Assembly (NCBI RefSeq): GCF_900217235.1
Contig: NZ_LT907975.1
Span: forward strand, 3,509,001-3,573,000
Reading direction: 5' to 3'
Length of the DNA: 64,000 nt
Origin: Pseudodesulfovibrio profundus
GTDB lineage: Bacteria > Desulfobacterota > Desulfovibrionia > Desulfovibrionales > Desulfovibrionaceae
Made by a program: the position numbers and the translations under genes. This document shows, one piece after another, positions 1 to 64,000 of this stretch (position 1 is its first letter; every line of letters starts with the position of its first letter). The notes below the pieces were generated by a model. It ran no database searches. It was not told the origin of the DNA and was given only the letters and a program-made list of their open reading frames with translations.

Positions 1-2
1 AT

Positions 3-248
3 TTATTTACTGGTGGGAAGCAGGTTGATATTTCGTTTGACGGTGTGTCGGGTGGGCTCTTATCTGGTGTTCATGTACAGAGCAACCATGGACATTCTGA
101 ACAGGTTGCTTGCATGCCGCATTCAAGCAATGCGACAACGCTCACAGTAGATCAAACATCCCCTGTCCCTTGGAGGATTTCGTTGATTGCTGTCGGCAAT
201 AACACTGCAGTTAATTATACGATTATATATGAGGATTGGGATGATTAG
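3..248 (+). CDS. C-terminal fragment of an unknown protein (5' end outside window)
   Basis: The reading frame is open from the first bases of the window and ends with TAG at 246-248, giving about 81 residues of a protein that begins upstream. The visible part is rich in Ser, Thr, Gly and Asn, has one Cys, and ends in an acidic YEDWDD tail, as in an extracellular or surface protein. I recognise no domain. The next gene starts at 241 inside its last codons, so the two were probably translated together. Base composition is AT-richer than most of the window, matching the accessory character of the first 3.3 kb. Confidence 0.5.
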   Translation, partial: LFTGGKQVDISFDGVSGGLLSGVHVQSNHGHSEQVACMPHSSNATTLTVDQTSPVPWRISLIAVGNNTAVNYTIIYEDWDD

Positions 249-648
249 ACAGAGTTTGGTAGTCGTTTGGGCTACAGCTGTTTTGTTTGTTTGCTTTGAT
301 CAGTCGGTTGCATGTGAAATTGATTTGCCATGCGAAAGCGTAAGGGAAATTGCCGTTTCACGAGGCATCATTCATTTGTCAGCAGGGAGGGAGGAAATTG
401 TCTACGTGGCATGTGTTTATTTGAATGCTTCACAGACTGTTTTGCAAAAAGCCCTTGAGGATTGTCCTGATCAAACCATTTCAATTGTGGGGCATAAATT
501 CAAGACGAGAATTCACCTCACAGATATATCAACCAATGGATCTTGGTTTAGCATTATTCGTTCTACCCCTGAAGAAGCTTTGAATGAGGGATTGAATTTT
601 TGTCCGGAAAAAGTGAAGTCTTATCTTTCAGAGGCGGATGGTGGATAA
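241..648 (+). CDS. Small secreted protein of unknown function
   Basis: 135 residues from the ATG at 241, which overlaps the stop of the preceding gene (ATGATTAG). An in-frame TTG at 187 would give a longer form, but the 241 start gives a clean signal peptide: MIRQ, a hydrophobic stretch VVVWATAVLFVCF, then processing near SVA-CE. The mature part is about 110 residues with five cysteines (two close together in CEIDLPC), which suggests disulfide bonding in the periplasm. I recognise no family. The overlap with the upstream partial gene suggests they act together. Could be a small secreted effector or immunity-type protein, but nothing here shows that. Confidence 0.55.
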   Translation: MIRQSLVVVWATAVLFVCFDQSVACEIDLPCESVREIAVSRGIIHLSAGREEIVYVACVYLNASQTVLQKALEDCPDQTISIVGHKFKTRIHLTDISTNGSWFSIIRSTPEEALNEGLNFCPEKVKSYLSEADGG

Positions 649-731
649 CCATCTTCAGCACAAAATCATCGCTTTTTGCCAAAATCTGTTGTTATTTTTG
701 ATAAATAACTAATAATTTCAGATTATAAAAG

Positions 732-779
732 CCCACGCCTTGAATGGCATTCAAAAAGGTCGTGGGGTAAATCCCCCAC
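732..779. other. Overlapping, mutually exclusive hairpins upstream of the IS
   Basis: CCCACG (732-737) pairs with CGTGGG (761-766), closing a long hairpin with inner GAATG/CATTC pairing. GTGGGG (762-767) can instead pair with CCCCCAC (773-779). The two folds share 762-766, so only one can form. Read on the minus strand the first hairpin is followed by CTTTTAT, so it could be a minus-strand terminator. No gene is nearby except the IS3 element starting about 20 bases downstream. Confidence 0.4.
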
Positions 780-874
780 CAACTCCACCACAGAATTATA
801 AAGAGGTTAGAAGTGGGTTCAGGAAACTGGACCACGAGCTAAGGTGGACGTAAGAAGCCCAAAGGAGGCTTTTG

Positions 875-1162
875 ATGTCCAGGAAAAGAAGGAACTTTAC
901 CGCCGAATTCAAGACCCGTGTCGCGTTGGATGCCTTGTCCGGCGAACACACCCTGTCCGAGCTCGCCAGCAGGTACGGCGTGCATCCCAACCAGGTTTCC
1001 CAGTGGAAGAAGCAGGCCAAGGAGCAGATCGTAGCTGGCTTTGCGGGCAAGGCCCAAAAGACCCAACAAAGCGATGAGGCCCGGATAAAAGAGCTTCACG
1101 CCAAGATCGGCCAGCTCACGGTGGAGAAGGATTTTTTGCAACAAGCCTTCGCAAAGATATGA
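875..1162 (+). CDS. IS3-family transposase OrfA (helix-turn-helix subunit)
   Basis: 95 residues from the ATG at 875, preceded by AAAGGAGG at 861-868 (a TTG at 872 is less likely). The N-terminus is a basic helix-turn-helix of the HTH_8/IS3 OrfA type (RKRRNFTAEFKTRVALDAL then ASRYGVHPNQVSQWKKQ). It is followed by a C-terminal leucine-zipper-like heptad region ending [12 protein letters not shown]. In this family OrfA binds the inverted repeats and the zipper multimerises it. Its stop TGA at 1160-1162 overlaps the ATG of orfB (ATGA). The fused OrfAB of this family is normally made by -1 frameshifting; I did not find a clear A6G slippery run here. Confidence 0.9.
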   Translation: MSRKRRNFTAEFKTRVALDALSGEHTLSELASRYGVHPNQVSQWKKQAKEQIVAGFAGKAQKTQQSDEARIKELHAKIGQLTVEKDFLQQAFAKI

Positions 1163-2040
1163 GCTGCGAGCGAAGGCGAGACATCGTCGACAAGGGGCAT
1201 CCGATGCTCAGTGTTCGACGGCAGTGCGAAATCCTCAAGCTGCACCGCTCAACGTACTATTACCAGCCGATCGGCGAGTCCGCGTCCAACTTGGCGCTCA
1301 TGAAGCGCATCGACGAGTTGTTCCTGGAGTTGCCGTTCTTCGGCTCCCGGCAGATGCGCAACATCCTGCGCGATGAGGGCCATCAACTCGGGCGCAATCG
1401 CGTCCGGCGGCTCATGCGCAAGATGGGGTTGATGGCGGTCTATCAGAAGCCGCGAACCAGCCAGCCTCATCCGCAGCACAAGACGTATCCGTATCTGCTG
1501 CGCGGCAAGGCGATCACGAGGCCGAACCAGGTGTGGTGCGCCGACATCACGTACATCCCGATGAAGCGGGGCTTCCTGTACCTCGTGGCGATCATGGACT
1601 GGCACAGCCGCGCGGTGCTCTCCTGGCGGCTGTCGAACACCATGGAAGCGGACTTCTGCGTGTCCGCCCTGGAGGAGGCCCTGAACCGCTACGGCGTGCC
1701 CGAAATCTTCAACACGGACCAAGGCTCGCAGTTTACGAGCTACGAGTTCACACGGACGCTCCGGGAAGCCGGAGCCCGCATCTCCATGGACGGCCGCGGC
1801 CGCTGGATGGACAACGTCATGATCGAACGCCTGTGGCGATCACTGAAATACGAATGCGTGTATCTGCGGGAATTGGAAACGGGAAGCGAGTTGCGGCAGG
1901 CCCTGGCCTGGTGGATCGATTTCTACAACAACCGCCGCCCACACAAGGCGTTTGACGGCAGAAAGCCGATGGAGATATATCAGGAAGGCCCCAAGCCAGA
2001 GGGGGTACCCCCTCTGGCTTGGCCCCACAAGGCGGCGTAG
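1159..2040 (+). CDS. IS3-family transposase OrfB (DDE catalytic subunit)
   Basis: 293 residues, full length for the family. An N-terminal HTH_21 region (about residues 40-95) is followed by the rve integrase fold. The catalytic triad is visible: Asp in [10 protein letters not shown], Asp in [11 protein letters not shown], and Glu in [13 protein letters not shown], with the usual C-terminal [11 protein letters not shown] signature. The frame begins at an ATG that overlaps the orfA stop. The protein catalyses strand cleavage and transfer of the element. No frameshift or internal stop is present. A decayed copy of a related transposase lies at 3250-3309. Confidence 0.93.
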
Positions 2041-2277
2041 CCTATGAAACTGTCCACCTTAAATTCGCCGCTGACTGGTCCAAGGAAGTGAACCCACTTC
2101 TGTTGTCCAGTTTCTTGGATAACCTCTTTTCAGTCAGTATCATTGACTCTTCATGATCATTTGAAAGATACAGCATCCACTTTGCCATTGTGTTTTTTGA
2201 TAGGTGGACATCTGATATCGGTAGGATTAATTTAGTTTCGTGTCGATTCTTAAGCATCTAGTTTTCGGATGGTGATT

Positions 2278-3246
2278 ATGAATAAGTGGTGTTTATTGGT
2301 TGTGGCCTTGGTGCTTATGCCAAATCTTGCATATGGTTCGATCGGTTTTACATCGATAGTGGATGCTTCCGAAGCAGCTCGCCCTCTTATGCTATCCATA
2401 TGGTATCCATCTGATGGGGATCAGTCTGATATTATTGGAGGTAATGCTGTATTTCGAGGAGAGTACGCTGCTCTCGATGCAAAGGTAGTAGGCAAACACC
2501 CGCTTATCGTACTCTCTCATGGCGGCTTGCGGTCTACAAAGGATTCCGGCGCGTGGCTTAGTGCTGCTTTGGCGAAGGCAGGCTTCATAGTCATTGAAGT
2601 CAATGCGCCACGTCCAGAAAATCCGGCAATGGCAGTAGACGAGATATGGCAACGCCCACGCGATATCAGCCGGGCTCTCAGTGTGATTTTAGACAACGCA
2701 GCTTGGGCGGATCATATTGATGAGAAAAAAGTTGCCGTTATCGGTTTTGCCCTTGGCGGCACAGCGGCTTTGTCTCTTGCGGGTGCAGAGCTTGACGCTG
2801 AAAGGTATTATGAATCATGTGCTGATGCGGGCTCAATAGGAGCCGATTGTACGTGGTTTTCGTCCCATAACGTTGCTTTGAATCAGGTCGATCAGGACGA
2901 GTTTGAGCAATCCAGACATGATCGTCGTTTTACCTCTGCAGTGTTGATAGCCCCCGAGTATCTGGAGGCATTTTCGATTGAGAGTGGAATGGCATTGGCT
3001 CCAACGCTGTTGATTTCACTTGGTAGCCAGGAGATGAAGACGCTCAGACTTCCTCATGTTGAGAAAAAAGCAATCGACGAGGCAAATCGCTTAGATGCGT
3101 TTGCTGTGTGCACCGAGTCTGGACCTCAAATCTTGCTTGAGGAGGAGGGCGATGCTGCTCTGTGTGGTACTTCTCCCGAGGAACGTGTTCGCATTCACGC
3201 ATTGATTGCAGATATGATTGTATCTTTTTTGGCTCGTAACTTCTGA
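2278..3246 (+). CDS. Secreted alpha/beta hydrolase of the dienelactone hydrolase / PAF-acetylhydrolase-like group
   Basis: 322 residues if read from ATG 2278 (ATG 2269 adds MVI). A signal peptide MNKWCLLVVALVLMPNLAYG precedes the mature protein. The fold is that of predicted secreted dienelactone hydrolases: an early RPLMLSIWYPSDG strand, LIVLSHGG as the oxyanion strand, a lid-like EIWQRPRDIS, and a nucleophile elbow at VAVIGFALGGTAAL. The usual Gly-X-Ser-X-Gly is GFALG, so the expected nucleophile Ser is Ala here. This suggests a degenerate or non-hydrolytic member, or a misaligned elbow. It stands alone between the IS3 element and an IS remnant, in the AT-rich patch, so it was possibly acquired horizontally. 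Confidence 0.7.
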   Translation: MNKWCLLVVALVLMPNLAYGSIGFTSIVDASEAARPLMLSIWYPSDGDQSDIIGGNAVFRGEYAALDAKVVGKHPLIVLSHGGLRSTKDSGAWLSAALAKAGFIVIEVNAPRPENPAMAVDEIWQRPRDISRALSVILDNAAWADHIDEKKVAVIGFALGGTAALSLAGAELDAERYYESCADAGSIGADCTWFSSHNVALNQVDQDEFEQSRHDRRFTSAVLIAPEYLEAFSIESGMALAPTLLISLGSQEMKTLRLPHVEKKAIDEANRLDAFAVCTESGPQILLEEEGDAALCGTSPEERVRIHALIADMIVSFLARNF

Positions 3247-3249
3247 CAG

Positions 3250-3309
3250 TAGTCCCTCAATCATAATGTTATCCTTCCAACGGCTTCGTCCATCCATTGA
3301 GATTCGAAC
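3250..3309 (-). pseudogene. Remnant of a second IS3-family OrfB transposase
   Basis: Minus-strand translation of this short stretch gives GVRISMDGRSRWKDNIMIEG. This matches the block around the catalytic Glu of the intact OrfB at 1159-2040 ([20 protein letters not shown]) with few changes. Nothing else of the transposase is recognisable on either side. It is therefore a deletion scar of a related but not identical element that once sat here. It directly follows the stop of the hydrolase gene. Confidence 0.75.
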
Positions 3310-3437
3310 GCCAGGGCAGTTCACCAAGGCTCCCCACCCCGGCAAAACAAATTGAAGTTACGCAGATACTCGTTTATTGGAGGTGTGCCGAACATTCCGC
3401 ATACTTTCAACTCCCAGGCAAATGAGCAGGCGATCAA

Positions 3438-4931
3438 ATGGATATACGAGGAAGCGTACCCGGCGTACGTACCGGAAAGATTTCTGAGCTAAGTCCGCTG
3501 GACTCGGGCAAACACAGCCATCTTCTTGTCGCACTCGCTCGTGGTGCCGAAGCGCTCAGCAGCAGCAAGGGCTGGCCTGATGGCGTGTCTGAGCTGATCG
3601 CTGATCTGGGGCAGACCACGGGTGTCAGCCGTGTGTGGTTGTTTCAGGTGCTGGAGTTGACCGATAAGCACATGCTGATGAACTTTCCGTTTGAATGGGT
3701 GGATGAGAGTACGCACGCGCTAAAGAAAATGGGCCGGTACGACACCAAACACTGGAATTTTGAAACGTGTTCGGTCACTTATCGGACGCTGGTGGCAAGC
3801 CGCAGACGGAAAGAATGGCAGACGGCCATCATCCATGAGTTGGACGAGAGTGATTTCAAGGACTATCAGATGGATCAGGGTGTCCAGTCGACGTTGAGCG
3901 TTCCCGTGTATGTGCAGGGAGAGTGGTGGGGGCTGCTCGGTCTGGACGACAGCACGCGTCCATATCAATGGAAAGATGAGGAAATTTCTTTGGTGCGTAT
4001 GGCGGCGCATCTCATCTCCAGTGCGGTTATTCTTGATCGACTGAACTCCGCCAACAGACAGTTCGAGATATTATCAAACCTGACGGAATCCAATGCGTGG
4101 GAGCTTGATATCAACAGCGGTTACTGCTGGTGCGATGCAAGGATCATTTCCGGAGTCAGCGGTCTGAGTGATAATGTGCACCTGTCCATTCTGCAGGTTT
4201 TGCGGCGCATTCATCCCGAGGATCGGGGCGGCCTCTTTTATTACCTGCGCAATCAGCTCAAACGCGGTGAACTGACCTTTCGTCAGGACATGCGTATCCT
4301 CCGCGACAACGAGTTTGTGTGGAGCGAAGTGATCGCGAAAATCAGTGTTGATGCCATAGGTCGGCTGCAGAAAATGGCTGGCATTGCCATTGATATCCCG
4401 GAGCGCAAGGAGAAAGAAGAGCAGCTATTCCGGGAAGCTAACCTGGATACCTTGACCGGAGTCGCCAATCGCGGGGCATTCGATAACCACCTGAAGCAGA
4501 TGATCCGCATGTTTGCAGAGGACGGCATCCTGTTCAGTCTGCTTTTGATGGATGTGGATCATTTCAAAGCGGTCAATGACACATGGGGGCATGGCATTGG
4601 TGACATGGCACTCAAACATGTCTCGCAGATTCTGCAAAAGACCATGCGCGATGGCGATTTCGTCGCACGGATCGGAGGCGAGGAATTCGCCATGCTGGTG
4701 CGTTGTGTCGAGCCGGAGACAGCGGAAATGATTGGTGAGCGGATCCGTCACAATATTGAGGCTTCACCGCTTATCACACCGGAAGAAACGGTTCCACTGA
4801 CTGTTTCCATTGGTATCTTCAACGTATCGAATGAATCCACACTGTCTGATTGTGAATCAATGCTTTCCAAGGCAGATGTCGCGCTCTACCAGGCAAAAAG
4901 CACCGGACGAAACAAGGTCGTGACCTGCTGA
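3438..4931 (+). CDS. GAF-PAS-GGDEF diguanylate cyclase
   Basis: 497 residues, no membrane segment, so a cytoplasmic sensor enzyme. An N-terminal GAF domain spans about residues 25-190 (GVSRVWLFQVL through WWGLLGLDDSTRPYQW). A PAS fold follows at about 205-325, ending in the PAC-type IAIDIPERKEKE. A GGDEF domain fills 330-497, with TLTGVANRGAFD and the active-site GGEEF at residues 413-417. An RDGD motif five residues before GGEEF fits the product-inhibition I-site. It should make cyclic di-GMP in response to a small ligand. The ATG at 3438 lacks a strong ribosome site, so the true start could be a little downstream. It is a single-gene unit facing the convergent gene at 4990. Confidence 0.9.
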   Translation: MDIRGSVPGVRTGKISELSPLDSGKHSHLLVALARGAEALSSSKGWPDGVSELIADLGQTTGVSRVWLFQVLELTDKHMLMNFPFEWVDESTHALKKMGRYDTKHWNFETCSVTYRTLVASRRRKEWQTAIIHELDESDFKDYQMDQGVQSTLSVPVYVQGEWWGLLGLDDSTRPYQWKDEEISLVRMAAHLISSAVILDRLNSANRQFEILSNLTESNAWELDINSGYCWCDARIISGVSGLSDNVHLSILQVLRRIHPEDRGGLFYYLRNQLKRGELTFRQDMRILRDNEFVWSEVIAKISVDAIGRLQKMAGIAIDIPERKEKEEQLFREANLDTLTGVANRGAFDNHLKQMIRMFAEDGILFSLLLMDVDHFKAVNDTWGHGIGDMALKHVSQILQKTMRDGDFVARIGGEEFAMLVRCVEPETAEMIGERIRHNIEASPLITPEETVPLTVSIGIFNVSNESTLSDCESMLSKADVALYQAKSTGRNKVVTC

Positions 4932-4989
4932 GAAAGCAAAGAGGCTTGGATGCACCTAATTCAATGATGCCTCCTGTAGTGCCTCTGGA

Positions 4990-6288
4990 TCAGAACGTCT
5001 TGTCCAGTATGTAGCGTTTCCCTTCCTGTGCCAGAGGGAAAGGGGAGCTTTGCTGCGGGGAAGTGTGGTAGCCAAGTACTTTTCCAGGAATTGCTCGCTG
5101 CAAAGCTTCCACCTGCTTCCAGTGGGTGTGGACACTGTCAGGATTCTCGAAGTCTATTTCATGAAATACCAAGTCGCAGGGGGCGAACCACTGTGCGCTC
5201 AGTTCCGATTGTTTCAATATGGAGTTGAGCGTTTCGTCATACTTGGTGTCCCCGGAGTATCCGAAACCCTTTCCGCCTGCGGTGAATTTGAGGCCAATGG
5301 TTCCGTAGGGGAGTATGTGGTGATTCCAGCGGCTTTCGATGGTCAGGGAATCCAGAGCAAGGGGGACACCCGGTTGCAAATACTGGATGTTCACATGATC
5401 TATGAGGTCAGGAAACAGAGGTGTGTACAACTCCACAAGCAAATCGTAGGCATTCTCCGCCATGAGCAGATTCAGGGGGCGACCCGTTTTTCGGGCGCGG
5501 GCCAGGCAGGCTGTGACCCCCTGGACATGATCCTCGTGGTTGTGCGTGAACAGGAAGTGGGTGATGTCGTCCCAATGGATGTCGTGACGGGCAAGGGTGT
5601 GGGCCGGATAACCGCACGGGTCGATCCATACGACGTGATCATCAAAACGAACGATGGTATTAGCCGGCGTGTCGTAGAGTCCATTGCCGCAGCCTATGGG
5701 CATCACTTCCAAGCAGGTTCTGGGTGCGTTGTCCCGTTGGATGGTGCGCAGCAGGGAGTTTGTTTCTGCGTCGATATCAGTGCCGGGTTTCAACTCATGG
5801 CCGGAATAAATGACGACGCCGTTGTCGGAAACAGTGATATTGCCATCTTCACAACGGATGGAGAGTGCGCCCGTTGTGTAGTCCGGTTCGGCGACCCGGA
5901 GATGGAACCATCGGTCGAGCCAATCGGTCTTCACTATTGAAAGACGTTTTTCATCAAAGAAATAAGGGAAGATGTGCTCAAGGTGAGCGTGGAGTTGTGC
6001 GACATTTTGCCGTGTCCCCACATAGGTTTTGGGCGGGGCGTTCTTTTTTTCCGCGCTCCACAGGACAAACTCTTCGCCGGTTCTGTTGTCGCCGGCCATG
6101 GAGACTTCCCAATCCGGCACGACTACGATGTCGTCATGGATGTCGTGATCGCCCAGAAACTTCACTATGTCGGGCATGCTGCCAATGCGAACCACATTGC
6201 GTGCGGTTCGGACGATGTCCACATGCATGCCACCGTACTCTATGCGCTGTACGTGCTCCGACAGAGTGGTTAACCGGCTAGTTCTCAT
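4990..6288 (-). CDS. Metallo-beta-lactamase-fold hydrolase with a long N-terminal extension
   Basis: 432 residues starting at ATG 6288 (AAGGA site upstream). The first ~190 residues are an unassigned domain. The C-terminal half is a metallo-beta-lactamase fold: PIGCGNGLYDTPANTIVRF, the metal-binding HNHEDHVQG, a later GYSGDTKYDE and a terminal GYHTS. No signal peptide is present, so it is cytoplasmic. The fold includes phosphodiesterases, lactonases and nucleases; the substrate cannot be read from sequence. It is divergent from the lacI-type gene at 6490, with LacI-like palindromes at 6306-6323 and 6465-6480 between them. This suggests co-regulation with the TRAP transporter and glycerophosphodiesterase on the other side. 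Confidence 0.75.
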   Translation of the reverse strand: MRTSRLTTLSEHVQRIEYGGMHVDIVRTARNVVRIGSMPDIVKFLGDHDIHDDIVVVPDWEVSMAGDNRTGEEFVLWSAEKKNAPPKTYVGTRQNVAQLHAHLEHIFPYFFDEKRLSIVKTDWLDRWFHLRVAEPDYTTGALSIRCEDGNITVSDNGVVIYSGHELKPGTDIDAETNSLLRTIQRDNAPRTCLEVMPIGCGNGLYDTPANTIVRFDDHVVWIDPCGYPAHTLARHDIHWDDITHFLFTHNHEDHVQGVTACLARARKTGRPLNLLMAENAYDLLVELYTPLFPDLIDHVNIQYLQPGVPLALDSLTIESRWNHHILPYGTIGLKFTAGGKGFGYSGDTKYDETLNSILKQSELSAQWFAPCDLVFHEIDFENPDSVHTHWKQVEALQRAIPGKVLGYHTSPQQSSPFPLAQEGKRYILDKTF

Positions 6289-6305
6289 TGTGTGTCCTTG
6301 GCAGT

Positions 6306-6323
6306 GATGTATGTGTTTACATC
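6306..6323. promoter_or_regulatory. LacI-type operator candidate for the metallo-hydrolase gene
   Basis: Inverted half-sites GATGTA (6306-6311) and TACATC (6318-6323) lie just upstream of the minus-strand gene that starts at 6288. They share the TGTA/TTTACA core with the better palindrome at 6465-6480, so both probably bind the LacI-family protein encoded at 6490. Confidence 0.5.
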
Positions 6324-6433
6324 GTTTGCGCTTTTTACCGTATTGAAACGGCTAATTCAAGCATTCTCAGGGGGTGTGCACGGTTTGCTATATTATATTT
6401 TTTCAATATGTTAACAAAATCGTCATGTGTTTG

Positions 6434-6461
6434 TTGACACAAATTCATCCTCGCTGATAGA
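6434..6461 (+). promoter_or_regulatory. Sigma-70-type promoter candidate for the lacI-dctPQM operon
   Basis: A perfect -35 TTGACA at 6434-6439 is followed, after a spacer of 16-17 bases, by GATAGA or TGATAG as a weak -10. The palindrome at 6465-6480 sits just downstream, where a bound repressor would block transcription. Confidence 0.45.
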
Positions 6462-6464
6462 GGA

Positions 6465-6480
6465 ATGTAATCGTTTACAT
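6465..6480. promoter_or_regulatory. LacI-family operator
   Basis: ATGTAATCGTTTACAT has perfect outer six-base arms (ATGTAA/TTACAT) around a TCGT centre. This fits the general LacI/PurR-type consensus TGTAAACGTTTACA. It ends one base before the GGAGG ribosome site of the lacI-type gene at 6490, so autoregulation is likely. Confidence 0.65.
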
Positions 6481-6489
6481 GGAGGGACT

Positions 6490-7515
6490 GTGAGTACAAT
6501 TCTTGATGTTGCGCGTTTGGCAGGCGTATCGACTGCCACGGTGTCACGGGTGATCAATTCTCCTGATGCCGTGCGTGAGGAAACGCGCAAGAAAGTCCAG
6601 CGTGCCATGAAAACGTGCAACTACAAATACAATGCCCTTGCACGAGGCTTTGTCACCAAGAAATCCAATACGATCGGTTTGATCATCCCCAACATCGACA
6701 ACCCTGTTTTTGCCGAGTCCACACTGGGCGTGCAGGAATATGTCGAGGAAAAGAACATCAAGGTCATTCTCGGCAATACCTCGTACCGGCCCTCCCAGGA
6801 GGAGAAACTGGTCAAGGTTTTGCGGGAGAGCCAGGTGGATGGTCTCATCATAACAAGTACCGATCCCACAGGGCCACTTGTGCAGGCCCTTGTTGACGAA
6901 GGGTTTCCCTTCGTACTCCTGTTCAGCACCATCAAGGGCGGACCGATCTCCGCTGTTGGTGTCGATAACTATCGAGGCGGCTATGTGGCTACGGAACATC
7001 TCGTTTCACTGGGCCACAAGCGTATCGGCATTATTTCCGGTAACTTCTCGGTAACTGACAGGGGGTATCATCGCTGGTGCGGTTACAGAGGATGTCTGCG
7101 CGATCATGGTATCGAGTATGACGAGAACCTGTTGGTCCAGACCGAATACTCCCTGAGCGGTGGCAGCAAATCCATTAAAACCCTGCTGGAATTGTCTGAA
7201 CCGCCCACCGCTGTTTTCTGTTCAAACGACTATATCGCCCTCGGCGCCATGAAGGGTGCTCGCGAGATGGGGCTGCGCCTGCCGGATGATCTGTCCATCG
7301 TCGGCTTCGACGACATGCAGACTGCGTCCTACATGGTTCCGGCCCTGACCACTGTTCGTCAGCCCGCTTACGAGATGGGGCGTCGGGCTGGGGAGTTGCT
7401 TTTGCAACTCATCGAGGAGCCGGGCAACCCTGTTCAGGATATGATGGACACCAAACTGGTGATTCGGGAATCGACAATCTCCGCATCGCATGATGTGGAT
7501 AAAGATAGTAAATAA
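6490..7515 (+). CDS. LacI-family transcriptional regulator of the TRAP/GDPD locus
   Basis: 341 residues from GTG 6490, preceded by GGAGGG at 6481-6486. The longer frame from ATG 6427 would run through the operator and is less likely. The N-terminal LacI helix-turn-helix is textbook: TILDVARLAGVSTATVSRVIN, then a hinge helix around KYNALARGF. A periplasmic-binding-protein-like sensor domain follows (NTIGLIIPNIDNPVFAE, HKRIGIISG, FCSNDYIALGAMKGAREMG, SIVGFDDM). It should repress from the TGTAA-type palindromes at 6306 and 6465 until a ligand binds, probably the substrate of the TRAP system encoded just downstream. Confidence 0.9.
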   Translation: MSTILDVARLAGVSTATVSRVINSPDAVREETRKKVQRAMKTCNYKYNALARGFVTKKSNTIGLIIPNIDNPVFAESTLGVQEYVEEKNIKVILGNTSYRPSQEEKLVKVLRESQVDGLIITSTDPTGPLVQALVDEGFPFVLLFSTIKGGPISAVGVDNYRGGYVATEHLVSLGHKRIGIISGNFSVTDRGYHRWCGYRGCLRDHGIEYDENLLVQTEYSLSGGSKSIKTLLELSEPPTAVFCSNDYIALGAMKGAREMGLRLPDDLSIVGFDDMQTASYMVPALTTVRQPAYEMGRRAGELLLQLIEEPGNPVQDMMDTKLVIRESTISASHDVDKDSK

Positions 7516-7583
7516 CTGGTATTTGGGGATTGAAAACCGTTGCGACTGAAACGTCTAACGAAAACCACACTGGAGGAAACAGT

Positions 7584-8585
7584 ATGAACTTCAAGAAAAC
7601 TCTCGCCGTTCTGTGTGCAGGCCTGGTCCTGACACTGGCAGTCGGCACCCAGTCCATGGCTGGGGACTACAAACTCACTCTGAAACTGAGTCATGTTTTC
7701 AGCCCGGCAGAACAGCTTTCCAAGTCCATGGATGCCGTTGCCGAGTCCATCCACGAAAGGACCGATGGGGCCATCAACATCCAGACTTTCCCGCAGGCAC
7801 AGCTCCCCGCCTACAAGGAAGGCGTTGAGCAGGTCGTTCGCGGCGCCAAGTTCATCTCCGTTGAAGATCCGTCTTTCATCGGTGACTATGTTCCCGATTT
7901 CAAGGCTCTCTATGCTCCGATGCTGTACCGCAGCTTCGACGAATACGTGAAGCTGACCCAGACCGAGCTGGTTGCCGACATGAAAGCCAAGGCCGAGGCC
8001 CAGGGCATCAAGATCCTGGCTCTGGACTACATCTACGGCTTCCGTAACCTGATCACCCAGAAGGTCATCAAGACTCCTGCTGACCTCGAAGGCATGAAGA
8101 TCCGTACCCCCGGTTCCAAGTCCTACATCGACACTCTGAACGCAATGGGCGCTGTTGCCACTCCGCTGCCTTGGGGCGAAACCCTCTCCGCAGTCCAGCA
8201 GGGCGTTGTTGACGGTCTGGAAGGTTCCGAGTTCACCAACATCGGCACCAAGGTCTACGAAGGCCCGACCAAGAACGTTGCCAATACCCGTCACATTCTC
8301 GGTACCTGCGGTGTCTACATCTCCACCAAAGTGTGGAATGACATCCCGGCCGAGTACCGCGCCATCATCGAAGAAGAGTTCACCAAGGGTGCTAACCACA
8401 TGGTCGAACTGCTCAAGTCCCAGCACGGCGGTGTCGTGAAGGAACTCGAATCCTACGGCGTGAAGTTCAACGAAGTGGATGGCGATGCTTTCCGCGCAGC
8501 CCTTGCCCCTCTCTACGAAGAGCAGGAAGGCATGACTCCCGGCATCTTCAAATCCATCTTCTCTGAGCTCGACGCAATGAGATAA
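7584..8585 (+). CDS. dctP: TRAP transporter solute-binding protein DctP
   Basis: 333 residues from ATG 7584 with a strong TGGAGGAAAC ribosome site. The frame extends upstream to 7530, but that part has no signal-peptide character. The signal peptide is MNFKKTLAVLCAGLVLTLAVG...SMA, then the DctP fold: KLTLKLSHVFSPAEQLSKSMD, the substrate-clamping region GMKIRTPGSKSYIDTLNAMGA with its conserved Arg, and ATPLPWGETLSAVQQGVVDGLEG. It captures an organic anion in the periplasm and hands it to DctQM (8640-10420). A strong hairpin follows its stop (8596-8624), consistent with more binding protein than permease being made. Confidence 0.92.
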   Translation: MNFKKTLAVLCAGLVLTLAVGTQSMAGDYKLTLKLSHVFSPAEQLSKSMDAVAESIHERTDGAINIQTFPQAQLPAYKEGVEQVVRGAKFISVEDPSFIGDYVPDFKALYAPMLYRSFDEYVKLTQTELVADMKAKAEAQGIKILALDYIYGFRNLITQKVIKTPADLEGMKIRTPGSKSYIDTLNAMGAVATPLPWGETLSAVQQGVVDGLEGSEFTNIGTKVYEGPTKNVANTRHILGTCGVYISTKVWNDIPAEYRAIIEEEFTKGANHMVELLKSQHGGVVKELESYGVKFNEVDGDAFRAALAPLYEEQEGMTPGIFKSIFSELDAMR

Positions 8586-8595
8586 ACAAACCGGT

Positions 8596-8624
8596 GGTGC
8601 ATGGGAGTCTCACTCCCATGCACC
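8596..8624 (+). other. Intercistronic hairpin between dctP and dctQ
   Basis: A perfect 13-base inverted repeat (GGTGCATGGGAGT at 8596-8608, its complement at 8612-8624) closes a CTC loop. No T-run follows, so it is not a full intrinsic terminator. It more likely stabilises the 3' end of the dctP message or attenuates reading into dctQM. It also argues against the ATG at 8601, inside the stem, as the dctQ start. Confidence 0.75.
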
Positions 8625-8639
8625 GCTATTGGTGAATCC

Positions 8640-9140
8640 ATGTCTGTAACACCCAAGACGATCCTTAAGAATCTCGACCTGATCATCAGTGGTTTTTTCC
8701 TGAGCATTACCGTGCTGGTGGTCATCGTCAATGTCGGGCTTCGCTACCTTTTTCAGGGCGGCCTTTTCTGGGCCGAAGAAGTGGCAACGACCTCCTTTAT
8801 CTGGAGCGTTTTTGTCGGTTCCGCCGCTGCATACCGTTACAAAATGCACATCGGCATCGATATGGTATCGAGAATCGGGCCACCGATCTGGCGCAAGCTG
8901 GTTGCCGTATTCGTTGATATCATGATGTTCGTCATCAATGCGTACATCGTTTATCTCAGCGTGCTCTACATCAGGGCCAATGAGCTGAAGCGAACCCCGG
9001 TGCTCGATATTCCTGCCATCTATGTGAATTTTGCATTGACGGTCGGCTTCTCGCTGATGGCCGCGTATGCACTGTTTTTCTTATACCGGGACGTACGCAA
9101 GCTGTTCCGCAGTGAAGAAGAAGGGATAGGAGAAGTATAA
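8640..9140 (+). CDS. dctQ: TRAP transporter small permease DctQ
   Basis: 166 residues from ATG 8640. The alternative ATG 8601 lies in the hairpin. Four membrane segments are visible: IISGFFLSITVLVVIVNV, a second around TSFIWSVFVGSAAAY, LVAVFVDIMMFVINAYIVYL, and FALTVGFSLMAAYALFFLY. Family features include the R-Y-L-F-x-GGLFWAEE region after the first helix. It pairs with DctM in the membrane. The stop overlaps the ATG of dctM (TAATG at 9138-9142), so they are translationally coupled. Confidence 0.88.
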   Translation: MSVTPKTILKNLDLIISGFFLSITVLVVIVNVGLRYLFQGGLFWAEEVATTSFIWSVFVGSAAAYRYKMHIGIDMVSRIGPPIWRKLVAVFVDIMMFVINAYIVYLSVLYIRANELKRTPVLDIPAIYVNFALTVGFSLMAAYALFFLYRDVRKLFRSEEEGIGEV

Positions 9141-10420
9141 TGCTCACATTTCCTGTATCTATCGTCATGGTGCTGTACTTCACCAGTATTCCCATTGCCT
9201 ACGCACTGCTGGCAGCGGGACTTGCCTATTTCACCTTTGGGGACGTGGGAACGCCGCCGGATCTGATCCTGCAGAAATTCGTTACTTCCACGGCCTCCTT
9301 CCCGCTCCTCGCCATTCCGTTTTTCATCATGGCAGGGGAGATCATGAACTTTTCCGGTATCAGCTCCAGCCTCATGAAGATGGCGGATGTGCTCACCGGT
9401 CACCTGCGCGGCGGACTGGCACAGGTCAACGTTCTGCTTTCCACGCTCATGGGCGGCATCTCCGGCTCGGCCAATGCCGACGCCGCCATGCAGTCCAAGA
9501 TCATTGTGCCGCAGATGACCAAACGCGGCTACAGCAGGGCCTTTGCCACGGCAACCACGGCCGCTTCTTCCGCCATTGCTCCGGTTATTCCGCCGGGCAT
9601 CAACCTGATCATTTACGCGCTCATTGCGCAGGTCTCGGTGGCGAAAATGTTCATCGGCGGTTACACCCCGGGTATTCTCATGTGCCTGGGCCTGATGCTG
9701 ACCGTCCTTTTTATTTCAAGGAAGCGGGACTATAAACCATCCCGTGAGAAGATGGCTTCGCCCAAGGAAATCCTCCTGCAGGCCAAGGAGTCCATCTGGG
9801 GCCTGTTGCTTCCTCTCGGTATTATCGTCGGTATTCGTTTCGGCGTGTTTACCCCCACGGAAGCCGGGGCCATGGCCGTCCTGTTCTGCATCATCATCGG
9901 CGTGTTCTTCTACAAGAAGCTCAAGTGGGAGCATTTCCCCATTATTCTGAAGAATACCCTGCTGGGCACCAGCTCGGTCATGCTGATCATCATCGCCGCT
10001 TCTGTCTTTGGTCAGTACATGAGCTGGGAGCGCATCCCGCACGAGCTGACCAAGAGCATCCTGGCCTTCTCGTCTGATCCCTGGGCCATTCTGGTGGTTA
10101 TCAATATTCTGCTTCTCGTCCTCGGCATGTTCCTTGAGGGCGGGGCGCTCCTTATCATTGTCGCACCGCTGCTGGTGCCGATCATGAAGACACTCAACGT
10201 GGATTTGATCCACTTCGGTCTGATCATGATCGTCAACATCATGATAGGAGGGATAACGCCGCCATTCGGCTCAATGATGTTCACCACGTGCGCCATTACC
10301 GGGGCAACGGTCGGCGATTTCGTCAAGGAAATCATGCCGTTTATCTTTGCGCTCCTGGTCGTGCTGGTGATTGTTACCTACATGCCCTCCGTGGTCATGT
10401 TCCTCCCCAACCTTCTTTAG
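9140..10420 (+). CDS. dctM: TRAP transporter large permease DctM
   Basis: 426 residues, the usual DctM length, with about twelve hydrophobic segments. Family signatures include ASFPLLAIPFFIMAGEIMN, GGISGSANADAAMQSKIIVPQM and SAIAPVIPPGINLIIYA, and a C-terminal repeat ending GGITPPFGSMMFTTCAITG. It is the sodium-driven channel subunit that moves the substrate delivered by DctP. It sits between dctQ (one-base overlap) and the glycerophosphodiesterase gene 16 bases downstream, so all are likely on one transcript with lacI. Confidence 0.92.
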   Translation: MLTFPVSIVMVLYFTSIPIAYALLAAGLAYFTFGDVGTPPDLILQKFVTSTASFPLLAIPFFIMAGEIMNFSGISSSLMKMADVLTGHLRGGLAQVNVLLSTLMGGISGSANADAAMQSKIIVPQMTKRGYSRAFATATTAASSAIAPVIPPGINLIIYALIAQVSVAKMFIGGYTPGILMCLGLMLTVLFISRKRDYKPSREKMASPKEILLQAKESIWGLLLPLGIIVGIRFGVFTPTEAGAMAVLFCIIIGVFFYKKLKWEHFPIILKNTLLGTSSVMLIIIAASVFGQYMSWERIPHELTKSILAFSSDPWAILVVINILLLVLGMFLEGGALLIIVAPLLVPIMKTLNVDLIHFGLIMIVNIMIGGITPPFGSMMFTTCAITGATVGDFVKEIMPFIFALLVVLVIVTYMPSVVMFLPNLL

Positions 10421-10436
10421 TTGATAGGGGTACATC

Positions 10437-11378
10437 ATGTTGTTGATAGGCCATCGCGGCTGCGCATATCCCGGGTATAACCAGAACACCATCCGTTCCT
10501 TCGAGAAAGTCACTTCCGAAGGCGTCCCGGCCATTGAGTTCGATGTTCAACTCTGTGCTGATGGCAGGCTGGTTGTGGTGCACAATCTGGACCTTGAAGA
10601 GGTCTCCACCGGTACAGGGGAAGTATCGAACACGGACTCGGCAACCCTGAAGTCGCTCTATGCCGGTAATCCCGAGCGGGGGAAAGATCGGATTCCATTC
10701 CTTGAAGAGGTGTTCGACTTCTTTGCCTCCAAGGAGCCGGGAGCACGTCCCGTCATCCATATGGAACTCAAGGGGAAGAATACCGGAACCAAGGCCGGAG
10801 AACTCTTCAATGCGTATGTCCACGCCGGAAAACTGGATGTGAACGATATGCTCGCCAGCTCATTCAATTGGGATGAGCTAAGAGCTTTTCGCGAGGTCTG
10901 CCCCACGGCGGGTATTGCCCTGCTCGACGGAGCCATTCGGCGTGACCGGTTGGTCGAGAAGACCGGCCCCCAAGGTGAAGCCCTCTTCGGTGAAGTCTTT
11001 GCTTACGGTAATGAAGATTACATGCTCCCTCGCTTTCCGGACCTTGCCGGTAACCGGGCATTGGTCGAAAAAGCGTGTTCCGATCAGGAATTGTCACGAA
11101 TTCTGATTCAGGAGATACAGGCGTGCCTTGAAGGGCAGTACTATACGGATGAATTGCTGGAGACCGCCGTGGAGATGCAGGCGGCATCCGTCAATCTCTG
11201 GTACAAAACCACTTCGGCTGATTTTGTGGCCAAAGCACATGCTCGGGGGCTGGCAGTATTCGTGTATACGGTCAACACCCTTGCAGAATGGAAGGATATG
11301 CTGAACATGAAGGTGGACGGCGTGTTCACCGATTTCTACGCAGAGGCCAAACGGTCTATGGGCGACAGTGCCTCATGA
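10437..11378 (+). CDS. Glycerophosphodiester phosphodiesterase
   Basis: 313 residues with the GDPD TIM-barrel signatures: IGHRGCAYPGYNQNTIRSF at the N-terminus, EFDVQLCADGRLVVVHNLDLEEVSTGTG (catalytic His and metal-binding Glu/Asp), a central HMELKGKNTG, and VFVYTVNTLAEWKDM...VDGVFTDFY at the end. It should hydrolyse glycerophosphodiesters to glycerol-3-phosphate and an alcohol. No signal peptide, so it acts in the cytoplasm on imported substrate. It is the last gene of the lacI-dctPQM unit and is followed by a bidirectional terminator at 11433. Its place suggests the TRAP system imports a glycerophosphodiester or a related phosphodiester; this is an inference. Confidence 0.85.
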   Translation: MLLIGHRGCAYPGYNQNTIRSFEKVTSEGVPAIEFDVQLCADGRLVVVHNLDLEEVSTGTGEVSNTDSATLKSLYAGNPERGKDRIPFLEEVFDFFASKEPGARPVIHMELKGKNTGTKAGELFNAYVHAGKLDVNDMLASSFNWDELRAFREVCPTAGIALLDGAIRRDRLVEKTGPQGEALFGEVFAYGNEDYMLPRFPDLAGNRALVEKACSDQELSRILIQEIQACLEGQYYTDELLETAVEMQAASVNLWYKTTSADFVAKAHARGLAVFVYTVNTLAEWKDMLNMKVDGVFTDFYAEAKRSMGDSAS

Positions 11379-11432
11379 TCTGAGTGTACTGTACCAACGG
11401 TGAGGCCACGCCCTGACCCCTCGCAGACAATC

Positions 11433-11469
11433 AAAAGACCTCGGATCAATTCGCATCCGAGGTCTTTTT
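11433..11469. terminator. Bidirectional intrinsic terminator
   Basis: AAAAGACCTCGGAT (11433-11446), an eight-base loop, then ATCCGAGGTCTTTTT (11455-11469). The A-run on one side and T-run on the other let it end both the rightward GDPD transcript and the leftward LysE transcript. Confidence 0.92.
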
Positions 11470-11487
11470 CGGTTGGCCGTAGAGAAG

Positions 11488-12081
11488 TTACAATGAGGTC
11501 AGCAGCAGATATGCGGCGCAAGCGCACAGGATGGAGCCCATGATCACATTGAAGATCTTTACCTTGCTTGGAGTAGTCAGAAAAGTGCGCAGTTGCGCTC
11601 CCATCATCGCCCAGACAGCAAGAGAGGCGTAACAGATAATGAAATAGAGGGCGGAAAAGATGACTAGCGGCGTGTAGGTGTTTGCTTCTGCGAACATGGA
11701 AATACCGGCAATGCATGCCAGCCATGCCTTGGGGTTGAGCCATTGCATGAGAAAGCCGTGCCTGAAACCGTGACACGGAGTTTCATCCAGGGTGAGGTCC
11801 GGGGCGGCAGAGGCTATCTTGTAGCCGACATAGATGATGAATGCTGCGCCTGCCAGCGAGAGGAATTTGAGGAGTGCGGGATAGGCGGTCACGATTTGCA
11901 TCAGTCCGAGTCCCAGCGATAACAGGAGCAGAATGAACCCGATGGTTGCGCCCGAGACAAAAGGGAAGGTTCTACGAAATCCGTAGGCTGCGCTGGAAGC
12001 GACGATCGTCATGTTGACTGGACCTGGGGAAATGGACATTGTGAGCGAGAATACGCACATAGCAGTGAGAAGTGAGACCAT
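11488..12081 (-). CDS. LysE-family amino-acid / small-molecule exporter
   Basis: 197 residues with six membrane segments and the LysE/RhtB signature at the start: MCVFSLTMSISPGPVNMTIVASSAAYGFRRTF (SPGP motif). A central QWLNPKAWLACIAGIS (NPKAW) is also typical. It is an inner-membrane exporter, probably of an amino acid. It is divergent from the LysR regulator at 12202, a common pairing in which the regulator senses the exported compound. No exact substrate can be assigned. Confidence 0.85.
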   Translation of the reverse strand: MVSLLTAMCVFSLTMSISPGPVNMTIVASSAAYGFRRTFPFVSGATIGFILLLLSLGLGLMQIVTAYPALLKFLSLAGAAFIIYVGYKIASAAPDLTLDETPCHGFRHGFLMQWLNPKAWLACIAGISMFAEANTYTPLVIFSALYFIICYASLAVWAMMGAQLRTFLTTPSKVKIFNVIMGSILCACAAYLLLTSL

Positions 12082-12201
12082 CGGGGTTCCTGATTGTTAG
12101 AGTTCCATATTGAATGGAAAAGGTAGTGGGTAGATGGTTTCCAGTCCAATCGCATGATTGGATTTGATTGATAAACGCCGTGGATTACCGGAGTCGTTAA
12201 C

Positions 12202-13077
12202 GTGGAATTGTATCAATTGGTGTCTTTTGTGGTCATTGCCGATGAAGGAAATATGACAAGGGCGGCAGAGCTTTTGAACACGAGTCAGCCGGCTGTGAGC
12301 GCTCAGATCAGGGCGTTGGAGGACGAGCTGGAAATCAGGCTTTTCCGGCGGACGCATAAAGGCATGGAGCTGACCCCGGAAGGGGAGCGCCTGAAAGCGC
12401 GGGCAGATACGATTTTACAGGACGTGGATGCCTTCAGAAATGAAGCGGAGCAGCTTCGGGGAACCGAGCACGGCACCATCGTTCTCGGCGTCAATACCGA
12501 TGCGCACCTCCTGCGGTTGAAAGCGATCTATTCACAATTGGCACAGAGGCACCCTGAGATGTCGCTCGTGGTGAAAGAAACCATGAGTTGGGATGTTGTG
12601 GATGCGCTGCACGCCAAGACCATTGATCTGGGTTTTTCCTATACTGTCCCTGACGACAGCAGAATAGCGACTCATTCCCTTGGGGAAATCGATCTGGCTG
12701 TTGTGGCTCCTGAAGCGTGGAGAGACCGGATCGAGGGTGCTGGGTTAAAAGAACTCGCCACAATGCCATGGGTCTGGACCAGTGACCACTGCCCCATGAG
12801 TTTGGTGCTGTCCAGCCTGTTTGACGAGATCGGGGAAACGCCTATCAAGGCCGTTGTGGTGGATCAGGAATCGGCCATCCTGCGTTTGGTCGCTGATGAA
12901 GTGGGGCTTGGGATCATGCCTGCGCTCAAGGCGGAAACCGTGGCAGATAGTCACGGCCTGTTCACGGTGATGACCCTAGAGAAAAAGCTCGTTCTTCACC
13001 TGCTCATGTTGATGCGCCGAGCAGAGGAGAGAAGGGTGCGGTCCATGATCGATTGTATTGAACAAGCCTGGCAATAG
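12202..13077 (+). CDS. LysR-family transcriptional regulator
   Basis: 291 residues from GTG 12202 with CGGAG upstream. The N-terminal winged helix is clear (ELYQLVSFVVIADEGNMTRAAELLNTSQPAVSAQIRALEDEL). The LysR substrate-binding domain runs from about residue 90 (GTIVLGVNTDAHLLRLKAIYSQL) to GLGIMPALKAE. It is divergently arranged with the LysE-type exporter at 11488 and probably controls it from the 120-base gap. Expected effector: the exported amino acid or analogue. Confidence 0.88.
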   Translation: MELYQLVSFVVIADEGNMTRAAELLNTSQPAVSAQIRALEDELEIRLFRRTHKGMELTPEGERLKARADTILQDVDAFRNEAEQLRGTEHGTIVLGVNTDAHLLRLKAIYSQLAQRHPEMSLVVKETMSWDVVDALHAKTIDLGFSYTVPDDSRIATHSLGEIDLAVVAPEAWRDRIEGAGLKELATMPWVWTSDHCPMSLVLSSLFDEIGETPIKAVVVDQESAILRLVADEVGLGIMPALKAETVADSHGLFTVMTLEKKLVLHLLMLMRRAEERRVRSMIDCIEQAWQ

Positions 13078-13100
13078 CTGTTTGCCATTATTATCGACGC

Positions 13101-13136
13101 AAAGCGGCCCGGAGGATAACTCTTCCGGGCCGCTTT
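13101..13136. terminator. Bidirectional intrinsic terminator
   Basis: AAAGCGGCCCGGA (13101-13113) pairs with TCCGGGCCGCTTT (13124-13136). It lies between the convergent lysR gene and the 54-residue minus-strand gene at 13140. Confidence 0.88.
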
Positions 13137-13139
13137 GTA

Positions 13140-13304
13140 TCAGGTCTTGTAGTTGGGCTTGGGAGGCGGGATGTCGGCTCCACACCGCTTGCACGAAACG
13201 GTCTTGCCTCGCAAGTGCAGCTTGGTCGTCTGACTGTGCTTGCACTTCGGGCACGTGCGCTTGAGATCAAGCGCCGCCTTCAGCGATGCATAAAAATACC
13301 ACAT
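13140..13304 (-). CDS. 54-residue zinc-ribbon protein
   Basis: A short minus-strand gene from ATG 13304 to TGA 13140-13142, with AAAGGA nine bases before the start. The protein begins MWYFYASLKAALDLKRTCPK. It then has two CxxC pairs (CPKC and CKRC) 19 residues apart, making one zinc ribbon, and a basic, proline-rich tail (GADIPPPKPNYKT). The many Lys/Arg residues suggest nucleic-acid binding or a rubredoxin/zinc-knuckle role. I cannot assign a family. It lies just upstream of a terminator and downstream of the CBS gene on the same strand, but 45 bases of T/C-rich spacer suggest it has its own promoter. Confidence 0.7.
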   Translation of the reverse strand: MWYFYASLKAALDLKRTCPKCKHSQTTKLHLRGKTVSCKRCGADIPPPKPNYKT

Positions 13305-13349
13305 TGTAACCTGTCCTTTCCCTTCGGGCTTTGTCCAAAGGGATGCCTA

Positions 13350-13745
13350 TTATAGCAGATCGTGTTCGTGGATCAAGGATTCAAGGGTTACCATGCCCAC
13401 GATTTCCCCCATGTGCTCCACAGGTGCTCTGTGCAGGCCGATGCGGTGAATGAGGCGAATGGCATAGCGGATATCCATTTCTGCCGGGACAGTAATGATC
13501 GGCTTGGTCATGATTTCGTATACGCAGACGTCTTCGCCTTTCTTGTCAGGGACAATGACTCCCTGAACCAGGTCCATGATCGAGACAATCGCCCAGGCGT
13601 CATCTTCGCTGCGCTTATCGACCAGCAGTTCGGATACGCCGTATGTGCGCATCATTTCTGCTGCTTCCTTGGATGTAGCCATACCGTCAATGCACAGCAC
13701 TTCCGTTTGCATGATATCTCTAACACGTGTGATCGGTTTGGTCAT
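13350..13745 (-). CDS. Two-CBS-domain protein
   Basis: 131 residues made almost entirely of a CBS pair (Bateman module): ITRVRDIMQTEVLCIDGMATSKEAAEMM...ELLVD and VYEIMTKPIITVPAEMDIRYAIRLIHRIGLHRAPV. CBS pairs bind adenine nucleotides and report energy state. It is cytoplasmic and follows, on the same strand, the PII-like gene and the two DUF1538 membrane proteins, from which it is separated by 57 bases. The likely role is to gate or tune that membrane system according to AMP/ATP. Confidence 0.85.
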   Translation of the reverse strand: MTKPITRVRDIMQTEVLCIDGMATSKEAAEMMRTYGVSELLVDKRSEDDAWAIVSIMDLVQGVIVPDKKGEDVCVYEIMTKPIITVPAEMDIRYAIRLIHRIGLHRAPVEHMGEIVGMVTLESLIHEHDLL

Positions 13746-13802
13746 GGTGACTCCTTCAAATATTGATTCGGCAGATATGCCGTCCTTGATCCGAGCGATG
13801 GT

Positions 13803-14150
13803 CTAGAAATACTGGTCGCGGATTCGTTCCTTGAATTTTTCCATCTGGCTTTCCAGGCCGATGACATTCTCCACCGGGACGACAAAGGCGATGCCCGTGC
13901 CCGGCTTATCAAATTCACCGGCTACCTCAATGGCTTCCAGGACTTTTTTGACGAGATGTTCTTCGAGAATGAACATGACGATATCAGTCTGATCCTCAAG
14001 GGTCAGGCCGAAAAAAGTCTTTGCCTCGTGCATGCCGGTACCACGTGCGGAGATAATGGTCGCACCAGTGGCCCCGGCGGCCTTGGCGGCATCGACGATG
14101 GGGTCGGTTTTGTGCGTTTTTACCGGTGCGAGTACAAGCTTAAACTTCAT
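13803..14150 (-). CDS. PII-like signalling protein
   Basis: 115 residues with the ferredoxin-like PII fold: KLVLAPVKTHKTDPIVDAAKAAGATGATIISARGTG, then a region ending GTGIAFVVPVENVIGL where the PII B-loop/C-loop would be. The T-loop Tyr that is uridylylated in true GlnB/GlnK is not recognisable. This is a PII-like family member rather than GlnB, and such proteins usually sit beside and regulate a transporter. Its start overlaps the end of the DUF1538 gene by 11 bases, so the two are coupled. It is distinct from nifI1/nifI2 later in the window. Confidence 0.8.
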   Translation of the reverse strand: MKFKLVLAPVKTHKTDPIVDAAKAAGATGATIISARGTGMHEAKTFFGLTLEDQTDIVMFILEEHLVKKVLEAIEVAGEFDKPGTGIAFVVPVENVIGLESQMEKFKERIRDQYF

Positions 14151-14949
14151 TGACTGTCTCCTTGAAATTCATTTTTGCCGCAGCTTTTCTGTTTGCCGCC
14201 CACTGGGTGAACTGAGCGTAACCCATGACGGTAATTATTGGAAACAGGCTGGCGAATGCGATCAGTCCGAATCCGTCCAGCGCAGGGTTGCGTCCGGGGA
14301 CCGCCTCGGACAAGCCCAGCCCAAGGGCCGCCACAAGGGGCACCGTGACTGTTGATGTCGTAACACCGCCGGAGTCATAGGCCAGGGCGATGATCTTTTT
14401 GGGCGCCATGAACGTCTGCAATACCACGATCACATACCCGATCATGATGTATACGTACAGGGGGGTGCCGGTGACGATGCGGTAAGCTCCCAGCGAAATG
14501 CCAAGCGCTACGCCGAGGGCCACCGTGATACGCAGTCCCCATTGGCTGATGACGCCACCGGATACCTCGGTCGCCTTCAGGGCAACTGCGAGCAGGGACG
14601 GTTCAGCAATGGTCGTTGAGAACCCGATCATGGCCGCAAACAGGTAGATCCACCCGTACGCCGTCCAGTCGGTGGGGGCGACATTGGAAGCTCCGTTGGT
14701 CAGGAACATCGGGTCAGACAGCTGGGCTGCCATGATCTTGCCCACCGGGAACAGGGCTTTTTCCAGGCCGATGAGGAACAGGGCCAGCCCGAGAACAACG
14801 TAAATGCCGCCGACAATGAGGCGGCGCAGGTGCGGAATGGGTTGGCGCAGAACGAAAAGTTGAAAACAGACAATCAGTCCGAGGATGGGCAGGATATCAC
14901 GAAAGGTGGCTAATAACGTGCCCATGAATTCGTAGAAAAAAACTGTCAT
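14140..14949 (-). CDS. DUF1538 membrane protein (second of pair)
   Basis: 269 residues with about seven membrane segments. Shared family blocks with the gene at 14968: DILPILGLIVCFQLFVLRQPIP, VLGLALFLIGLEKALFPVGK, GFSTTIAEPSLLAVA, and the repeat core [26 protein letters not shown] followed by [14 protein letters not shown]. Glycines and hydroxyl residues in [14 protein letters not shown] suggest an ion path. From memory, a DUF1538 pair (UmpA/UmpB of Halomonas) has been described as a two-component cation/proton antiporter. That function is the leading guess here. The pair lies 18 bases apart and is followed by PII-like and CBS genes. Confidence 0.82.
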   Translation of the reverse strand: MTVFFYEFMGTLLATFRDILPILGLIVCFQLFVLRQPIPHLRRLIVGGIYVVLGLALFLIGLEKALFPVGKIMAAQLSDPMFLTNGASNVAPTDWTAYGWIYLFAAMIGFSTTIAEPSLLAVALKATEVSGGVISQWGLRITVALGVALGISLGAYRIVTGTPLYVYIMIGYVIVVLQTFMAPKKIIALAYDSGGVTTSTVTVPLVAALGLGLSEAVPGRNPALDGFGLIAFASLFPIITVMGYAQFTQWAANRKAAAKMNFKETVNEV

Positions 14950-14967
14950 GTCGTACCTGCCTTTCTA

Positions 14968-15735
14968 TTACCCGAATACAATCAGGCCGTATCCCATGAC
15001 GAAAATCATGGGGAGTAGTGAAGCGAAGGCGATGAGCCCGAATCCATCAAGGAGCGGGCTGCGTCCTTTGATGATCGAGGCAAGGCCGACGCCAAGGGCT
15101 GCCACCAGCGGTACTGTGACAGTAGAAGTTGTCACGCCACCAGCATCGTAGGCGATACCCACGATTTCCTTGGGCGCGACAAGGGTCATCAGCATGACGA
15201 TGATATAGCCGCCGATGATCAGATAATGAACCGGCCATCCTTTCAGGATGCGCAGTACGCCGATCAGAATGGCGATGCCGACGGAAAACGCCACCGACAT
15301 CCGCAACCCGAGCGCATAGCTGGACATGGACTCCGCGCCAGGAGCGATGAGGTTGCCCTGCGCCGCGATACTGGCTGCTTCGGCCGAGACCGCGATGAGC
15401 GCCGGTTCGGCAACGGTGGTTGCAAAGCCAAGGGAAAACGCAAAGGTGAGCAACCAGAAAATACTTCCCTTTCTGGCAAGGGCGTGGGCCATGTTTTCAC
15501 CAATGGGGAACAGCCCCATTTCAAGGCCCTGAATGAATAAAGTCAGGCCCAGTACAACGAGAATGCCGCCGAAGACGACATCGCCCAGATTGGGAAGGGG
15601 TTGCTGAAGAACGACAGCCTGGAAAAAAGCGATGACCAGAATAATCGGCAGAAGATCCTTGAAGGATGTCCACAGCTTGGTCGCAATAGCCCTGAGGATG
15701 ACGGAGGTGCTGTATTTAGCGGATTTGCTGCTCAT
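14968..15735 (-). CDS. DUF1538 membrane protein (first of pair)
   Basis: 255 residues, first gene of the leftward operon. It has the same architecture as its neighbour ([111 protein letters not shown]). The two likely form a heteromeric transporter. The N-terminus carries a short basic cytoplasmic head ([20 protein letters not shown]). No classical promoter is obvious upstream. A GG-N10-GT arrangement at 15791-15806 (minus) resembles but does not match a sigma-54 site. Confidence 0.82.
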
Positions 15736-16039
15736 GCCATTATCTGTTTCCGGTTCGGTGTTGAGTGCTGACGCACGGGGGCTGCGTGCTTACAATGTAT
15801 GTGCCAGAATTAGCAGGGAAAGATTGTTCACTCATCCATGGTGCGATAAATTTATACCCATTGTCTATACATTTCGTAATGTTGTCCGTGTTGATTTTTT
15901 TCAGAAACTCCTCCCATTCTTTGCTTGAGCTATACGTTCACTTGTATAACAGGGCTTAATATTTCGTTTTTTTCGCTTTTCCCGGGGCGAAATGCCCCGA
16001 CTTCAGTTTGAAAAAAACTGTGAAAGCCCTTCATACCTA
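15736..16039. other. Non-coding gap between the DUF1538 operon and the IS5 element
   Basis: No gene is seen here. It must hold the promoter of the leftward DUF1538 operon. A small hairpin (CGGGGC 15983-15988 / GCCCCG 15994-15999) flanked by T-rich and A-rich runs lies near the right end. None of it encodes the missing half of the sensor gene found on the other side of the IS, so the sensor's 3' part has been lost rather than displaced. Confidence 0.6.
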
Positions 16040-17307
16040 GAGACCTCTGCGCATCCCCTTTTCGCGTCCGTGCCTTGCGCTCCGCACCCAATTTGATGTT
16101 CTGACCGCACCCCAGCTTGGGCTCATTCCCGGCCTTTTCCTGCCATTTCTGGCCGAAATGCCGGATTTTGGACGCACCTCTCCCTTCAGGCTCGCGCCAG
16201 TCGAACAGCTTTTTTCAAATTGAACGCCATGGCGAGGATGTGGAACTCTCCCTCCACCTTCTCACGACCCACGTATCGGGACCGAAAGAATGCGTAGCCA
16301 CGTTTGAGTGTGCCGAAGGCCCGCTCGACTATTTGCCGAATGCTGCTGATGTCACGGTTGCGGGTCTTTTCGAAGTCTGTCAGCCTGCCGCCACGAGGCG
16401 TCTTGTCCATGGTTCCGTCCTCCAAATCGCGATCAAACAGAATGTCCCGGTTCTTCCCGCTGCAATAGCCCTTGTCCGCATAAACCCGTGCGCCGGGATC
16501 AAGGCCGACGCCATTCACGAGCCGCTCGAATTCGCCCGTGTCCGAATGGTTCGCGGGAGTGATGTGACCACAGAGCAGAAACCCGTCTCGACTGTCCGTC
16601 GCGGCATGGAGCTTGTAGCCGTAATAGGCCCGATTTCTCTTGCGGAGCCAGGCCGCCTCCTCGTCATCCGAATAGCTGACCCGGCAGTCCACCGGCCCAT
16701 CCTGTTCTTCGGCGTCCTCGGAACGGTCCTCAGGCATCACGTCGATAACCTTGCGCGGCCGCCGCTGCGACTCGACTACCGAGGCGTCCACCACGGCTCC
16801 CTCACGGACAAGAAGCCCTTGTCCTTCAAGCTGGCGGTTAAGCATGTCGAGCAAGGAGTCCAGCACCTTCAGGCGGATCAAACCGTTACGGAAACGGCAT
16901 ATGGTGGTCTCGTCCGGCACGTCGTCCTCGATGGAAAAACCGGTAAATCTGACAAAGGAGAGCCGGTCGAGCAGCGCCTGCTCCACGCCCGGATCACTCA
17001 GGTTGTACCAACGCTGCAAGAGCAGAATCTTGAACATCGCCAGAGGCGGATAGGCGGGATTGCCCACGGCGTTGGCCTTGCGCCTGATCTTCTTGCACAG
17101 AAAGGCGTTGATGGGCTGCCAGTCGATGAGTTCGTTGATCTCATCCAGAAATGTGGTCTTGGTTCTGCGGTGCCCCAGGAAGTAATCACCCAACCGAGGT
17201 CCTTTCTGCCGAATAGCCATGCCTTCCTCCTTTGGATGGAGAAATAATAGCATAATAAATCAAATAGTTAAAGAGTAAAAGTGTGGGATTTGCCGTGCAG
17301 AGGTCTC
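16040..17307 (-). mobile_element. IS5-family insertion sequence
   Basis: Inverted ends GAGACCTCTGC at 16040-16050 and its complement at 17297-17307 enclose one transposase gene on the minus strand; total about 1.27 kb. No matching target duplication is visible (left flank ACCTA, right flank GAATC). The element also sits at the broken end of a sensor gene whose 3' part is missing. This suggests a deletion or a recombination between two copies after insertion. Confidence 0.85.
16186..17220 (-). CDS. IS5-family transposase
   Basis: 344 residues from ATG 17220 (AAAGGAGG a few bases upstream); the frame extends to 17253 but without a ribosome site. The N-terminal DUF772-type region includes NPAYPPLAMFKILLLQRWYNLSDPGVEQAL and DETTICRFRN. 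The DDE triad is visible at VVDASVV, VYADKGYCS and QIVERAFGTLKRGY, with the family YREK-like block as R-Y-V-G-R-E-K. It cuts and joins the element ends. The gene is intact. Confidence 0.92.
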   Translation of the reverse strand: MAIRQKGPRLGDYFLGHRRTKTTFLDEINELIDWQPINAFLCKKIRRKANAVGNPAYPPLAMFKILLLQRWYNLSDPGVEQALLDRLSFVRFTGFSIEDDVPDETTICRFRNGLIRLKVLDSLLDMLNRQLEGQGLLVREGAVVDASVVESQRRPRKVIDVMPEDRSEDAEEQDGPVDCRVSYSDDEEAAWLRKRNRAYYGYKLHAATDSRDGFLLCGHITPANHSDTGEFERLVNGVGLDPGARVYADKGYCSGKNRDILFDRDLEDGTMDKTPRGGRLTDFEKTRNRDISSIRQIVERAFGTLKRGYAFFRSRYVGREKVEGEFHILAMAFNLKKAVRLARA

Positions 17308-18223
17308 GAATCAGTTTCCAGACCCGCCGGTTAGCTTGATCGCAGTCTGTTTCCTGCGGTGTCAAAACGATGGTCGAAAACGTATACGTTGCATAATCGT
17401 CCTTGATCTGCCCGGTGGTGGCGTTCTTCACCGTTTTCCAGATAATGGGGTATTCATTTTGGAATGTGAGCGATTGCCTGTCATCGTACATGAATCCCCA
17501 TTCTTTTTTCTTGTCTGGATGAAGAAGCCAGTACCCCTTGTTGTTGAGGAGCATGGTTGATCCGAAGTCGTCGTGCTGTTTCTGACTCGTCATGATGGAG
17601 TCGAGCACTTCCTGACCCAGGTAGTTCAGTATAACCAGTCCCAGCAGTTGACCGTCCGCATTGTATACAGGGGTTGCAAAGCGGATCATGGGCTTGAGTG
17701 GTAGTTCAATTTTTCCGTTCTCGATGTTCAGATCAAATGGAGAAACATAAATCTCGCCGGGTTCGACAACGATGGCTTCCTGGAAATAGTACCGGCTGCC
17801 CTTATCCTGAAGCTTGTTGGGTGGAACCGCCGCCGGAGAGCCGTCGTTGTTGTTGACCCGAAGTATCTCCATGCCCGACTTGTCCAGAAGTCTTATCTGA
17901 TCGTAATCCTTGCTGAACTCACACAGTCGGATGAACTCCTCCTCGATATCCTTCCTGACACGTGTTTCGGTTTCCGTCATGAAAGAGCGGACATCTATCA
18001 TGTTGGCTATGAACTGAAGGTTGATAAAAACGTCCTTGAGATCGAGAGTAACCGCTCTGGTAGTCAGGTTGGTGTGCAGTCGGTCTGTTATGTGGCGGGT
18101 TTCCTTCAGGGCTTTCACTTCCTTGTTGTACATGCTGAAAAGCACGCCACCTGCCAGCGCTGAGAGCAGGAGCGTGATAATGAGGAAACTTTTCAGGTCC
18201 AACGATTTATGAAATGGTGCCAT
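17308..18223 (-). pseudogene. 5' half of a Cache-domain sensor protein truncated by the IS5 element
   Basis: From ATG 18223 (AAGGCGGA upstream) the protein begins MAPFHKSLDLKSFLIITLLLSALAG, a membrane anchor. It continues as an extracytoplasmic double-Cache domain: RLLDKSGMEILRVNN, KGSRYYFQEAIVVEPGEIYVSPFDLN, PMIRFATPVYNADGQLLGLVILNYLG. The reading enters the IS at 17307 after about 305 residues and stops inside it. The second membrane segment and the output domain (kinase, GGDEF or methyl-accepting) are missing. They are not found on the far side of the IS. The remnant could still be made as a membrane-bound sensor without output. Confidence 0.85.
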
Positions 18224-18347
18224 GAGAAATCCGCCTTTGTGTTCACTGGGAACGTTTTTCTCCCATATCACGGGAAAGAGGACTTACGGATTATAATTTG
18301 TAACTTGATATTTGATGGCGTTATTGATCGTGCAGAGAGAATCCGCA

Positions 18348-19268
18348 ATGGTCAGCACGTTTTTGGAGCGAGAAAAGAGAGGGATGGCAGTGCGATTTTC
18401 TGAGCAGGAATCATTGATTGTCGATAACGCGACAGGGCTGGTGTGGTTAAAGGATGCGCTTTCGGCAGAGACTGGCCTATCGTGGCCTGAGACTTTCGAT
18501 TTCATTGATGAGATGAACAGGAAGAAGGTTGCGGATCGTTCAGATTGGCGGCTCCCCAACCGACGGGAATTGTACTCTCTGGTCGATCACTCCATGCGCG
18601 AACCGGCCCTGTCGAAGGATCATCCATTCATCAATGTATGGGCCGGTAAGTACTGGACATCCACAACATCGGCACGGTCCAAGGCGTACGCCTGGTGGGT
18701 TCAACTGAGCGGCGGTCGCATGTTCTTTGGTAATAAAAGTGATGACTGTATGGTCTGGCCGGTTTGTGGAACGAGTGAGACACTGCATGCTACGGGGCAG
18801 ACGGCTTGTTACAACGTTGCTGGCGAAGAGGTCCAATGTGATGGGCTGAAGCAGGACGGAGCGATCCAAGCCGGACTTCCTTGGCCTGAACCTCGTTTCA
18901 TCCCGCAGGATGACGGTATCCTTGACGCCATGACAGGCCTCATCTGGACCGAGTCGGCGGATCTCGCAGAAGGCATGACGGATTGGCGTTCAGCGCAGGA
19001 TATCATCACCGGTATGGCCGATCAGACGGGGATGGCATGGCGGATGCCGACCATTATGGAGTTGGAATCCCTGACCGATTGCGATCACGCTGATCCGGCA
19101 CTTCCCCAAGGACATCCCTTCACGGATGTCAATGAGGCCTACTGGTCCGCAACCACCAGTGGCTACGATGCGGATTGGGCCTTCTGTTTGTATTTTCATA
19201 AAGGGGCTGTCGGCGTCGGCTATAAATCCAACCTTGATTTCCATGTCTGGGCCGTTCGCGAAGAGTGA
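18348..19268 (+). CDS. Tandem DUF1566 (Lcl C-terminal-like) protein
   Basis: Up to 306 residues; the start is uncertain (ATG 18315, 18348 or 18384). Two copies of the DUF1566/Lcl fold follow each other: LIVDNATGLVWLKDAL...WRLPNRRELYSLVDHS...YWTSTTSARSKAYAWWVQLSGG...MVWPVCG, and ILDAMTGLIWTESADL...WRMPTIMELESLTDCD...YWSATTSGYDADWAFCLYF...FHVWAVRE. The fold resembles C-type-lectin/sulfatase-modifying-like domains and usually occurs in secreted adhesins. No signal peptide is visible from any start, so it looks cytoplasmic, which is unusual. It is a single gene running away from the truncated sensor. Confidence 0.75.
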   Translation: MVSTFLEREKRGMAVRFSEQESLIVDNATGLVWLKDALSAETGLSWPETFDFIDEMNRKKVADRSDWRLPNRRELYSLVDHSMREPALSKDHPFINVWAGKYWTSTTSARSKAYAWWVQLSGGRMFFGNKSDDCMVWPVCGTSETLHATGQTACYNVAGEEVQCDGLKQDGAIQAGLPWPEPRFIPQDDGILDAMTGLIWTESADLAEGMTDWRSAQDIITGMADQTGMAWRMPTIMELESLTDCDHADPALPQGHPFTDVNEAYWSATTSGYDADWAFCLYFHKGAVGVGYKSNLDFHVWAVREE

Positions 19269-19560
19269 TTCTCCTCGATGCAAGGCCATCGTCGATGGAA
19301 ACGGACCGAAGTTCGGATCATTCGGTTACGCCATCATTTCCCGAACATTCCGCTGCGATACATTCGGATAGAAGAATATCCGTAAAAATATGGGTCTGTT
19401 GCTCGCCTTTTGTAATGAGAAAAAAGGCTGGAAATCGTTGGTGCGTCTAGGTTCATATCGTGTGAAAGAGGTCTTTGCATTTGCGTGTTGCCGCTGCATG
19501 AGGTAGGACCACCGATTCCAATACCGGTATCCCGAAAATATAACTTTTGAGAGGAAAGGA
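19269..19560. other. Intergenic region upstream of the flavoprotein gene
   Basis: No gene or clear terminator. It contains the perfect palindrome ATACCGGTAT (about 19523-19532), which could be an operator, and ends in a GAGAGGAAAGG ribosome site for the gene at 19561. Confidence 0.4.
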
Positions 19561-20802
19561 ATGGGCAAACATATCCTGGAAGAAGCGTCCCGTTGTCTGA
19601 AATGCAAGAAACCTTTGTGTAGCAAAGGGTGCCCTGTGAGCACACCGATCAACCAGATGGTCGAGGCCCTGCAGGACGGTGATATGCATAAGGCGGGAGC
19701 CATGCTGTTTCAGAACAATCCGCTGACAGCGATATGTTCGTTGATTTGCCCGCATGAGAATTTTTGCGAAGGGCACTGTATTCTGGGCAAGAAAGGCTCG
19801 CCCGTGCATGTCAGCGCCATCGAGAATTATATTTCACGGTACTACCTTGCACAGTTCCAGCCGTTGCGCCCGGAGAACGAGAATAACGACAAGCGCGTCG
19901 CCATTGTCGGCTCCGGCCCTGCCGGGTTGACCGTTGCTTTCATCCTGGCTGCAAAGGGGTTCGATGTGACCCTGTTTGAATCCAAGGAGCGCATCGGTGG
20001 CGTGCTGCAATACGGTATTCCGGATTTCCGTCTTCCCAAGGATATTCTCGAACAGCTCAAACAGAAGCTTTTGGGGCTGGGCGTCAAGATTCGTCCCAAT
20101 ATGCTCATTGGTCCCGTGGTCAGTATCGATGATCTGTTCCGCGACGATTACAAGGCCATTTTCATCGGCACGGGTGTCTGGAACCCGCGGCCTCTGCGCC
20201 TCAAAGGGGAGACACTGGGCCATGTGCATTACGCCATCCACTATCTCAAGAACCCGGACGTGTATGCCCTGGGCAAGAAAGTGGCGGTAATCGGTGCCGG
20301 AAACGTGGCCATGGACGTGGCCCGTACGGCCCTTCGCAAGGGCGCGGAAGAAGTGACCGTCCTGTATCGTCGCGGGGAAGGGGATATCTCGGCCACCAAG
20401 TACGAGTACGACTACGCCAAGCTTGATGGCGTGCAGTTCAATTTCTACAAGTCGCCTGTGGAGATCACTGATGGCGGCGTGATCTGTGCTGATACCGAGG
20501 TGGTGGAGACCGAGGACGGTTCGCGTTTGCAGGCTGTTGAAGGGAGTGAGAAGTTGTTCGAGGCCGATTCCGTGTTCATTGCGGTGAGCCAGGCCCCCCG
20601 CAGCAATCTGTCTGGTTTGGAGGTTGGAAAGACAGGGCTTGTCATAACCGACGAGGACGGGCGTACCACCCGGGATGGCGTGTTTGCATCGGGCGATGTG
20701 GTCACCGGAGCCAAAACCGTGGCCGAGGCCGTGAACCAATCCAAGCGTTCGGCCCAAACCATCATCGACTATATTGAGAGTCTGGAAGAGCAGGGCGCAT
20801 AG
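19561..20802 (+). CDS. GltD/NfnB-like FAD- and NAD(P)H-dependent oxidoreductase
   Basis: 413 residues. The N-terminal Fer4-type domain has cysteines CLKCKKPLCSKGCPV and CSLICPHENFCEGHC for two 4Fe-4S clusters. The FAD-binding Rossmann motif GSGPAG is at about residue 118. A second dinucleotide motif GAGNVAMD (NADPH) lies near residue 245, and a final GVFASGDVVTGAKTVAEAV closes the FAD site. This matches the small subunit of glutamate synthase, NfnB or the dihydropyrimidine dehydrogenase A-type family. No large partner subunit is nearby, so the electron acceptor is unknown. Cytoplasmic. The gene starts behind a good GAGAGGAAAGG site and is followed closely by the patatin gene. Confidence 0.85.
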   Translation: MGKHILEEASRCLKCKKPLCSKGCPVSTPINQMVEALQDGDMHKAGAMLFQNNPLTAICSLICPHENFCEGHCILGKKGSPVHVSAIENYISRYYLAQFQPLRPENENNDKRVAIVGSGPAGLTVAFILAAKGFDVTLFESKERIGGVLQYGIPDFRLPKDILEQLKQKLLGLGVKIRPNMLIGPVVSIDDLFRDDYKAIFIGTGVWNPRPLRLKGETLGHVHYAIHYLKNPDVYALGKKVAVIGAGNVAMDVARTALRKGAEEVTVLYRRGEGDISATKYEYDYAKLDGVQFNFYKSPVEITDGGVICADTEVVETEDGSRLQAVEGSEKLFEADSVFIAVSQAPRSNLSGLEVGKTGLVITDEDGRTTRDGVFASGDVVTGAKTVAEAVNQSKRSAQTIIDYIESLEEQGA

Positions 20803-20854
20803 CCTGTTGGTTTCCAGTGGACGCCGGGTGCGGCTTTCCCTTATGGTCGCGACC

Positions 20855-22072
20855 ATGAAATTTCGAAATTCGTGTTCCCCCTTGTATGCCAAGGGACGGA
20901 TCGCTGTTGTCATCTGTGTGCTTGTGGTGATGCTGGCGACTCTCTCGGGCTGTGGCGTAAAACGATACGGCTTGCCTGTCGATGCCGAGGGTGAGGTCAA
21001 GGTAATGGATTTTGAAGCGATCCGTTACTATGGCGATACGGCCCCGGAGAATCTCAAGGATTCCCTGGAGCGCTGGTATGAACGGTACAGCAAGGCAACA
21101 CATGGCAAGAAAATTACCATGCTCAGCCTTTCCGGTGGTGGGGCCAATGGTGCCTTCGGCGCAGGATTCCTCGTAGGATGGACTTCCACCATGACGCGGC
21201 CGCAGTTCGATATGGTCACCGGCGTGTCCACCGGCGCACTCTTTGCCCCTTTTGCATTCCTTGGTCCGGGGTACGATGCAGTCATCAAGCTGCTTTACAC
21301 CAGCTATTCCACCGACATGCTCGTCGAGCGACGTTCCATCGGCTACGCATTGTCCGGTGACTCCATCTACAGCACGCGCCTCATGCGACAGGTCATGGAG
21401 ACATTCTACAGCGACAAGCTTATCGATGCCATTGCCGAAGAGCATCGCAAAGGGCGCATGCTCATCATCGGCACCACCAATCTGGACGAGATGCGCCCCG
21501 TGTACTGGGATATCGGTGCCATCGCCGAGTATGGAACTCCAGAGGCATACCAATTGGTACGCGATGTCATTCTGGCATCAGCAGCCATTCCGGTGGCTTT
21601 CCCCCCGGTCTACATCAAGGTCCGCAACAATGGCTATGAATACGATGAAATGCATGTGGATGGCGGTGTGACCAATCAGGTTTTTTCGTATCCTCCGAGC
21701 ATACGGCTTCGTGATGAATTGAAAAAAATGGGTGAAGAGCGTGACGTTGAACTCTATGTCATCCGCAATGACGCCTTGCGCTCCAAGCGAACCATCGTGG
21801 CGCCGCGTATTGCTGACATTGCTTCACGATCACTAATGGGATTGATTCGCAATCAGGGCATCGGCGATCTGTACCGGATATATTACACGGCCAAACGGGA
21901 CGATGTTTCCTTTCATCTGGCGGTCATTCCACCCGAGGTGGACCAGAAATCCGACGAGATGTTCAGCCCGGAATATATGAAGAAGCTGTTTGAAATAGGC
22001 CGCTCCAAAGCCATGGGTGAAAAACCGTGGCTCAAAGACCTCCCTCATGACCTGATGCGTGGCGCTTTCTAG
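20855..22072 (+). CDS. Patatin-like phospholipase lipoprotein
   Basis: About 405 residues from ATG 20855 (20843 also possible). A lipoprotein signal peptide ends in the lipobox LSGC, so it is anchored to the membrane. The patatin domain has the oxyanion glycine loop LSLSGGGANGAFGAGFLVGW, the nucleophile Ser in GVSTGALFAPFAF (GxSxG), and the catalytic Asp in VDGGVTNQVF. It should be a lipid acyl hydrolase acting at the inner or outer membrane. It follows the flavoprotein gene by about 50 bases, but I see no functional link. Confidence 0.87.
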   Translation: MKFRNSCSPLYAKGRIAVVICVLVVMLATLSGCGVKRYGLPVDAEGEVKVMDFEAIRYYGDTAPENLKDSLERWYERYSKATHGKKITMLSLSGGGANGAFGAGFLVGWTSTMTRPQFDMVTGVSTGALFAPFAFLGPGYDAVIKLLYTSYSTDMLVERRSIGYALSGDSIYSTRLMRQVMETFYSDKLIDAIAEEHRKGRMLIIGTTNLDEMRPVYWDIGAIAEYGTPEAYQLVRDVILASAAIPVAFPPVYIKVRNNGYEYDEMHVDGGVTNQVFSYPPSIRLRDELKKMGEERDVELYVIRNDALRSKRTIVAPRIADIASRSLMGLIRNQGIGDLYRIYYTAKRDDVSFHLAVIPPEVDQKSDEMFSPEYMKKLFEIGRSKAMGEKPWLKDLPHDLMRGAF

Positions 22073-22317
22073 CTGAATAGGGACGAGAGTTGTTGAATCC
22101 TCTGCGTCTACGATTCCCCAATAGATTTCCTTTTGCCTGACTGTCGAGCCAACTCGTTCCGCTGTCTGCGTAGCTGTTTCAAGTGAAACCCTGTTCGTTC
22201 GGCGCCATGATCCGTCGGGCTTCAATATCCCTGAATATACTTTGCTGGCTGACTGCTGAATCCAGATAGATCATCTCGCTGGATTCGCCGTATTACATTG
22301 TCATTTTTTGTGTTGAA

Positions 22318-22327
22318 CAAACGTTTG
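22318..22327. promoter_or_regulatory. Probable TetR-family operator
   Basis: The perfect palindrome CAAACGTTTG (core of AACAAACGTTTGACA) overlaps the -35 box at 22325. It is placed for autorepression by the TetR-type regulator at 22412. Confidence 0.55.
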
Positions 22328-22353
22328 ACATAGAACATGTGTAAGCGTAGTAA
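22325..22353 (+). promoter_or_regulatory. Promoter of the TetR-MFP-RND operon
   Basis: A consensus -35 TTGACA at 22325-22330 and TAGTAA at 22348-22353 are separated by 17 bases. The -35 shares bases with the CAAACGTTTG palindrome. Confidence 0.6.
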
Positions 22354-22411
22354 CTGTTCTCTGAATTGTGGAGTGATGTTGCAAAATATTGAGTGAAAGG
22401 AAGTTTTTTAC

Positions 22412-23095
22412 ATGAGTGATGCGCCGAAATCATTGAATAAAAAGGCTCAAGGGGAAGAGACTCGGGCCACGCTGATTGCAGTGGGTGCCAAGTTGTTCGC
22501 CCTGCACGGATTTCATGGTGTGTCCATGCGGAAACTGGCTTCGGAGTCAGAGGTCAATCTGGCGACTGTGGGCTACCACTTTGGCGGCAAGGCGGGATTG
22601 TATGAGGCGATCCTGCGTGAAATATTCGATGTCCGCGACAACTTGTTCCCTTCCGCTCAAGAGACCAGAGAGCAGGTTGCCAAGGCCGGCACTGACCCCA
22701 AGCGACTGGGGGATGTTGTCTCCTGGTATGTACACCGGATGGTGAACGGGCTGCTTGATTGTGAAGAGAACTTTTGGCCCGCATTCCTCATTTCTCGTGA
22801 GTTCGCCCAGCCCACAGCTCAGTTCAAGGCTCTGGAGCAGGAGTTTTTCGATCCTGTCTTCGAGTCCCTGATGACTCTTGTCTGTGCCGTGCTGCCCAAG
22901 GATACGGATAGGGAAGAGCAGATCATTGCAGCGCACTGCATGATCGGCATGGTCGTCAAATTTCTTGAAGGTGCCGAACTTATCAATCGCCGTCTTGAGT
23001 GGGAAAGCTACAAGGGACGTGGAACCGAAAAAATAGCCGAGGTCCTCGGCAAACGCATGCGAGGCTTTTTTGGCCTCCCCATGGAGAATATATAA
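22412..23095 (+). CDS. TetR-family regulator (CecR-like) of an RND pump
   Basis: 227 residues. The N-terminal TetR helix-turn-helix is GEETRATLIAVGAKLFALHGF...SMRKLASESEVNLATVGYHFGGKAGLYEAIL. The C-terminal ligand domain resembles the CecR/DUF1956 type (WPAFLISREFAQPTAQFKALEQEFFDPVFE). It should repress the operon until a toxic compound binds. Its stop overlaps the ATG of the next gene (TAATG at 23093-23097), so regulator and pump are translated from one message, with the operator at 22318. Confidence 0.88.
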   Translation: MSDAPKSLNKKAQGEETRATLIAVGAKLFALHGFHGVSMRKLASESEVNLATVGYHFGGKAGLYEAILREIFDVRDNLFPSAQETREQVAKAGTDPKRLGDVVSWYVHRMVNGLLDCEENFWPAFLISREFAQPTAQFKALEQEFFDPVFESLMTLVCAVLPKDTDREEQIIAAHCMIGMVVKFLEGAELINRRLEWESYKGRGTEKIAEVLGKRMRGFFGLPMENI

Positions 23096-24186
23096 TGAAC
23101 CGTTTTATTCCTTTTGCCCTCTTGCTGTGCCTTGTTTCCTTGCAGGCATGCAACCAGTCGCCGGAAGAGGTCAAGACACCGGTTCGTCCGGTCAAGACCA
23201 TGGTGGTGAAGAGCAACGACGAAGGGCGTCGCTGGACGTTTTCGGGTACGGCGGAAGATGCGCTCGAAACCGACCTTTCCTTCCGCGTCAATGGCAAGAT
23301 CGTTCATTTTCCGGGTGATCAGATCGGTCGCAAATTTGCTGAGGGAGACATCATCGCGCGGCTCGATCCCGCTGATTACGAGCTGGAGGTCCGGCAGGCC
23401 AAGGCCAACCTTGAGCAGGTCAGGGCCAAATTTGTTCGCGCCGAGGCTGATTTGAAGCGTAATCGTCAGCTGTATGAACGCAATGTCATTTCCCTTGGCG
23501 AGCTGGATCAGATTGAAGCGGAATTCAAGTCCTATGACGCCCAGCTCAAGGCCTCTGCCAAGCAACTGGAAATTGCGCAGAAACATTTGCTCTATACCGT
23601 TCTCCATGCGCCTTTCAACGGCTGGATCGGCAAGGTGGAAACCAAGATTCACCAGAACGTGAACGCCGGGCAACCCGTGGTTTCGTTCAATGCTGGTCGC
23701 CAGATGAAGATGTATGTTGCCGTGCCTGACGTGCTCATTACGCAGGTCCAGGAAGGGGATGAAGTGGAAGTGGTCTTTGACGCCATCCCCGGCAAAACCA
23801 TGACCGGCAAGGTGATGGAAGTGAGCGTGGATTCCGCATCCGGTTCCGCTTATCCCGTGAAAGTGTATCTCGACAATAAAGAAAAGCTGATCCGCAGCGG
23901 CATGTCAGGGCATGTCAACTTCCTGCATCAGGGATCGGGAAAAGACCGCTTGTTCGTTCCGCCCGTAGCCGTGGTCGGCAAGCCGGACGGTTCTCGCATC
24001 GTGTGGGTCGTCGATCCTGAGACTTCCACCGTTAAGCCCCGCACGGTCACTGTGGGTGAATTGTCCGCCCTTGGCCTTGAAGTGCTTGGCGGTGTTTCCT
24101 CCGGCGATATCGTCGTGACCCGTGGCGTGCACAGCCTCAAGGAAGGGCTCAAGGTTCGCTTCTCCAAGAACGGTCTGGAGGGTTAG
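23095..24186 (+). CDS. RND efflux periplasmic adaptor (membrane fusion lipoprotein)
   Basis: 363 residues from ATG 23095; the frame extends upstream but only as overlap with the TetR gene. A lipoprotein signal (MNRFIPFALLLCLVSLQAC) is followed by a barrel-lipoyl half (SFRVNGKIVHFPGDQIGRKFAEGDIIARLDP). Next come a coiled-coil hairpin around residues 95-165 and the returning lipoyl half (LHAPFNGWIGKVETKIHQNVNAGQPV). This is the HlyD/AcrA-type adaptor linking the pump to an outer-membrane channel. No outer-membrane gene is present, so a shared TolC is likely used. Confidence 0.9.
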   Translation: MNRFIPFALLLCLVSLQACNQSPEEVKTPVRPVKTMVVKSNDEGRRWTFSGTAEDALETDLSFRVNGKIVHFPGDQIGRKFAEGDIIARLDPADYELEVRQAKANLEQVRAKFVRAEADLKRNRQLYERNVISLGELDQIEAEFKSYDAQLKASAKQLEIAQKHLLYTVLHAPFNGWIGKVETKIHQNVNAGQPVVSFNAGRQMKMYVAVPDVLITQVQEGDEVEVVFDAIPGKTMTGKVMEVSVDSASGSAYPVKVYLDNKEKLIRSGMSGHVNFLHQGSGKDRLFVPPVAVVGKPDGSRIVWVVDPETSTVKPRTVTVGELSALGLEVLGGVSSGDIVVTRGVHSLKEGLKVRFSKNGLEG

Positions 24187-24188
24187 CT

Positions 24189-27100
24189 GTGAATCTCGCC
24201 AAATGGTGCATTGAAAACAATCGGACCTCGCTGGTCCTCTTCCTGATCATCGCCGTGGGTGGTGTGATGACGTTCTTCAGCATCCCCAAGGATGAAGACC
24301 CCGACTTCACCATTAGGGTGGCGCTGGTCTCCACGCAGTTTCCCGGCGCTTCCCCCCAGCGGGTCGAAGAACTGGTGACTGACAAGCTTGAGGAAAAAAT
24401 CCGTGAAATGGACGGGCTCAAAAACGTTCGTTCCCAGTCCATGACCGGTGTTTCGATCATTGAAGTGGAGTTCGTGGATGCCCTGAAGGACATGGAACCG
24501 GTCTGGCAAAAGCTCCGCAACAAGATTACGGACGCCGAACCAACCCTGCCTCCCGAAGCTCACAAGCCCATGGTCAACGACGAGTTCGGTGATGTCTTCG
24601 GTATTCTTATCGCCATCACGGGCGATGGGTTTTCCTACCGCGAGCTCAAGGACGCCGCAGATGACATGCGTGACCAACTGCTCAAGGTGGACGGTGTGGG
24701 CAAGGTCGAGCGCTGGGGTGTTCAGGATGAACGGATTTTCGTTGATTTCACCAACTCCCGCATGGCTGCGGCAGGCATCAGCCCATTTGCCCTGAGCCAG
24801 ATCATCGATCATCAAAATACCATTCAACCCTCCGGTTCATCCAAGGTCGGTGCCGAGCGTATCGTCATCGAACCGACCGGTGAGTTCAGCAGTGTGGACG
24901 ACCTGTATTCCTTGGCTATCCGGCCCCCCGGGCAGAAAAGCTCCATCCGGCTCGCTGACGTGACTACCATCACCCGCGGTTTTGCTGATCCGCCGTCCAC
25001 CATGACCCGTTTCAACGGGAAACCCGGCCTCATGTTGGCTGTGTCCATGGCCGAAGGCGGCAACATTACCGAACTGGGTGATCGCATCACCAAGCGACTG
25101 GATGAGTTGAAAGAGCGGATGTTCCACGGCCTTGAAACCGATATCGTGGTTTTTCAGCCCGATTACGTGGATACCGCCATCAACGACTTCATGATCAACC
25201 TGTTCGAGGCATTCATTTTCGTGGTTGTGGTCATTCTGGTCTTTGCCGGATTCAAGACCGGACTCGTGGCCGGTTCGCTGGTTCCCATGGCAATGCTCGG
25301 CTGCATCGGATTGATGCCGTTCTTTGACGTGGGCCTGCAGCGAATCTCCATTGCCTCGCTGATCATTTCACTGGGTATTCTGGTGGATAACGGCGTCGTG
25401 GTTTCCGAGGCTATTCTTGTGCGACTTGCCTCGGGCGAAGAGCGCATGAAGGCCGTGAAAGAAGCGGTCTCAGAACTCTGGATGCCGCTGCTCGCCGCTT
25501 CCCTGACCACGATATTCGCGTTTTTACCGATTCCGTTGGCAGAGAACGCCACGGGTGAGTTTTGTTTCTCGTTGTTCGTGGTTGTCTCTTTGGCACTGCT
25601 CTGTTCATGGGGGCTCTCCATGTCCATGGTGCCGATGATGTGCTACTACGTCCTCAAGCCAAAGGTGCAGATTCAGACATTCACCAGCCGGATGTACCGT
25701 GGCTACAGGGCGTTCCTGCTGTTCTGCCTGCGCAACCGGACTGTTTTCGTCGCAGCGGTCGTGCTTTTGTGCGTTGTGGCTGGCTGGGGATTCCAGTTCG
25801 TACCCAAGATGTTCTTCCCGCCCAACGAGCGGGCGCAGTTCACCATTGATTTCTGGCAGCCTTATGGCCGGGATATCACGGCCACCAATGACCGTGTGCA
25901 GGAGCTGGAAGAGTTCCTGCTTGCGGATGAAGAGGTGAACAGTGTCGGTACGTTCGTCGGCCATGGCGGTCCTCGCTGGTATCTCCCCCTCAATCTGGAG
26001 CAGCGAAATGACAACCTCGCCACGCTCATCGTCAACACCGTGTCCGTTGAATCCGTGGACCGCGTTATCGATCGAACTCGCGATGAATTGAACAATGCCT
26101 TCCCGGATGCGGATTTCAGCCTGAAGAAGTTAATGAACGGCCCTCCGGTGGGTGCGCCATTGCAGGTCCGAATCTCCGGCCCCGATATCAAGACGCTCTA
26201 TAGCCTGCGAGATCAGGTCGCCAACATTATCGAATCCAATGCAGGTATCACCCGCGTATGGGACGACTGGGGTCAGTGGACCAAGAAGATGCAGGTCGAA
26301 GTGGATCAGGACAAGGCTCGCGAAGCCGGGCTGTCCAGTTTCGATGTCGCAGTATCTTTGCAGACATCCATGAGCGGTCTCAAGGCCTCGGAGTACCGCG
26401 AGGGTGATACGATCATCCCGATCATCCTGCGTAATGACGAAGGATTTCGCGATCGTCTGGACAAGCTCGAATCCCTCAATGTTTATTCATACGACAGTGG
26501 CAAGGCGGTTCCGCTCAGTCAGGTTGCGACTACTCAGATGGCCTGGCAGCCCTCGGATATCAGACGCCGGGACCAGACACGGACCATGACCGTCAAGGCG
26601 GACGTGGCCGATGGTTACTATGCGCTCTCCATTCTGAACAATGTCCGTCCTGAAGTGGAGGCGTTGCAAAAGACCGATGAATGGCCGCTGGGCTATACGG
26701 TCGAGTACGGTGGTGAGTTCGAGAAGTCGGTGGAATCCCAGGAAGCCATCAACGCCAACATGCCGTTGGCTATGGGCCTGCTGATTCTTGTGCTGGTTTT
26801 CCAGTTCAACTCCCTGCGTCGCCCGTTGATCATCCTGCTGACTCTGCCTCCCATGCTTGTAGGTATCACGGCTGGAATGTTGGCAACCAACGCGCCGTTC
26901 GGTTTCATGCCCATGCTCGGCATGATTTCCCTGCTTGGTATCATCGTCAATAATGCGATCATGCTTATTGATCGCATCGAAATACAACGCGGGCGCGGCC
27001 TGTCCCTTGCGGACTCCATCGTCATTTCGACCATGGAACGTGCACGCCCGATCATCATGACCGCCACCACGACCATCATCGGCATGATTCCGCTCTCCTT

Positions 27101-27278
27101 GCAGGGCGGGGAGATGTGGCGGCCCATGGCCAACCTGATCATGTCGGGACTGGCCTTTGCCACCATCCTGACACTGGTCCTGTGCCCGGTCCTGTACTCG
27201 ATCTTCTACAAGCAGTCCTTCAAGGACTACGAGTGGGACCCCTCGCTACCGGAACGGGGTAGCGACCTCACTGCCTAA
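24189..27278 (+). CDS. RND-family multidrug efflux permease (HAE1 type)
   Basis: 1029 residues from GTG 24189 with GGAGG upstream, the normal AcrB/MexF-type length. The first helix follows MNLAKWCIENNRTSLVLFLIIAVGG. The two periplasmic porter domains sit between helices 1-2 and 7-8. Helix 4 carries the proton-relay Asp (SLIISLGILVDNGVVVSEA, D-N instead of DD). The second copy is NNAIMLIDRIEIQ. The proton-driven antiporter exports lipophilic or toxic compounds. It ends the operon and is followed by a strong terminator at 27286. Confidence 0.92.
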   Translation: MNLAKWCIENNRTSLVLFLIIAVGGVMTFFSIPKDEDPDFTIRVALVSTQFPGASPQRVEELVTDKLEEKIREMDGLKNVRSQSMTGVSIIEVEFVDALKDMEPVWQKLRNKITDAEPTLPPEAHKPMVNDEFGDVFGILIAITGDGFSYRELKDAADDMRDQLLKVDGVGKVERWGVQDERIFVDFTNSRMAAAGISPFALSQIIDHQNTIQPSGSSKVGAERIVIEPTGEFSSVDDLYSLAIRPPGQKSSIRLADVTTITRGFADPPSTMTRFNGKPGLMLAVSMAEGGNITELGDRITKRLDELKERMFHGLETDIVVFQPDYVDTAINDFMINLFEAFIFVVVVILVFAGFKTGLVAGSLVPMAMLGCIGLMPFFDVGLQRISIASLIISLGILVDNGVVVSEAILVRLASGEERMKAVKEAVSELWMPLLAASLTTIFAFLPIPLAENATGEFCFSLFVVVSLALLCSWGLSMSMVPMMCYYVLKPKVQIQTFTSRMYRGYRAFLLFCLRNRTVFVAAVVLLCVVAGWGFQFVPKMFFPPNERAQFTIDFWQPYGRDITATNDRVQELEEFLLADEEVNSVGTFVGHGGPRWYLPLNLEQRNDNLATLIVNTVSVESVDRVIDRTRDELNNAFPDADFSLKKLMNGPPVGAPLQVRISGPDIKTLYSLRDQVANIIESNAGITRVWDDWGQWTKKMQVEVDQDKAREAGLSSFDVAVSLQTSMSGLKASEYREGDTIIPIILRNDEGFRDRLDKLESLNVYSYDSGKAVPLSQVATTQMAWQPSDIRRRDQTRTMTVKADVADGYYALSILNNVRPEVEALQKTDEWPLGYTVEYGGEFEKSVESQEAINANMPLAMGLLILVLVFQFNSLRRPLIILLTLPPMLVGITAGMLATNAPFGFMPMLGMISLLGIIVNNAIMLIDRIEIQRGRGLSLADSIVISTMERARPIIMTATTTIIGMIPLSLQGGEMWRPMANLIMSGLAFATILTLVLCPVLYSIFYKQSFKDYEWDPSLPERGSDLTA

Positions 27279-27285
27279 CCAATGC

Positions 27286-27320
27286 AAAAGCCCTCGCGAA
27301 TCTGTCGCGAGGGCTTTTTT
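27286..27320. terminator. Bidirectional intrinsic terminator
   Basis: AAAAGCCCTCGCGA (27286-27299), loop ATCTG, TCGCGAGGGCTTTTTT (27305-27320). It separates the rightward RND operon from the leftward nifV-side genes. Confidence 0.93.
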
Positions 27321-27344
27321 GTGGGCATGACACAGTGAGCAGGG

Positions 27345-28199
27345 TCAGATGGAACAATGCATCCTCTCCAGCGAATTAGCCAGTTGCGGCAGGTAGGGTT
27401 CGGTAAAGAACAAATGCTGATCCAGCGGCAGCTTGCGGGCGGGAGCTGTGGCTGTAGTCTGAATGGTTATGGTTTGTTTTCCGATACTCACGACCATGGG
27501 AACGATTTCCTCCTCCGACTCACTGCACAGACTTTCGCGTGTGCCAGGTACAAAATGCGAGATGGTCCCGTTGGGATGGACGGCCTTGAGCTTACTCAGT
27601 GTGGTCGTGACCCGGATGACATTGCCGTCCTCGTCAAACACCAGTGAATTGGCATCACCGTTTACCCCGACAGCGTCCGGGTCAAAGGCGGTTATTTCGC
27701 CTGCGAGTGTCTGGATGGTGGAAGGGGCGGCAGGCTCCAGGGATTCAATGACACCATCACGAGTGAAGCTGATACCGATGCGGGCTTGGATAAATCCCGA
27801 TGCAGTGGATACGGGAATGGTCTCGCCCGGCCACAGGGTAATGCTGCGGATGGCTTCATTGTCATAAAATGATACGCTGATGACCCGCGCTTCTCTTTTT
27901 CCCAGTGGGGTTAGCAGGCGGACGGGGGCAGCCAGGCTTTCCTCATCTTCCTGCGTCCAGTAGCCGGACAGCTTGCCGTTGAGCGGAAAAATGCGGTTGA
28001 TGGTGCCATTCTCATGAAAGGAAACCAGCTCGGCAGGGATAGCCCCGGCAGGCGTTACAATTGGTGTCTGCGTTTCCAGCGGGATGGACTTCACCTGACC
28101 GTTCGCATGATAGGTGATGGGTTCGATGTCTTTTCGTCGCAATTCGGTGGCTGTGGTCTGCGGTGTCAGTTCGCCGTATCTGGTAGTGATGGTTGTCAT
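27345..28199 (-). CDS. Unknown repeat protein at the end of the nifV operon
   Basis: 284 residues from ATG 28199, which overlaps the stop of the small peptide gene at 28196. Repeated phrases of the type F-x-x-(N/D)-G-x-I/V-x-x-(I/L) recur about every 30-40 residues: YHANGQVKSIPL, FHENGTINRIFPL, FYDNEAIRSITLW, FTRDGVIESLEP, FDEDGNVIRVTT, VHPNGTISHFVP. They suggest a beta-solenoid of MORN/YwqK-like hairpins. No signal peptide. The family is unassigned by me. Its location downstream of nifV, probably co-transcribed, suggests a role in nitrogen fixation or its control, though it could be unrelated. Confidence 0.75.
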   Translation of the reverse strand: MTTITTRYGELTPQTTATELRRKDIEPITYHANGQVKSIPLETQTPIVTPAGAIPAELVSFHENGTINRIFPLNGKLSGYWTQEDEESLAAPVRLLTPLGKREARVISVSFYDNEAIRSITLWPGETIPVSTASGFIQARIGISFTRDGVIESLEPAAPSTIQTLAGEITAFDPDAVGVNGDANSLVFDEDGNVIRVTTTLSKLKAVHPNGTISHFVPGTRESLCSESEEEIVPMVVSIGKQTITIQTTATAPARKLPLDQHLFFTEPYLPQLANSLERMHCSI

Positions 28200-28366
28200 C
28201 GTGTTTCTCCTTTGGCTGGATTGAAGGCATGCGCGGAGTGGGGCATGGATACGGAAGCTGTCAGAACGGTTTCCGTATTGTCTTTTGTATTATGGGCTGA
28301 TCCATCGGCTTGGAGCGGAGTGGACAGCATGCATATCCAGAGCATGGCATAGATGAATTTTTTCAT
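28196..28366 (-). CDS. 56-residue secreted peptide between nifV and the repeat protein
   Basis: ATG 28366 is preceded by AGGAGG, and the TGA at 28196-28198 overlaps the ATG of the next gene (ATGA), showing translational coupling. The N-terminus is a standard signal peptide, MKKFIYAMLWICMLSTPLQA, cut before DGSAHN. The mature peptide is about 36 residues, rich in Ser/Thr/His/Pro, with no cysteine. I recognise no family. It is a real gene by start, overlap and signal peptide, and is part of the nifV operon. Confidence 0.75.
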   Translation of the reverse strand: MKKFIYAMLWICMLSTPLQADGSAHNTKDNTETVLTASVSMPHSAHAFNPAKGETR

Positions 28367-28376
28367 GGGGGACCTC

Positions 28377-29474
28377 CTAGTGACGTTTAGCCAGTTCAGT
28401 GAATTCGGAATCCGAAAGAGGGCGCTTCAATTCCCAGGACAGTTTTCTTACAGCCGAAACGAGCGCGGGGATTTCCTGAGTCTGCCAGGGTATCTCGTGA
28501 TGGCCGAGAGCCTGGGCAACGGCGGCCCGCCCGCTTTTGCCGCCAACCGCGACAACGCGCTCTGCACCGATTGCTTGTGGTGAGTACGGCTCGAAAAGGT
28601 CAGTGGATTTGCTGAGAGCATGCGCATGGATACCGGATTCGCAGGAGAATATGTCCTTACCGGCAATGGGCTTTGTGCGCGGGACAGATATGCCGGCAGC
28701 TTGAGCGACCGTATGGCAGAGCGGGCGAAGGTGTGCAGTTTCATAATCATGGGTTGTCTCCTTTATGCTGAGATAGGCTGCCACCTCTTCCGTGGCGGCG
28801 ATACCGGATCGTTCTCCGATGCCGAGGACCGAAACATCTGCATAATCACTCCCGGCAGACAGTGCGCTGATCGCATTGCCCGTGGCCATGCCGAAGTCAT
28901 TATGACAATGGACGGCCAGATCGATGGAAAGGCTGTTGCGAAATGCGGTCACAAGCCGCTGTGTCTCCGGGGGCGTCAGCACGCCAAGGGAATCGGAGAG
29001 GCGGATGCGCGCTGCACCGGTTTCTTCGGCAATCTGAGCCAGTGAAAGGGCAAAGGCCGCATCGGCCCGGGATACATCCTCCAGTCCTACGGAGAGGTAC
29101 TTGATGCCAAGCAGCCCCGCTGTGAGCAGGGTACGGGCGACTCGTTCCCTAAGCCCTTCGCGATTGGTCTTGAGCCGAGCGGCAATATGGCTGTCAGATA
29201 CGGGGACCCCGACATTGATTCGGTCAACGTCGAGTTCTGCGGCAAGTCGGATGTCCGCATCCCGGCACGGCGTCCAGACAGACAGTTTCGTTTGTCCGGC
29301 AACCGGGCGTAGCCGACGGATCAATTCTTCCAGTCCTTCCTGACCAATCCAGCCGATCTCCAACTCCTCGACGCCGAGAGCCAGAAGGCCGTTGGCGATC
29401 TTCTCCCTCATATCTACTGAGAAGTAGGCGCCGAAAAGCTGGGCTCCTTCCCTGAGTGTTGTGTCGATCAGCAT
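28377..29474 (-). CDS. nifV: Homocitrate synthase NifV
   Basis: 365 residues. I start at ATG 29474, because AGGAG lies eight bases before it and only two bases before the other ATG at 29480. The DRE-TIM fold has DTTLREGAQLFGAYFS at the N-terminus, the metal-binding HCHNDFGMATGNAISAL, and the SGIHAHAL region after the barrel. It condenses acetyl-CoA with 2-oxoglutarate to homocitrate, the organic ligand of the FeMo-cofactor. It is transcribed away from nifH, with its own sigma-54 promoter at 29516-29531 and a shared upstream control region. Confidence 0.93.
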   Translation of the reverse strand: MLIDTTLREGAQLFGAYFSVDMREKIANGLLALGVEELEIGWIGQEGLEELIRRLRPVAGQTKLSVWTPCRDADIRLAAELDVDRINVGVPVSDSHIAARLKTNREGLRERVARTLLTAGLLGIKYLSVGLEDVSRADAAFALSLAQIAEETGAARIRLSDSLGVLTPPETQRLVTAFRNSLSIDLAVHCHNDFGMATGNAISALSAGSDYADVSVLGIGERSGIAATEEVAAYLSIKETTHDYETAHLRPLCHTVAQAAGISVPRTKPIAGKDIFSCESGIHAHALSKSTDLFEPYSPQAIGAERVVAVGGKSGRAAVAQALGHHEIPWQTQEIPALVSAVRKLSWELKRPLSDSEFTELAKRH

Positions 29475-29515
29475 GATCATCGCTCCTGTCGTTCGTTACA
29501 TTGATATGCATATAA

Positions 29516-29531
29516 AGCAGGAACGGTGCCA
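29516..29531 (-). promoter_or_regulatory. Sigma-54 promoter of the nifV operon
   Basis: On the minus strand TGGCACCGTTCCTGCT has the invariant GG and GC separated by ten bases (-24/-12). It lies about 40 bases upstream of the nifV start and faces away from the nifH promoter. Confidence 0.8.
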
Positions 29532-29608
29532 AAAACGACAGATTTGCTAAGTGTTTGAAATTATTGAACTTGTCTGTTTACCTTCTTGTCTAAAATCTAC
29601 CTACACTT

Positions 29609-29654
29609 TTGTAGTTTCCTACAATGATGTCATTTGAAAGTGTGGTTTCCTACA
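29609..29654. promoter_or_regulatory. Shared enhancer-type sites of the divergent nif promoters
   Basis: TTGTAGTTTCCTACAA (29609-29624) is a perfect palindrome (TTGTAG-N4-CTACAA). A second copy, TGTGGTTTCCTACA (29641-29654), is 31 bases away, about three helical turns. Half-sites CTAC/GTAG also flank them (29598-29614, 29652-29664). They lie about 80 bases from each of the two -24/-12 promoters. The classical NifA site is TGT-N10-ACA; here it is TGT-N8-ACA, so a different activator, or a variant NifA, probably binds. Confidence 0.7.
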
Positions 29655-29689
29655 TTTTTGGTAGGTGGTTTTTCTCGCCGCTCTTTTAG

Positions 29690-30625
<936 letters not shown>

Positions 30626-30705
30626 CCTCTCTCCCTTATCAGGGTTGGTGTATGGGTAATTGTAATCAAAGTATAGTAATATCAAGTTGATAGGAGAGAG
30701 TGAAA

Positions 30706-31059
30706 ATGATGATCATGGTAAGAGCTATTGTCCGTCCCGAAAAAGCCGACGATGTCCTGGCAGCGCTCATGGACAACGGTTTCCCCGCTGTCACTAAATA
30801 CTCGGTCGCAGGTCGAGGCAAGCAGCGCGGCATCAAGATCGGTGAAGTCACCTACGATGAAATTCCCAAGACCATGCTCATGAGTGTCGTCAATGCTGCG
30901 GACAAGGATTTCGTCATCACCACCATCATGGATGCGGCCCGCTCCGGTGCCAAGGGCGCTTTCGGCGACGGTAAGATTTTCGTCACCGAAGTGGAAGATG
31001 TCTACACCATCAGCTCCGGCGTCAACGAGACCGCCGCAGCCAGCGAGGAGGCCGCGTAA
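30706..31059 (+). CDS. nifI1: Nitrogenase-associated PII protein NifI1
   Basis: 117 residues from ATG 30706 (GTG 30700 is an alternative; the family starts M-x-x-RAIVRPEK as here, MMIMVRAIVRPEK). PII fold with T-loop region YSVAGRGKQRGIKIGEVTYDEIPK and B-loop FGDGKIFVTEVEDVY. NifI1 and NifI2 form a complex that binds NifDK and switches it off when ammonium raises glutamine and lowers 2-oxoglutarate. Their position between nifH and nifD is typical of methanogen and some sulfate-reducer nitrogenases. It ends with an ATGA overlap into nifI2. Confidence 0.93.
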   Translation: MMIMVRAIVRPEKADDVLAALMDNGFPAVTKYSVAGRGKQRGIKIGEVTYDEIPKTMLMSVVNAADKDFVITTIMDAARSGAKGAFGDGKIFVTEVEDVYTISSGVNETAAASEEAA

Positions 31060-31433
31060 TGAAGGAAGTCATCGCAGTTGTGCGCATGAACATGATGAAC
31101 AAGACCAAGACCGCGCTGACTGAAGCGGGCGTCGATGCCTTCTTCGCTCATGAAGCACAGGGTCGAGGCAAGGGGTTCGTCAATGCCGCAGTCGTCGAAG
31201 GCGCGGAGAGTGGCTACGAAGAAGCCGCTGAAGTGCTCGGCGAAAAAGGCAAGCTCTATCCCAAGCGCATGTTGACGGCGGTCGTTACCGACGACCAGGT
31301 CGAGGAAGTTGTCGAAGCCATCACCAAGGTCAACCAGACCGGAAAGCCCGGCGACGGCAAGATTTTTGTCCTTCCCATCGGCGACGCTGTTCGCGTCAGA
31401 ACCTCTGAAGCCGGCGAACAGGCCATCCTGTAG
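31059..31433 (+). CDS. nifI2: Nitrogenase-associated PII protein NifI2
   Basis: 124 residues starting inside the nifI1 stop (ATGA overlap). PII fold beginning MKEVIAVVRMNMMNKTKTAL, T-loop DAFFAHEAQGRGKGFVNAAV, and an acidic EGAESGYEEAAEVLG stretch, ending PGDGKIFVLPIGDAVRVRT. Works with NifI1 as the ATP/2-oxoglutarate-responsive inhibitor of dinitrogenase. The coupling makes equal amounts of the two subunits likely. nifD follows after 24 bases. Confidence 0.93.
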   Translation: MKEVIAVVRMNMMNKTKTALTEAGVDAFFAHEAQGRGKGFVNAAVVEGAESGYEEAAEVLGEKGKLYPKRMLTAVVTDDQVEEVVEAITKVNQTGKPGDGKIFVLPIGDAVRVRTSEAGEQAIL

Positions 31434-31457
31434 CCGCCGCAGAAGGAGAGTAAATAC

Positions 31458-33095
31458 ATGGCCAAGACGAAAAAGGTTGTGCAGCTCATGCCCACCGACA
31501 TCAAAGAGGAACTCCTTGCGAAGTATCCTCCCAAGGTGGCCCGGAAGCGCGCAAAACAGATAATGATCAATGAAGCCACGGAAAGCGAGGCTCCGTCAGA
31601 GATCCTGGCGAACGTCCGCACCATCCCCGGCATCATCACCATGCGCGGTTGCACCTACGCAGGCTGCAAGGGCGTCATCATGGGGCCCACCCGCGATATC
31701 GTGAATATCACCCACGGTCCCATCGGCTGCGCCTTCTACTCGTGGCTGACCCGCCGTAACCAGACCGATGCCGGTGAAGATGGCGAGAACTACATGACCT
31801 ACTGTTTCTCAACAGACATGCAGGATCAGGACATCATCTTCGGTGGTGAGAAGAAGCTCGAAGCATCGATTCAGGAAGCCTATGACCTGTTCCACCCCAA
31901 GGGAATATGCATTTTCGCCACCTGTCCTGTCGGACTCATCGGTGATGACATCCACGCCGTTGCCAAAAAGATGAAAGCCAAGTTCGGCGATTGCAACGTC
32001 TTCGCCTTCTCATGTGAAGGATACAAGGGCGTGTCCCAGTCTGCCGGTCACCACATCGCCAACAACCAGGTCTTCACACACCTCGTGGGCGAAAACGAGG
32101 AACCCAAAGAGGGCGAATACAAGATCAACCTGCTCGGCGAATACAACATCGGCGGTGACGGGTTCGAGATTGATCGTATTCTCAAGAAGTGCGGCATCAC
32201 CAATATCGCCACCTTCTCGGGCAACTCGACCTACGACCAGTTCGCTTCGGCCCAGTATGCCGACCTGAGCGCCGTCATGTGTCACCGGTCCATCAACTAC
32301 GTGGCCGATATGCTGGAGACCAAATACGGCATCCCGTGGATCAAGGTGAACTTCATCGGTGCCAAGTCCACGGCCAAGTCCCTGCGCAAGATCGCTGAAT
32401 ACTTCGGCGACAAGAAGCTCATCGACAAGGTCGAGGCAGTGATCGCCGAGGAAATGATGGAAGTGGACAAGGTCGCCACCGACGTCCGCACCCGGACCGA
32501 CGGCAAGACCGCCATGCTCTTCGTGGGTGGCTCCCGTGCGCACCACTATCAGGATCTCTTTGCCGAGATGGGCATGAAAACCCTGTCCGCCGGTTACGAG
32601 TTCGCTCACCGTGACGACTACGAAGGCCGTGAAGTCATTCCTGATCTGAAGGTCGACGCCGACTCCCGCAACATCGAAGAGATCACCGTCGAAGCTGACC
32701 CGGAACTCTACAACCCGCGCAAGACGCCCGAAGAACTCAAGGCGCTGGAAGAGGCTGGCTATCAGTTCAAGCACTACGCCGGAATGAACCCCGACATGGA
32801 CAAGGGAACCCTGATCATCGACGACCTCAACCAGTACGAAGCCGAAAAGCTGGTGGAAATCATGAAGCCCGACATCTTCTGCGCGGGCATCAAGGAAAAA
32901 TACTCCATCCAGAAGACCGGTGTGCCCATGAAGCAGCTGCATAGCTACGACTCCGGCGGTCCCTATGCCGGATTCCAGGGCGCCGTCAATTTCTACAAGG
33001 AAATCGACCGCCTCGTCGGAAGCAAGGTCTGGAGCTACATGAAAGCTCCCTGGCAGGAGAACCCGGAACTCACAGGCACCTTTGTCTGGGAATAG
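31458..33095 (+). CDS. nifD: Nitrogenase molybdenum-iron protein alpha chain NifD
   Basis: 545 residues. P-cluster cysteines in RGCTYAGCKG, HGPIGCAFYSW and ATCPVGLIGDDI. The FeMo-cofactor Cys is in AVMCHRSINY and the cofactor His in QLHSYDSGGPYAGF. The substrate-side Gln/His lie in GVSQSAGHHIAN. All key ligands of a Mo-type alpha subunit are present. The insert around residues 370-440 (KVDADSRNIEEITVEADPELYNPRKTP) is typical of the anaerobe (group II/III) enzymes. It pairs with NifK to form the dinitrogenase and is followed by a 123-base gap before nifK. Confidence 0.96.
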   Translation: MAKTKKVVQLMPTDIKEELLAKYPPKVARKRAKQIMINEATESEAPSEILANVRTIPGIITMRGCTYAGCKGVIMGPTRDIVNITHGPIGCAFYSWLTRRNQTDAGEDGENYMTYCFSTDMQDQDIIFGGEKKLEASIQEAYDLFHPKGICIFATCPVGLIGDDIHAVAKKMKAKFGDCNVFAFSCEGYKGVSQSAGHHIANNQVFTHLVGENEEPKEGEYKINLLGEYNIGGDGFEIDRILKKCGITNIATFSGNSTYDQFASAQYADLSAVMCHRSINYVADMLETKYGIPWIKVNFIGAKSTAKSLRKIAEYFGDKKLIDKVEAVIAEEMMEVDKVATDVRTRTDGKTAMLFVGGSRAHHYQDLFAEMGMKTLSAGYEFAHRDDYEGREVIPDLKVDADSRNIEEITVEADPELYNPRKTPEELKALEEAGYQFKHYAGMNPDMDKGTLIIDDLNQYEAEKLVEIMKPDIFCAGIKEKYSIQKTGVPMKQLHSYDSGGPYAGFQGAVNFYKEIDRLVGSKVWSYMKAPWQENPELTGTFVWE

Positions 33096-33218
33096 CAATT
33101 TGTCGAAACCACCGGCTGCGTTGTCCTGAGGGGGAACCGTCAGCCTCATCGGAACGTAACCTCGAATTGGACTTCGCATGTCCGGTCCAGACGCAAATTG
33201 AAGGAAAAGGATAGTATA

Positions 33219-34595
33219 ATGGCATTACTCAGACATACCCCGGCTGAAGTCAAAGAGCGCAAGGCGCTCACCATCAACCCGGCCAAAACCTGTCAGCCTA
33301 TCGGCGCCATGTACGCGGCGCTGGGTATCCACGGCTGCCTGCCGCACTCGCATGGTTCGCAGGGCTGCTGTGCCTACCACCGCTCCATGCTGACCCGGCA
33401 CTACAAGGAACCTGTATCCGCTGCCACCAGCTCGTTCACTGAAGGCGCATCGGTTTTCGGTGGTCAGGCCAACCTTGTCCAGGCCATCAACAACATCTTC
33501 ACCGTGTACGAGCCCGAAGTCATCGCGGTGCACACCACCTGCCTGTCGGAAACCATTGGCGATGATCTGAATCAGATTCGCGACAAGGCCCAGAAGACCG
33601 GCAAAATCCCCGAAGGCAAGACCGTCATCGGCGCACCGACTCCGAGCTACGTCGGCTCCCATGTCACCGGTTTTTCGAACATGGTCAAGGCCATGGCTCA
33701 ACTGGCGGAACCCTCCGGCAAGAAATCCGGCAAGGTCAACGTGATCCCGGGCTGGGTTGAACCGGCAGACATGGCGGAAATCAAACGCCTGGCAACCATG
33801 GTCGGTGTGGATATCACGCTGTTCCCGGATACCTCGGGCGTACTCGATGCCCCGTTGACCGGCGAATACAAGATGTTCCCTGAAGGCGGAGTGACCGTCG
33901 AGGAATTGAAGCATGCCGGTGACGCGACCGGTACCCTGGCCCTTGGCGAGTGGTGCTCGGCCGATGCCGCCCGCTGGCTCGATTCCAAGTGCAAGGTTCC
34001 CTGCACCGTGCTGGATATGCCGTTCGGCCTCGCTGCCACTGATCGTTTCATCGACGTCCTGCGGACGGTGGCCGGTGTCTCGGTACCGGATAGCGTCGCC
34101 TACGAGCGCGGTCAGCTCGTGGATATGATTTCCGACATGCACCAGTACTTCTACGGTAAGCGCGTGGCCCTGTGGGGCGACCCTGATCAGTTGATCTCCA
34201 TGTGCGAATTCCTGGTCTCCCTCGACATGCAGCCCGTGTACGTCGTGACCGGTACCCCGGGCAAGAAGTTCGAAAAGCGCATTCAGGAAATCTGCGCAGA
34301 CCAGCCTTTTGAAGTGAAGGTCAAGGCCAAGGGCGACATGTTCCTGATGCACCAGTGGATCAAGAATGAACCTGTCGACCTGCTTATCGGCAACACCTAC
34401 GGCAAGTACATCGCCCGTGACGAAGACATTCCGTTCATGCGCTGGGGCTTCCCCATCGTGGACCGTCAGGGCCACCAGTACTTCCCGACAGTCGGCTACA
34501 AGGGTGGGCTCAGGCTACTCGAAAAAATCCTGAACCTCTTCCTGGATCGCAAGGACCGCGACGATCCTGAACAGGTCTTCGAGCTCGTTCTGTAG
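33219..34595 (+). CDS. nifK: Nitrogenase molybdenum-iron protein beta chain NifK
   Basis: 458 residues from ATG 33219 (AAGGAAAAGG upstream), short as in clostridial/deltaproteobacterial forms that lack the long N-terminus of Azotobacter NifK. P-cluster cysteines in KTCQPIGAMYAALGIHGC, SHGSQGCCAYHRS and HTTCLSETIGDDL. Closes the P-cluster at the interface with NifD. It is followed by a strong GC hairpin (34609-34639) that could reduce transcription into the cofactor-assembly genes. Confidence 0.96.
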   Translation: MALLRHTPAEVKERKALTINPAKTCQPIGAMYAALGIHGCLPHSHGSQGCCAYHRSMLTRHYKEPVSAATSSFTEGASVFGGQANLVQAINNIFTVYEPEVIAVHTTCLSETIGDDLNQIRDKAQKTGKIPEGKTVIGAPTPSYVGSHVTGFSNMVKAMAQLAEPSGKKSGKVNVIPGWVEPADMAEIKRLATMVGVDITLFPDTSGVLDAPLTGEYKMFPEGGVTVEELKHAGDATGTLALGEWCSADAARWLDSKCKVPCTVLDMPFGLAATDRFIDVLRTVAGVSVPDSVAYERGQLVDMISDMHQYFYGKRVALWGDPDQLISMCEFLVSLDMQPVYVVTGTPGKKFEKRIQEICADQPFEVKVKAKGDMFLMHQWIKNEPVDLLIGNTYGKYIARDEDIPFMRWGFPIVDRQGHQYFPTVGYKGGLRLLEKILNLFLDRKDRDDPEQVFELVL

Positions 34596-34608
34596 CACTC
34601 CAGTACCT

Positions 34609-34639
34609 CCGCGGCGGAGAGCTTCCCCCTCCGCCGCGG
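34609..34639 (+). other. Strong hairpin after nifK
   Basis: CCGCGGCGGAG (34609-34619) pairs perfectly with CTCCGCCGCGG (34629-34639) around a nine-base loop. No T-run follows. It may stabilise the nifHDK message or act as a partial terminator, giving much less message for the downstream biosynthetic genes. Confidence 0.8.
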
Positions 34640-34730
34640 CTATTGAGAAAGGTCCGATGGCGACGCACTCGCACTTTTCTGAATAGCCGCAATGAATCGT
34701 CGAAATGAAAAGCAACAAAAGTAGGCAGAC

Positions 34731-35903
34731 ATGGAAACGACAACCACCGAATACACCAATCACCCCTGTTTCGGCATAGCAGCCCGGAAACAGTTCGGTC
34801 GCCTGCACCTGCCGGTGGCTCCACGCTCCAATGCCAAGGTTCGCTTTACGTCAAATGCCCGTCCGCAGCCTGCCATGATGCCTGAAGAGGCGTTGAGCTG
34901 GATGGAACAGGTCATTGATAACGGCATGGATATCGACATTGTGGGCATCACCGGTCCCGGTGATCCGCTGGCCTCGCCCGAGCCGGTCATCCGTACTCTT
35001 CGCATGGTTCGGGAGACCTATCCCGACATGAAGCTGTGCCTGACCTCCATCGGTCTGAACGGCGCCATGCACGCTCCGGAACTGGCGGATATCGGCCTGT
35101 CACACATCACGCTGCTGGTGGATGCCGTTGATCCCGCTGTTGCCGAAAAGCTTTACGCATGGGTTCGTCCGTCCACCAAAACCGTGTCCCTCGAAGAAGG
35201 GGTCCGCAAGCTGCTTGATGAGCAGGCTGCTGCGGTTTCGGCTTTTTCCAAAGCAGGGATCACCGTCAAGGTCAACACCACGGTCTATCCCTCCATCAAT
35301 GCCGGTCATGTTGAATCGGTGGCCAAAACCGTGTCCGAGCTCGGCGCTTCGATGATGGCGGTGGTGCCGTACATCCCGACCGAAGAAAACCATGAAATTT
35401 CCCGCACCGATCAGGGGCTGCTGTCCACTGTCCGCGAATGTGCGGCTGCACATATCAATCTCATGCCTGCCTGGGATGAGTGTGGCGAATCCATTGTCGG
35501 CACTGAAATGAAAAAGCCTTCGATGGGCGGCGTCACCGTCCTGCCCAAGCCGACCCCGGAGCGCCCCAATGTGGCGGTGGTCTCATCCAATGGAATGGAT
35601 GTCGACCTCCATCTGGGGCATGCGGCGCAGGTCATGATTTACGGCCCCCGCGAGGATGGGCTGGCCTGTCTGTTGGAAGTGCGTGACGCACCGGAACCCG
35701 GTTCCGGCGTCAACCGCTGGAAACAGTTGTCGAGTATGCTGTCCGATTGTTTTGTTCTGCTTGCGGCCAGCGCCGGAGAACGGCCCCGCGATGTGCTCAG
35801 TCGAAACGGCATTTCCGTGCTGATCACGGACGGCGGCATCGAAGGAACCGTGGACGTGCTGTATGGCGGCGGAAAGAAAGGCAAGAAAAAGAACACCATA
35901 TAA
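34731..35903 (+). CDS. NifB-like protein lacking the radical-SAM cysteines, with a NifX-like C-terminus
   Basis: 390 residues from ATG 34731. It aligns along its length with the true NifB at 39578: HPCFGIAARKQFGRLHLPVAP (NifB: HPCFNKEKAGSCGRVHLPVAP), ITGPGDPLASPEPVIRTLRM, VDAVDPAVAEKLYAWVR, ITVKVNTTVYPSINAGHVE. The NifB cluster motif CNIQCNYC is replaced by SNAKVRFT: Ser33, Val37 and Thr40 stand where the three Cys are. The HCKRC region is also lost. The C-terminal ~110 residues keep the NifX/NafY-like fold (VAVVSSNGMDVDLHLGHAAQVMIYG). It cannot make the radical-SAM cluster, so it is probably a carrier, scaffold or regulator of cofactor assembly. Confidence 0.85.
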   Translation: METTTTEYTNHPCFGIAARKQFGRLHLPVAPRSNAKVRFTSNARPQPAMMPEEALSWMEQVIDNGMDIDIVGITGPGDPLASPEPVIRTLRMVRETYPDMKLCLTSIGLNGAMHAPELADIGLSHITLLVDAVDPAVAEKLYAWVRPSTKTVSLEEGVRKLLDEQAAAVSAFSKAGITVKVNTTVYPSINAGHVESVAKTVSELGASMMAVVPYIPTEENHEISRTDQGLLSTVRECAAAHINLMPAWDECGESIVGTEMKKPSMGGVTVLPKPTPERPNVAVVSSNGMDVDLHLGHAAQVMIYGPREDGLACLLEVRDAPEPGSGVNRWKQLSSMLSDCFVLLAASAGERPRDVLSRNGISVLITDGGIEGTVDVLYGGGKKGKKKNTI

Positions 35904-35918
35904 ATGAGGAGATAAACA

Positions 35919-36221
35919 ATGGCTGTACCTGAGAGAATGATTATTTGTTGTCAGAGTTTTCGTGCCGCGGGCGACCCAAAAGGCATCTGCCACAAGCAGA
36001 CTGATGGATTCCTGCAGTACATCGAAGAAGAAATTCTCGACCGTGGCCTGGACGCGCTGGTCGTTGCCACCACATGCCTCAAGCAATGTGAATCCGGCCC
36101 GATCATGGTCGTTCAGCCCGACAACTGGTGGTTCAAGGGCGTGGATAGCGAAGAAGCCATCGACGAAATCCTTGATGCGCTGGAAGAGGGCGAACCCTGT
36201 GCCGACTACCTTGCTGCCTAG
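35919..36221 (+). CDS. Thioredoxin-like 2Fe-2S ferredoxin, nif-associated
   Basis: 100 residues. The four cluster ligands of the Shethna-type thioredoxin-like ferredoxin are likely among CCQSFRAAGDPKGIC and VVATTCLKQCESGPIMVVQPDNWWF, with the usual GVDSEEAIDEILDALEEG tail. It carries electrons, possibly to nitrogenase assembly or to NifH. It follows the NifB-like gene by 15 bases and precedes a GNAT gene, a set seen in nif clusters of related sulfate reducers as far as I recall. Confidence 0.82.
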   Translation: MAVPERMIICCQSFRAAGDPKGICHKQTDGFLQYIEEEILDRGLDALVVATTCLKQCESGPIMVVQPDNWWFKGVDSEEAIDEILDALEEGEPCADYLAA

Positions 36222-36234
36222 GTGAGAAATCCCC

Positions 36235-36690
36235 ATGCCTGAAGCCGTTGTCATCCGACCCGCCGAGTATGCTGACCTTTCTGGTCTCGTCTGTCTGCTT
36301 GAAGCGCTGTTCTCACTGGAGGAGGACTTCCGCTTCAACCCTGCCAAGCAGCGGCGTGGGCTGGAGATGATGCTGAACAATGGTCGGGGACGCATCCTGA
36401 CTGCCTGTAATGCCAACGGGACTGTGGTTGGCATGTGCTCGGGACAGTTGACAATATCCACGGCAGAAGGCGGTCCCGCCGTCCTTATAGAGGACGTGGT
36501 CGTCCACAAGGACTGGCGGGGCCAGGGCATTGGGGCCCGGCTCATGAATGAAATCAGCCAGTGGGCGCAGGAGAACAGGGCGCAGCGCCTTCAGCTTCTG
36601 GCCGATGTCGACAACAGCGCAGCACTTGATTTCTACGCTCACCTTGGCTGGCGAAAGACGCAACTCATCTGCCTTCGTAATCGAATGTAA
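36235..36690 (+). CDS. GNAT-family N-acetyltransferase in the nif operon
   Basis: 151 residues with the GNAT signature: VLIEDVVVHKDWRGQGIGARLMNEI (motif A, R/Q-x-x-G-x-G/A binding acetyl-CoA pyrophosphate), LLADVDNSAALDFYAHLGWRKTQ at the C-terminus. Cytoplasmic. Substrate unknown: it could acetylate a protein such as a nitrogenase component, or a small molecule. The ATG follows the ferredoxin stop by 13 bases, firmly placing it in the nif transcript. Confidence 0.85.
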   Translation: MPEAVVIRPAEYADLSGLVCLLEALFSLEEDFRFNPAKQRRGLEMMLNNGRGRILTACNANGTVVGMCSGQLTISTAEGGPAVLIEDVVVHKDWRGQGIGARLMNEISQWAQENRAQRLQLLADVDNSAALDFYAHLGWRKTQLICLRNRM

Positions 36691-36727
36691 CAACGTATCA
36701 GGCCAATAACTCATTAGGGGAAGAACA

Positions 36728-38110
36728 ATGAGTACCATCTTGGAAGAAAGAAAGGATCAGATCCACCGGACCGGTGAAGGCGCTATCGATATCGCCTGCA
36801 ACCGTGAGTCTCTGGCGGGTGCGGTCAGCCAGCGGGCCTGTGTGTTCTGCGGCTCCCGCGTGGTCCTGTATCCCATAGCCGATGCCCTGCACCTTGTGCA
36901 CGGTCCCATCGGTTGTGCCGTCTACACCTGGGATATCAGAGGGGCGCTCTCAAGCGGCCCGGAACTGCATAGGCTGTCCTTTTCCACCGATCTTCAGGAG
37001 ACCGATGTCATTTTTGGTGGTGAGAAAAAACTGGAAGCCGCTCTGGATGAACTCATTGACCGGCATAACCCAAAGGCCGCTTTTGTCTATTCCACCTGCA
37101 TCGTGGGGCTGATCGGCGATGACCTGGAAGCGGTTTGTCGTAAGATGTCCGAAGCCAAGGGAATACCGGTTCTTCCGGTCATGTCCGAAGGGTTCAAGGG
37201 CAACAAGCGGGCCGGATATCTGGCTGCCTGCAAGGCGATGTTCAAGCTCATCGGCACCCGTCCAACCGAAGGCATATCCGATATTTCCATTAATATTTTT
37301 GGTGATTTCAACCTCGCCGGTGAGATTTGGATCATCCGTGAATACTTCGAGAAGATGGGTGTGCAGGTAGTTGCCAACGTGACAGGAGACGGCCGCGTTA
37401 ACGATATCGGCCGATGCCACGGCGCAGCTCTCAATCTGGTGCAGTGCTCGGGCGCAACTCTCGACCTTGCCAAGATGATGGAGGAATCCTTCGGAACACC
37501 CTACGAGCGGGTCTCCTACCTCGGTATCGAGGATATGGCTGACTCACTCTACAAGGTGGCCGATTTCTTCAAGGACAAGGACCCGGAGATCGTGGAGCGC
37601 ACCCGCACTCTGGTTCGGGATGAGTTGCAGAAGCTCATGCCCGAGCTGGCGCAGTACCGCCGCGATCTGGAAGGCAAAAAGGTCGCCATGTACGTGGGCG
37701 GATCGTTCAAGGCCTTCTCTTTGGTCAAGGCGTTCCGGCATCTCGGCATGAAGGTGGTCATGGTCGGCTCCCAGACCGGGACCAAGGAAGACTACGCCGA
37801 GCTGGAACAGATCACTGATCCAGGCACGGTCATTGTTGATGATGCCAACCCGCTTGAGTTGTCCCATTTCATCAAGGAAAAGGATGTGGACATCTTTGTG
37901 GGCGGGGTCAAGGAACGCCCCATTGCTTACAAATTGGGTGTTGGTTTCTGTGACCACAACCACGAGCGCAAGGAAGCGCTGGAAGGCTTTGAAGGGATGC
38001 TTAATTTCGCCCGCGAGATTCATGCCTCGGCCATGTCACCTGTGTGGCAGTTCGCGCCGCGCCGGGCCAATCGCCCATCCGAACAGGGAAAGGAGGCCGT
38101 CAATGAGTAA
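36728..38110 (+). CDS. nifE: Nitrogenase cofactor scaffold NifE
   Basis: 460 residues from ATG 36728 with AGGGGAAGAACA upstream. NifD-like fold with cluster cysteines in CVFCGSRVVLYP, HGPIGCAVYTWDIRG and STCIVGLIGDDL, and the cofactor-site Cys in NLVQCSGATLDLAK. NifEN is the scaffold on which the NifB-made precursor receives Mo and homocitrate. The NifD cofactor His has no equivalent, as expected for a scaffold. The last eight bases overlap nifN (ATGAGTAA), so the two are translationally coupled. Confidence 0.95.
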   Translation: MSTILEERKDQIHRTGEGAIDIACNRESLAGAVSQRACVFCGSRVVLYPIADALHLVHGPIGCAVYTWDIRGALSSGPELHRLSFSTDLQETDVIFGGEKKLEAALDELIDRHNPKAAFVYSTCIVGLIGDDLEAVCRKMSEAKGIPVLPVMSEGFKGNKRAGYLAACKAMFKLIGTRPTEGISDISINIFGDFNLAGEIWIIREYFEKMGVQVVANVTGDGRVNDIGRCHGAALNLVQCSGATLDLAKMMEESFGTPYERVSYLGIEDMADSLYKVADFFKDKDPEIVERTRTLVRDELQKLMPELAQYRRDLEGKKVAMYVGGSFKAFSLVKAFRHLGMKVVMVGSQTGTKEDYAELEQITDPGTVIVDDANPLELSHFIKEKDVDIFVGGVKERPIAYKLGVGFCDHNHERKEALEGFEGMLNFAREIHASAMSPVWQFAPRRANRPSEQGKEAVNE

Positions 38111-39473
38111 GGTCAAAATGCCTGCAAAGCCCAACTATGTTTCCACCACCAACGCCTGCAAGCTGTGTACGCCCCTTGGCGCATCCATGGCATTCCGCGG
38201 TGTGGAAGGCGCCATCCCGTTCCTGCATGGATCGCAGGGGTGTGCCACCTACATGCGTCGGTACATCATCTCTCATTTTCGTGAGCCGGTGGATATCGCT
38301 TCTTCGGCACTTGGTGAAAAGAACGCCATCTACGGTGGTGGTCCCAACCTGAAGAAGGGGTGCCTCAACGTCATGAAAAAGTATGAGCCGAAGCTCATCG
38401 GCGTTGCCACCACCTGCCTCACCGAGACCATCGGCGATGACGTGCCCATGATCATGAAGGAGTTCCATGCCGAGTTTGGTGATCTGGAACTGCCGGAGAT
38501 CGTGCAGGTCTCAACGCCCAGCTACAGCGGGACCCACACCGATGGATGGCACGGCGCGGTCCGTTCGCTGGTCGAGCAGCTTTGCGTTTCTAAAGTAGAG
38601 GATACAGGAAAAATCAACATTCTTCCCAACATGGTCTCCTGCGAAGATATCCGCCATTTGCAGGACATCTGCCGCGATTTCGGTATCGGAGCCACCATTC
38701 TGCCCGACATTTCCGAAACCCTCGATGGTCCGGCCCTGGAGGATTACGTGAAAATCCCCTCCGGCGGCACGCCCATTGAGGAGATCAAGGAGATGTCCGG
38801 TGCTCGCGGCACCATCGAGTTTGGCCGGTGCCTGCCCAAGAAAACTGGCGGCACCTCGCTGGAATCCTCCTTCGGTGTCACCAATCACCGCATTGGCCTG
38901 CCCATGGGGTTACGCGAGTCGGATCGACTCTACGACACGCTGGTCGAACTGTCCGGCACCGACATTCCCCGTCGATACGAACTGGAGCGTGGCCGCCTCG
39001 TGGATGCTTACGTGGACGGACACAAGTACGTGTTTGGCAAGCGGGCCGTTGTCTACGGCGAGGAAGATCTGGTGGTCGGGCTGTGCGCGTTTCTGTCCGA
39101 GATCGGCATTGATGTCGTCCTGGCCGGAACCGGCTCCCGCAACAAGGGACTGGAAGACGCCATTGCCGCAGTGACGGATGGTGTGGCCCGGATGGCGCCG
39201 CAGGTCCGTGAAGGTGTCGATTTTCACGACATTGCCGAAGAAGCCGAGACCCTCGCGCCCGATCTGCTTGTCGGTCACTCCAAGGGGTACCGCTATGCCA
39301 AGGCATGGGGCGTTCCGCTGGTTCGTGTCGGATTCCCCATCCATGACCGCTTCGGCGGGCAGCGCATGCTGCACCTCGGCTACAAGGGCGCGCTCAATCT
39401 GTTTGATCAGATCGTCAACGTCGTTATCGAGAAAAAGCAGGCTGATAGCTTGGTCGGCTACGGATACATCTAG
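38103..39473 (+). CDS. nifN: Nitrogenase cofactor scaffold NifN
   Basis: 456 residues from ATG 38103, inside the end of nifE (AAAGGAGGCC upstream). The frame is open upstream to 37833, but that part is shadow of nifE. NifK-like fold with TNACKLCTPLGASMAFRGVEGAIPF, HGSQGCATYMRRYIISHF, TTCLTETIGDDVPM. Partner of NifE in the FeMo-cofactor maturation scaffold. It ends 104 bases before nifB. Confidence 0.94.
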   Translation: MSKVKMPAKPNYVSTTNACKLCTPLGASMAFRGVEGAIPFLHGSQGCATYMRRYIISHFREPVDIASSALGEKNAIYGGGPNLKKGCLNVMKKYEPKLIGVATTCLTETIGDDVPMIMKEFHAEFGDLELPEIVQVSTPSYSGTHTDGWHGAVRSLVEQLCVSKVEDTGKINILPNMVSCEDIRHLQDICRDFGIGATILPDISETLDGPALEDYVKIPSGGTPIEEIKEMSGARGTIEFGRCLPKKTGGTSLESSFGVTNHRIGLPMGLRESDRLYDTLVELSGTDIPRRYELERGRLVDAYVDGHKYVFGKRAVVYGEEDLVVGLCAFLSEIGIDVVLAGTGSRNKGLEDAIAAVTDGVARMAPQVREGVDFHDIAEEAETLAPDLLVGHSKGYRYAKAWGVPLVRVGFPIHDRFGGQRMLHLGYKGALNLFDQIVNVVIEKKQADSLVGYGYI

Positions 39474-39577
39474 GATACTTTGAAATAATATATCGTGTTT
39501 CGCAACAAGGCCTGCCGCAGAACGCCTTCAACGGCTTCGAGAGAGAGAGTGACAGGCGGCAACCACAGGAGAGAATC

Positions 39578-40846
39578 ATGCACAAGGATACCACCAAGCA
39601 CCCGTGTTTCAATAAGGAAAAAGCTGGCTCCTGCGGCCGTGTACATCTGCCCGTGGCCCCCAAATGCAACATTCAGTGCAACTACTGCAATCGCAAGTAT
39701 GACTGTGTGAACGAGTCCCGCCCCGGTGTGACCAGCGGCGTTCTCAAACCGTATCAGGCTGCGGAGTACATGGATAAGGTATTGGAAAAGGAACCGCGTA
39801 TCACGGTGGCAGGCATTGCCGGTCCGGGCGATCCGTTTGCCAACCCTGCCGAAACCATTGAGACCATGCGTCTGCTCAATCAGAAGCATCCACAGCTCCT
39901 GTTCTGCCTGTCGTCCAATGGCATGGGAATCCTGCCGTATCTGGATGATATAGCCGAGCTGGGCGTGTCCCATGTGACCATCACCATTTCGGCGGTGGAC
40001 CCGGCCATTGGCGCGAAAATCTACTCCTGGGTCAAGGATGGCAATGTCGTCTATCGCGGCGAGCAGGGGGCCAAAATCCTGCTGGACCGGCAGTTGGCAG
40101 CCATCAAGGGCCTCAAGGAGCGGGGCGTTGTGGTTAAGGTGAACTCCATCGTCATTCCGGGCATCAACGATGAGCACATTGTAGAAGTTGCCAAGGTTGC
40201 CGCAGAACTCGGGGCCGACATCCAGAACATGATTCCACTCAAGCCGACGCAGGATACCCCGTTCTCGGGAATCACCGAACCCGGTAGGGAGACCGTTGTT
40301 CCCCTGCGCAAGGAGGCGGGCGAATACATCGAGCAGATGACCCACTGCAAGCGGTGTCGTGCCGATGCTGTCGGCCTGCTGAACGAAGACAAGTCTATGG
40401 CCCTGTGCGGCACCTTGCAGGCTTGCTCCAAGCTCAAGCCGCTGGAAGTGGAAATGGCCCGCCCTTACGTGGCGGTTGCCACCCGTGAAGGCATGCTGGT
40501 GAATCAGCACCTCGGTGAGGCCGGATCATTCCAGATATGGGGCGAATCAGATGCCGGAACCTTCCGGATGGTGGAGGAACGTCAGGCGCCGAAATCCGGG
40601 TGTGGTCCCCAGCGTTGGGCTGACCTTGCCAACACCTTGAGCGACTGTCGCGCTGTATTGTGTGCGGCAATCGGTGAAACACCGAAGATGTTGCTGGAAG
40701 AGCATGGGGTGAAATCCTATGTCGTGGACGGGTTCATCGAGGATGCGCTGCGGTTTGTCTATGAAGGCGGCGACATCAATGCACTCAAGGTGCGACGTAG
40801 CGGCATCGGCTCGGCCTGTTCGGGTGGCGGTGGCGGCTGCGGCTAA
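39578..40846 (+). CDS. nifB: FeMo-cofactor precursor synthase NifB (radical SAM) with NifX domain
   Basis: 422 residues. Radical-SAM motif Cys30-x3-Cys34-x2-Cys37 (CNIQCNYC) with the NifB-specific HPCF (Cys10), Cys19 and HLPVAP before it. GGE-like AGIAGPGDPFANP; second cluster cysteines in HCKRCRADAVG. The C-terminal NifX/NafY-like domain begins at about residue 295 (RPYVAVATREGMLVNQHLGEAGSFQIWG), and the protein ends in a Gly/Cys-rich tail. It fuses two 4Fe-4S clusters and inserts a carbide from SAM to give the 8Fe core of the cofactor. It is the intact paralogue of the cysteine-less protein at 34731. Confidence 0.96.
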   Translation: MHKDTTKHPCFNKEKAGSCGRVHLPVAPKCNIQCNYCNRKYDCVNESRPGVTSGVLKPYQAAEYMDKVLEKEPRITVAGIAGPGDPFANPAETIETMRLLNQKHPQLLFCLSSNGMGILPYLDDIAELGVSHVTITISAVDPAIGAKIYSWVKDGNVVYRGEQGAKILLDRQLAAIKGLKERGVVVKVNSIVIPGINDEHIVEVAKVAAELGADIQNMIPLKPTQDTPFSGITEPGRETVVPLRKEAGEYIEQMTHCKRCRADAVGLLNEDKSMALCGTLQACSKLKPLEVEMARPYVAVATREGMLVNQHLGEAGSFQIWGESDAGTFRMVEERQAPKSGCGPQRWADLANTLSDCRAVLCAAIGETPKMLLEEHGVKSYVVDGFIEDALRFVYEGGDINALKVRRSGIGSACSGGGGGCG

Positions 40847-40887
40847 TCATGTCACTGTCATAAAACACCTATATCAAGGAGAGACCG

Positions 40888-41133
40888 ATGAAAAAGGAAA
40901 CACTGGAAAAAGTTTTCGAGTATGCATCCAAGCCGGTGCAGGGGACCATGTCCCGCAAACTGCGAAAGGATGTCAAAATTCAGGTCAATGAAGGCGAAGT
41001 GTACGAAGGTGCAACCCTGTTTCTGGGTGAAGAGTTCGTCCGGGTGACATGTGCCAAGGACGGAGCAGCCTTGAATACCTATTACGATTGGGAGCGCATT
41101 GCATCGGTCCGTACCATTGGTCCGGTCGAGTAA
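40888..41133 (+). CDS. Small nif-operon protein of unknown function
   Basis: 81 residues from ATG 40888 with AAGGAGAGACC upstream. A helical start (MKKETLEKVFEYASKPVQGT) leads into a predicted small beta-barrel (KVQVNEGEVYEGATLFLGEEFVRVTC ... WERIASVRTI). It has one Cys. I know no name for it. It follows nifB by about 40 bases and is the last gene before the terminator at 41160, so it belongs to the nif transcript. Confidence 0.7.
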   Translation: MKKETLEKVFEYASKPVQGTMSRKLRKDVKIQVNEGEVYEGATLFLGEEFVRVTCAKDGAALNTYYDWERIASVRTIGPVE

Positions 41134-41159
41134 GTCCGTTGTAAATATGAAATGAGAAG

Positions 41160-41194
41160 CGGCCCGTCCTCATATGAGGACGGGCCGTACTTTT
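41160..41194 (+). terminator. Intrinsic terminator of the nif operon
   Basis: CGGCCCGTCCTCA (41160-41172), TA, TGAGGACGGGCCG (41175-41187), then TACTTTT. It ends the rightward nif transcript and, from the other side, the small gene at 41199. Confidence 0.92.
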
Positions 41195-41198
41195 CAGG

Positions 41199-41432
41199 TC
41201 AGTAGTGACGCCAGGCACCGGGGGCCTCGCGGTAGTATTGATCCATGTATTCGCTCACACCGATGCGGATTTCATCGCCGGTGTCGGTCCGAGTGACGTT
41301 GCGCTCGGGATCGAGGCCGACATCAAGGGCGATATCTTCCAGATGCTTCTGTACCGCATCTGCCTTGGTGCGCACTTCTTCGTGCTTTTCAAAGGTATCC
41401 TTGTCAAACCGGGCAGCAGTGATGAAGGTCAT
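41199..41432 (-). CDS. 77-residue protein of unknown function
   Basis: Start chosen at ATG 41432, which has AAGGAGG upstream; the longer frame to 41555 runs through the terminator of the upstream gene. The protein (MTFITAARFDKDTFEKHEEV...) is a mostly helical, charged, soluble polypeptide with a YREAPGAWRHY tail. No cysteine, no membrane segment. I recognise no family. It is isolated between two terminators, so it is expressed on its own. Confidence 0.65.
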   Translation of the reverse strand: MTFITAARFDKDTFEKHEEVRTKADAVQKHLEDIALDVGLDPERNVTRTDTGDEIRIGVSEYMDQYYREAPGAWRHY

Positions 41433-41517
41433 GTGTCCTCCTTTTTCTTCATTCCGTTTCAAAGGATATACGTAAAATATAAGTCGTTTGCGGGCAGATG
41501 CAAGTACTAGCAAAAAG

Positions 41518-41552
41518 AGAGAGGCCCGCATCCTGGTAGTGCGGGCCTCTCT
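41518..41552 (-). terminator. Intrinsic terminator of the molybdopterin oxidoreductase gene
   Basis: AGAGAGGCCCGCA (41518-41530) pairs with TGCGGGCCTCTCT (41540-41552). On the minus strand the stem is followed by TTTTTG, placed 30 bases after the stop of the gene at 41582. Confidence 0.92.
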
Positions 41553-41581
41553 CAATGGGGGTTGGTAAGGAGTAGGATGCT

Positions 41582-43663
41582 CTATGCTTTGGAAACGGTG
41601 ACGAAATGCTCCTGCATGGAGATGGCGCCGCCGCCCTTGTCATACTTGCGGATACCCTTGGGCATCAGTTCATTGTCTGCGGCTCCCTTGCCTATGGCGC
41701 GGGATTCGCACGGCAGGGTGTGACCGAAACCGTGGATCATGAAGACGCACTCGGGGTGGATGAAGTCGGTGACAAAGGCGCGGATCTTGGCCGAGTAACC
41801 GTTGTTGCCGACGCTGACGTATTCGTCGTTCTCAATGCCGAGGGCCTTGGCTCGATCGGTGTGAATCCAGAGCGTGTTCTCGGGCATGCGCTCGAACAGG
41901 AGCTTGTTATTGACCGTGTGGCCCTGTGTATGCAGGGCACAACGGCCAAAGGTGATGCGGAACTTGTCTTCCGGGGGGCGTTCGGGAGACTCGTAGGGCT
42001 TCAGCGAGGGAAGCCCGTCTTCTTCAAGCTTGGCATCGATAATCTGGATCTTTCCGGACGGTGTCTTGAAAGAGTTCTCGGTTACGGGCTTGTAGATGGG
42101 GGCGGAAGCGAGGCCGACTGCGCCGGTTTCTGCAAAGTCCTCGATAGTATATCCGGTGCCTTCCAACTGGAATTTCCAGATATCTTCGATGTTTTCATAT
42201 ACCAGATCATCCAGTCCGAACCGTTTGGCGAGGCCGGAATAAATCTCCCAGATCGCCTTGGTGTCGTAGAGAGGCTCGATGGCGCGCTTGCGCATGACAA
42301 AGGAAGGCTTGGGACCGTTCTTGGTCATGATGGTGTCGTCGCGCTCAAGGAACGGCGAGATGGGCAGAACCACGTCCGAGTACCACGCGGTGTCGGACCA
42401 GGAGAAGGTCACGGCAACGAGCAGGTCCAGATTGTCCCACATGGCCTTGACGTCTTTCATGTCCGGGAAAGCCATGAGAGGGTCGTGGCGCTGGGCAATG
42501 TACGCCTTGATCGGGTAGGGCTTGCCTTCGACGATGGCGTCGTAGGCGAGGTTCACCAGTCCGGGACCGGCATCGTAGTGCTTGCGGCCTTCCATCCAGC
42601 CGATGCCGTCGGCACGTTTGCCTTCGGGCTTCGGATAGAGATTCATGAACGATTGCAGTCCCTTTGCTCCGGCATCGCCCGGCTTGCCCATGAACGGCAG
42701 GCCACCCTTTGCGCCGATGGCGCCGAGCAGGGCATTGATCAGGTAGATAGTGCGGGACATGTAGAAAGAATCGGAGTAGCGGGCGGTCATCCAGCCGGGA
42801 TGCCAGATAACGCTCGGGGCGGCTTCGGCCAGTTGACGGCAGAAGTCGCGGATGGAATCGGCGGCAATGCCGGTTTCCTCTTCCGCCCATTCCGGGGGGT
42901 ACTGCTGGACAAAGACCTTGAGCGCGTCGAAACCGTCGAACCAGTTGGCGACATATTCCTTGTCGTAGAGCTCTTCATTAATAAGGACATGAAGGACTGC
43001 GAGGTTGAACGCGTAGTCTGTGCCGGGGCGGATGAGGAAGAAGTTGTCGGCCTTGGTTGCCGGAACGTTGGCGCGGATGTCGATGACGGTCAGCTTGGCG
43101 CCGTTTTCCATGCCCGAGAGCACGTTGTTCACTTCGGCCACGTTGATAGCTTCCATGACGTTGCGCTGCTGAAGGACAATGTGTTTACAGTTCTTGAAAT
43201 CGTAGGAGACACCCTTGCGTCCGAATCCGAATACGGAAAGGGCGGAGTTCTGGACGTTACGGGCGCAGGCAGAGTCGTGGTTGTTGTAGTTGGCGGTGCC
43301 TATGCCACGCAGGAACGCGCGATAGAAATCACGGAAGGGGCCGCCGCGGTCGGAGAAGAGGATGGCATCCTTGCCATATTCTTCCTGAACGGCTTTCAGC
43401 TTGTCGGCAACGTAATCAAGGGCTTCGTCCCAGGAGACCTTGCGCCATTTGCCTTCGCCTCGTTCGCCTGCACGAATCATGGGGTACTGCGGGCGCTCTT
43501 CATCATAGGTGAGAGCTGTTCCGGCAGCGCCACGAGGACACAGTGAGCCGTTCAGGGATTTACCGCCCTGAATATACTCGGCTTTCCCGTCTACTACTTC
43601 GACCTGAATGGGGCAGCGCACGGAGCACATGCCGCAGATGCTGTTCACATATTCCTTACTCAT
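41582..43663 (-). CDS. Molybdopterin oxidoreductase, PhsA/PsrA-like, without Tat signal
   Basis: 693 residues. N-terminal 4Fe-4S site CGMCSVRCPIQVEV...GSLCPRG; MGD-binding regions FSDRGGPFRDF, HPGWMTARYSDS, KPYPIKAYIAQRHDPLMAFPD, and the C-terminal dinucleotide domain GHTVNNKLLFERMPENTLWIH. The Mo ligand is probably the Cys in HDSACARNVQN. The protein starts MSKEYVNSICGMC with no twin-arginine leader, so unlike PhsA/PsrA it should be cytoplasmic. The divergent gene at 43938 encodes the matching iron-sulfur subunit, and a TauE/SafE-type transporter follows. A sulfur-compound or thiosulfate/sulfite-type substrate is plausible; not shown. Confidence 0.8.
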   Translation of the reverse strand: MSKEYVNSICGMCSVRCPIQVEVVDGKAEYIQGGKSLNGSLCPRGAAGTALTYDEERPQYPMIRAGERGEGKWRKVSWDEALDYVADKLKAVQEEYGKDAILFSDRGGPFRDFYRAFLRGIGTANYNNHDSACARNVQNSALSVFGFGRKGVSYDFKNCKHIVLQQRNVMEAINVAEVNNVLSGMENGAKLTVIDIRANVPATKADNFFLIRPGTDYAFNLAVLHVLINEELYDKEYVANWFDGFDALKVFVQQYPPEWAEEETGIAADSIRDFCRQLAEAAPSVIWHPGWMTARYSDSFYMSRTIYLINALLGAIGAKGGLPFMGKPGDAGAKGLQSFMNLYPKPEGKRADGIGWMEGRKHYDAGPGLVNLAYDAIVEGKPYPIKAYIAQRHDPLMAFPDMKDVKAMWDNLDLLVAVTFSWSDTAWYSDVVLPISPFLERDDTIMTKNGPKPSFVMRKRAIEPLYDTKAIWEIYSGLAKRFGLDDLVYENIEDIWKFQLEGTGYTIEDFAETGAVGLASAPIYKPVTENSFKTPSGKIQIIDAKLEEDGLPSLKPYESPERPPEDKFRITFGRCALHTQGHTVNNKLLFERMPENTLWIHTDRAKALGIENDEYVSVGNNGYSAKIRAFVTDFIHPECVFMIHGFGHTLPCESRAIGKGAADNELMPKGIRKYDKGGGAISMQEHFVTVSKA

Positions 43664-43761
43664 CGACTCCTCCTCGGAAAATCACGGATGAAATGTACGA
43701 CACTTTTTTCGTAGGATGGACGCTAGCAATGTGCGTCAAGCCCTCGCAACTATATCCCAGT

Positions 43762-43779
43762 ATGTGAAATCCATCACAT
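43762..43779. promoter_or_regulatory. CRP/FNR-family binding site upstream of the molybdopterin gene
   Basis: ATGTGAAATCCATCACAT is a perfect palindromic arm pair of the TGTGA-N6-TCACA type, about 100 bases upstream of the minus-strand gene that starts at 43663. In Desulfovibrio such boxes are bound by HcpR- or CRP-like regulators. Confidence 0.7.
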
Positions 43780-43827
43780 GGATTGGTATTATTTTTTTCA
43801 ATTTCTCATTGATTTTCTGAAAAAGTT

Positions 43828-43843
43828 TGAGAAATTCATCACA
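43828..43843. promoter_or_regulatory. Second CRP/FNR-type site upstream of the ferredoxin gene
   Basis: TGAGAAATTCATCACA differs from the 43762 site by one base in the arm (TGAGA for TGTGA) and has a nearly identical centre. It is about 95 bases before the ATG at 43938, so each divergent gene has one copy at similar distance. AATTTCTCA at 43800-43808 is its partial inverted echo. Confidence 0.55.
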
Positions 43844-43937
43844 AGCCAGAGTCCCGTTGACCCGCCCCGCATTTTTCATCACACCGTGAATTAACGTAAG
43901 AACTGCGCGCAATAAATCGCTACAGAGGTGAAAAAAC

Positions 43938-44387
43938 ATGGCCACGTACAAAATCAAGTTTGACAAGAAACGGTGTATCGCCTGTGACGCCTGTCTCGTT
44001 CACTGCAAAGTGAAGAACAAGGTGCCAGCAGGAATCAGCCTGAACCGGCTTACCGCCGAAGGGCCCATTGCCGACAAGGACGGCAAGCCCACGGCCAAGC
44101 TCAAGTACCAGACCTGCCTGCACTGCAAGAAGCCCTTGTGTGTCCCGGCATGTCCCAATGAAGCCCTCTATAAAAGGGAAGATGGGCTGGTTTTGATCCA
44201 CATGGACAAGTGTGACGGTTGTCAATCCTGTATTGAAGCGTGTCCGTGGGATGTTCCTGTCTACAATGAAGCGACAGGTAAGATCATGAAGTGTGATTTT
44301 TGCGTGGACCGCGTGGATGCCGGGGGTATCCCGGCCTGCGTGACTGGCTGCACAGCCAATGCCCTTGAGTTCGTGCGGTCGGAATAA
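43938..44387 (+). CDS. Four-cluster 4Fe-4S ferredoxin subunit (DmsB/PhsB-like)
   Basis: 149 residues with sixteen cluster cysteines in four groups: CIACDACLVHCK, CLHCKKPLCVPAC, CDGCQSCIEACPW and CDFCVDRVDAGGIPACVTGC. This is the electron-transfer B subunit of DMSO-reductase-family enzymes. No signal peptide. It is divergent from the molybdopterin gene, an unusual arrangement for subunits of one enzyme, and shares the CRP-type boxes in between. No membrane C subunit is present, so the complex may be soluble. A terminator-like hairpin follows at 44398. Confidence 0.88.
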   Translation: MATYKIKFDKKRCIACDACLVHCKVKNKVPAGISLNRLTAEGPIADKDGKPTAKLKYQTCLHCKKPLCVPACPNEALYKREDGLVLIHMDKCDGCQSCIEACPWDVPVYNEATGKIMKCDFCVDRVDAGGIPACVTGCTANALEFVRSE

Positions 44388-44397
44388 TGTGGTATTT

Positions 44398-44428
44398 ACC
44401 GAGCGGCTGGGTGGCTGCTCGGTGCTCT
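44398..44428 (+). terminator. Weak terminator after the ferredoxin gene
   Basis: ACCGAGC (44398-44404) and GCTCGGT (44417-44423) frame a twelve-base loop and are followed by GCTCTTTT. It lies 76 bases before the TauE/SafE-type gene, so read-through into that gene is possible. Confidence 0.55.
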
Positions 44429-44463
44429 TTTGGGGTTAACATTTCAAGAAATGAGGAGGAAAC

Positions 44464-45591
44464 GTGTTACGTTCCAAAAAAACTCTCCTGATGCTGGCTC
44501 TGGTGGCCGCGGTCTGCTTCACTGCAGAGCCCGCCTTCGCCGATCGTCTGGCCGAAGCCATCGCCGAAGCCAAACCGCAAGGTGAGCCCGGTTACCTCGG
44601 TATCCCCGGCGCTCCGCAACTCAACGTCATCATCGGTCTCGTGTGGGCGATCTGGGTAGGCTGGATCTTCTCCACCGTCGGCGCATTCGGTGGTATCATG
44701 GCCGGTGTTGGTCACATCACCATTTACGGCCTCGGTGACTACGCCAAGTCTTTCAAAAAAGACATGAAGCTGAACAAGGTCGTCACCGACTCCATCCGCG
44801 TGTCCAACCAGTGGCTCGTTGGTTGTTCCGCAGCACTGTCCTCCTTCAACTACTACAAAGCCGGTCGCCTCGTGCTGCCTCTGGGTATCGCTCTGGCCAT
44901 CGGTGCCGTTTCCGGTTCCTGGCTGGTACCCTGGTTGACCGCTGGTAAGATCTCCCTGAAGGCATACCTCGGTTACTTCGGTCTCTTCGTTCTCTTCCTC
45001 GGTTGCTACCTCTTCTACGAAACCACCCCCAAGGGCCAGGCCAACAAGAAGGCCGCCAAGAAAGCTGCTGAAGCTTTCCAGAAGTCCGTTAAGGAACAGC
45101 AGTCCGGTGGCCAGGTCGACATGAGCGAAATGGGCGTTAAGGTTCAGAAGTTCACCCCGACCGCTTGTGAGTTCACCTTCTTCGGTGTTGAATTCTCCTT
45201 CAACCCGGTTATCCCGGTTATCGGTGGTTTCTTCATCGCAGCTCTGGCTTCCTTCCTCGGTGTTGGCGGCGGCTTCCTGCTGGTGCCGTTCCTGACTTCC
45301 GTTGCCGGTCTGCCCATGTACCTCGTTGCCGGTACCTCCGCCATGGCCGTTCTGATCGGTATGGTCAACTCCATCGCTTCCTACATGCTGCTCAAGCAGA
45401 CTCCGGTTGCATGGGGCCTGATCGGTGCCGAGCTTATCGGTATCGTCATCGGTTCCGTCATCGGTCCCAAGACCTCCAAGTTCATCCCCGAGAAGGTTCT
45501 GAAGTACATCTTCATCTTCCTCGCCTTCTACGTTGGTATCCGCTACACCACCAAGGGCTTCCTGGGTTACTCCCTGGTACCCCCCTTCTAA
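44464..45591 (+). CDS. TauE/SafE (TSUP)-family anion transporter
   Basis: 375 residues from GTG 44464 with GAGGAGGAAAC upstream. A signal-like N-terminus (KKTLLMLALVAAVCFTAEPAFA) precedes two TSUP repeats: the first around VWAIWVGWIFSTVGAFGGIMAGVGHI, the second around GFFIAALASFLGVGGGFLLVPFLTS. A ~75-residue basic/soluble insert (KKAAKKAAEAFQKSVKEQQSG...) lies between the halves. The family exports or imports small sulfur or organosulfur anions such as sulfite or sulfoacetate. The next gene is 75 bases downstream with only a hairpin in between. Confidence 0.85.
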   Translation: MLRSKKTLLMLALVAAVCFTAEPAFADRLAEAIAEAKPQGEPGYLGIPGAPQLNVIIGLVWAIWVGWIFSTVGAFGGIMAGVGHITIYGLGDYAKSFKKDMKLNKVVTDSIRVSNQWLVGCSAALSSFNYYKAGRLVLPLGIALAIGAVSGSWLVPWLTAGKISLKAYLGYFGLFVLFLGCYLFYETTPKGQANKKAAKKAAEAFQKSVKEQQSGGQVDMSEMGVKVQKFTPTACEFTFFGVEFSFNPVIPVIGGFFIAALASFLGVGGGFLLVPFLTSVAGLPMYLVAGTSAMAVLIGMVNSIASYMLLKQTPVAWGLIGAELIGIVIGSVIGPKTSKFIPEKVLKYIFIFLAFYVGIRYTTKGFLGYSLVPPF

Positions 45592-45618
45592 GTCGCGAAT
45601 CCACACCATGAACATATG

Positions 45619-45641
45619 GGGCCGCCCGCAGTGGGCGGCCC
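45619..45641 (+). other. Intercistronic hairpin
   Basis: GGGCCGCCC (45619-45627), loop GCAGT, GGGCGGCCC (45633-45641). No T-run; likely mRNA stabiliser between the transporter and membrane-protein genes. Confidence 0.7.
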
Positions 45642-45665
45642 TTCACAAACAGAACAGGAAAGACA

Positions 45666-46259
45666 ATGACCGGCCAAATGATTTACGAATTTCTCGATCC
45701 CTGGATGATATGGGCATTCCGCATGACGGAGAATCCCTACATCGGATTCGCCATAGGCATCTTCTGGATCTGTCTTCTTGCCACGGTCATCGGCGAGCTG
45801 TGCATGGCGGGCATCTACTTCCTTAATGCCAAGCACTTTGCGAAAATCAGCAAGGATATGGTTGGCCACCATAACCTCTCCGTCCAGGCGCTCGGCGCCA
45901 AGAACAAGGAAGCATGGAAGGCGTGCAACTCCATCGCCAACGATGCGTTCGGTAAAAATTTCTTCTCGCACATCGCATTATTCGCATCTTCGCTGTGGGT
46001 CGTTCCATTCGGTATCGGATGGTTGTTCTACCGCTTCGGTGATGTGGAATTCATTGTTCCCCTGATCGGCCAGGTCGGCCCGTCCTTTATCTTCATCCCG
46101 GCGTATATTTTTACCCGTTGGATGTTCGGCAAGGCCAAGCCGTGGCTGCCTCTCTTCCGCATGATCCGACAGAAGATCAAGGAGAATGAGGGAGAAGAGG
46201 AAATGATGATGTTCTCTGACATCATGAAAAAGAAGGAACCGGTTCCTGACAACTCCTAA
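45666..46259 (+). CDS. Membrane protein of unknown function next to the TauE/SafE gene
   Basis: 197 residues. Three hydrophobic segments: YIGFAIGIFWICLLATVIGELCMAGIYFL, IALFASSLWVVPFGIGWLFY, and VPLIGQVGPSFIFIPAYIF. The C-terminal tail is charged and cytoplasmic (RQKIKENEGEEEMMMFSDIMKKKEP). A conserved-looking soluble loop (KISKDMVGHHNLSVQALGAKNKEAWKACNSI) follows the first helix pair. I recognise no named family. The pairing with the TSUP transporter suggests a partner subunit; inferred only. Confidence 0.7.
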   Translation: MTGQMIYEFLDPWMIWAFRMTENPYIGFAIGIFWICLLATVIGELCMAGIYFLNAKHFAKISKDMVGHHNLSVQALGAKNKEAWKACNSIANDAFGKNFFSHIALFASSLWVVPFGIGWLFYRFGDVEFIVPLIGQVGPSFIFIPAYIFTRWMFGKAKPWLPLFRMIRQKIKENEGEEEMMMFSDIMKKKEPVPDNS

Positions 46260-46281
46260 CTGGTGTTGAACAGTTTGAAAG

Positions 46282-46306
46282 GCCGCCTCCGGGCGGCTTT
46301 GTTCTT
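46282..46306 (+). terminator. Intrinsic terminator
   Basis: GCCGCC (46282-46287), TCCG, GGCGGC (46292-46297), followed by TTTGTTCTTT. Ends the TauE/membrane-protein transcript. Confidence 0.82.
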
Positions 46307-46424
46307 TGAAACACTGTGTCGTGACGCTTTCGGGGGACGAGGGAGAGGCGAGCTTTGAGCTTCTGCACAGGGTGCAGGCTCATTGGAACAAGATGGAATC
46401 AGCGTTGCTGGATTCAGAATGCAA

Positions 46425-46451
46425 AAAAGCCGTCTTACTAAGACGGCTTTT
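46425..46451 (-). terminator. Bidirectional intrinsic terminator
   Basis: AAAAGCCGTCT (46425-46435) and AGACGGCTTTT (46441-46451) with loop TACTA; A-run on the left lets it end the leftward gene at 46478. Confidence 0.88.
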
Positions 46452-46477
46452 CTTTCTTATCCAAGAGCGTGGGCTTA

Positions 46478-46999
46478 TCAGGCCATCTGGCTCATGCCCG
46501 CGTTGACCGACTCGCTGAATCCTTCCATGTCGGAAGGGCCGAGCAGGTAGAAGCGTTCTTCGGTCTGGATGCAGATGACATCGGCGCGGTTGGCTACGAT
46601 CACTGCTTCCTGGTTGTTCTTGATCTCGATGATCCCGGAACGGTAACCGGCGAAGTGCATGAATTTTTTGGTTTTGACCGCGTGGAAGTCCTCATCGGTT
46701 ACCAGATTGACCGGCATGGTCTTGGTGACCGAGGCCCAGGGGATCACGGCACTGGCAAAAGGCGGAGCCGAGAGCAGGATGCCTTCATCGGCTACGGTGA
46801 TGGTCGCGCGCTTGGGCGTGATGTATAACATGTACCAGTAGAAAGCGGACAATGGTCCGGCTACGGCAATGAGACAGATGGCGGTCCAGGTGAGCCCGGA
46901 ATTGAAGCTCCAGGTCACAGTGGCGGCCACAGCCGCGACGCACAAAAGAAAGAACGTCAGGACTGTTTTATTCATGGGGACCTTGTATGATTTCGCCAC
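46478..46999 (-). CDS. Two-helix membrane protein with a bacterial PH-like domain
   Basis: 173 residues from GTG 46999, chosen because AAGGAGA lies seven bases before it; ATG 46975 is possible. Two membrane segments (VLTFFLLCVAAVAATVTW and ICLIAVAGPLSAFYWYMLYIT) are followed by a ~110-residue beta-rich cytoplasmic part (RATITVADEGILLSAPPFASAVIPWASVTKTM ... GIIEIKNNQEAVIVANRADVICI). That part resembles the bacterial pleckstrin-like (bPH) fold. Function unknown. It is divergent from the sensor operon at 47120. Confidence 0.65.
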   Translation of the reverse strand: MAKSYKVPMNKTVLTFFLLCVAAVAATVTWSFNSGLTWTAICLIAVAGPLSAFYWYMLYITPKRATITVADEGILLSAPPFASAVIPWASVTKTMPVNLVTDEDFHAVKTKKFMHFAGYRSGIIEIKNNQEAVIVANRADVICIQTEERFYLLGPSDMEGFSESVNAGMSQMA

Positions 47000-47119
47000 G
47001 GGGAATCTCCTTGTGGAAGCTGTTGTTTGGTGGGCTATACATACGGTGTATGGCTGCTGTTGCCAAGTCATATAACCTCTTGGACAGCGTCTGGAAATAT
47101 TGTAGTGTTTAAAGCATAT

Positions 47120-48100
47120 ATGATCAATCATGGAAAAATAAAACAACAGCGGGAAAAGCGCTCCGACCTCTGGCTCAAACATGGAGTCCGGGCGTTCGTT
47201 GTATTGGTGTGTCTCATCATAATCGGTGTGGTCGGCGGATGCGGCGAAGATGACCCCGTGGTACACGTGGATTTGACCAAACGGCAGAAGGTTCTTGCCC
47301 CGCGTCGACAGGAAGCGATCACCTACGCCTATTTACCGCAGTACTCGCACACGATTTCCTATCAACGGCACAGGGCGCTCCTTCAGTACCTGCGGGAAAC
47401 CACCAACCTGCCGTTACGACAAATATTTCCTGACACCTTTGATGAACATATCGCCATGGTCGAACGTGGCGAAATCGATATCTCGTTTTCCAACCCGTTT
47501 GTTTACATCCAGCTTGCCAAAGCTGGAGCCACCGCCTTTGCGCGTATCATCGAACCCGGTGGGGAGCCGTATTTTCAGGGACAAATCATCTGCCGCACTG
47601 ACAACCCGACCATTCAGACCATTTCCGATTGTGCCGGTAAACGGTGGATAGCCGTTGATCCCGGGTCTACAGGCGGCTACCTGTTCCCCCTTGGACTCTT
47701 CTTTGACAATGGCATTATGGTTAAGGATTTCAGGGAAGTGGACTTCGCACCCGGACCGGGTGGCAAGCAGGAGAAAGTCATTCTGGCCGTTCACGCCGGG
47801 GCCTATGACATCGGCACGATCCGCAAAGGGGCTTTGGACGTTATTTCGGGGAAAATCGACCCGTCCACCATTCGGGTTCTTGCCGAGACAAAGCAATACC
47901 CGGGCTGGGTCTACGCGGCCAGAAAAGGACTTGATCCTGATGTGGTCACTCGTATTGCAGCAGCCATGTTCGCGTTGGAAAATTCCCGCGAGGACCATGC
48001 AAGCATTCTGCGAAACGCAGGAATGCGTGGCATTATTCCGGCCAAAGACATTGATTACGAATCGGTTCGTCAACTGGCCAATAAGTTGGGGCTGGAATAA
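47120..48100 (+). CDS. Phosphate/phosphonate-type substrate-binding lipoprotein
   Basis: 326 residues from ATG 47120; the upstream frame to 47027 is not signal-like. A basic head and hydrophobic VRAFVVLVCLIIIGVVGGC end in a lipobox Cys. The PhnD-like type 2 periplasmic-binding fold follows: AITYAYLPQYSHTISYQRHRALLQYL, IDISFSNPFVYIQLAKAG, GKRWIAVDPGSTGGYLFPLGLFFDNGI, YDIGTIRKGALDVI. No ABC permease is nearby. The stop overlaps the start of the sensor-kinase gene (TAATGATG), so it is most likely the periplasmic ligand sensor for that kinase. Confidence 0.85.
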   Translation: MINHGKIKQQREKRSDLWLKHGVRAFVVLVCLIIIGVVGGCGEDDPVVHVDLTKRQKVLAPRRQEAITYAYLPQYSHTISYQRHRALLQYLRETTNLPLRQIFPDTFDEHIAMVERGEIDISFSNPFVYIQLAKAGATAFARIIEPGGEPYFQGQIICRTDNPTIQTISDCAGKRWIAVDPGSTGGYLFPLGLFFDNGIMVKDFREVDFAPGPGGKQEKVILAVHAGAYDIGTIRKGALDVISGKIDPSTIRVLAETKQYPGWVYAARKGLDPDVVTRIAAAMFALENSREDHASILRNAGMRGIIPAKDIDYESVRQLANKLGLE

Positions 48101-50223
48101 TGATGACCATGCGATTCCTCAATAAACTCAAGTTCCGCACCAAGCTGAATCTGGGAATTTACGGGCTCTTGATCATCATGGCGTTGCTGTTGTTGCCGCT
48201 GGTCGGCAGCACAACGACCAAAACACTGGTCGAAGAGAGTAAGAAGCGAGGATCATCCCTTGCCGAATCCATGGCCGCCCGTGCCGTTGACCCCTTGCTG
48301 GCAAAGGACTTTCTCCGACTGAAGAACATGGTCGACGAGCAGATTGCCGTGGGTGATGTGGTGTACGTTTTTGTGCAGGACAAGCTCGGCAACGTACTCA
48401 CGCATACGTTTCATCGGGGATTCCCAACCGATCTGATCCGGGCCAATACGGTCAGGGATGAGAACAAGGTTCATATCCAATTGTTGGCTGACGGGGTGGA
48501 GCGTATCTACGATTTCGCTTCGCCGGTGAAGATCGACGACAACCGGTTGGGTACCGTCCGAATCGGTCTTTCCAAAACCCGCATCGACGCCACGGTTAAT
48601 CGTCAGTTGACCACCATGGCCATGCTTGTTGCGGGCGTGCTTTTTGTCGCCACCATCCTCGGGTCCATTTTCGCTCAACAGGTGGCGAGCCGTCTGGCTG
48701 CCTTGCGCCTGCACGCCGAAGCCATGTTGATGGGTAACCTCGATTCCCATTCCGGCCCGCTGGACGGGGTGCATTGCTGGGAAAAACAGGACTGCGGGTT
48801 GAAGCAATGTCCTGCCTATGGGGAGCGGCAACGGCGGTGCTGGTATATCGCCGGAACCATGTGCCCGGACTGCGATGATGAAGACGTCCGCCGCGGCGTG
48901 CAGGATTCCTGTCAGAAGTGCCGTGTCTACCGTGAAGGGTCGGGCGATGAGTTGCAGGACCTTGCCGAGACCTTTGATGTCATGGCTTTGTCGCTGAAAA
49001 CACATATCGAGGAGCTTCGCGGTGCGGAGCGGAATCTGCGTGATCAGCAGCGGCTCATCCGAACCATTCTGGATGTTACCCCGGATCGCGTGTCGCTGGT
49101 CGATACCACCATGCGCTATCAGGGCGCCAACCGGAGCTTTGCCGAATTTGTCGGGCGGGAACTGCACGAAATCATTGGTAAGACCGACTTTGATTTGTTC
49201 CCTGAACATGTGGCCGAAGAGCGCCATTTCGCCTCCCGTGATATTCTGGAATCCGGCGAGCGACTCGACACCCAGATCATGATCAAGAACGACGAAGGGG
49301 AGCGTTGGTTCCATGTTGTCTGCATTCCTGTCTACGATGAAGACGGCAGCATCTCCGGCTTGTTGCGGACCGACCGCGATATCACGGATATCAAGGGATA
49401 CGAACGTCAGTTACTTCAGGCTCAGAAAATGGAATCCCTTGGATTGATGGTCGGTGGCGTGGCTCATGAGATCAACACGCCTCTTGGGATCATCCTTGGA
49501 TATTCCCAGTTGTTGCAGGAAGATGTGGAAGACGGAAGCCAAATCCATCAGGACCTCAAGATTATCGAAAAGCAGACGCAGGTCTGCAAGAAGATCGTTT
49601 CCGATCTGCTGGGTTTCTCCCGACAGACCCATTCCACCAAGCGGGAAATGTGCTTCAACAACTCGGTCATGGAAGCGGTTCAACTGGTTCGCCACACCTT
49701 CCAGCTTGACCGTGTGAAGATCGTGACCGAGCTCGATGATCGGTTCCCCATCATTTACGGTGACCCTGAAAAGCTCAAGCAGGTATGGATCAATCTGCTC
49801 AATAACAGCCGGGACGCCATGAATGGCCGCGGTGGCACCATTGTTATCCGAACCCTTCTGGACACGCCTGGAGGCATTGTCACCCTGTGGCTGGCCGACA
49901 ATGGCGAAGGAATTTCATCGGATCGACTCAAGATGATCTTCGATCCCTTCTATTCCACGAAGCCAGTGGGTGTTGGGACAGGCTTGGGGTTGTCCGTATC
50001 CTTTGGTATAATTGAAGACCATGACGGTCATATAAATGCAGAGAGTCCTGTGCCGAAAAATTTTGTTTTCCCTGAAAACAGTCAGGAAAATCAGGGGCCG
50101 GGGACCGTCTTTGAAGTCCGGCTGCCCCTGGACCACAGTGAAGATATCCCTACCAATGGTTCGGTTAAGGAACAGGAAGAAACATTTGATACGCCCCCGG
50201 CAGACGGGGCGGATATCCCATAA
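48100..50223 (+). CDS. Membrane sensor histidine kinase with an eight-cysteine module and PAS domain
   Basis: 707 residues. A membrane segment near residues 18-35 (LGIYGLLIIMALLLLPLVG) is followed by an extracytoplasmic domain to about 170 and a second segment (LVAGVLFVATILGSIF). After the HAMP start comes a cysteine block: C226W-x4-C-x4-C-x9-CW-x6-CxxC-x12-C271xxC274. This resembles the two-CW type and is probably metal- or cluster-binding. Then PAS (TILDVTPDRVSLVDTTMRYQGANRSF), HisKA with His456 (GGVAHEINTPLG) and a HATPase with NLLNNSRDAM, DNGEGIS and GTGLGLSVSFG. It should sense redox or metal state plus the ligand of the binding protein and phosphorylate the regulator at 50233. Confidence 0.92.
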   Translation: MMTMRFLNKLKFRTKLNLGIYGLLIIMALLLLPLVGSTTTKTLVEESKKRGSSLAESMAARAVDPLLAKDFLRLKNMVDEQIAVGDVVYVFVQDKLGNVLTHTFHRGFPTDLIRANTVRDENKVHIQLLADGVERIYDFASPVKIDDNRLGTVRIGLSKTRIDATVNRQLTTMAMLVAGVLFVATILGSIFAQQVASRLAALRLHAEAMLMGNLDSHSGPLDGVHCWEKQDCGLKQCPAYGERQRRCWYIAGTMCPDCDDEDVRRGVQDSCQKCRVYREGSGDELQDLAETFDVMALSLKTHIEELRGAERNLRDQQRLIRTILDVTPDRVSLVDTTMRYQGANRSFAEFVGRELHEIIGKTDFDLFPEHVAEERHFASRDILESGERLDTQIMIKNDEGERWFHVVCIPVYDEDGSISGLLRTDRDITDIKGYERQLLQAQKMESLGLMVGGVAHEINTPLGIILGYSQLLQEDVEDGSQIHQDLKIIEKQTQVCKKIVSDLLGFSRQTHSTKREMCFNNSVMEAVQLVRHTFQLDRVKIVTELDDRFPIIYGDPEKLKQVWINLLNNSRDAMNGRGGTIVIRTLLDTPGGIVTLWLADNGEGISSDRLKMIFDPFYSTKPVGVGTGLGLSVSFGIIEDHDGHINAESPVPKNFVFPENSQENQGPGTVFEVRLPLDHSEDIPTNGSVKEQEETFDTPPADGADIP

Positions 50224-50232
50224 GGAGGAGGC

Positions 50233-50592
50233 ATGGCCAATATAATCGTAGTAGACGATATCTCCGATGCAGGCATGCTGGTAAAACGTATTCTTGAACG
50301 AAAAGGCCACTCTGTTTCGGCGTTCACGGAAGAGGAGGACGCCCTCAAGCACGCCGCTTCAAAGCCGGTGGATCTGGCCATTCTCGACATCAAGCTGAAA
50401 AAGATGACAGGCGTGGAAGTACTGGAAGAACTGAAAAAGAACAGCCCGGACATCAAGGCCATCATGCTCACAGGCTACCCCACGCTGGAGACCGCCCGCG
50501 AGTCCTTGCGTCTGGGAGCGCAGGAGTATTGCGTCAAGCCCATTAACAAGGAAGAACTCGAAGCCAAGGTCGCTGAGGTTCTCGGAGATTAA
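50233..50592 (+). CDS. Single-domain response regulator
   Basis: 119 residues, receiver only: acidic pocket VVDD at residues 7-9, phospho-acceptor Asp52 in LAILDIKLKK, Thr in MLTGYPT and Lys in YCVKPINK. No output domain, so it must act through a protein partner; the next gene product or the phosphatase are candidates. GGAGGAGG-type site precedes its ATG. The gap from the kinase gene is nine bases and the next gene is four bases away. Confidence 0.92.
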   Translation: MANIIVVDDISDAGMLVKRILERKGHSVSAFTEEEDALKHAASKPVDLAILDIKLKKMTGVEVLEELKKNSPDIKAIMLTGYPTLETARESLRLGAQEYCVKPINKEELEAKVAEVLGD

Positions 50593-50595
50593 CGC

Positions 50596-53058
50596 ATGCA
50601 GTTAACGCAGCTTTTCAAGCACTGGTCTTATCAGGTTTTCGCACCCGGCACCTTGTTGCGTCGAAAGTACGAGGCATTCAAGTCGCTGCTCAAGCACGAC
50701 GCCATCGCCCTTGAGCTTATCGCCGATCTTGAAGAGCTGTTTTATGGGGAGGTGCTGGCGGATCGACAACGGGCTAACCATCTTGCTGCCAAGCTCTCCG
50801 AGGCCGTGAGTATCATGGCCGGACAGTTGGTGGAGATGAATCCCACCGCGTACATGGATTTGCAGGAGTACTTCCGCAAGATCGATTTCTATGTCCGAAT
50901 GTCGCTGGAGCTTGAACAGCCTGAAGTCGGGCCGCCATATATCCTTTCTTTGGAAGATGCGGGGGCGTTCCCGCAACTGGCCGGAGGCAAGGCTTCCAAC
51001 CTCGGTCGTGCTTCAAAGGTGGAAGGCATGCCCGTACCCAAAGGGTTTGTGGTGACAGCCAATGCGTACAATTATTTCATCGATTACAACGGATTGAATG
51101 ACGGTATCGAGGAGTGCCTGCGACAGATGGTCGTGGGCGACCGCGACCTGTTGGCCCGACTGACACTGGAGGTGCAGGAGATGATCCTGGCCGGAGAGGT
51201 ACCCGAAGAGATCGCCCGTGGCATCCGCTTCGGTGTCTCCGAAATCATTTCCGGCGATGACCTGATCGCGGTTCGATCCAGTGCGTTGGCCGAAGATGGC
51301 GAGATTTCCTTTGCCGGTCAGTATGCCAGTGAACTCAACGTGCCCCCCAACGATGTCCTTGAAGCGTACAAGCGTGTTCTGGCGGGCAAGTATTGCCCCC
51401 GCGCCATTGCGTATCGAATTTCCAACGGCTTGACTGATCGCGACACGGCCATGGCAACACTGGTGCTGCCCATGGTCGATGCGGAGAATGCCGGTGTGGT
51501 TTACTCCAAGGACCCGGATTGTCGCGGTGGCAACACCATTGGCGTGTATGGTGTGCGTGGCCTTGGCGAGCATCTGGTGGACGGGTCGGTTTCTCCCGGC
51601 AAGGCGAACCTGAGCCGCGGTGAGAATCCGGCGCTTTCCCCGGAGTGCACCCCGGATACCAACGGCCTGCCCGGAGAAGAAACGCTGGTTCGTCTTGGTC
51701 GTCTGGCCATGCGTCTGGAAGAGGAGTTCGGCAAACCGCAGGATATCGAGTGGGCCGAGGATGTCACCGGCGAGCTGTATATTTTGCAGACCAGGCCACT
51801 TCAGGCTGAACGAGAAGAGGCTGAGACCACCTATGAGCCGCTGGAAGTCAAGCCCATGCAGGATGGTCTTGAACGAGCCTCCACCGGCGTAGGTTGCGGT
51901 GAAGTCTACTTTGCTCCCACCGGTGAATCCATTGCCCGGATACCCGAGGGAGCCGTTGTCGTCACCCCGTCCCTGAAACCCTCTTTACTGACATTCATTT
52001 CCAAAATGAGCGCGGTGATCTCGACCACCGGCAGTCGGGCAAGCCACTTTGCATCAGTGGCCCGCGAGACCGGTGTGCCGGTTCTGGTCGGCCAACTGGA
52101 TCAGGAGCTTGAAGCCGGACAGGTGGTGACTGTCGATGGAACCGGCGGTGCCATCTACGATGGCTGTGTCGAGGCGATTCTGACCCGTGCCCGGGGCGAG
52201 AAATTCATTCCACAGCGGGTCATCAAGCAATACGAGAAGGTCGTTCCCTATACGGTCAAACTCAATCTCACTGATCCCGAGGGTGATAATTTCAATCCCG
52301 AGGGGTGCCGCTCGCTGCATGATGTCGTGCGTTTTTGCCACGAGAAGGCTGTGGGCGAGATGTTCTCCATCGTCGATAAGCGTGGGCGTGGCATGTACGC
52401 AGCCAAACGGCTCAAGACCGATCTGCCGCTGGTCATGTACCTGCTCGATCTGGGCAAGGGGCTGTTCGACGGGTGTGAAAAGAACAAGCTGGTTTCGCCG
52501 CAGGATATCAAAAGTCGTCCCATGTGGGCGCTCTGGTACGGTTTGGCGGATTCGCGGGTCAAGTGGCCCGAGAAGCTGACCCACATGGACTGGGAGACCT
52601 TTGACAAGATGGCAGGCGGCATCTTCAGCTTTGATTCCAAGCTGCTGGCAAGCTACGGGCTGATCTCCGAGGACTACCTCCACCTGATGATCCGGTTCGG
52701 CTACCACTTCTCGGTGGTTGATACCATCTGCGGGCCGGATGCCGGTCGTAACTATATCAATTTCCGTTTCAAGGGTGGCGGGGCCGGTTTTGATCAGCGC
52801 CTGCTGCGTTTGCAGTTCATCCGCAAGGTTCTGGATGAGTATGGCTTTGAAACTGGTACACGGGGCGACATGATCGATGCGAAGGTCGCCAGAATAGACG
52901 AGAACACCACACGCAGACTGTTGGCCCGACTTGGTTACCTGATGGCTGTGACGCGACTCATGGACATGAGCATGCAGAACGAGGAACAGGTGGATCAGGA
53001 AGTGCAACGGTTCATGGACGCAGCGGAGCACAAAGATGTTCGGTTGGAAAAAGACTAA
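50596..53058 (+). CDS. PEP-synthase-like enzyme lacking the usual C-terminal barrel
   Basis: 820 residues. 1-112: helical region of no known type. About 113-400: pyruvate/PEP-dikinase ATP-grasp domain (AGAFPQLAGGKASNLGRASKVEGMPVPKGFVV, IAVRSSALAEDGEISFAGQYAS, DIEWAEDVTGELYILQTRPL). About 425-510: swivelling phosphohistidine domain with His484 in TGSRASHFASVARETGVPVLVG. The last ~300 residues are not the PEP-binding TIM barrel of PpsA/PPDK but an unassigned domain (HDVVRFCHEKAVGEMFSIVDKRGRG...). It probably phosphorylates something other than pyruvate. It sits in the sensor operon with a downstream phosphatase overlapping by 23 bases. Confidence 0.85.
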   Translation: MQLTQLFKHWSYQVFAPGTLLRRKYEAFKSLLKHDAIALELIADLEELFYGEVLADRQRANHLAAKLSEAVSIMAGQLVEMNPTAYMDLQEYFRKIDFYVRMSLELEQPEVGPPYILSLEDAGAFPQLAGGKASNLGRASKVEGMPVPKGFVVTANAYNYFIDYNGLNDGIEECLRQMVVGDRDLLARLTLEVQEMILAGEVPEEIARGIRFGVSEIISGDDLIAVRSSALAEDGEISFAGQYASELNVPPNDVLEAYKRVLAGKYCPRAIAYRISNGLTDRDTAMATLVLPMVDAENAGVVYSKDPDCRGGNTIGVYGVRGLGEHLVDGSVSPGKANLSRGENPALSPECTPDTNGLPGEETLVRLGRLAMRLEEEFGKPQDIEWAEDVTGELYILQTRPLQAEREEAETTYEPLEVKPMQDGLERASTGVGCGEVYFAPTGESIARIPEGAVVVTPSLKPSLLTFISKMSAVISTTGSRASHFASVARETGVPVLVGQLDQELEAGQVVTVDGTGGAIYDGCVEAILTRARGEKFIPQRVIKQYEKVVPYTVKLNLTDPEGDNFNPEGCRSLHDVVRFCHEKAVGEMFSIVDKRGRGMYAAKRLKTDLPLVMYLLDLGKGLFDGCEKNKLVSPQDIKSRPMWALWYGLADSRVKWPEKLTHMDWETFDKMAGGIFSFDSKLLASYGLISEDYLHLMIRFGYHFSVVDTICGPDAGRNYINFRFKGGGAGFDQRLLRLQFIRKVLDEYGFETGTRGDMIDAKVARIDENTTRRLLARLGYLMAVTRLMDMSMQNEEQVDQEVQRFMDAAEHKDVRLEKD

Positions 53059-54121
53059 AAAGAGTACGCCCTACCAGGTGACCTGGGTGACCGAGCAGCT
53101 TGGCGTTGGGCATGCCCCAATGAGCCATCCGCAGCTCGATGCCATCCGGGCTGAAGGGGTGGATGCCATCCTCAATCTCTGCGGTGAGTTTTGTGATCTG
53201 CATGAGATTGAAGAGGATGCCGGTTTTGAAGTCCACTATCTCCCCTTGGAGGATGAAGAAGCGCCCGGACTCATCGAGCTGGAGAAAGCCCTCGAATGGC
53301 TGGACGAAGCCATTTATCTGGGAAAGAAAGTGCTCATCCACTGTCGGCACGGCATCGGTCGGACCGGCACCGTGCTCAATGCCTACCTGCTGCGTCGCGG
53401 ATTGGGCCACAAACTTGCAGGCAAGGCCCTGAAAAAACTGAAAAGCAAACCGGCCAACTTCGTGCAGTGGCGCACAGTGCGAAAGTACGGCAAGAAATCC
53501 GGCATGCTCAGTGTTCGTGAGCCTTCGCTGGAGTTCAAGCGGCTGGTGGACCTTGCCCCGTTTTTCAATGATTATTGCGAACTGGTGGAACGACTGGAGG
53601 AACAGGTCGGTTCCAAGCGTCAGGGGTTGGCCTGCGGATTGGACAACGCCTCCTGCTGTACCACGCCGGTCCGTTTGACACTGGTCGAGGCTGTCCACAT
53701 CAGTCATCGCATCAATACCGAACTCTCCTGCAAAAACAGACTGGCCCTGATCGAGCGGGCCGTGGAAACGGCGCAGGCTGAACGCCGTACGGCCTCGGCC
53801 ATGCAGACCAATGCCGAAGGGGACGAGTTCTGTCTGTCCGAAGCCGGGGCCGTTTGTCCGCTGCTGGAAGAAGGGCAGTGTTTGCTCTTTGACCATCGCC
53901 CCCTCCAGTGCCGCGCCTTTGCGCAGGACCATTCTCAGGATGGGGACCTGTGGGAGCGGTTGCTCACGCCTGCTCTGTCCAAGATTTCTGCCGAAATATG
54001 GTTTGCCTACACCGGCTCCATGGCCGATGACATGCCGGTCTTCCCCCTGCCTGATGTGGTTTCCGGAAAATTCATGGAAACCATTTTCAAAATGATGATG
54101 CAGCAGGGCCTGGATTCCTGA
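53036..54121 (+). CDS. Dual-specificity phosphatase fused to a YkgJ-type cysteine domain
   Basis: 361 residues; start ATG 53036 overlaps the end of the preceding gene by 23 bases. N-terminal half: dual-specificity/protein-tyrosine phosphatase with HCRHGIGRTG (nucleophile Cys103, Arg109) and the general-acid loop around YLPLEDEEAPG. C-terminal half from about residue 200: cysteine pattern CGLDNASCC, then CLSEAGAVCPLLEEGQCLLFDHRPLQCRAF, as in the YkgJ (CxxCxxCC, zinc/iron-chelating) family. The fusion joins phosphate removal with a metal-binding module and fits the metal/redox theme of the kinase in the same operon. Confidence 0.88.
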   Translation: MFGWKKTKKSTPYQVTWVTEQLGVGHAPMSHPQLDAIRAEGVDAILNLCGEFCDLHEIEEDAGFEVHYLPLEDEEAPGLIELEKALEWLDEAIYLGKKVLIHCRHGIGRTGTVLNAYLLRRGLGHKLAGKALKKLKSKPANFVQWRTVRKYGKKSGMLSVREPSLEFKRLVDLAPFFNDYCELVERLEEQVGSKRQGLACGLDNASCCTTPVRLTLVEAVHISHRINTELSCKNRLALIERAVETAQAERRTASAMQTNAEGDEFCLSEAGAVCPLLEEGQCLLFDHRPLQCRAFAQDHSQDGDLWERLLTPALSKISAEIWFAYTGSMADDMPVFPLPDVVSGKFMETIFKMMMQQGLDS

Positions 54122-54420
54122 CCCTGCCGTTGTTTCGTTCAGACGGAGCACAGTCCTTTTCATCCTACATACCAGCTCTCTTTCCTTCTGTTCCATCAGT
54201 GACGGATATTCTTCCGTATGATGCCTGTCTTTTGTTGATATAAACTTACAACATGTGCCAAGGTAATAGGCAAATCTCTGTCGGTTGTTCTGAGAACAAA
54301 TGATGGCGGTTTTCAGCATGATATGACCGTGCATCGAAACGTTTGCGCAAACGTTTCGATGTATGCTAGACGGGAAAAAGTTGATCACGTAACGGGCGCC
54401 ATGCGTCAGGGAGCGACTCC
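54122..54420. other. Control region of the ribose operon
   Basis: Non-coding. The left 200 bases hold nothing I can name. The right part has the large palindrome at 54333-54360 and a -10-like TATGCT at 54363-54368, which is shortly before the rbsD ATG at 54421. Confidence 0.6.
54333..54360. promoter_or_regulatory. RbsR operator (long LacI-type palindrome)
   Basis: A perfect 28-base palindrome. Each half contains GAAACGTTTG, the LacI/RbsR-type half-operator. Its centre TTTGCGCAAA lets two overlapping operator dyads be drawn. Next to it TATGCT (54363) is a -10 candidate, so bound RbsR would block transcription of rbsDACBKR. Confidence 0.85.
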
Positions 54421-54840
54421 ATGAAAAAAGCGAAGCTTATCAACTCGGGCATATCCTACATTGTTTCCACCATGGGCCATGGTGACGGGATCACTGTTTG
54501 CGATGCGGGTCTGCCGATTCCAGGCTCGACACAGCGAATTGATCTGGCAGTGACTCGTGGCATCCCCTCGTTCATGGAAACGGTCAAGGCCATTGCTTCG
54601 GAGCTGGAAATCGAAGGCGTTGAAATGGCCGAGGAGTTCAAGGAGAAAAGCCCTGAACTGCATCGGGAGCTGCTTGTCTTTCTGGAAACGATCGCTGACG
54701 AACGAGGCAAGCCAGTGTTGATTTCCTATATCCCCCATGAAGAATTCAAGGCCAACACCGAGAAATCCCTGGCCGTTGTGCGCACCGGCGAGTGCACGCC
54801 TTTTGCCAATGTGACCCTCAAGTCCGGCGTTGTCTTTTAG
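54421..54840 (+). CDS. rbsD: D-ribose pyranase RbsD
   Basis: 139 residues, RbsD/FucU length. Begins [24 protein letters not shown] (catalytic His of the family) and has the [22 protein letters not shown] block. It interconverts the pyranose and furanose forms of ribose so RbsK can act. First gene of the operon, ten bases before rbsA. Confidence 0.93.
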
Positions 54841-54850
54841 GAGACCTGTC

Positions 54851-56356
54851 ATGGAGGAACTGCTCAGGCTTGACGGCATTGAAAAGTCCTTTCCGGGCGT
54901 CAAGGCGCTTGATCGCGTCAATCTTCGGGTCGAGGCTGGGCGCGTCATGGCACTTGTCGGGGAGAATGGCGCGGGGAAATCGACCCTCATGAAAGTGCTG
55001 ACCGGCATCTACCAACGTGACGCCGGAACCATCACCTACCTCGGTAAGGAACGACAGTTCGCTGGCCCTCGTGATTCCCAGCAGGCTGGTATCTCCATCA
55101 TCCATCAGGAGCTGAATCTGCTCCCGGAACTCTCCATAGCGGAAAACATCTTCCTTGGTCGCGAACCATCAGGATTCGCGGGCCGTATCCATTGGAAAGC
55201 AATGTACAAGCAGGCGGATGCGCTTCTGGCTCGGCTCGGTGTTTCCCGCTCATCACGCACACGCCTGGGCGATCTGTCCATCGGTGAGCAGCAGATGGTG
55301 GAAATCGCCAAGGCGCTCTCTTTCGAGAGTCGGGTCATCATCATGGATGAACCCACCGACACCCTGACCGATACCGAAACCGAGGCGCTGCATGGCGTTA
55401 TCAGGGAGTTGCGGGATTCGGGACGTGGCATCGTGTACATTTCGCATCGGCTCAAGGAAATATTTGAAATCTGCGACGACGTAACCGTACTGCGTGACGG
55501 CAATTTCATCGGAGAAGCGCCGGTTGCCGATATGGATGAGGAAGCGTTGATCGAGATGATGGTCGGACGCCGACTGGAGGAGCAGTACCCGCGAGTCGAG
55601 GTCACTCCCGGCCGATTCAGCCTGGAGGTCACCGATCTGGTCGGGCCGCGTCTGGATTCGGTTTCCATGGCCGTGCGCGAAGGCGAGATTCTCGGTGTGT
55701 CCGGGCTGATGGGCGCTGGGCGGACCGAATTGATGAAGGCCGTGTTCGGCGCACATCCCATTGAATCCGGCTCGGTTTCCATGTTTGGCGAGCCGGTTCG
55801 CATCCGGTCGCCCAAGGATGCCCTTGAAGCCGGGATTGCCTACATCAGCGAAGATCGCAAGCGGGATGGTCTGATTCTCGGCATGTCGGTGCAAAAGAAC
55901 ATGACTTTGGCTGCACTGAAAATGTTCTCCACTCCCACCGGTCATCTTCGGGCGGCCATGGAGTGTGAAGCTGCATCCGGCTATGTGGCGGCGTTCAATA
56001 TTCGTACTCCCTCCCTACGGCAGCAGGTCGGCAATCTTTCGGGCGGCAATCAGCAGAAGGTCGCCATTGCCAAGGGGCTTATGGATCGCCCGCGTGTGCT
56101 GATCCTAGATGAACCGACCCGCGGGGTGGATGTGGGGGCCAAAAAGGAAATCTATCAGCTCATCAATCGCTTCAAGAGCGAGGGCATGAGCATCATTCTC
56201 GTCTCTTCGGAAATGCCGGAAATTCTGGGCATGAGCGATCGCATAATCGTTATGCACGAAGGGCGTGTACGCGGTGAATTCACGGCCGGAGAGGCCGATC
56301 AGGAAACACTCATGGCCTGTGCTATCGGCAGGGCGCAGGAGGAGGCTCGGGCATGA
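54851..56356 (+). CDS. rbsA: Ribose ABC transporter ATPase RbsA
   Basis: 501 residues from ATG 54851, the family length; the frame extends to 54830 over rbsD. Two ABC domains: first with Walker [10 protein letters not shown], signature DLSIGEQQM and Walker B IIMDEPT; second with a degenerate Walker A region around [11 protein letters not shown], signature LSGGNQQK and [17 protein letters not shown]. Energises ribose uptake with RbsC and RbsB. The stop overlaps rbsC (ATGA). Confidence 0.95.
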
Positions 56357-57324
56357 GCGCAGACAAGGCAGATATGGGGAAGCAGCGTGTCTCCCTCAAG
56401 CAGCGGTTGATTCAGCAGAAAACCCTCATCGCCCTCGTGGTGATGATCATCGTGGTTTCCTTTCTCAACCCCAATTTCTTCACCACAGGCAATATCCTCA
56501 ATATTTTGCGGCAGACGGCCATCAACGCCATCATGGCCGTGGGCATGACCATGGTCATCCTCACCGCCGGAATCGACCTCTCGGTCGGTTCGGTGCTGGC
56601 CCTGTGCGGCGCCATCGGAGCCAGTCTTATCGCGGCGGAGATGCCGGTTGTGGTGGCCGTGGGCGCGGCCCTTGGTGCCGGAGCCCTGCTTGGTGCCGCT
56701 TCGGGCGTGGTCATAGCAAAGGGCAAGGTGCAGGCGTTCATCGCCACCCTTGTCTCAATGACTTTGGTACGTGGCCTGACGCTCGTCTATACGGATGGTC
56801 GTCCCATCTCCACCGGCTTCACCGATGTGGCGGATGCGTTTTCGTTCATCGGCACAGGCTACGTGCTCGGTGTGCCGGTTCCCATCTGGATCATGGCAAT
56901 CACCTTTGGCGGGGCGTGGTACCTGCTCAATCACACTCGCCTCGGGCGCTACATTTATGCCCTTGGTGGCAATGAGGAAGCGTCCAAACTTTCCGGTATC
57001 AATGTCGACTCGATCAAGATCACGGTCTACGCCATAGCCGGTTTTCTGTCCGCACTATCGGGCCTGATCGTCACCTCGCGCCTGTCTTCGGCCCAGCCAA
57101 CGGCAGGGTATGGATACGAGCTGGATGCCATTGCCGCGGTCGTGCTTGGCGGCACGTCGCTCATGGGAGGCAAGGGAACCATCATGGGAACCCTGCTTGG
57201 CGCACTTATTATTGGATTTTTGAATAATGCACTGAATTTGCTTGATGTATCTTCCTATTATCAGATGATAGCGAAAGCGCTGGTCATTCTGTTAGCGGTC
57301 CTGGTGGATACGAAGAGCAAGTAG
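56353..57324 (+). CDS. rbsC: Ribose ABC transporter permease RbsC
   Basis: 323 residues with about ten membrane segments, BPD_transp_2 type: [68 protein letters not shown] (the EAA-like coupling loop), and [22 protein letters not shown]. Overlaps rbsA at its start. Confidence 0.95.
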
Positions 57325-57345
57325 ATACAACGCAAGGAGTATAGG

Positions 57346-58221
57346 ATGAAAAAACTCATGACTCTCGCCATGGCATTGGTCCTGTCTCTGGCGCTGGGCG
57401 TATCCGCCCATGCCAAGGACACCATCGCACTGGTCGTATCCACCCTGAACAACCCCTTCTTCGTCACCCTCAAGGACGGTGCCGTACAGAAGGCGGAAGA
57501 GATGGGATACGACATCATCGTGCTGGATTCCCAAAACGACCCGTCCAAAGAGTTGGCCAACGTGGAAGACCTCACGGTGCGTGGCGTCAAGGCCATTCTC
57601 ATCAACCCCACTGATTCGGATGCCGTTTCCAACGCCATTCGCCTGATCAATGGCGCGAACATCCCGGTTCTGACTCTGGATCGTGGCGCAACTCGCGGCA
57701 AGGTCGCTTCCCACATCGCTTCCGACAACGTTGCCGGTGGCAAGATGGCTGGTGACTTCATGGCGGAAAAGCTTGGCAAGAACGCCAAGGTCATCCAGCT
57801 TGAAGGTCTGGCCGGTACTTCCGCTGCCCGCGATCGCGGTGCCGGATTCGCCAAGGCTGTCGAGGCCAACGGCTTCAACGTGCTGGCTTCCCAGCCTGCC
57901 GACTTCGACCGCACCAAGGGCTTGAACGTCATGGAAAACCTGCTCGCCAATCACGGTGATGTGCAGGGCGTCTTCGCTCAGAACGACGAAATGGCTCTGG
58001 GTGCGCTTCGTGCATTGCAGGCAGCCGGTAAAGATGTCGTGGTTGTCGGTTTCGACGGCACCGATGACGGTGTTGCTGCTGTAAAACGTGGCGAAATGGC
58101 CGGTACCATTGCCCAGCAGCCCGCTCTGATCGGTGCCCTCGGCGTGGAAACCGCCGACAAGGTGCTCAAGGGCGAAAAGGTGAACGAGTACATTCCGGTT
58201 CCCCTGATGGTCGTAAAGTAA
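57346..58221 (+). CDS. rbsB: Ribose-binding protein RbsB
   Basis: 291 residues. Signal peptide [23 protein letters not shown]. Type 1 periplasmic-binding fold: [88 protein letters not shown]. It captures ribose for RbsAC. A terminator (58235) follows but rbsK continues the operon after it. Confidence 0.96.
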
Positions 58222-58234
58222 CACGTGTATCAAG

Positions 58235-58264
58235 GACGCACCGGCGTGTTTCGGTGCGTCTTTT
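58235..58264 (+). terminator. Internal terminator between rbsB and rbsK
   Basis: GACGCACCG (58235-58243), loop, CGGTGCGTC (58252-58260), TTTTCC. It would lower rbsK/rbsR message relative to the transporter genes. Confidence 0.85.
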
Positions 58265-58285
58265 CCTCTTTCCCCGGAGAATCTC

Positions 58286-59209
58286 ATGGCATCGAAGAAG
58301 CTCATTGTTCTTGGCAGCGTCAACGCTGACCATGTCCTGCAGGTGGACAGCTTTCCGCGCCCCGGCGAAACCGTGACTGGGCATGGATACAAGGTGCTTC
58401 CCGGTGGCAAGGGGGCCAATCAGGCCGTTGCCGCTGCCCGTTTGGGGGGCGAGGTGGGCTTTGTGGCATGCGTGGGCGATGATGATTTCGGTTCTCGCAT
58501 GATCAAGGCGTTTAGGGATGACGGCATGGATACGCGGGCTGTGATGGCTGTCCCGGACATGCCCACAGGCGTTGCGCTCATTCAGGTGGCTGCCAATGGC
58601 GAAAATTCCATTGCCATTGCCGCCGAAGCCAATGCGTCCCTGACCGTTGAAGCACTGGAGCAGCACCTTGAGTACCTTGGGGGCGCAGGGATGCTGCTGA
58701 TGCAGTTGGAATCGCCCATTGAGACCGTGGAACTGGCGGCCAGAACCGTTGCTTCGGCAGGGGGCAAGGTGGTGTTGAATCCGGCCCCGGCACAGCCTCT
58801 GTCTGATGACCTGCTGTTCAATCTGGCAATGATCACCCCCAATGAAACCGAAGCCGAAGTGCTGACGGGCGTCACTGTCTCAGACGAAGACTCGGCCCGA
58901 CAAGCTGCTGATATTTTACATGGAAAGGGTATCGAAACCGTGATAATCACCCTCGGCGCACAGGGTGCGTATTGCAGCGGTCCTGACGGCGCACAGCTCA
59001 TCACCGGTTTTTCGGTGAAGGCCACGGATACCACGGCTGCGGGGGATACCTTCAACGGTGGGCTGGTGGTTGCCTTGCAGGAAGGCAAGGCCATGGATGA
59101 CGCCATCCGTTTTGCCCATGCAGCGGCAGCGATCTCCGTGACGCGCCTCGGTGCGCAGACCTCCATCCCGAACAGGGGTGAAGTCGAAGAATTTCTGACC
59201 AACAACTAG
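58286..59209 (+). CDS. rbsK: Ribokinase RbsK
   Basis: 307 residues, PfkB fold: LGSVNADHVLQVDSFPRPGETVTG at the N-terminus, GGKGANQAVAAARLGG substrate site, and C-terminal DTTAAGDTFNGGLVVALQEG with the catalytic Asp in AAGDTF. Phosphorylates ribose at C5 with ATP. Follows rbsB by 64 bases and precedes rbsR by five bases. Confidence 0.95.
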   Translation: MASKKLIVLGSVNADHVLQVDSFPRPGETVTGHGYKVLPGGKGANQAVAAARLGGEVGFVACVGDDDFGSRMIKAFRDDGMDTRAVMAVPDMPTGVALIQVAANGENSIAIAAEANASLTVEALEQHLEYLGGAGMLLMQLESPIETVELAARTVASAGGKVVLNPAPAQPLSDDLLFNLAMITPNETEAEVLTGVTVSDEDSARQAADILHGKGIETVIITLGAQGAYCSGPDGAQLITGFSVKATDTTAAGDTFNGGLVVALQEGKAMDDAIRFAHAAAAISVTRLGAQTSIPNRGEVEEFLTNN

Positions 59210-59214
59210 CGATC

Positions 59215-60216
59215 ATGGCAACTATCAAGGACGTGGCAAAACTGGCAGGCGTGTCGACATCAACGGTGTCCCATGTGCTGAACAAAACCCGATTCGTGCG
59301 TGAGGAAACGTGCGACCGGGTGCTGCACGCCGTACGCGAGTTGAACTACCGTCCTTCATCCATCGCGAGGTCGCTCAAGGTGCAACGCACCAACACCCTC
59401 GGCATGCTGGTCACGGCCAGCCGAAATCCGTTCTTCGCCGAAATAGTCCACGAGGTGGAGCGGCGCTGTTACGAGCGGGGGTACACGTTGTTTCTTTCCA
59501 ATACCGAAGGCGACATCCACCGCATGGAAACCAATCTGTCGGCGCTGGAAGAGAAACGCGTGGACGGGCTGCTGCTCCTGTGCAGCGAGGTCAATGACGA
59601 CATCATCAGCCTGCTCGAAGCGGATCGCAGTGTGCCGATCATGGTCTTCGATTGGGGCCCGGAATCCGATAACGTGGATCGCATCTACGACAACTCACCG
59701 GCTGGAGGTGCTCTGGCCACCAGACATCTCATCGAGATGGGCCACACCCGCATCGGATGCGTGACCGGACCGCTCAAGCGGCGTTCGGCAAAGGAGCGAC
59801 TGGGCGCGTTTCGTCAGGCCATGGAAGAGGCCGGGCTTGATGTTCGTGAGGAATGGATCGTCGAAGGCGATTATGATTGCTCGGGCGGTGTCAAAGCCAT
59901 GGGAACGCTGGCGGCATTGCAGGAGCGGCCCGAAGCCGTGTTTGCCTGCAATGACATGATGGCTCTGGGGATGATCAGTCAGGCCGCCCGACTGGGAATC
60001 CGGGTTCCCGAGGATATGTCGCTGGTTGGCTATGACGATATCTACATCTCTCAATACACGGTTCCGGCGCTGACCACCGTGCATCAACCCAAAAGCCGTA
60101 TTGCGGCCATGGCCGTTGATACGCTCATTGATCGACTCGACTCTAAGCGGACCAAAGGCGAGATCATCCGTATCGAACCACGACTGGTCGAGCGTGAATC
60201 GGTGCGTCGGGTGTAA
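59215..60216 (+). CDS. rbsR: LacI-family ribose repressor RbsR
   Basis: 333 residues. HTH: ATIKDVAKLAGVSTSTVSHVLNKTRFV; ligand domain NTLGMLVTASRNPFFAEIVHEVERRCYERGYTLFLSNTEG. Last gene of the rbs operon. It is expected to bind the palindrome at 54333-54360 and be released by ribose or a phosphorylated derivative. The position at the end of the operon matches E. coli. Confidence 0.93.
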   Translation: MATIKDVAKLAGVSTSTVSHVLNKTRFVREETCDRVLHAVRELNYRPSSIARSLKVQRTNTLGMLVTASRNPFFAEIVHEVERRCYERGYTLFLSNTEGDIHRMETNLSALEEKRVDGLLLLCSEVNDDIISLLEADRSVPIMVFDWGPESDNVDRIYDNSPAGGALATRHLIEMGHTRIGCVTGPLKRRSAKERLGAFRQAMEEAGLDVREEWIVEGDYDCSGGVKAMGTLAALQERPEAVFACNDMMALGMISQAARLGIRVPEDMSLVGYDDIYISQYTVPALTTVHQPKSRIAAMAVDTLIDRLDSKRTKGEIIRIEPRLVERESVRRV

Positions 60217-60221
60217 TTCGG

Positions 60222-60533
60222 CTATCCGCTCCATCCGAACAGTTTCATGTCGATCTGCCCCTCGGGGCTGACCTCGACTCCCTCCATTTCCAGTAGTTCC
60301 TTCTGCCGCGCAAAACCTTGATGTTGGGCCAGTGATATCCGGCCTTGCTTGTTGACCACCCGATGCCAGGGCAGCCCGTGTTTGCGTGACGAGGAGTGCA
60401 GGATGCGCACGACCTGCCGTGCGGCACGAGGACTGCCTGCCAAAGCAGCCACAGCGCCGTACGAGGTGACGCGACCTTTGGGAATCGAAAGGATTGTGTC
60501 GATGACCTTCTGGGTAAATGGAGCGATGGGCAT
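60222..60533 (-). CDS. Alkyltransferase-like protein (ATL, MGMT without the cysteine)
   Basis: 103 residues, only the C-terminal MGMT DNA-binding domain: YGAVAALAGSPRAARQVVRIL and LPWHRVVNKQGRISLA. The active-site PCHR Cys of true O6-methylguanine transferases is Trp (PWHRV). It should bind O6-alkylguanine and flag it for nucleotide excision repair rather than repair it. It is convergent with rbsR, six bases away. Confidence 0.88.
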   Translation of the reverse strand: MPIAPFTQKVIDTILSIPKGRVTSYGAVAALAGSPRAARQVVRILHSSSRKHGLPWHRVVNKQGRISLAQHQGFARQKELLEMEGVEVSPEGQIDMKLFGWSG

Positions 60534-60703
60534 CGTCGGAACCTATCACTTTTACTGATCATAGACCATAACCAGTCGGGCATGGAACAGAGTACTATTA
60601 TCCTGCTTGCGAACTTTTACTATGCTCTATATGTTTGTCCGGCTTGTCGGAAGGGCGCATGCCCACTTTTGGATGAAGAGAACTCAAACCCGTTGGATTG
60701 AAC

Positions 60704-61015
60704 ATGGACAATTTGACCGAACTCACGCCTTTGGCCCCTATGGATGGTCCCATAGATGTAATACTTGATGCAGGCAGCACGTATAAAACGGAAAATGTCT
60801 GCGCAAAAATGATCCGGTTTTCAGTTGAGGAAGGCAAGGTTTCCAATCTGGATTTCGTCGGCGGTTGCGATGGTAACCTCAAAGCGATTTCCCGTCTGCT
60901 GGAAGGAATGGAAGTTGGGGAAGTGATTGCCAAGCTCAAAGGGATCACCTGCGGCAAAAAAGACACTTCCTGCACCGATCAGTTGTGTAACGCACTGAGC
61001 GAGTACGCCAAGTAG
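60704..61015 (+). CDS. TSCPD-domain protein
   Basis: 103 residues from ATG 60704 (the frame has a TTG two codons earlier). The C-terminus has the family cysteines GGCDGNLKAISRLLEG, ITCGKKDTSCTDQLCNALSEYAK. The domain also forms the C-terminus of some ribonucleotide reductases, where its Cys pairs shuttle electrons. As a stand-alone protein its role is unknown. It is followed by a strong terminator. Confidence 0.82.
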   Translation: MDNLTELTPLAPMDGPIDVILDAGSTYKTENVCAKMIRFSVEEGKVSNLDFVGGCDGNLKAISRLLEGMEVGEVIAKLKGITCGKKDTSCTDQLCNALSEYAK

Positions 61016-61049
61016 CTGCACTACATTATTGGCCGTAAGCCAATGAATG

Positions 61050-61082
61050 GCCCCGTCATCCAATGGATGACGGGGCTTTTTT
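61050..61082. terminator. Intrinsic terminator
   Basis: GCCCCGTCATCC (61050-61061), AAT, GGATGACGGGGC (61065-61076), then TTTTTTG. Ends the TSCPD gene. Confidence 0.93.
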
Positions 61083-61145
61083 GTGCCTGAAAAGGGCTCT
61101 CGCTTGGAACGGTAACGTATTCTCGGGCTGAGAATAGTAGCTTCA

Positions 61146-61550
61146 CTATTTGGTCGGTTTTTTTGTCTGAGCCGATGCCGCCGCTTCTTCGATGAGTTTA
61201 GCCAGCACGTCAATCTCCACCGGCTTGAAGAGAAAATTGTACGCTCCGGCGGCAAGGGCCTTCAGTCCGTCGGACATCCGTCCGTTCCCGGTCAGTATGA
61301 TGACCTGCACCTCACTGAATTGCTTTTTTATGACCTTCAGAACCTGCATCCCATTGATCCCGGGCATGAGCAGGTCCAATACAACAACATCTATCTGTCC
61401 GGTCTCAAGCATGGCAAAGGCGTCGGTTCCGTCTTCGGCGGTGGACACATCCATGCCACGCCTTGTCAGTCGTTTCGCCAGCGGCGTGCTGAATGCTGTT
61501 TCGTCATCGACAAGCAGAACCCGGATCGGTGCGGTGGAGTCTTTTTTCAT
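61146..61550 (-). CDS. Single-domain response regulator
   Basis: 134 residues from ATG 61550 (ATG 61592 adds a non-family N-terminus). Receiver fold with VLLVDDETAF, phospho-acceptor Asp59 in VVVLDLLMPG, VIILTGNG and FLFKPVEID, then a short tail. No output domain. It is divergent from the sensor kinase at 62075 across a long regulatory gap and could be a second target of that kinase. Confidence 0.88.
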   Translation of the reverse strand: MKKDSTAPIRVLLVDDETAFSTPLAKRLTRRGMDVSTAEDGTDAFAMLETGQIDVVVLDLLMPGINGMQVLKVIKKQFSEVQVIILTGNGRMSDGLKALAAGAYNFLFKPVEIDVLAKLIEEAAASAQTKKPTK

Positions 61551-61726
61551 GCTGTATTCTTGATCACTCTGTAAGAAGTTGTGTTCATGCACAGGTACGC
61601 CATTTTTTATGTTTCGTTGAGTTATATTTTTTTATCAATGATAACAAGAGTTAGTAAAAAATGGGTAAAAAAGTCTCGTTTTTTTGAGTGCTGGAATGTG
61701 GCGTACTTTTGCGCTTTTCTTAATAG

Positions 61727-61839
61727 TGGGGTAAATTGTACCACCTGTATCAAAAAAGGTGAATTACCTCACGGTATCAGGGTTATCATCAGAAATCACA
61801 GGTGTGGTACACTTTGTACCACTGGTACGAAATGTACCA
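61727..61839. promoter_or_regulatory. Array of TGGTAC-N5-GTACCA palindromes
   Basis: Two perfect palindromes, TGGTACACTTTGTACCA (61805-61821) and TGGTACGAAATGTACCA (61823-61839), lie 18 bases apart. A third with one conserved arm (TGGGGTAAATTGTACCA) is at 61727-61743. Their position 160-270 bases upstream of a -24/-12 promoter fits enhancer-binding-protein sites. Confidence 0.75.
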
Positions 61840-61998
61840 AAAAAAGCGATTTTTTGGACCTTGGAAGGCACAAGCCGTTATTTTTTTGGATTGATCTCTC
61901 GATTGGATTTGTGAGTGGGTGTTTATGTAGTCATCTGATATTTAAGTATTTATCATGAAAAACGGTGCGGAAGGCTTATGATATTTTTTTCACGACCG

Positions 61999-62014
61999 TG
62001 GCACACGCCTTGCT
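61999..62014 (+). promoter_or_regulatory. Sigma-54 promoter of the sensor-kinase operon
   Basis: TGGCACACGCCTTGCT has GG and GC ten bases apart. It lies about 60 bases before the ATG at 62075. Confidence 0.82.
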
Positions 62015-62074
62015 CAAGTGCATCCAACTGGCGCAGTATCCTTCATTGGGAAGGTAGGCCGAAGAGAGGTTGTT

Positions 62075-63784
62075 ATGCATCCTGAAAAGAAGTCATCCTA
62101 CGATAAGCTTTCGCGCAATCTGGCGTTGACCGTGATTACGGTCTCCATTGCGCCGCTTATTCTTGTGGGTGGCCTCATCTTCGACCAGTTCCGCTCCATC
62201 TATAAGGAGAAGGTCTATTCGCACCTTGCCGAGGTCGTCGACAAGCACAAGGAGAACATCAACACCTTCCTTGAAGAAAAGCTTGGTGAAGTTCACTACC
62301 TCGAGCAGGCCTTTTCCTACGAGGAGTTAACTGATGACACCAAGCTTGACGAGATACTGCGCGGCATGCAGCAGCAGTATGGGCGTATCTTCGTTGACCT
62401 CGGAGTGATCAATGCCGAGGGCAGGCAGATTGCCTACGCCGGTCCCTTCAACCTGCAAGGCGCTGACTACTCCGGTGCAGACTGGTACCAGAATTCCCGC
62501 TCACACAAGGCCGGCATCAGTGATGTTTTCCTCGGTCTTCGCCAGTCCCCACACTTCATTATTACGGTAAACAATTTCCATAACGGCGAGCAGTGGACCC
62601 TCCGTGCCACCATCGATTTTCTCGCCTTCAGCCATCTTGTCGAAAATATCCGCATCGGTGAGACCGGTGCAGCATACATACTCAATGATGAAGGTGTATT
62701 CCAGACCCGCCCCCGTGAAAACTACGGCAAGGGCCTGGTACTGACTCCCCAACGCGTCATCAATCATCCGACCCCGGACAATGTTTCCATTACCAAGACC
62801 AACGGCAGTGATGGCGAGCTGTACATCAGCGTCACCGCACCGCTGAACGACGGTGCCTGGAAGCTGGTCTACCTGCAACGCGCTTCCGACGCCTTCTCGG
62901 CCATGACCCGGACCGAATACGTGACATTGATCATCTTCCTGCTGGGCGGCATCGGCATCGTGCTCATGGCGCTGCTTGTTGCCCGTAAGCTGGTGGTTCG
63001 CTGTCAGATCATCGATCGCGAGGCCGAGATGATGAACAAGCAGATGGTCGAGACCGGCAAGCTGGCAGCCATCGGTGAGTTGGCAGCAGGTATCGCTCAC
63101 GAGATCAATAATCCCGTCGCCATCATGATCGAAGAGGCGGGGTGGGTTTCTGACCTTCTTGAAGACGAGTCCGGCGAAATCAAGTCGGCTGGCGAGATTG
63201 AGCGTGCGCTTCTGCAGGTGCAGACCCAGGGCCGCCGCTGCAAGGATATCACCCACAAATTGTTGAGCTTTGCCCGGCAGACCGATTCCCGCGTGACCGA
63301 TGTTTCATTGCCGCCGCTCATTCGTGAGGTCGTGGATATCTCCATGCAGCCCGCGCGATACGCCCAGGTGGATTTCTCCCTGAACCTGGACGACGACATG
63401 CCGCAGGTGCGTGCATCGGTCACTGAGTTGCAGCAGGTATTTCTGAATCTGATCAATAATTCCATCCAGGCCATGGATGCGGAGGGCGGCACGCTTTCCG
63501 TGACGTGCAGCGAGCAGGATGGACAGGCGCAGGTGGTGATTGCTGATACCGGTCCCGGTATTCCGGCAGCCAACCTCAGCCGAATTTTCGAGCCTTTCTT
63601 TACCACCAAGCCGGTGGGCAAGGGGAGCGGCCTCGGCCTCTCCATCTGCTTCGGCATCATCCACCAGATGGGTGGAGAAATAGACGTAGACAGCACGGTG
63701 GGTGTCGGTACCCGGTTTACCATCCGACTGCCGCTCCTGCCGCATCCCATCCAGGAACCAACAAAGGAGTTACACCATGACTAA
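62075..63784 (+). CDS. Cache-domain sensor histidine kinase
   Basis: 569 residues from ATG 62075 (AGAGAGG upstream; the frame extends to 62018). Membrane segment LALTVITVSIAPLILVGGLIF, extracytoplasmic dCache_1-like domain (GVINAEGRQIAYAGPFNLQGADYSGADWY, VFLGLRQSPHFIITVNNF), second segment YVTLIIFLLGGIGIVLMALLVA. HisKA with His342 (ELAAGIAHEINNPVA), HATPase with NLINNSIQAMD, ADTGPGIP, GKGSGLGLSICFG. No PAS. It shares a message with the regulator at 63777, which overlaps its last eight bases. It should sense an external small molecule. Confidence 0.92.
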   Translation: MHPEKKSSYDKLSRNLALTVITVSIAPLILVGGLIFDQFRSIYKEKVYSHLAEVVDKHKENINTFLEEKLGEVHYLEQAFSYEELTDDTKLDEILRGMQQQYGRIFVDLGVINAEGRQIAYAGPFNLQGADYSGADWYQNSRSHKAGISDVFLGLRQSPHFIITVNNFHNGEQWTLRATIDFLAFSHLVENIRIGETGAAYILNDEGVFQTRPRENYGKGLVLTPQRVINHPTPDNVSITKTNGSDGELYISVTAPLNDGAWKLVYLQRASDAFSAMTRTEYVTLIIFLLGGIGIVLMALLVARKLVVRCQIIDREAEMMNKQMVETGKLAAIGELAAGIAHEINNPVAIMIEEAGWVSDLLEDESGEIKSAGEIERALLQVQTQGRRCKDITHKLLSFARQTDSRVTDVSLPPLIREVVDISMQPARYAQVDFSLNLDDDMPQVRASVTELQQVFLNLINNSIQAMDAEGGTLSVTCSEQDGQAQVVIADTGPGIPAANLSRIFEPFFTTKPVGKGSGLGLSICFGIIHQMGGEIDVDSTVGVGTRFTIRLPLLPHPIQEPTKELHHD

Positions 63785-64000
63785 TGCCACCGTTCTCATC
63801 GTGGACGACGAAATGGGATTTGTCGACACTATGGCCAAGCGTCTTGAAAAGCGCAACATGGTCGTATTCAAGGCCTTTGAGGGAGATGCAGCGCTCCAGC
63901 AGTTGGAACAGCATCCGGAAATTCAGGTGGTCGTCCTCGATATGAAGATGCCCAACAAGGATGGTCTGACCGTATTGCAGGAGATCAAGGAGTCGTATCC
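63777..64000 (+). CDS. Response regulator, partial (runs off the window)
   Basis: Starts at ATG 63777 inside the last codons of the kinase gene (AAAGGAG upstream). The visible 74 residues are a receiver domain: TNATVLIVDDEMGFVDTMAKR, with the phospho-acceptor Asp55 in VVVLDMKMPNKDGL. The frame continues past 64000. It is the likely partner of the kinase. Whether a sigma-54 AAA+ or DNA-binding domain follows cannot be seen. Confidence 0.88.
   Translation, partial: MTNATVLIVDDEMGFVDTMAKRLEKRNMVVFKAFEGDAALQQLEQHPEIQVVVLDMKMPNKDGLTVLQEIKESY

Follow-up and report, generated by a model that had tools for sequence, protein, structure and literature searches.

A nitrate-cluster-type gene unit of Pseudodesulfovibrio profundus with an XSR-like sensory front end and a putative phosphotransferase/phosphatase pair

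Known oxyanion sensors and the nitrate cluster

The XSR clusters (AioXSR, ArrXSR, and ArxXSR) encode a PhnD-type binding protein—AioX, ArrX, or ArxX—together with a sensor kinase and a DNA-binding regulator beside an enzyme of the DMSO reductase family, which ties these sensors to molybdoenzymes (PMC5908839). PhnD-like sensing of sulfur oxyanions is described for TtrSR and ThsSR (PMC5408782). There, TtrS likely binds tetrathionate via a PhnD-like domain, ttrSR stands beside tetrathionate reductase, and the thiosulfate sensor ThsS came from the same search as TtrS. The PhnD-like domain of these sensors lies inside the kinase, and their regulators bind DNA as well.

The closest described gene set is the "nitrate cluster" of Desulfovibrio (DVU0251–DVU0245 of D. 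vulgaris and Dde_0597–Dde_0605 of D. alaskensis G20), which appeared in print in 2014 together with the phenotypes of mutants (PMC4001038). Oil reservoirs are dosed with nitrate against souring, and sulfate reducers are reported to become nitrate resistant by losing this cluster: disruption of most of its genes makes the cells resistant. The nitrate fitness values of its Table 3, given here for G20 and D. vulgaris, are 3.01 and 11.44 for the TauE gene, 2.88 and -5.82 for the hypothetical gene, 3.51 and 3.86 for the PtxB-like gene, 2.34 and 1.43 for the kinase gene, 3.08 and 9.14 for the receiver gene, 3.41 and 2.18 for the PPDK-like gene, and 2.08 and -6.04 for the phosphatase gene. In both strains, fitness in nitrate rises when the gene for the permease, the binding protein, the receiver, or the enzyme is disrupted by an insertion. 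Isolated D. vulgaris mutants in DVU0246, DVU0247, DVU0250, and DVU0251 grow alike with and without 100 mM nitrate—the DVU0250 mutant is depleted in the pool, yet resistant once isolated. For the phosphatase, the genetics conflict: the DVU0245 mutant is inhibited by nitrate, whereas insertions in its G20 homolog have the positive fitness of 2.08. The kinase gene of D. vulgaris is annotated as a pseudogene, and loss of Rex also leads to nitrate resistance.

The authors of PMC4001038 left the native role of the cluster open and proposed that nitrate enters via a leaky thiosulfate transporter, a hypothesis resting on unpublished mild thiosulfate defects of G20 mutants. A 2021 paper repeats the wording "putative thiosulfate transporters" (PMC9723548), and DVU0251 is mentioned once more in PMC3431258. 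In the open-access literature on the cluster, its locus tags, dikinase–receiver pairs, and later work, no mechanism beyond the leaky transporter was found, and neither DVU024x nor DVU025x genes are mentioned in the main text of a D. vulgaris mutant-library paper from 2023. Two other titles with the words "nitrate cluster" concern the clustering of communities and were set aside.

The gene unit in the window

The window—the whole stretch of 64,000 nucleotides of P. profundus DNA analyzed here—had been described before from its letters as holding a five-gene sensor operon (referred to as the original prediction in the following). All five genes are present as open reading frames in consecutive order on the plus strand over 47120–54121, and Pfam and NCBIfam scans back their descriptions. 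The unit is larger than that, as a TauE-type permease, a 197-residue membrane protein, a ferredoxin, and a PhsA-like molybdoenzyme had been missed. Its features are as follows.

41582–43663, minus strand: molybdopterin oxidoreductase, PhsA-like, divergent
43763–43778, no strand: TGTGA-N6-TCACA site without mismatch, located between the divergent units
43828–43843, no strand: one-mismatch copy of TGTGA-N6-TCACA, 65 bases further
43938–44387, plus strand: 4Fe-4S ferredoxin-like protein (DmsB/TtrB-like), directly before TauE
44464–45591, plus strand: TauE/SafE-type permease (PF01925, E 1.8e-24), upstream part of the unit
45666–46259, plus strand: 197-residue membrane protein with about three hydrophobic segments and no family, traveling with TauE
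47120–48100, plus strand: PhnD/PtxB-type periplasmic binding lipoprotein (PF12974, E 2.5e-57), the X component
48100–50223, plus strand: membrane sensor histidine kinase with two transmembrane helices, sCache_3_2-PAS-HisKA-HATPase_c architecture (Pfam), and an eight-cysteine, two-CW-like block
50233–50592, plus strand: lone receiver of 119 residues (PF00072, E 9.9e-26) without output domain, phosphosite D52 conserved
50596–53058, plus strand: PEP-synthase-like protein with PPDK_N and PEP-utilizers domains (Pfam)
53036–54121, plus strand: dual-specificity-type phosphatase (DSPc in Pfam; HCRHGIGRT, C103) with a YkgJ-type cysteine tail

The five genes had been called packed with overlaps, which holds for the lipoprotein/kinase and enzyme/phosphatase borders (-1 and -23 bases), but not for the two borders of the receiver gene, which are short gaps (+9 and +3 bases).

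From the permease to the phosphatase, the open reading frames agree with Table 3 of PMC4001038 in content and order—TauE, hypothetical protein, PtxB-like protein, kinase, receiver, PPDK-like protein, dual-specificity phosphatase—and the receiver gene has 360 bp in both. By gene content, order, and gene sizes, the unit would be the equivalent of the nitrate cluster; a syntenic set is also carried by Desulfovibrio sp. A2 (L100). The two differ in the gene next to TauE, which is Dde_0597 (DUF169) there and a ferredoxin gene here, with no evident counterpart of Dde_0597 at this place, and in the length of the PPDK-like gene (2235 bp in D. vulgaris versus 2463 bp here). Also, molybdoenzyme and ferredoxin are absent from the published list. 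The original prediction knew of no described system with this gene set. As a cluster that agrees in content and order has been in print with phenotypes since 2014, this claim to novelty shrinks. What the comparison offers is a proposed order of events for a poorly annotated cluster, to which it adds the PhsA-like molybdoenzyme, the ferredoxin, and conserved HcpR/Rex-type sites.

We read the unit as an anion-sensing three-component pathway with a nontranscriptional output, in which a phosphotransferase/phosphatase pair would serve the uptake and use of a sulfur oxyanion, and assign this reading a probability of about 0.45. It draws on gene content, conservation, co-occurrence, catalytic residues, the loss of a barrel, and gene fusions as observed in the sequences, and on the mutant phenotypes in print; from these we infer every step along which the signal would flow, as well as ligand, acceptor, and target.

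Conservation of the gene set

The enzyme was used to search 60 genomes including that of the window, and 30 loci with likely orthologs, each from a different genome, were picked. All five genes stand in the same order in 27 of these; the exceptions are a rearranged locus with a second partial enzyme match (L067), one with only dissimilar neighbors (L072), and one that lacks them (L073). The stretches fetched include TauE and the 197-residue gene for 20 of these loci and lack TauE for the other 10. A broader set of named records comprised the best 80 of 218 relatives, with neighbors found by profile searches, and has the five genes in order in 32 of the 80 loci. Among the 48 named loci flanked by at least 4.5 kb upstream and at least 1.5 kb downstream, the order is kept in 26. 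The set is widely conserved, and its order recurs more often than chance would give. Counted anywhere in these 48 loci, the phosphatase is found in 42, the receiver in 40, the kinase in 30, the binding protein in 28, TauE in 26, the 197-residue protein in 25, and the molybdoenzyme in 20. According to the record titles, the hosts of the named loci belong mainly to groups of sulfate reducers (Desulfovibrio and relatives, Desulfobacterales, Desulfobulbaceae, and others), and two are Nitrospiraceae metagenome-assembled genomes (L121 and L140).

On the level of 198 genomes of the phylum, counted with thresholds set by us, the receiver family is present in at least 19, the phosphatase in at least 19, and both in at least 16. 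The hypergeometric p for this overlap (6e-18, or 5e-17 without the genome of the window) ignores genome kinship and is overstated because the genomes are related. The binding lipoprotein is found in at least nine genomes, seven of which carry receiver and phosphatase. Discordant genomes among the candidates scored are three with a receiver and no phosphatase, three with a phosphatase and no receiver, and two with a lipoprotein and no receiver, whereby such absences are perhaps overcounted, with at most 22 receiver and 5 enzyme candidates scored per genome and at most 10 and 11 in the phosphatase and lipoprotein searches.

Sensory front end and candidate ligand

All 19 relatives aligned with the lipoprotein share its lipobox cysteine C41. 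The predicted eight-cysteine block of the kinase is present (C226, C232, C237, C247, C255, C258, C271, and C274), and in 63 aligned sequences six of these cysteines and H456 are fully conserved (1.00), with C255 at 0.87 and C258 at 0.71; the alignments behind the kinase, enzyme, and phosphatase columns hold some genomes twice. Against the two-CW domain of NCBIfam (NF045718), the block scores 26.2 bits and stays below the cut-off of 35; its predicted role in integrating metal or redox state is putative. The receiver has a mean column identity of 75% with an invariant D52 in 17 sequences, and Pfam finds the receiver domain alone, in agreement with its description as a lone receiver.

The trio of lipoprotein, kinase, and receiver looks like the known XSR oxyanion sensors, and the genomic data favor the view of it as a sensor system: the binding protein is encoded beside the sensor kinase, as in XSR clusters, and outside of the kinase, in contrast to TtrSR and ThsSR. 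The DNA-binding regulator of all these systems has no counterpart here, where a receiver of 119 residues is followed by a putative phosphotransferase and a phosphatase. Judged by its genes, the window system would hence be a new variation—an XSR-like front end in which a lone receiver replaces the DNA-binding regulator and a phosphotransferase comes after it.

The closest solved relatives of the lipoprotein in a sequence match to the structure database are HtxB and PtxB, followed by ArrX, PhnD, and AioX (E 7.8e-5 for the latter). This list, together with nitrate as the only strong phenotype in print (PMC4001038), would suit a system that senses phosphite or a phosphonate, an arsenic oxyanion, or nitrate, with TauE carrying something else. 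We regard such a ligand as unlikely, since the gene of the binding protein has no ABC permease gene next to it, G20 mutants have the mild thiosulfate defect mentioned above, and the neighboring molybdoenzyme scores highest with PhsA among NCBIfam families (507 bits, under the equivalog cut-off of 694) and, among solved structures, with 2vpw, an entry deposited under the name thiosulfate reductase. This molybdoenzyme begins directly at its Fe4S4 motif, with no export signal seen by eye. For the anion-sensing pathway, the likeliest natural ligand would be a sulfur oxyanion, perhaps thiosulfate.

The PEP-synthase-like enzyme and the phosphatase

The enzyme consists of a helical N terminus (residues ~1–110), an ATP-grasp domain (PPDK_N, 128–411), a phosphohistidine domain (449–518, with H484), and a C-terminal domain (~540–820). 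Its ATP-grasp and histidine residues align with those of PEP synthases, and K132, R227, D383, E385, Q398, R400, and H484—which we take to be the catalytic positions of PEP synthases—are each conserved in 90% or more of 107 sequences. The ATP-grasp and swiveling phosphohistidine domains with these residues are shared with the superfamily of PEP synthase, PPDK, and rifampin phosphotransferase, whereas the helical N terminus and the C-terminal domain are its own. The usual C-terminal barrel had been stated to be missing, and this is supported from two sides: residues 509–820 have no Pfam match, a TIM barrel included, and the predicted secondary structure of the C terminus does not appear to be that of an alternating barrel. 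For the C-terminal part, NCBIfam gave a single match far below its cut-off, and no PDB chain was found at an E of 0.001 or better. Predicted models are of fair confidence (mean pLDDT of 84 for the full length and 82 for the C-terminal part). The C-terminal 280 residues bear an invariant set of their own (H575, D576, R579, H582, E583, H704, D709, and G727–G729 in 41 of 41 sequences). With no pyruvate/PEP barrel matched, no family over threshold in its place, and the catalytic residues kept, the enzyme would most probably be a phosphotransferase of the dikinase type rather than a PEP synthase.

In the phosphatase, the HCX5R active site of dual-specificity phosphatases is present, and its H102, C103, and R109 are conserved over 94 sequences, H102 and C103 at 1.00. 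The tail cysteines C200, C207, C208, C274, C282, and C292 reach 0.90–0.97 in the same 94 sequences; however, the tail scores 19.8 bits against the YkgJ/CxxCxxCC family of Pfam, below its cut-off of 23. Of the predicted phosphatase–YkgJ fusion, the phosphatase domain and the conserved cysteines hence stand, while the family name of the tail is sub-threshold. The phosphatase is the most constant companion of the enzyme gene: in 68 of the 80 named loci (best 80 of 218 relatives), the two are no more than 500 bases apart, and a fusion of both is seen once (L146).

With no acceptor known and a C-terminal domain that gave neither a family match over threshold nor a clear fold, the enzyme could also be pictured as catalytically idle, binding nucleotide and partner proteins in the role of a scaffold or sensor, next to a phosphatase with an unrelated substrate. 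The seven enzyme residues would be unusually well kept for a dead enzyme, and the invariance of H102 and C103 in the phosphatase speaks against idleness as well, so that we consider this picture very improbable compared with an active phosphotransferase.

Candidate partners of the lone receiver

The original prediction let the receiver control the enzyme. This link gains support in the form of association rather than contact: both neighborhood and co-occurrence connect the lone receiver with the gene of the PEP-synthase-like protein. The strongest new support is a general pairing of receivers with enzyme paralogs. Among 38 paralog loci—one of which, L162, was later found to be cluster type—24 have a lone receiver no more than 3 kb away, 15 have one no more than 200 bases away, and the remaining 14 have none within 3 kb. 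The density of lone receivers near paralogs is 0.159 per kb versus 0.038 further out, so that the outer flanks of these stretches have only about a quarter of it. In the genome of the window, three lone receivers and a kinase precede the enzyme paralog. Twelve of the 38 loci also have TauE-like genes at a distance of up to 3 kb (0.053 versus 0.021 per kb); these are matches of 20–49 bits to an in-house profile, which Pfam confirmed in six of six cases checked. Enzyme relatives are common, with at least 77 of the 198 phylum genomes at an E of 1e-100 or better (cluster-type genes included), which indicates a large unnamed phosphotransferase family that repeatedly neighbors lone receivers.

Other arrangements show the receiver and the enzyme apart. 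The receiver gene lies directly upstream of the molybdoenzyme gene in seven of the 80 named loci (L108, L117, L127, L130, L144, L147, and L148; best 80 of 218 relatives) as well as in L193, and in L195 the molybdoenzyme is fused with a receiver; hence, the enzyme need not be the partner of the receiver, and the molybdoenzyme is a rival for this role. Fusions of enzyme and receiver were found in 0 of 127 and 0 of 52 open reading frames with an enzyme match. In L082, L084, and L087, the enzyme follows directly after TauE and the 197-residue gene, and the other four cluster-type genes are absent from the fetched stretch. Related enzymes with swapped acceptor domains, namely rifampin phosphotransferase and HpeI, act on small molecules. 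All of this would fit a metabolic enzyme that phosphorylates a small molecule in the pathway of the imported anion, with the receiver acting either on the molybdoenzyme or on some other partner that may be unlinked, and with genes that are co-regulated rather than joined in a signaling chain. We hold this explanation to be rather doubtful. Paralogs recur beside lone receivers in other neighborhoods, and the constant partner of the enzyme is a protein-type phosphatase. In addition, eight loci were traced to seven genomes that hold an enzyme locus with no receiver nearby; six of these genomes have a receiver elsewhere, and all seven have the phosphatase (known beforehand from the locus in four). 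No receiver was found in Desulfosarcina alkanivorans (L151), and L144, which bears a receiver itself, is from the same genome as L087.

A possible route of the signal

In the anion-sensing pathway, the lipoprotein would bind a periplasmic oxyanion and act on the sensor kinase, which might then phosphorylate the 119-residue receiver. The receiver would switch the PEP-synthase-like enzyme, which could charge its own H484 from ATP and pass the phosphate on to an acceptor held by its unique C-terminal domain, and the phosphatase would remove the phosphate from this acceptor. The output might serve anion uptake via TauE and the 197-residue membrane protein, with the imported anion being used by the PhsA-like molybdoenzyme and the ferredoxin. 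Nitrate might then be harmful because it leaks in while the pathway is on. The mechanism of the original prediction—a ligand-sensing lipoprotein, a receiver controlling a phosphohistidine enzyme, and a phosphatase reversing its product—is plausible and has gained support, although the published genetics of the phosphatase conflict on the last of these steps.

A bolder form of this idea is possible, though we find it more unlikely than likely: receivers of sulfate reducers and their relatives might drive a whole family of PEP-synthase-derived phosphotransferases with a new acceptor domain, and in this branch the enzyme, together with its closely tied phosphatase, would work as a reversible protein kinase/phosphatase switch on the gating of an anion permease of the TauE type. 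If true, such a receiver-driven switch on TauE would be a type of signaling output absent from the literature found, and would explain the nitrate sensitivity of sulfate reducers.

Candidate regulatory sites between the divergent genes

For a site scan, 450 bases next to the molybdoenzyme start were taken from the window and from 14 loci chosen for their divergent layout (L035–L042 and L055–L060), in 12 of which a ferredoxin was matched before TauE. TGTGA-N6-TCACA sites with at most one mismatch are present in all 15 regions, perfect in 11, and in 10 regions two of them lie exactly 65 bases apart. HcpR1 binds this sequence, and its sites are described as shared with Rex (PMC5701242). The candidate HcpR/Rex-type sites are in keeping with the kind of influence that Rex is reported to have on nitrate sensitivity, but do not indicate the direction of its action. 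Over the full length of the 14 loci (234 kb), 30 such sites were counted, 23 of which lie inside the scanned regions.

Conserved and variable elements of the divergent region

The region between the PhsA-like molybdoenzyme gene (41582-43663, -) and the divergent TauE/SafE-type permease unit (43938-46259, +) carries two TGTGA-N6-TCACA-type sites at 43763-43843, which are spaced by 65 bases. This spacing is conserved in 10 of the 15 loci scanned, i.e., the window and 14 fetched loci with the same divergent layout (L035-L042 and L055-L060). These 14 loci also bear, as shown by locus comparison, a gene for a small bacterial PH-domain protein at the equivalent place; among other loci of the same genus, e.g., L063-L066, the comparison found no match for it there. 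Further genes of the window are listed below.

Genes between and around the described units
46478-46975, -, small bacterial PH-domain (bPH_5) protein, between the permease unit and the sensor operon (47120-54121, +) and on the strand opposite to both
28377-40846, nitrogenase-related group, next to the molybdoenzyme gene on its lower-coordinate side: two proteins of Oxidored_nitro type, one radical-SAM/FeMo-co protein, and one protein resembling homocitrate synthase (HMGL, HCS_D2)
54421-60216, 3' of the phosphatase gene: RbsD-type, ABC ATPase, and permease-like ORFs with a LacI-type regulator, a set resembling a ribose uptake unit

Disrupted genes, paralogues, and fusions

In Salidesulfovibrio brasiliensis, the kinase gene of the cluster is broken into three frames (L089, 7587-9588), and PMC4001038 likewise terms the D. 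vulgaris kinase gene a pseudogene.

The P. profundus genome itself holds a second row (L053, 1875-7482), in which a kinase and three lone receivers precede a paralogue of the PEP-synthase-like protein. Paralogues of this protein at L044 and L045 extend by an extra C-terminal part of 200 residues, which in L045 shows a weak likeness to lectin/LamG-type domains.

For the molybdoenzyme, a single 871-residue frame (L195, 2303-4915, -) fuses a receiver to a PhsA-like enzyme, with a further receiver gene immediately upstream. Two relatives are distant and longer (L202, 14881-17727; L205, 9554-12349), and the former is fused at its N-terminus to a nitrate-reductase-delta (chaperone-type) domain.
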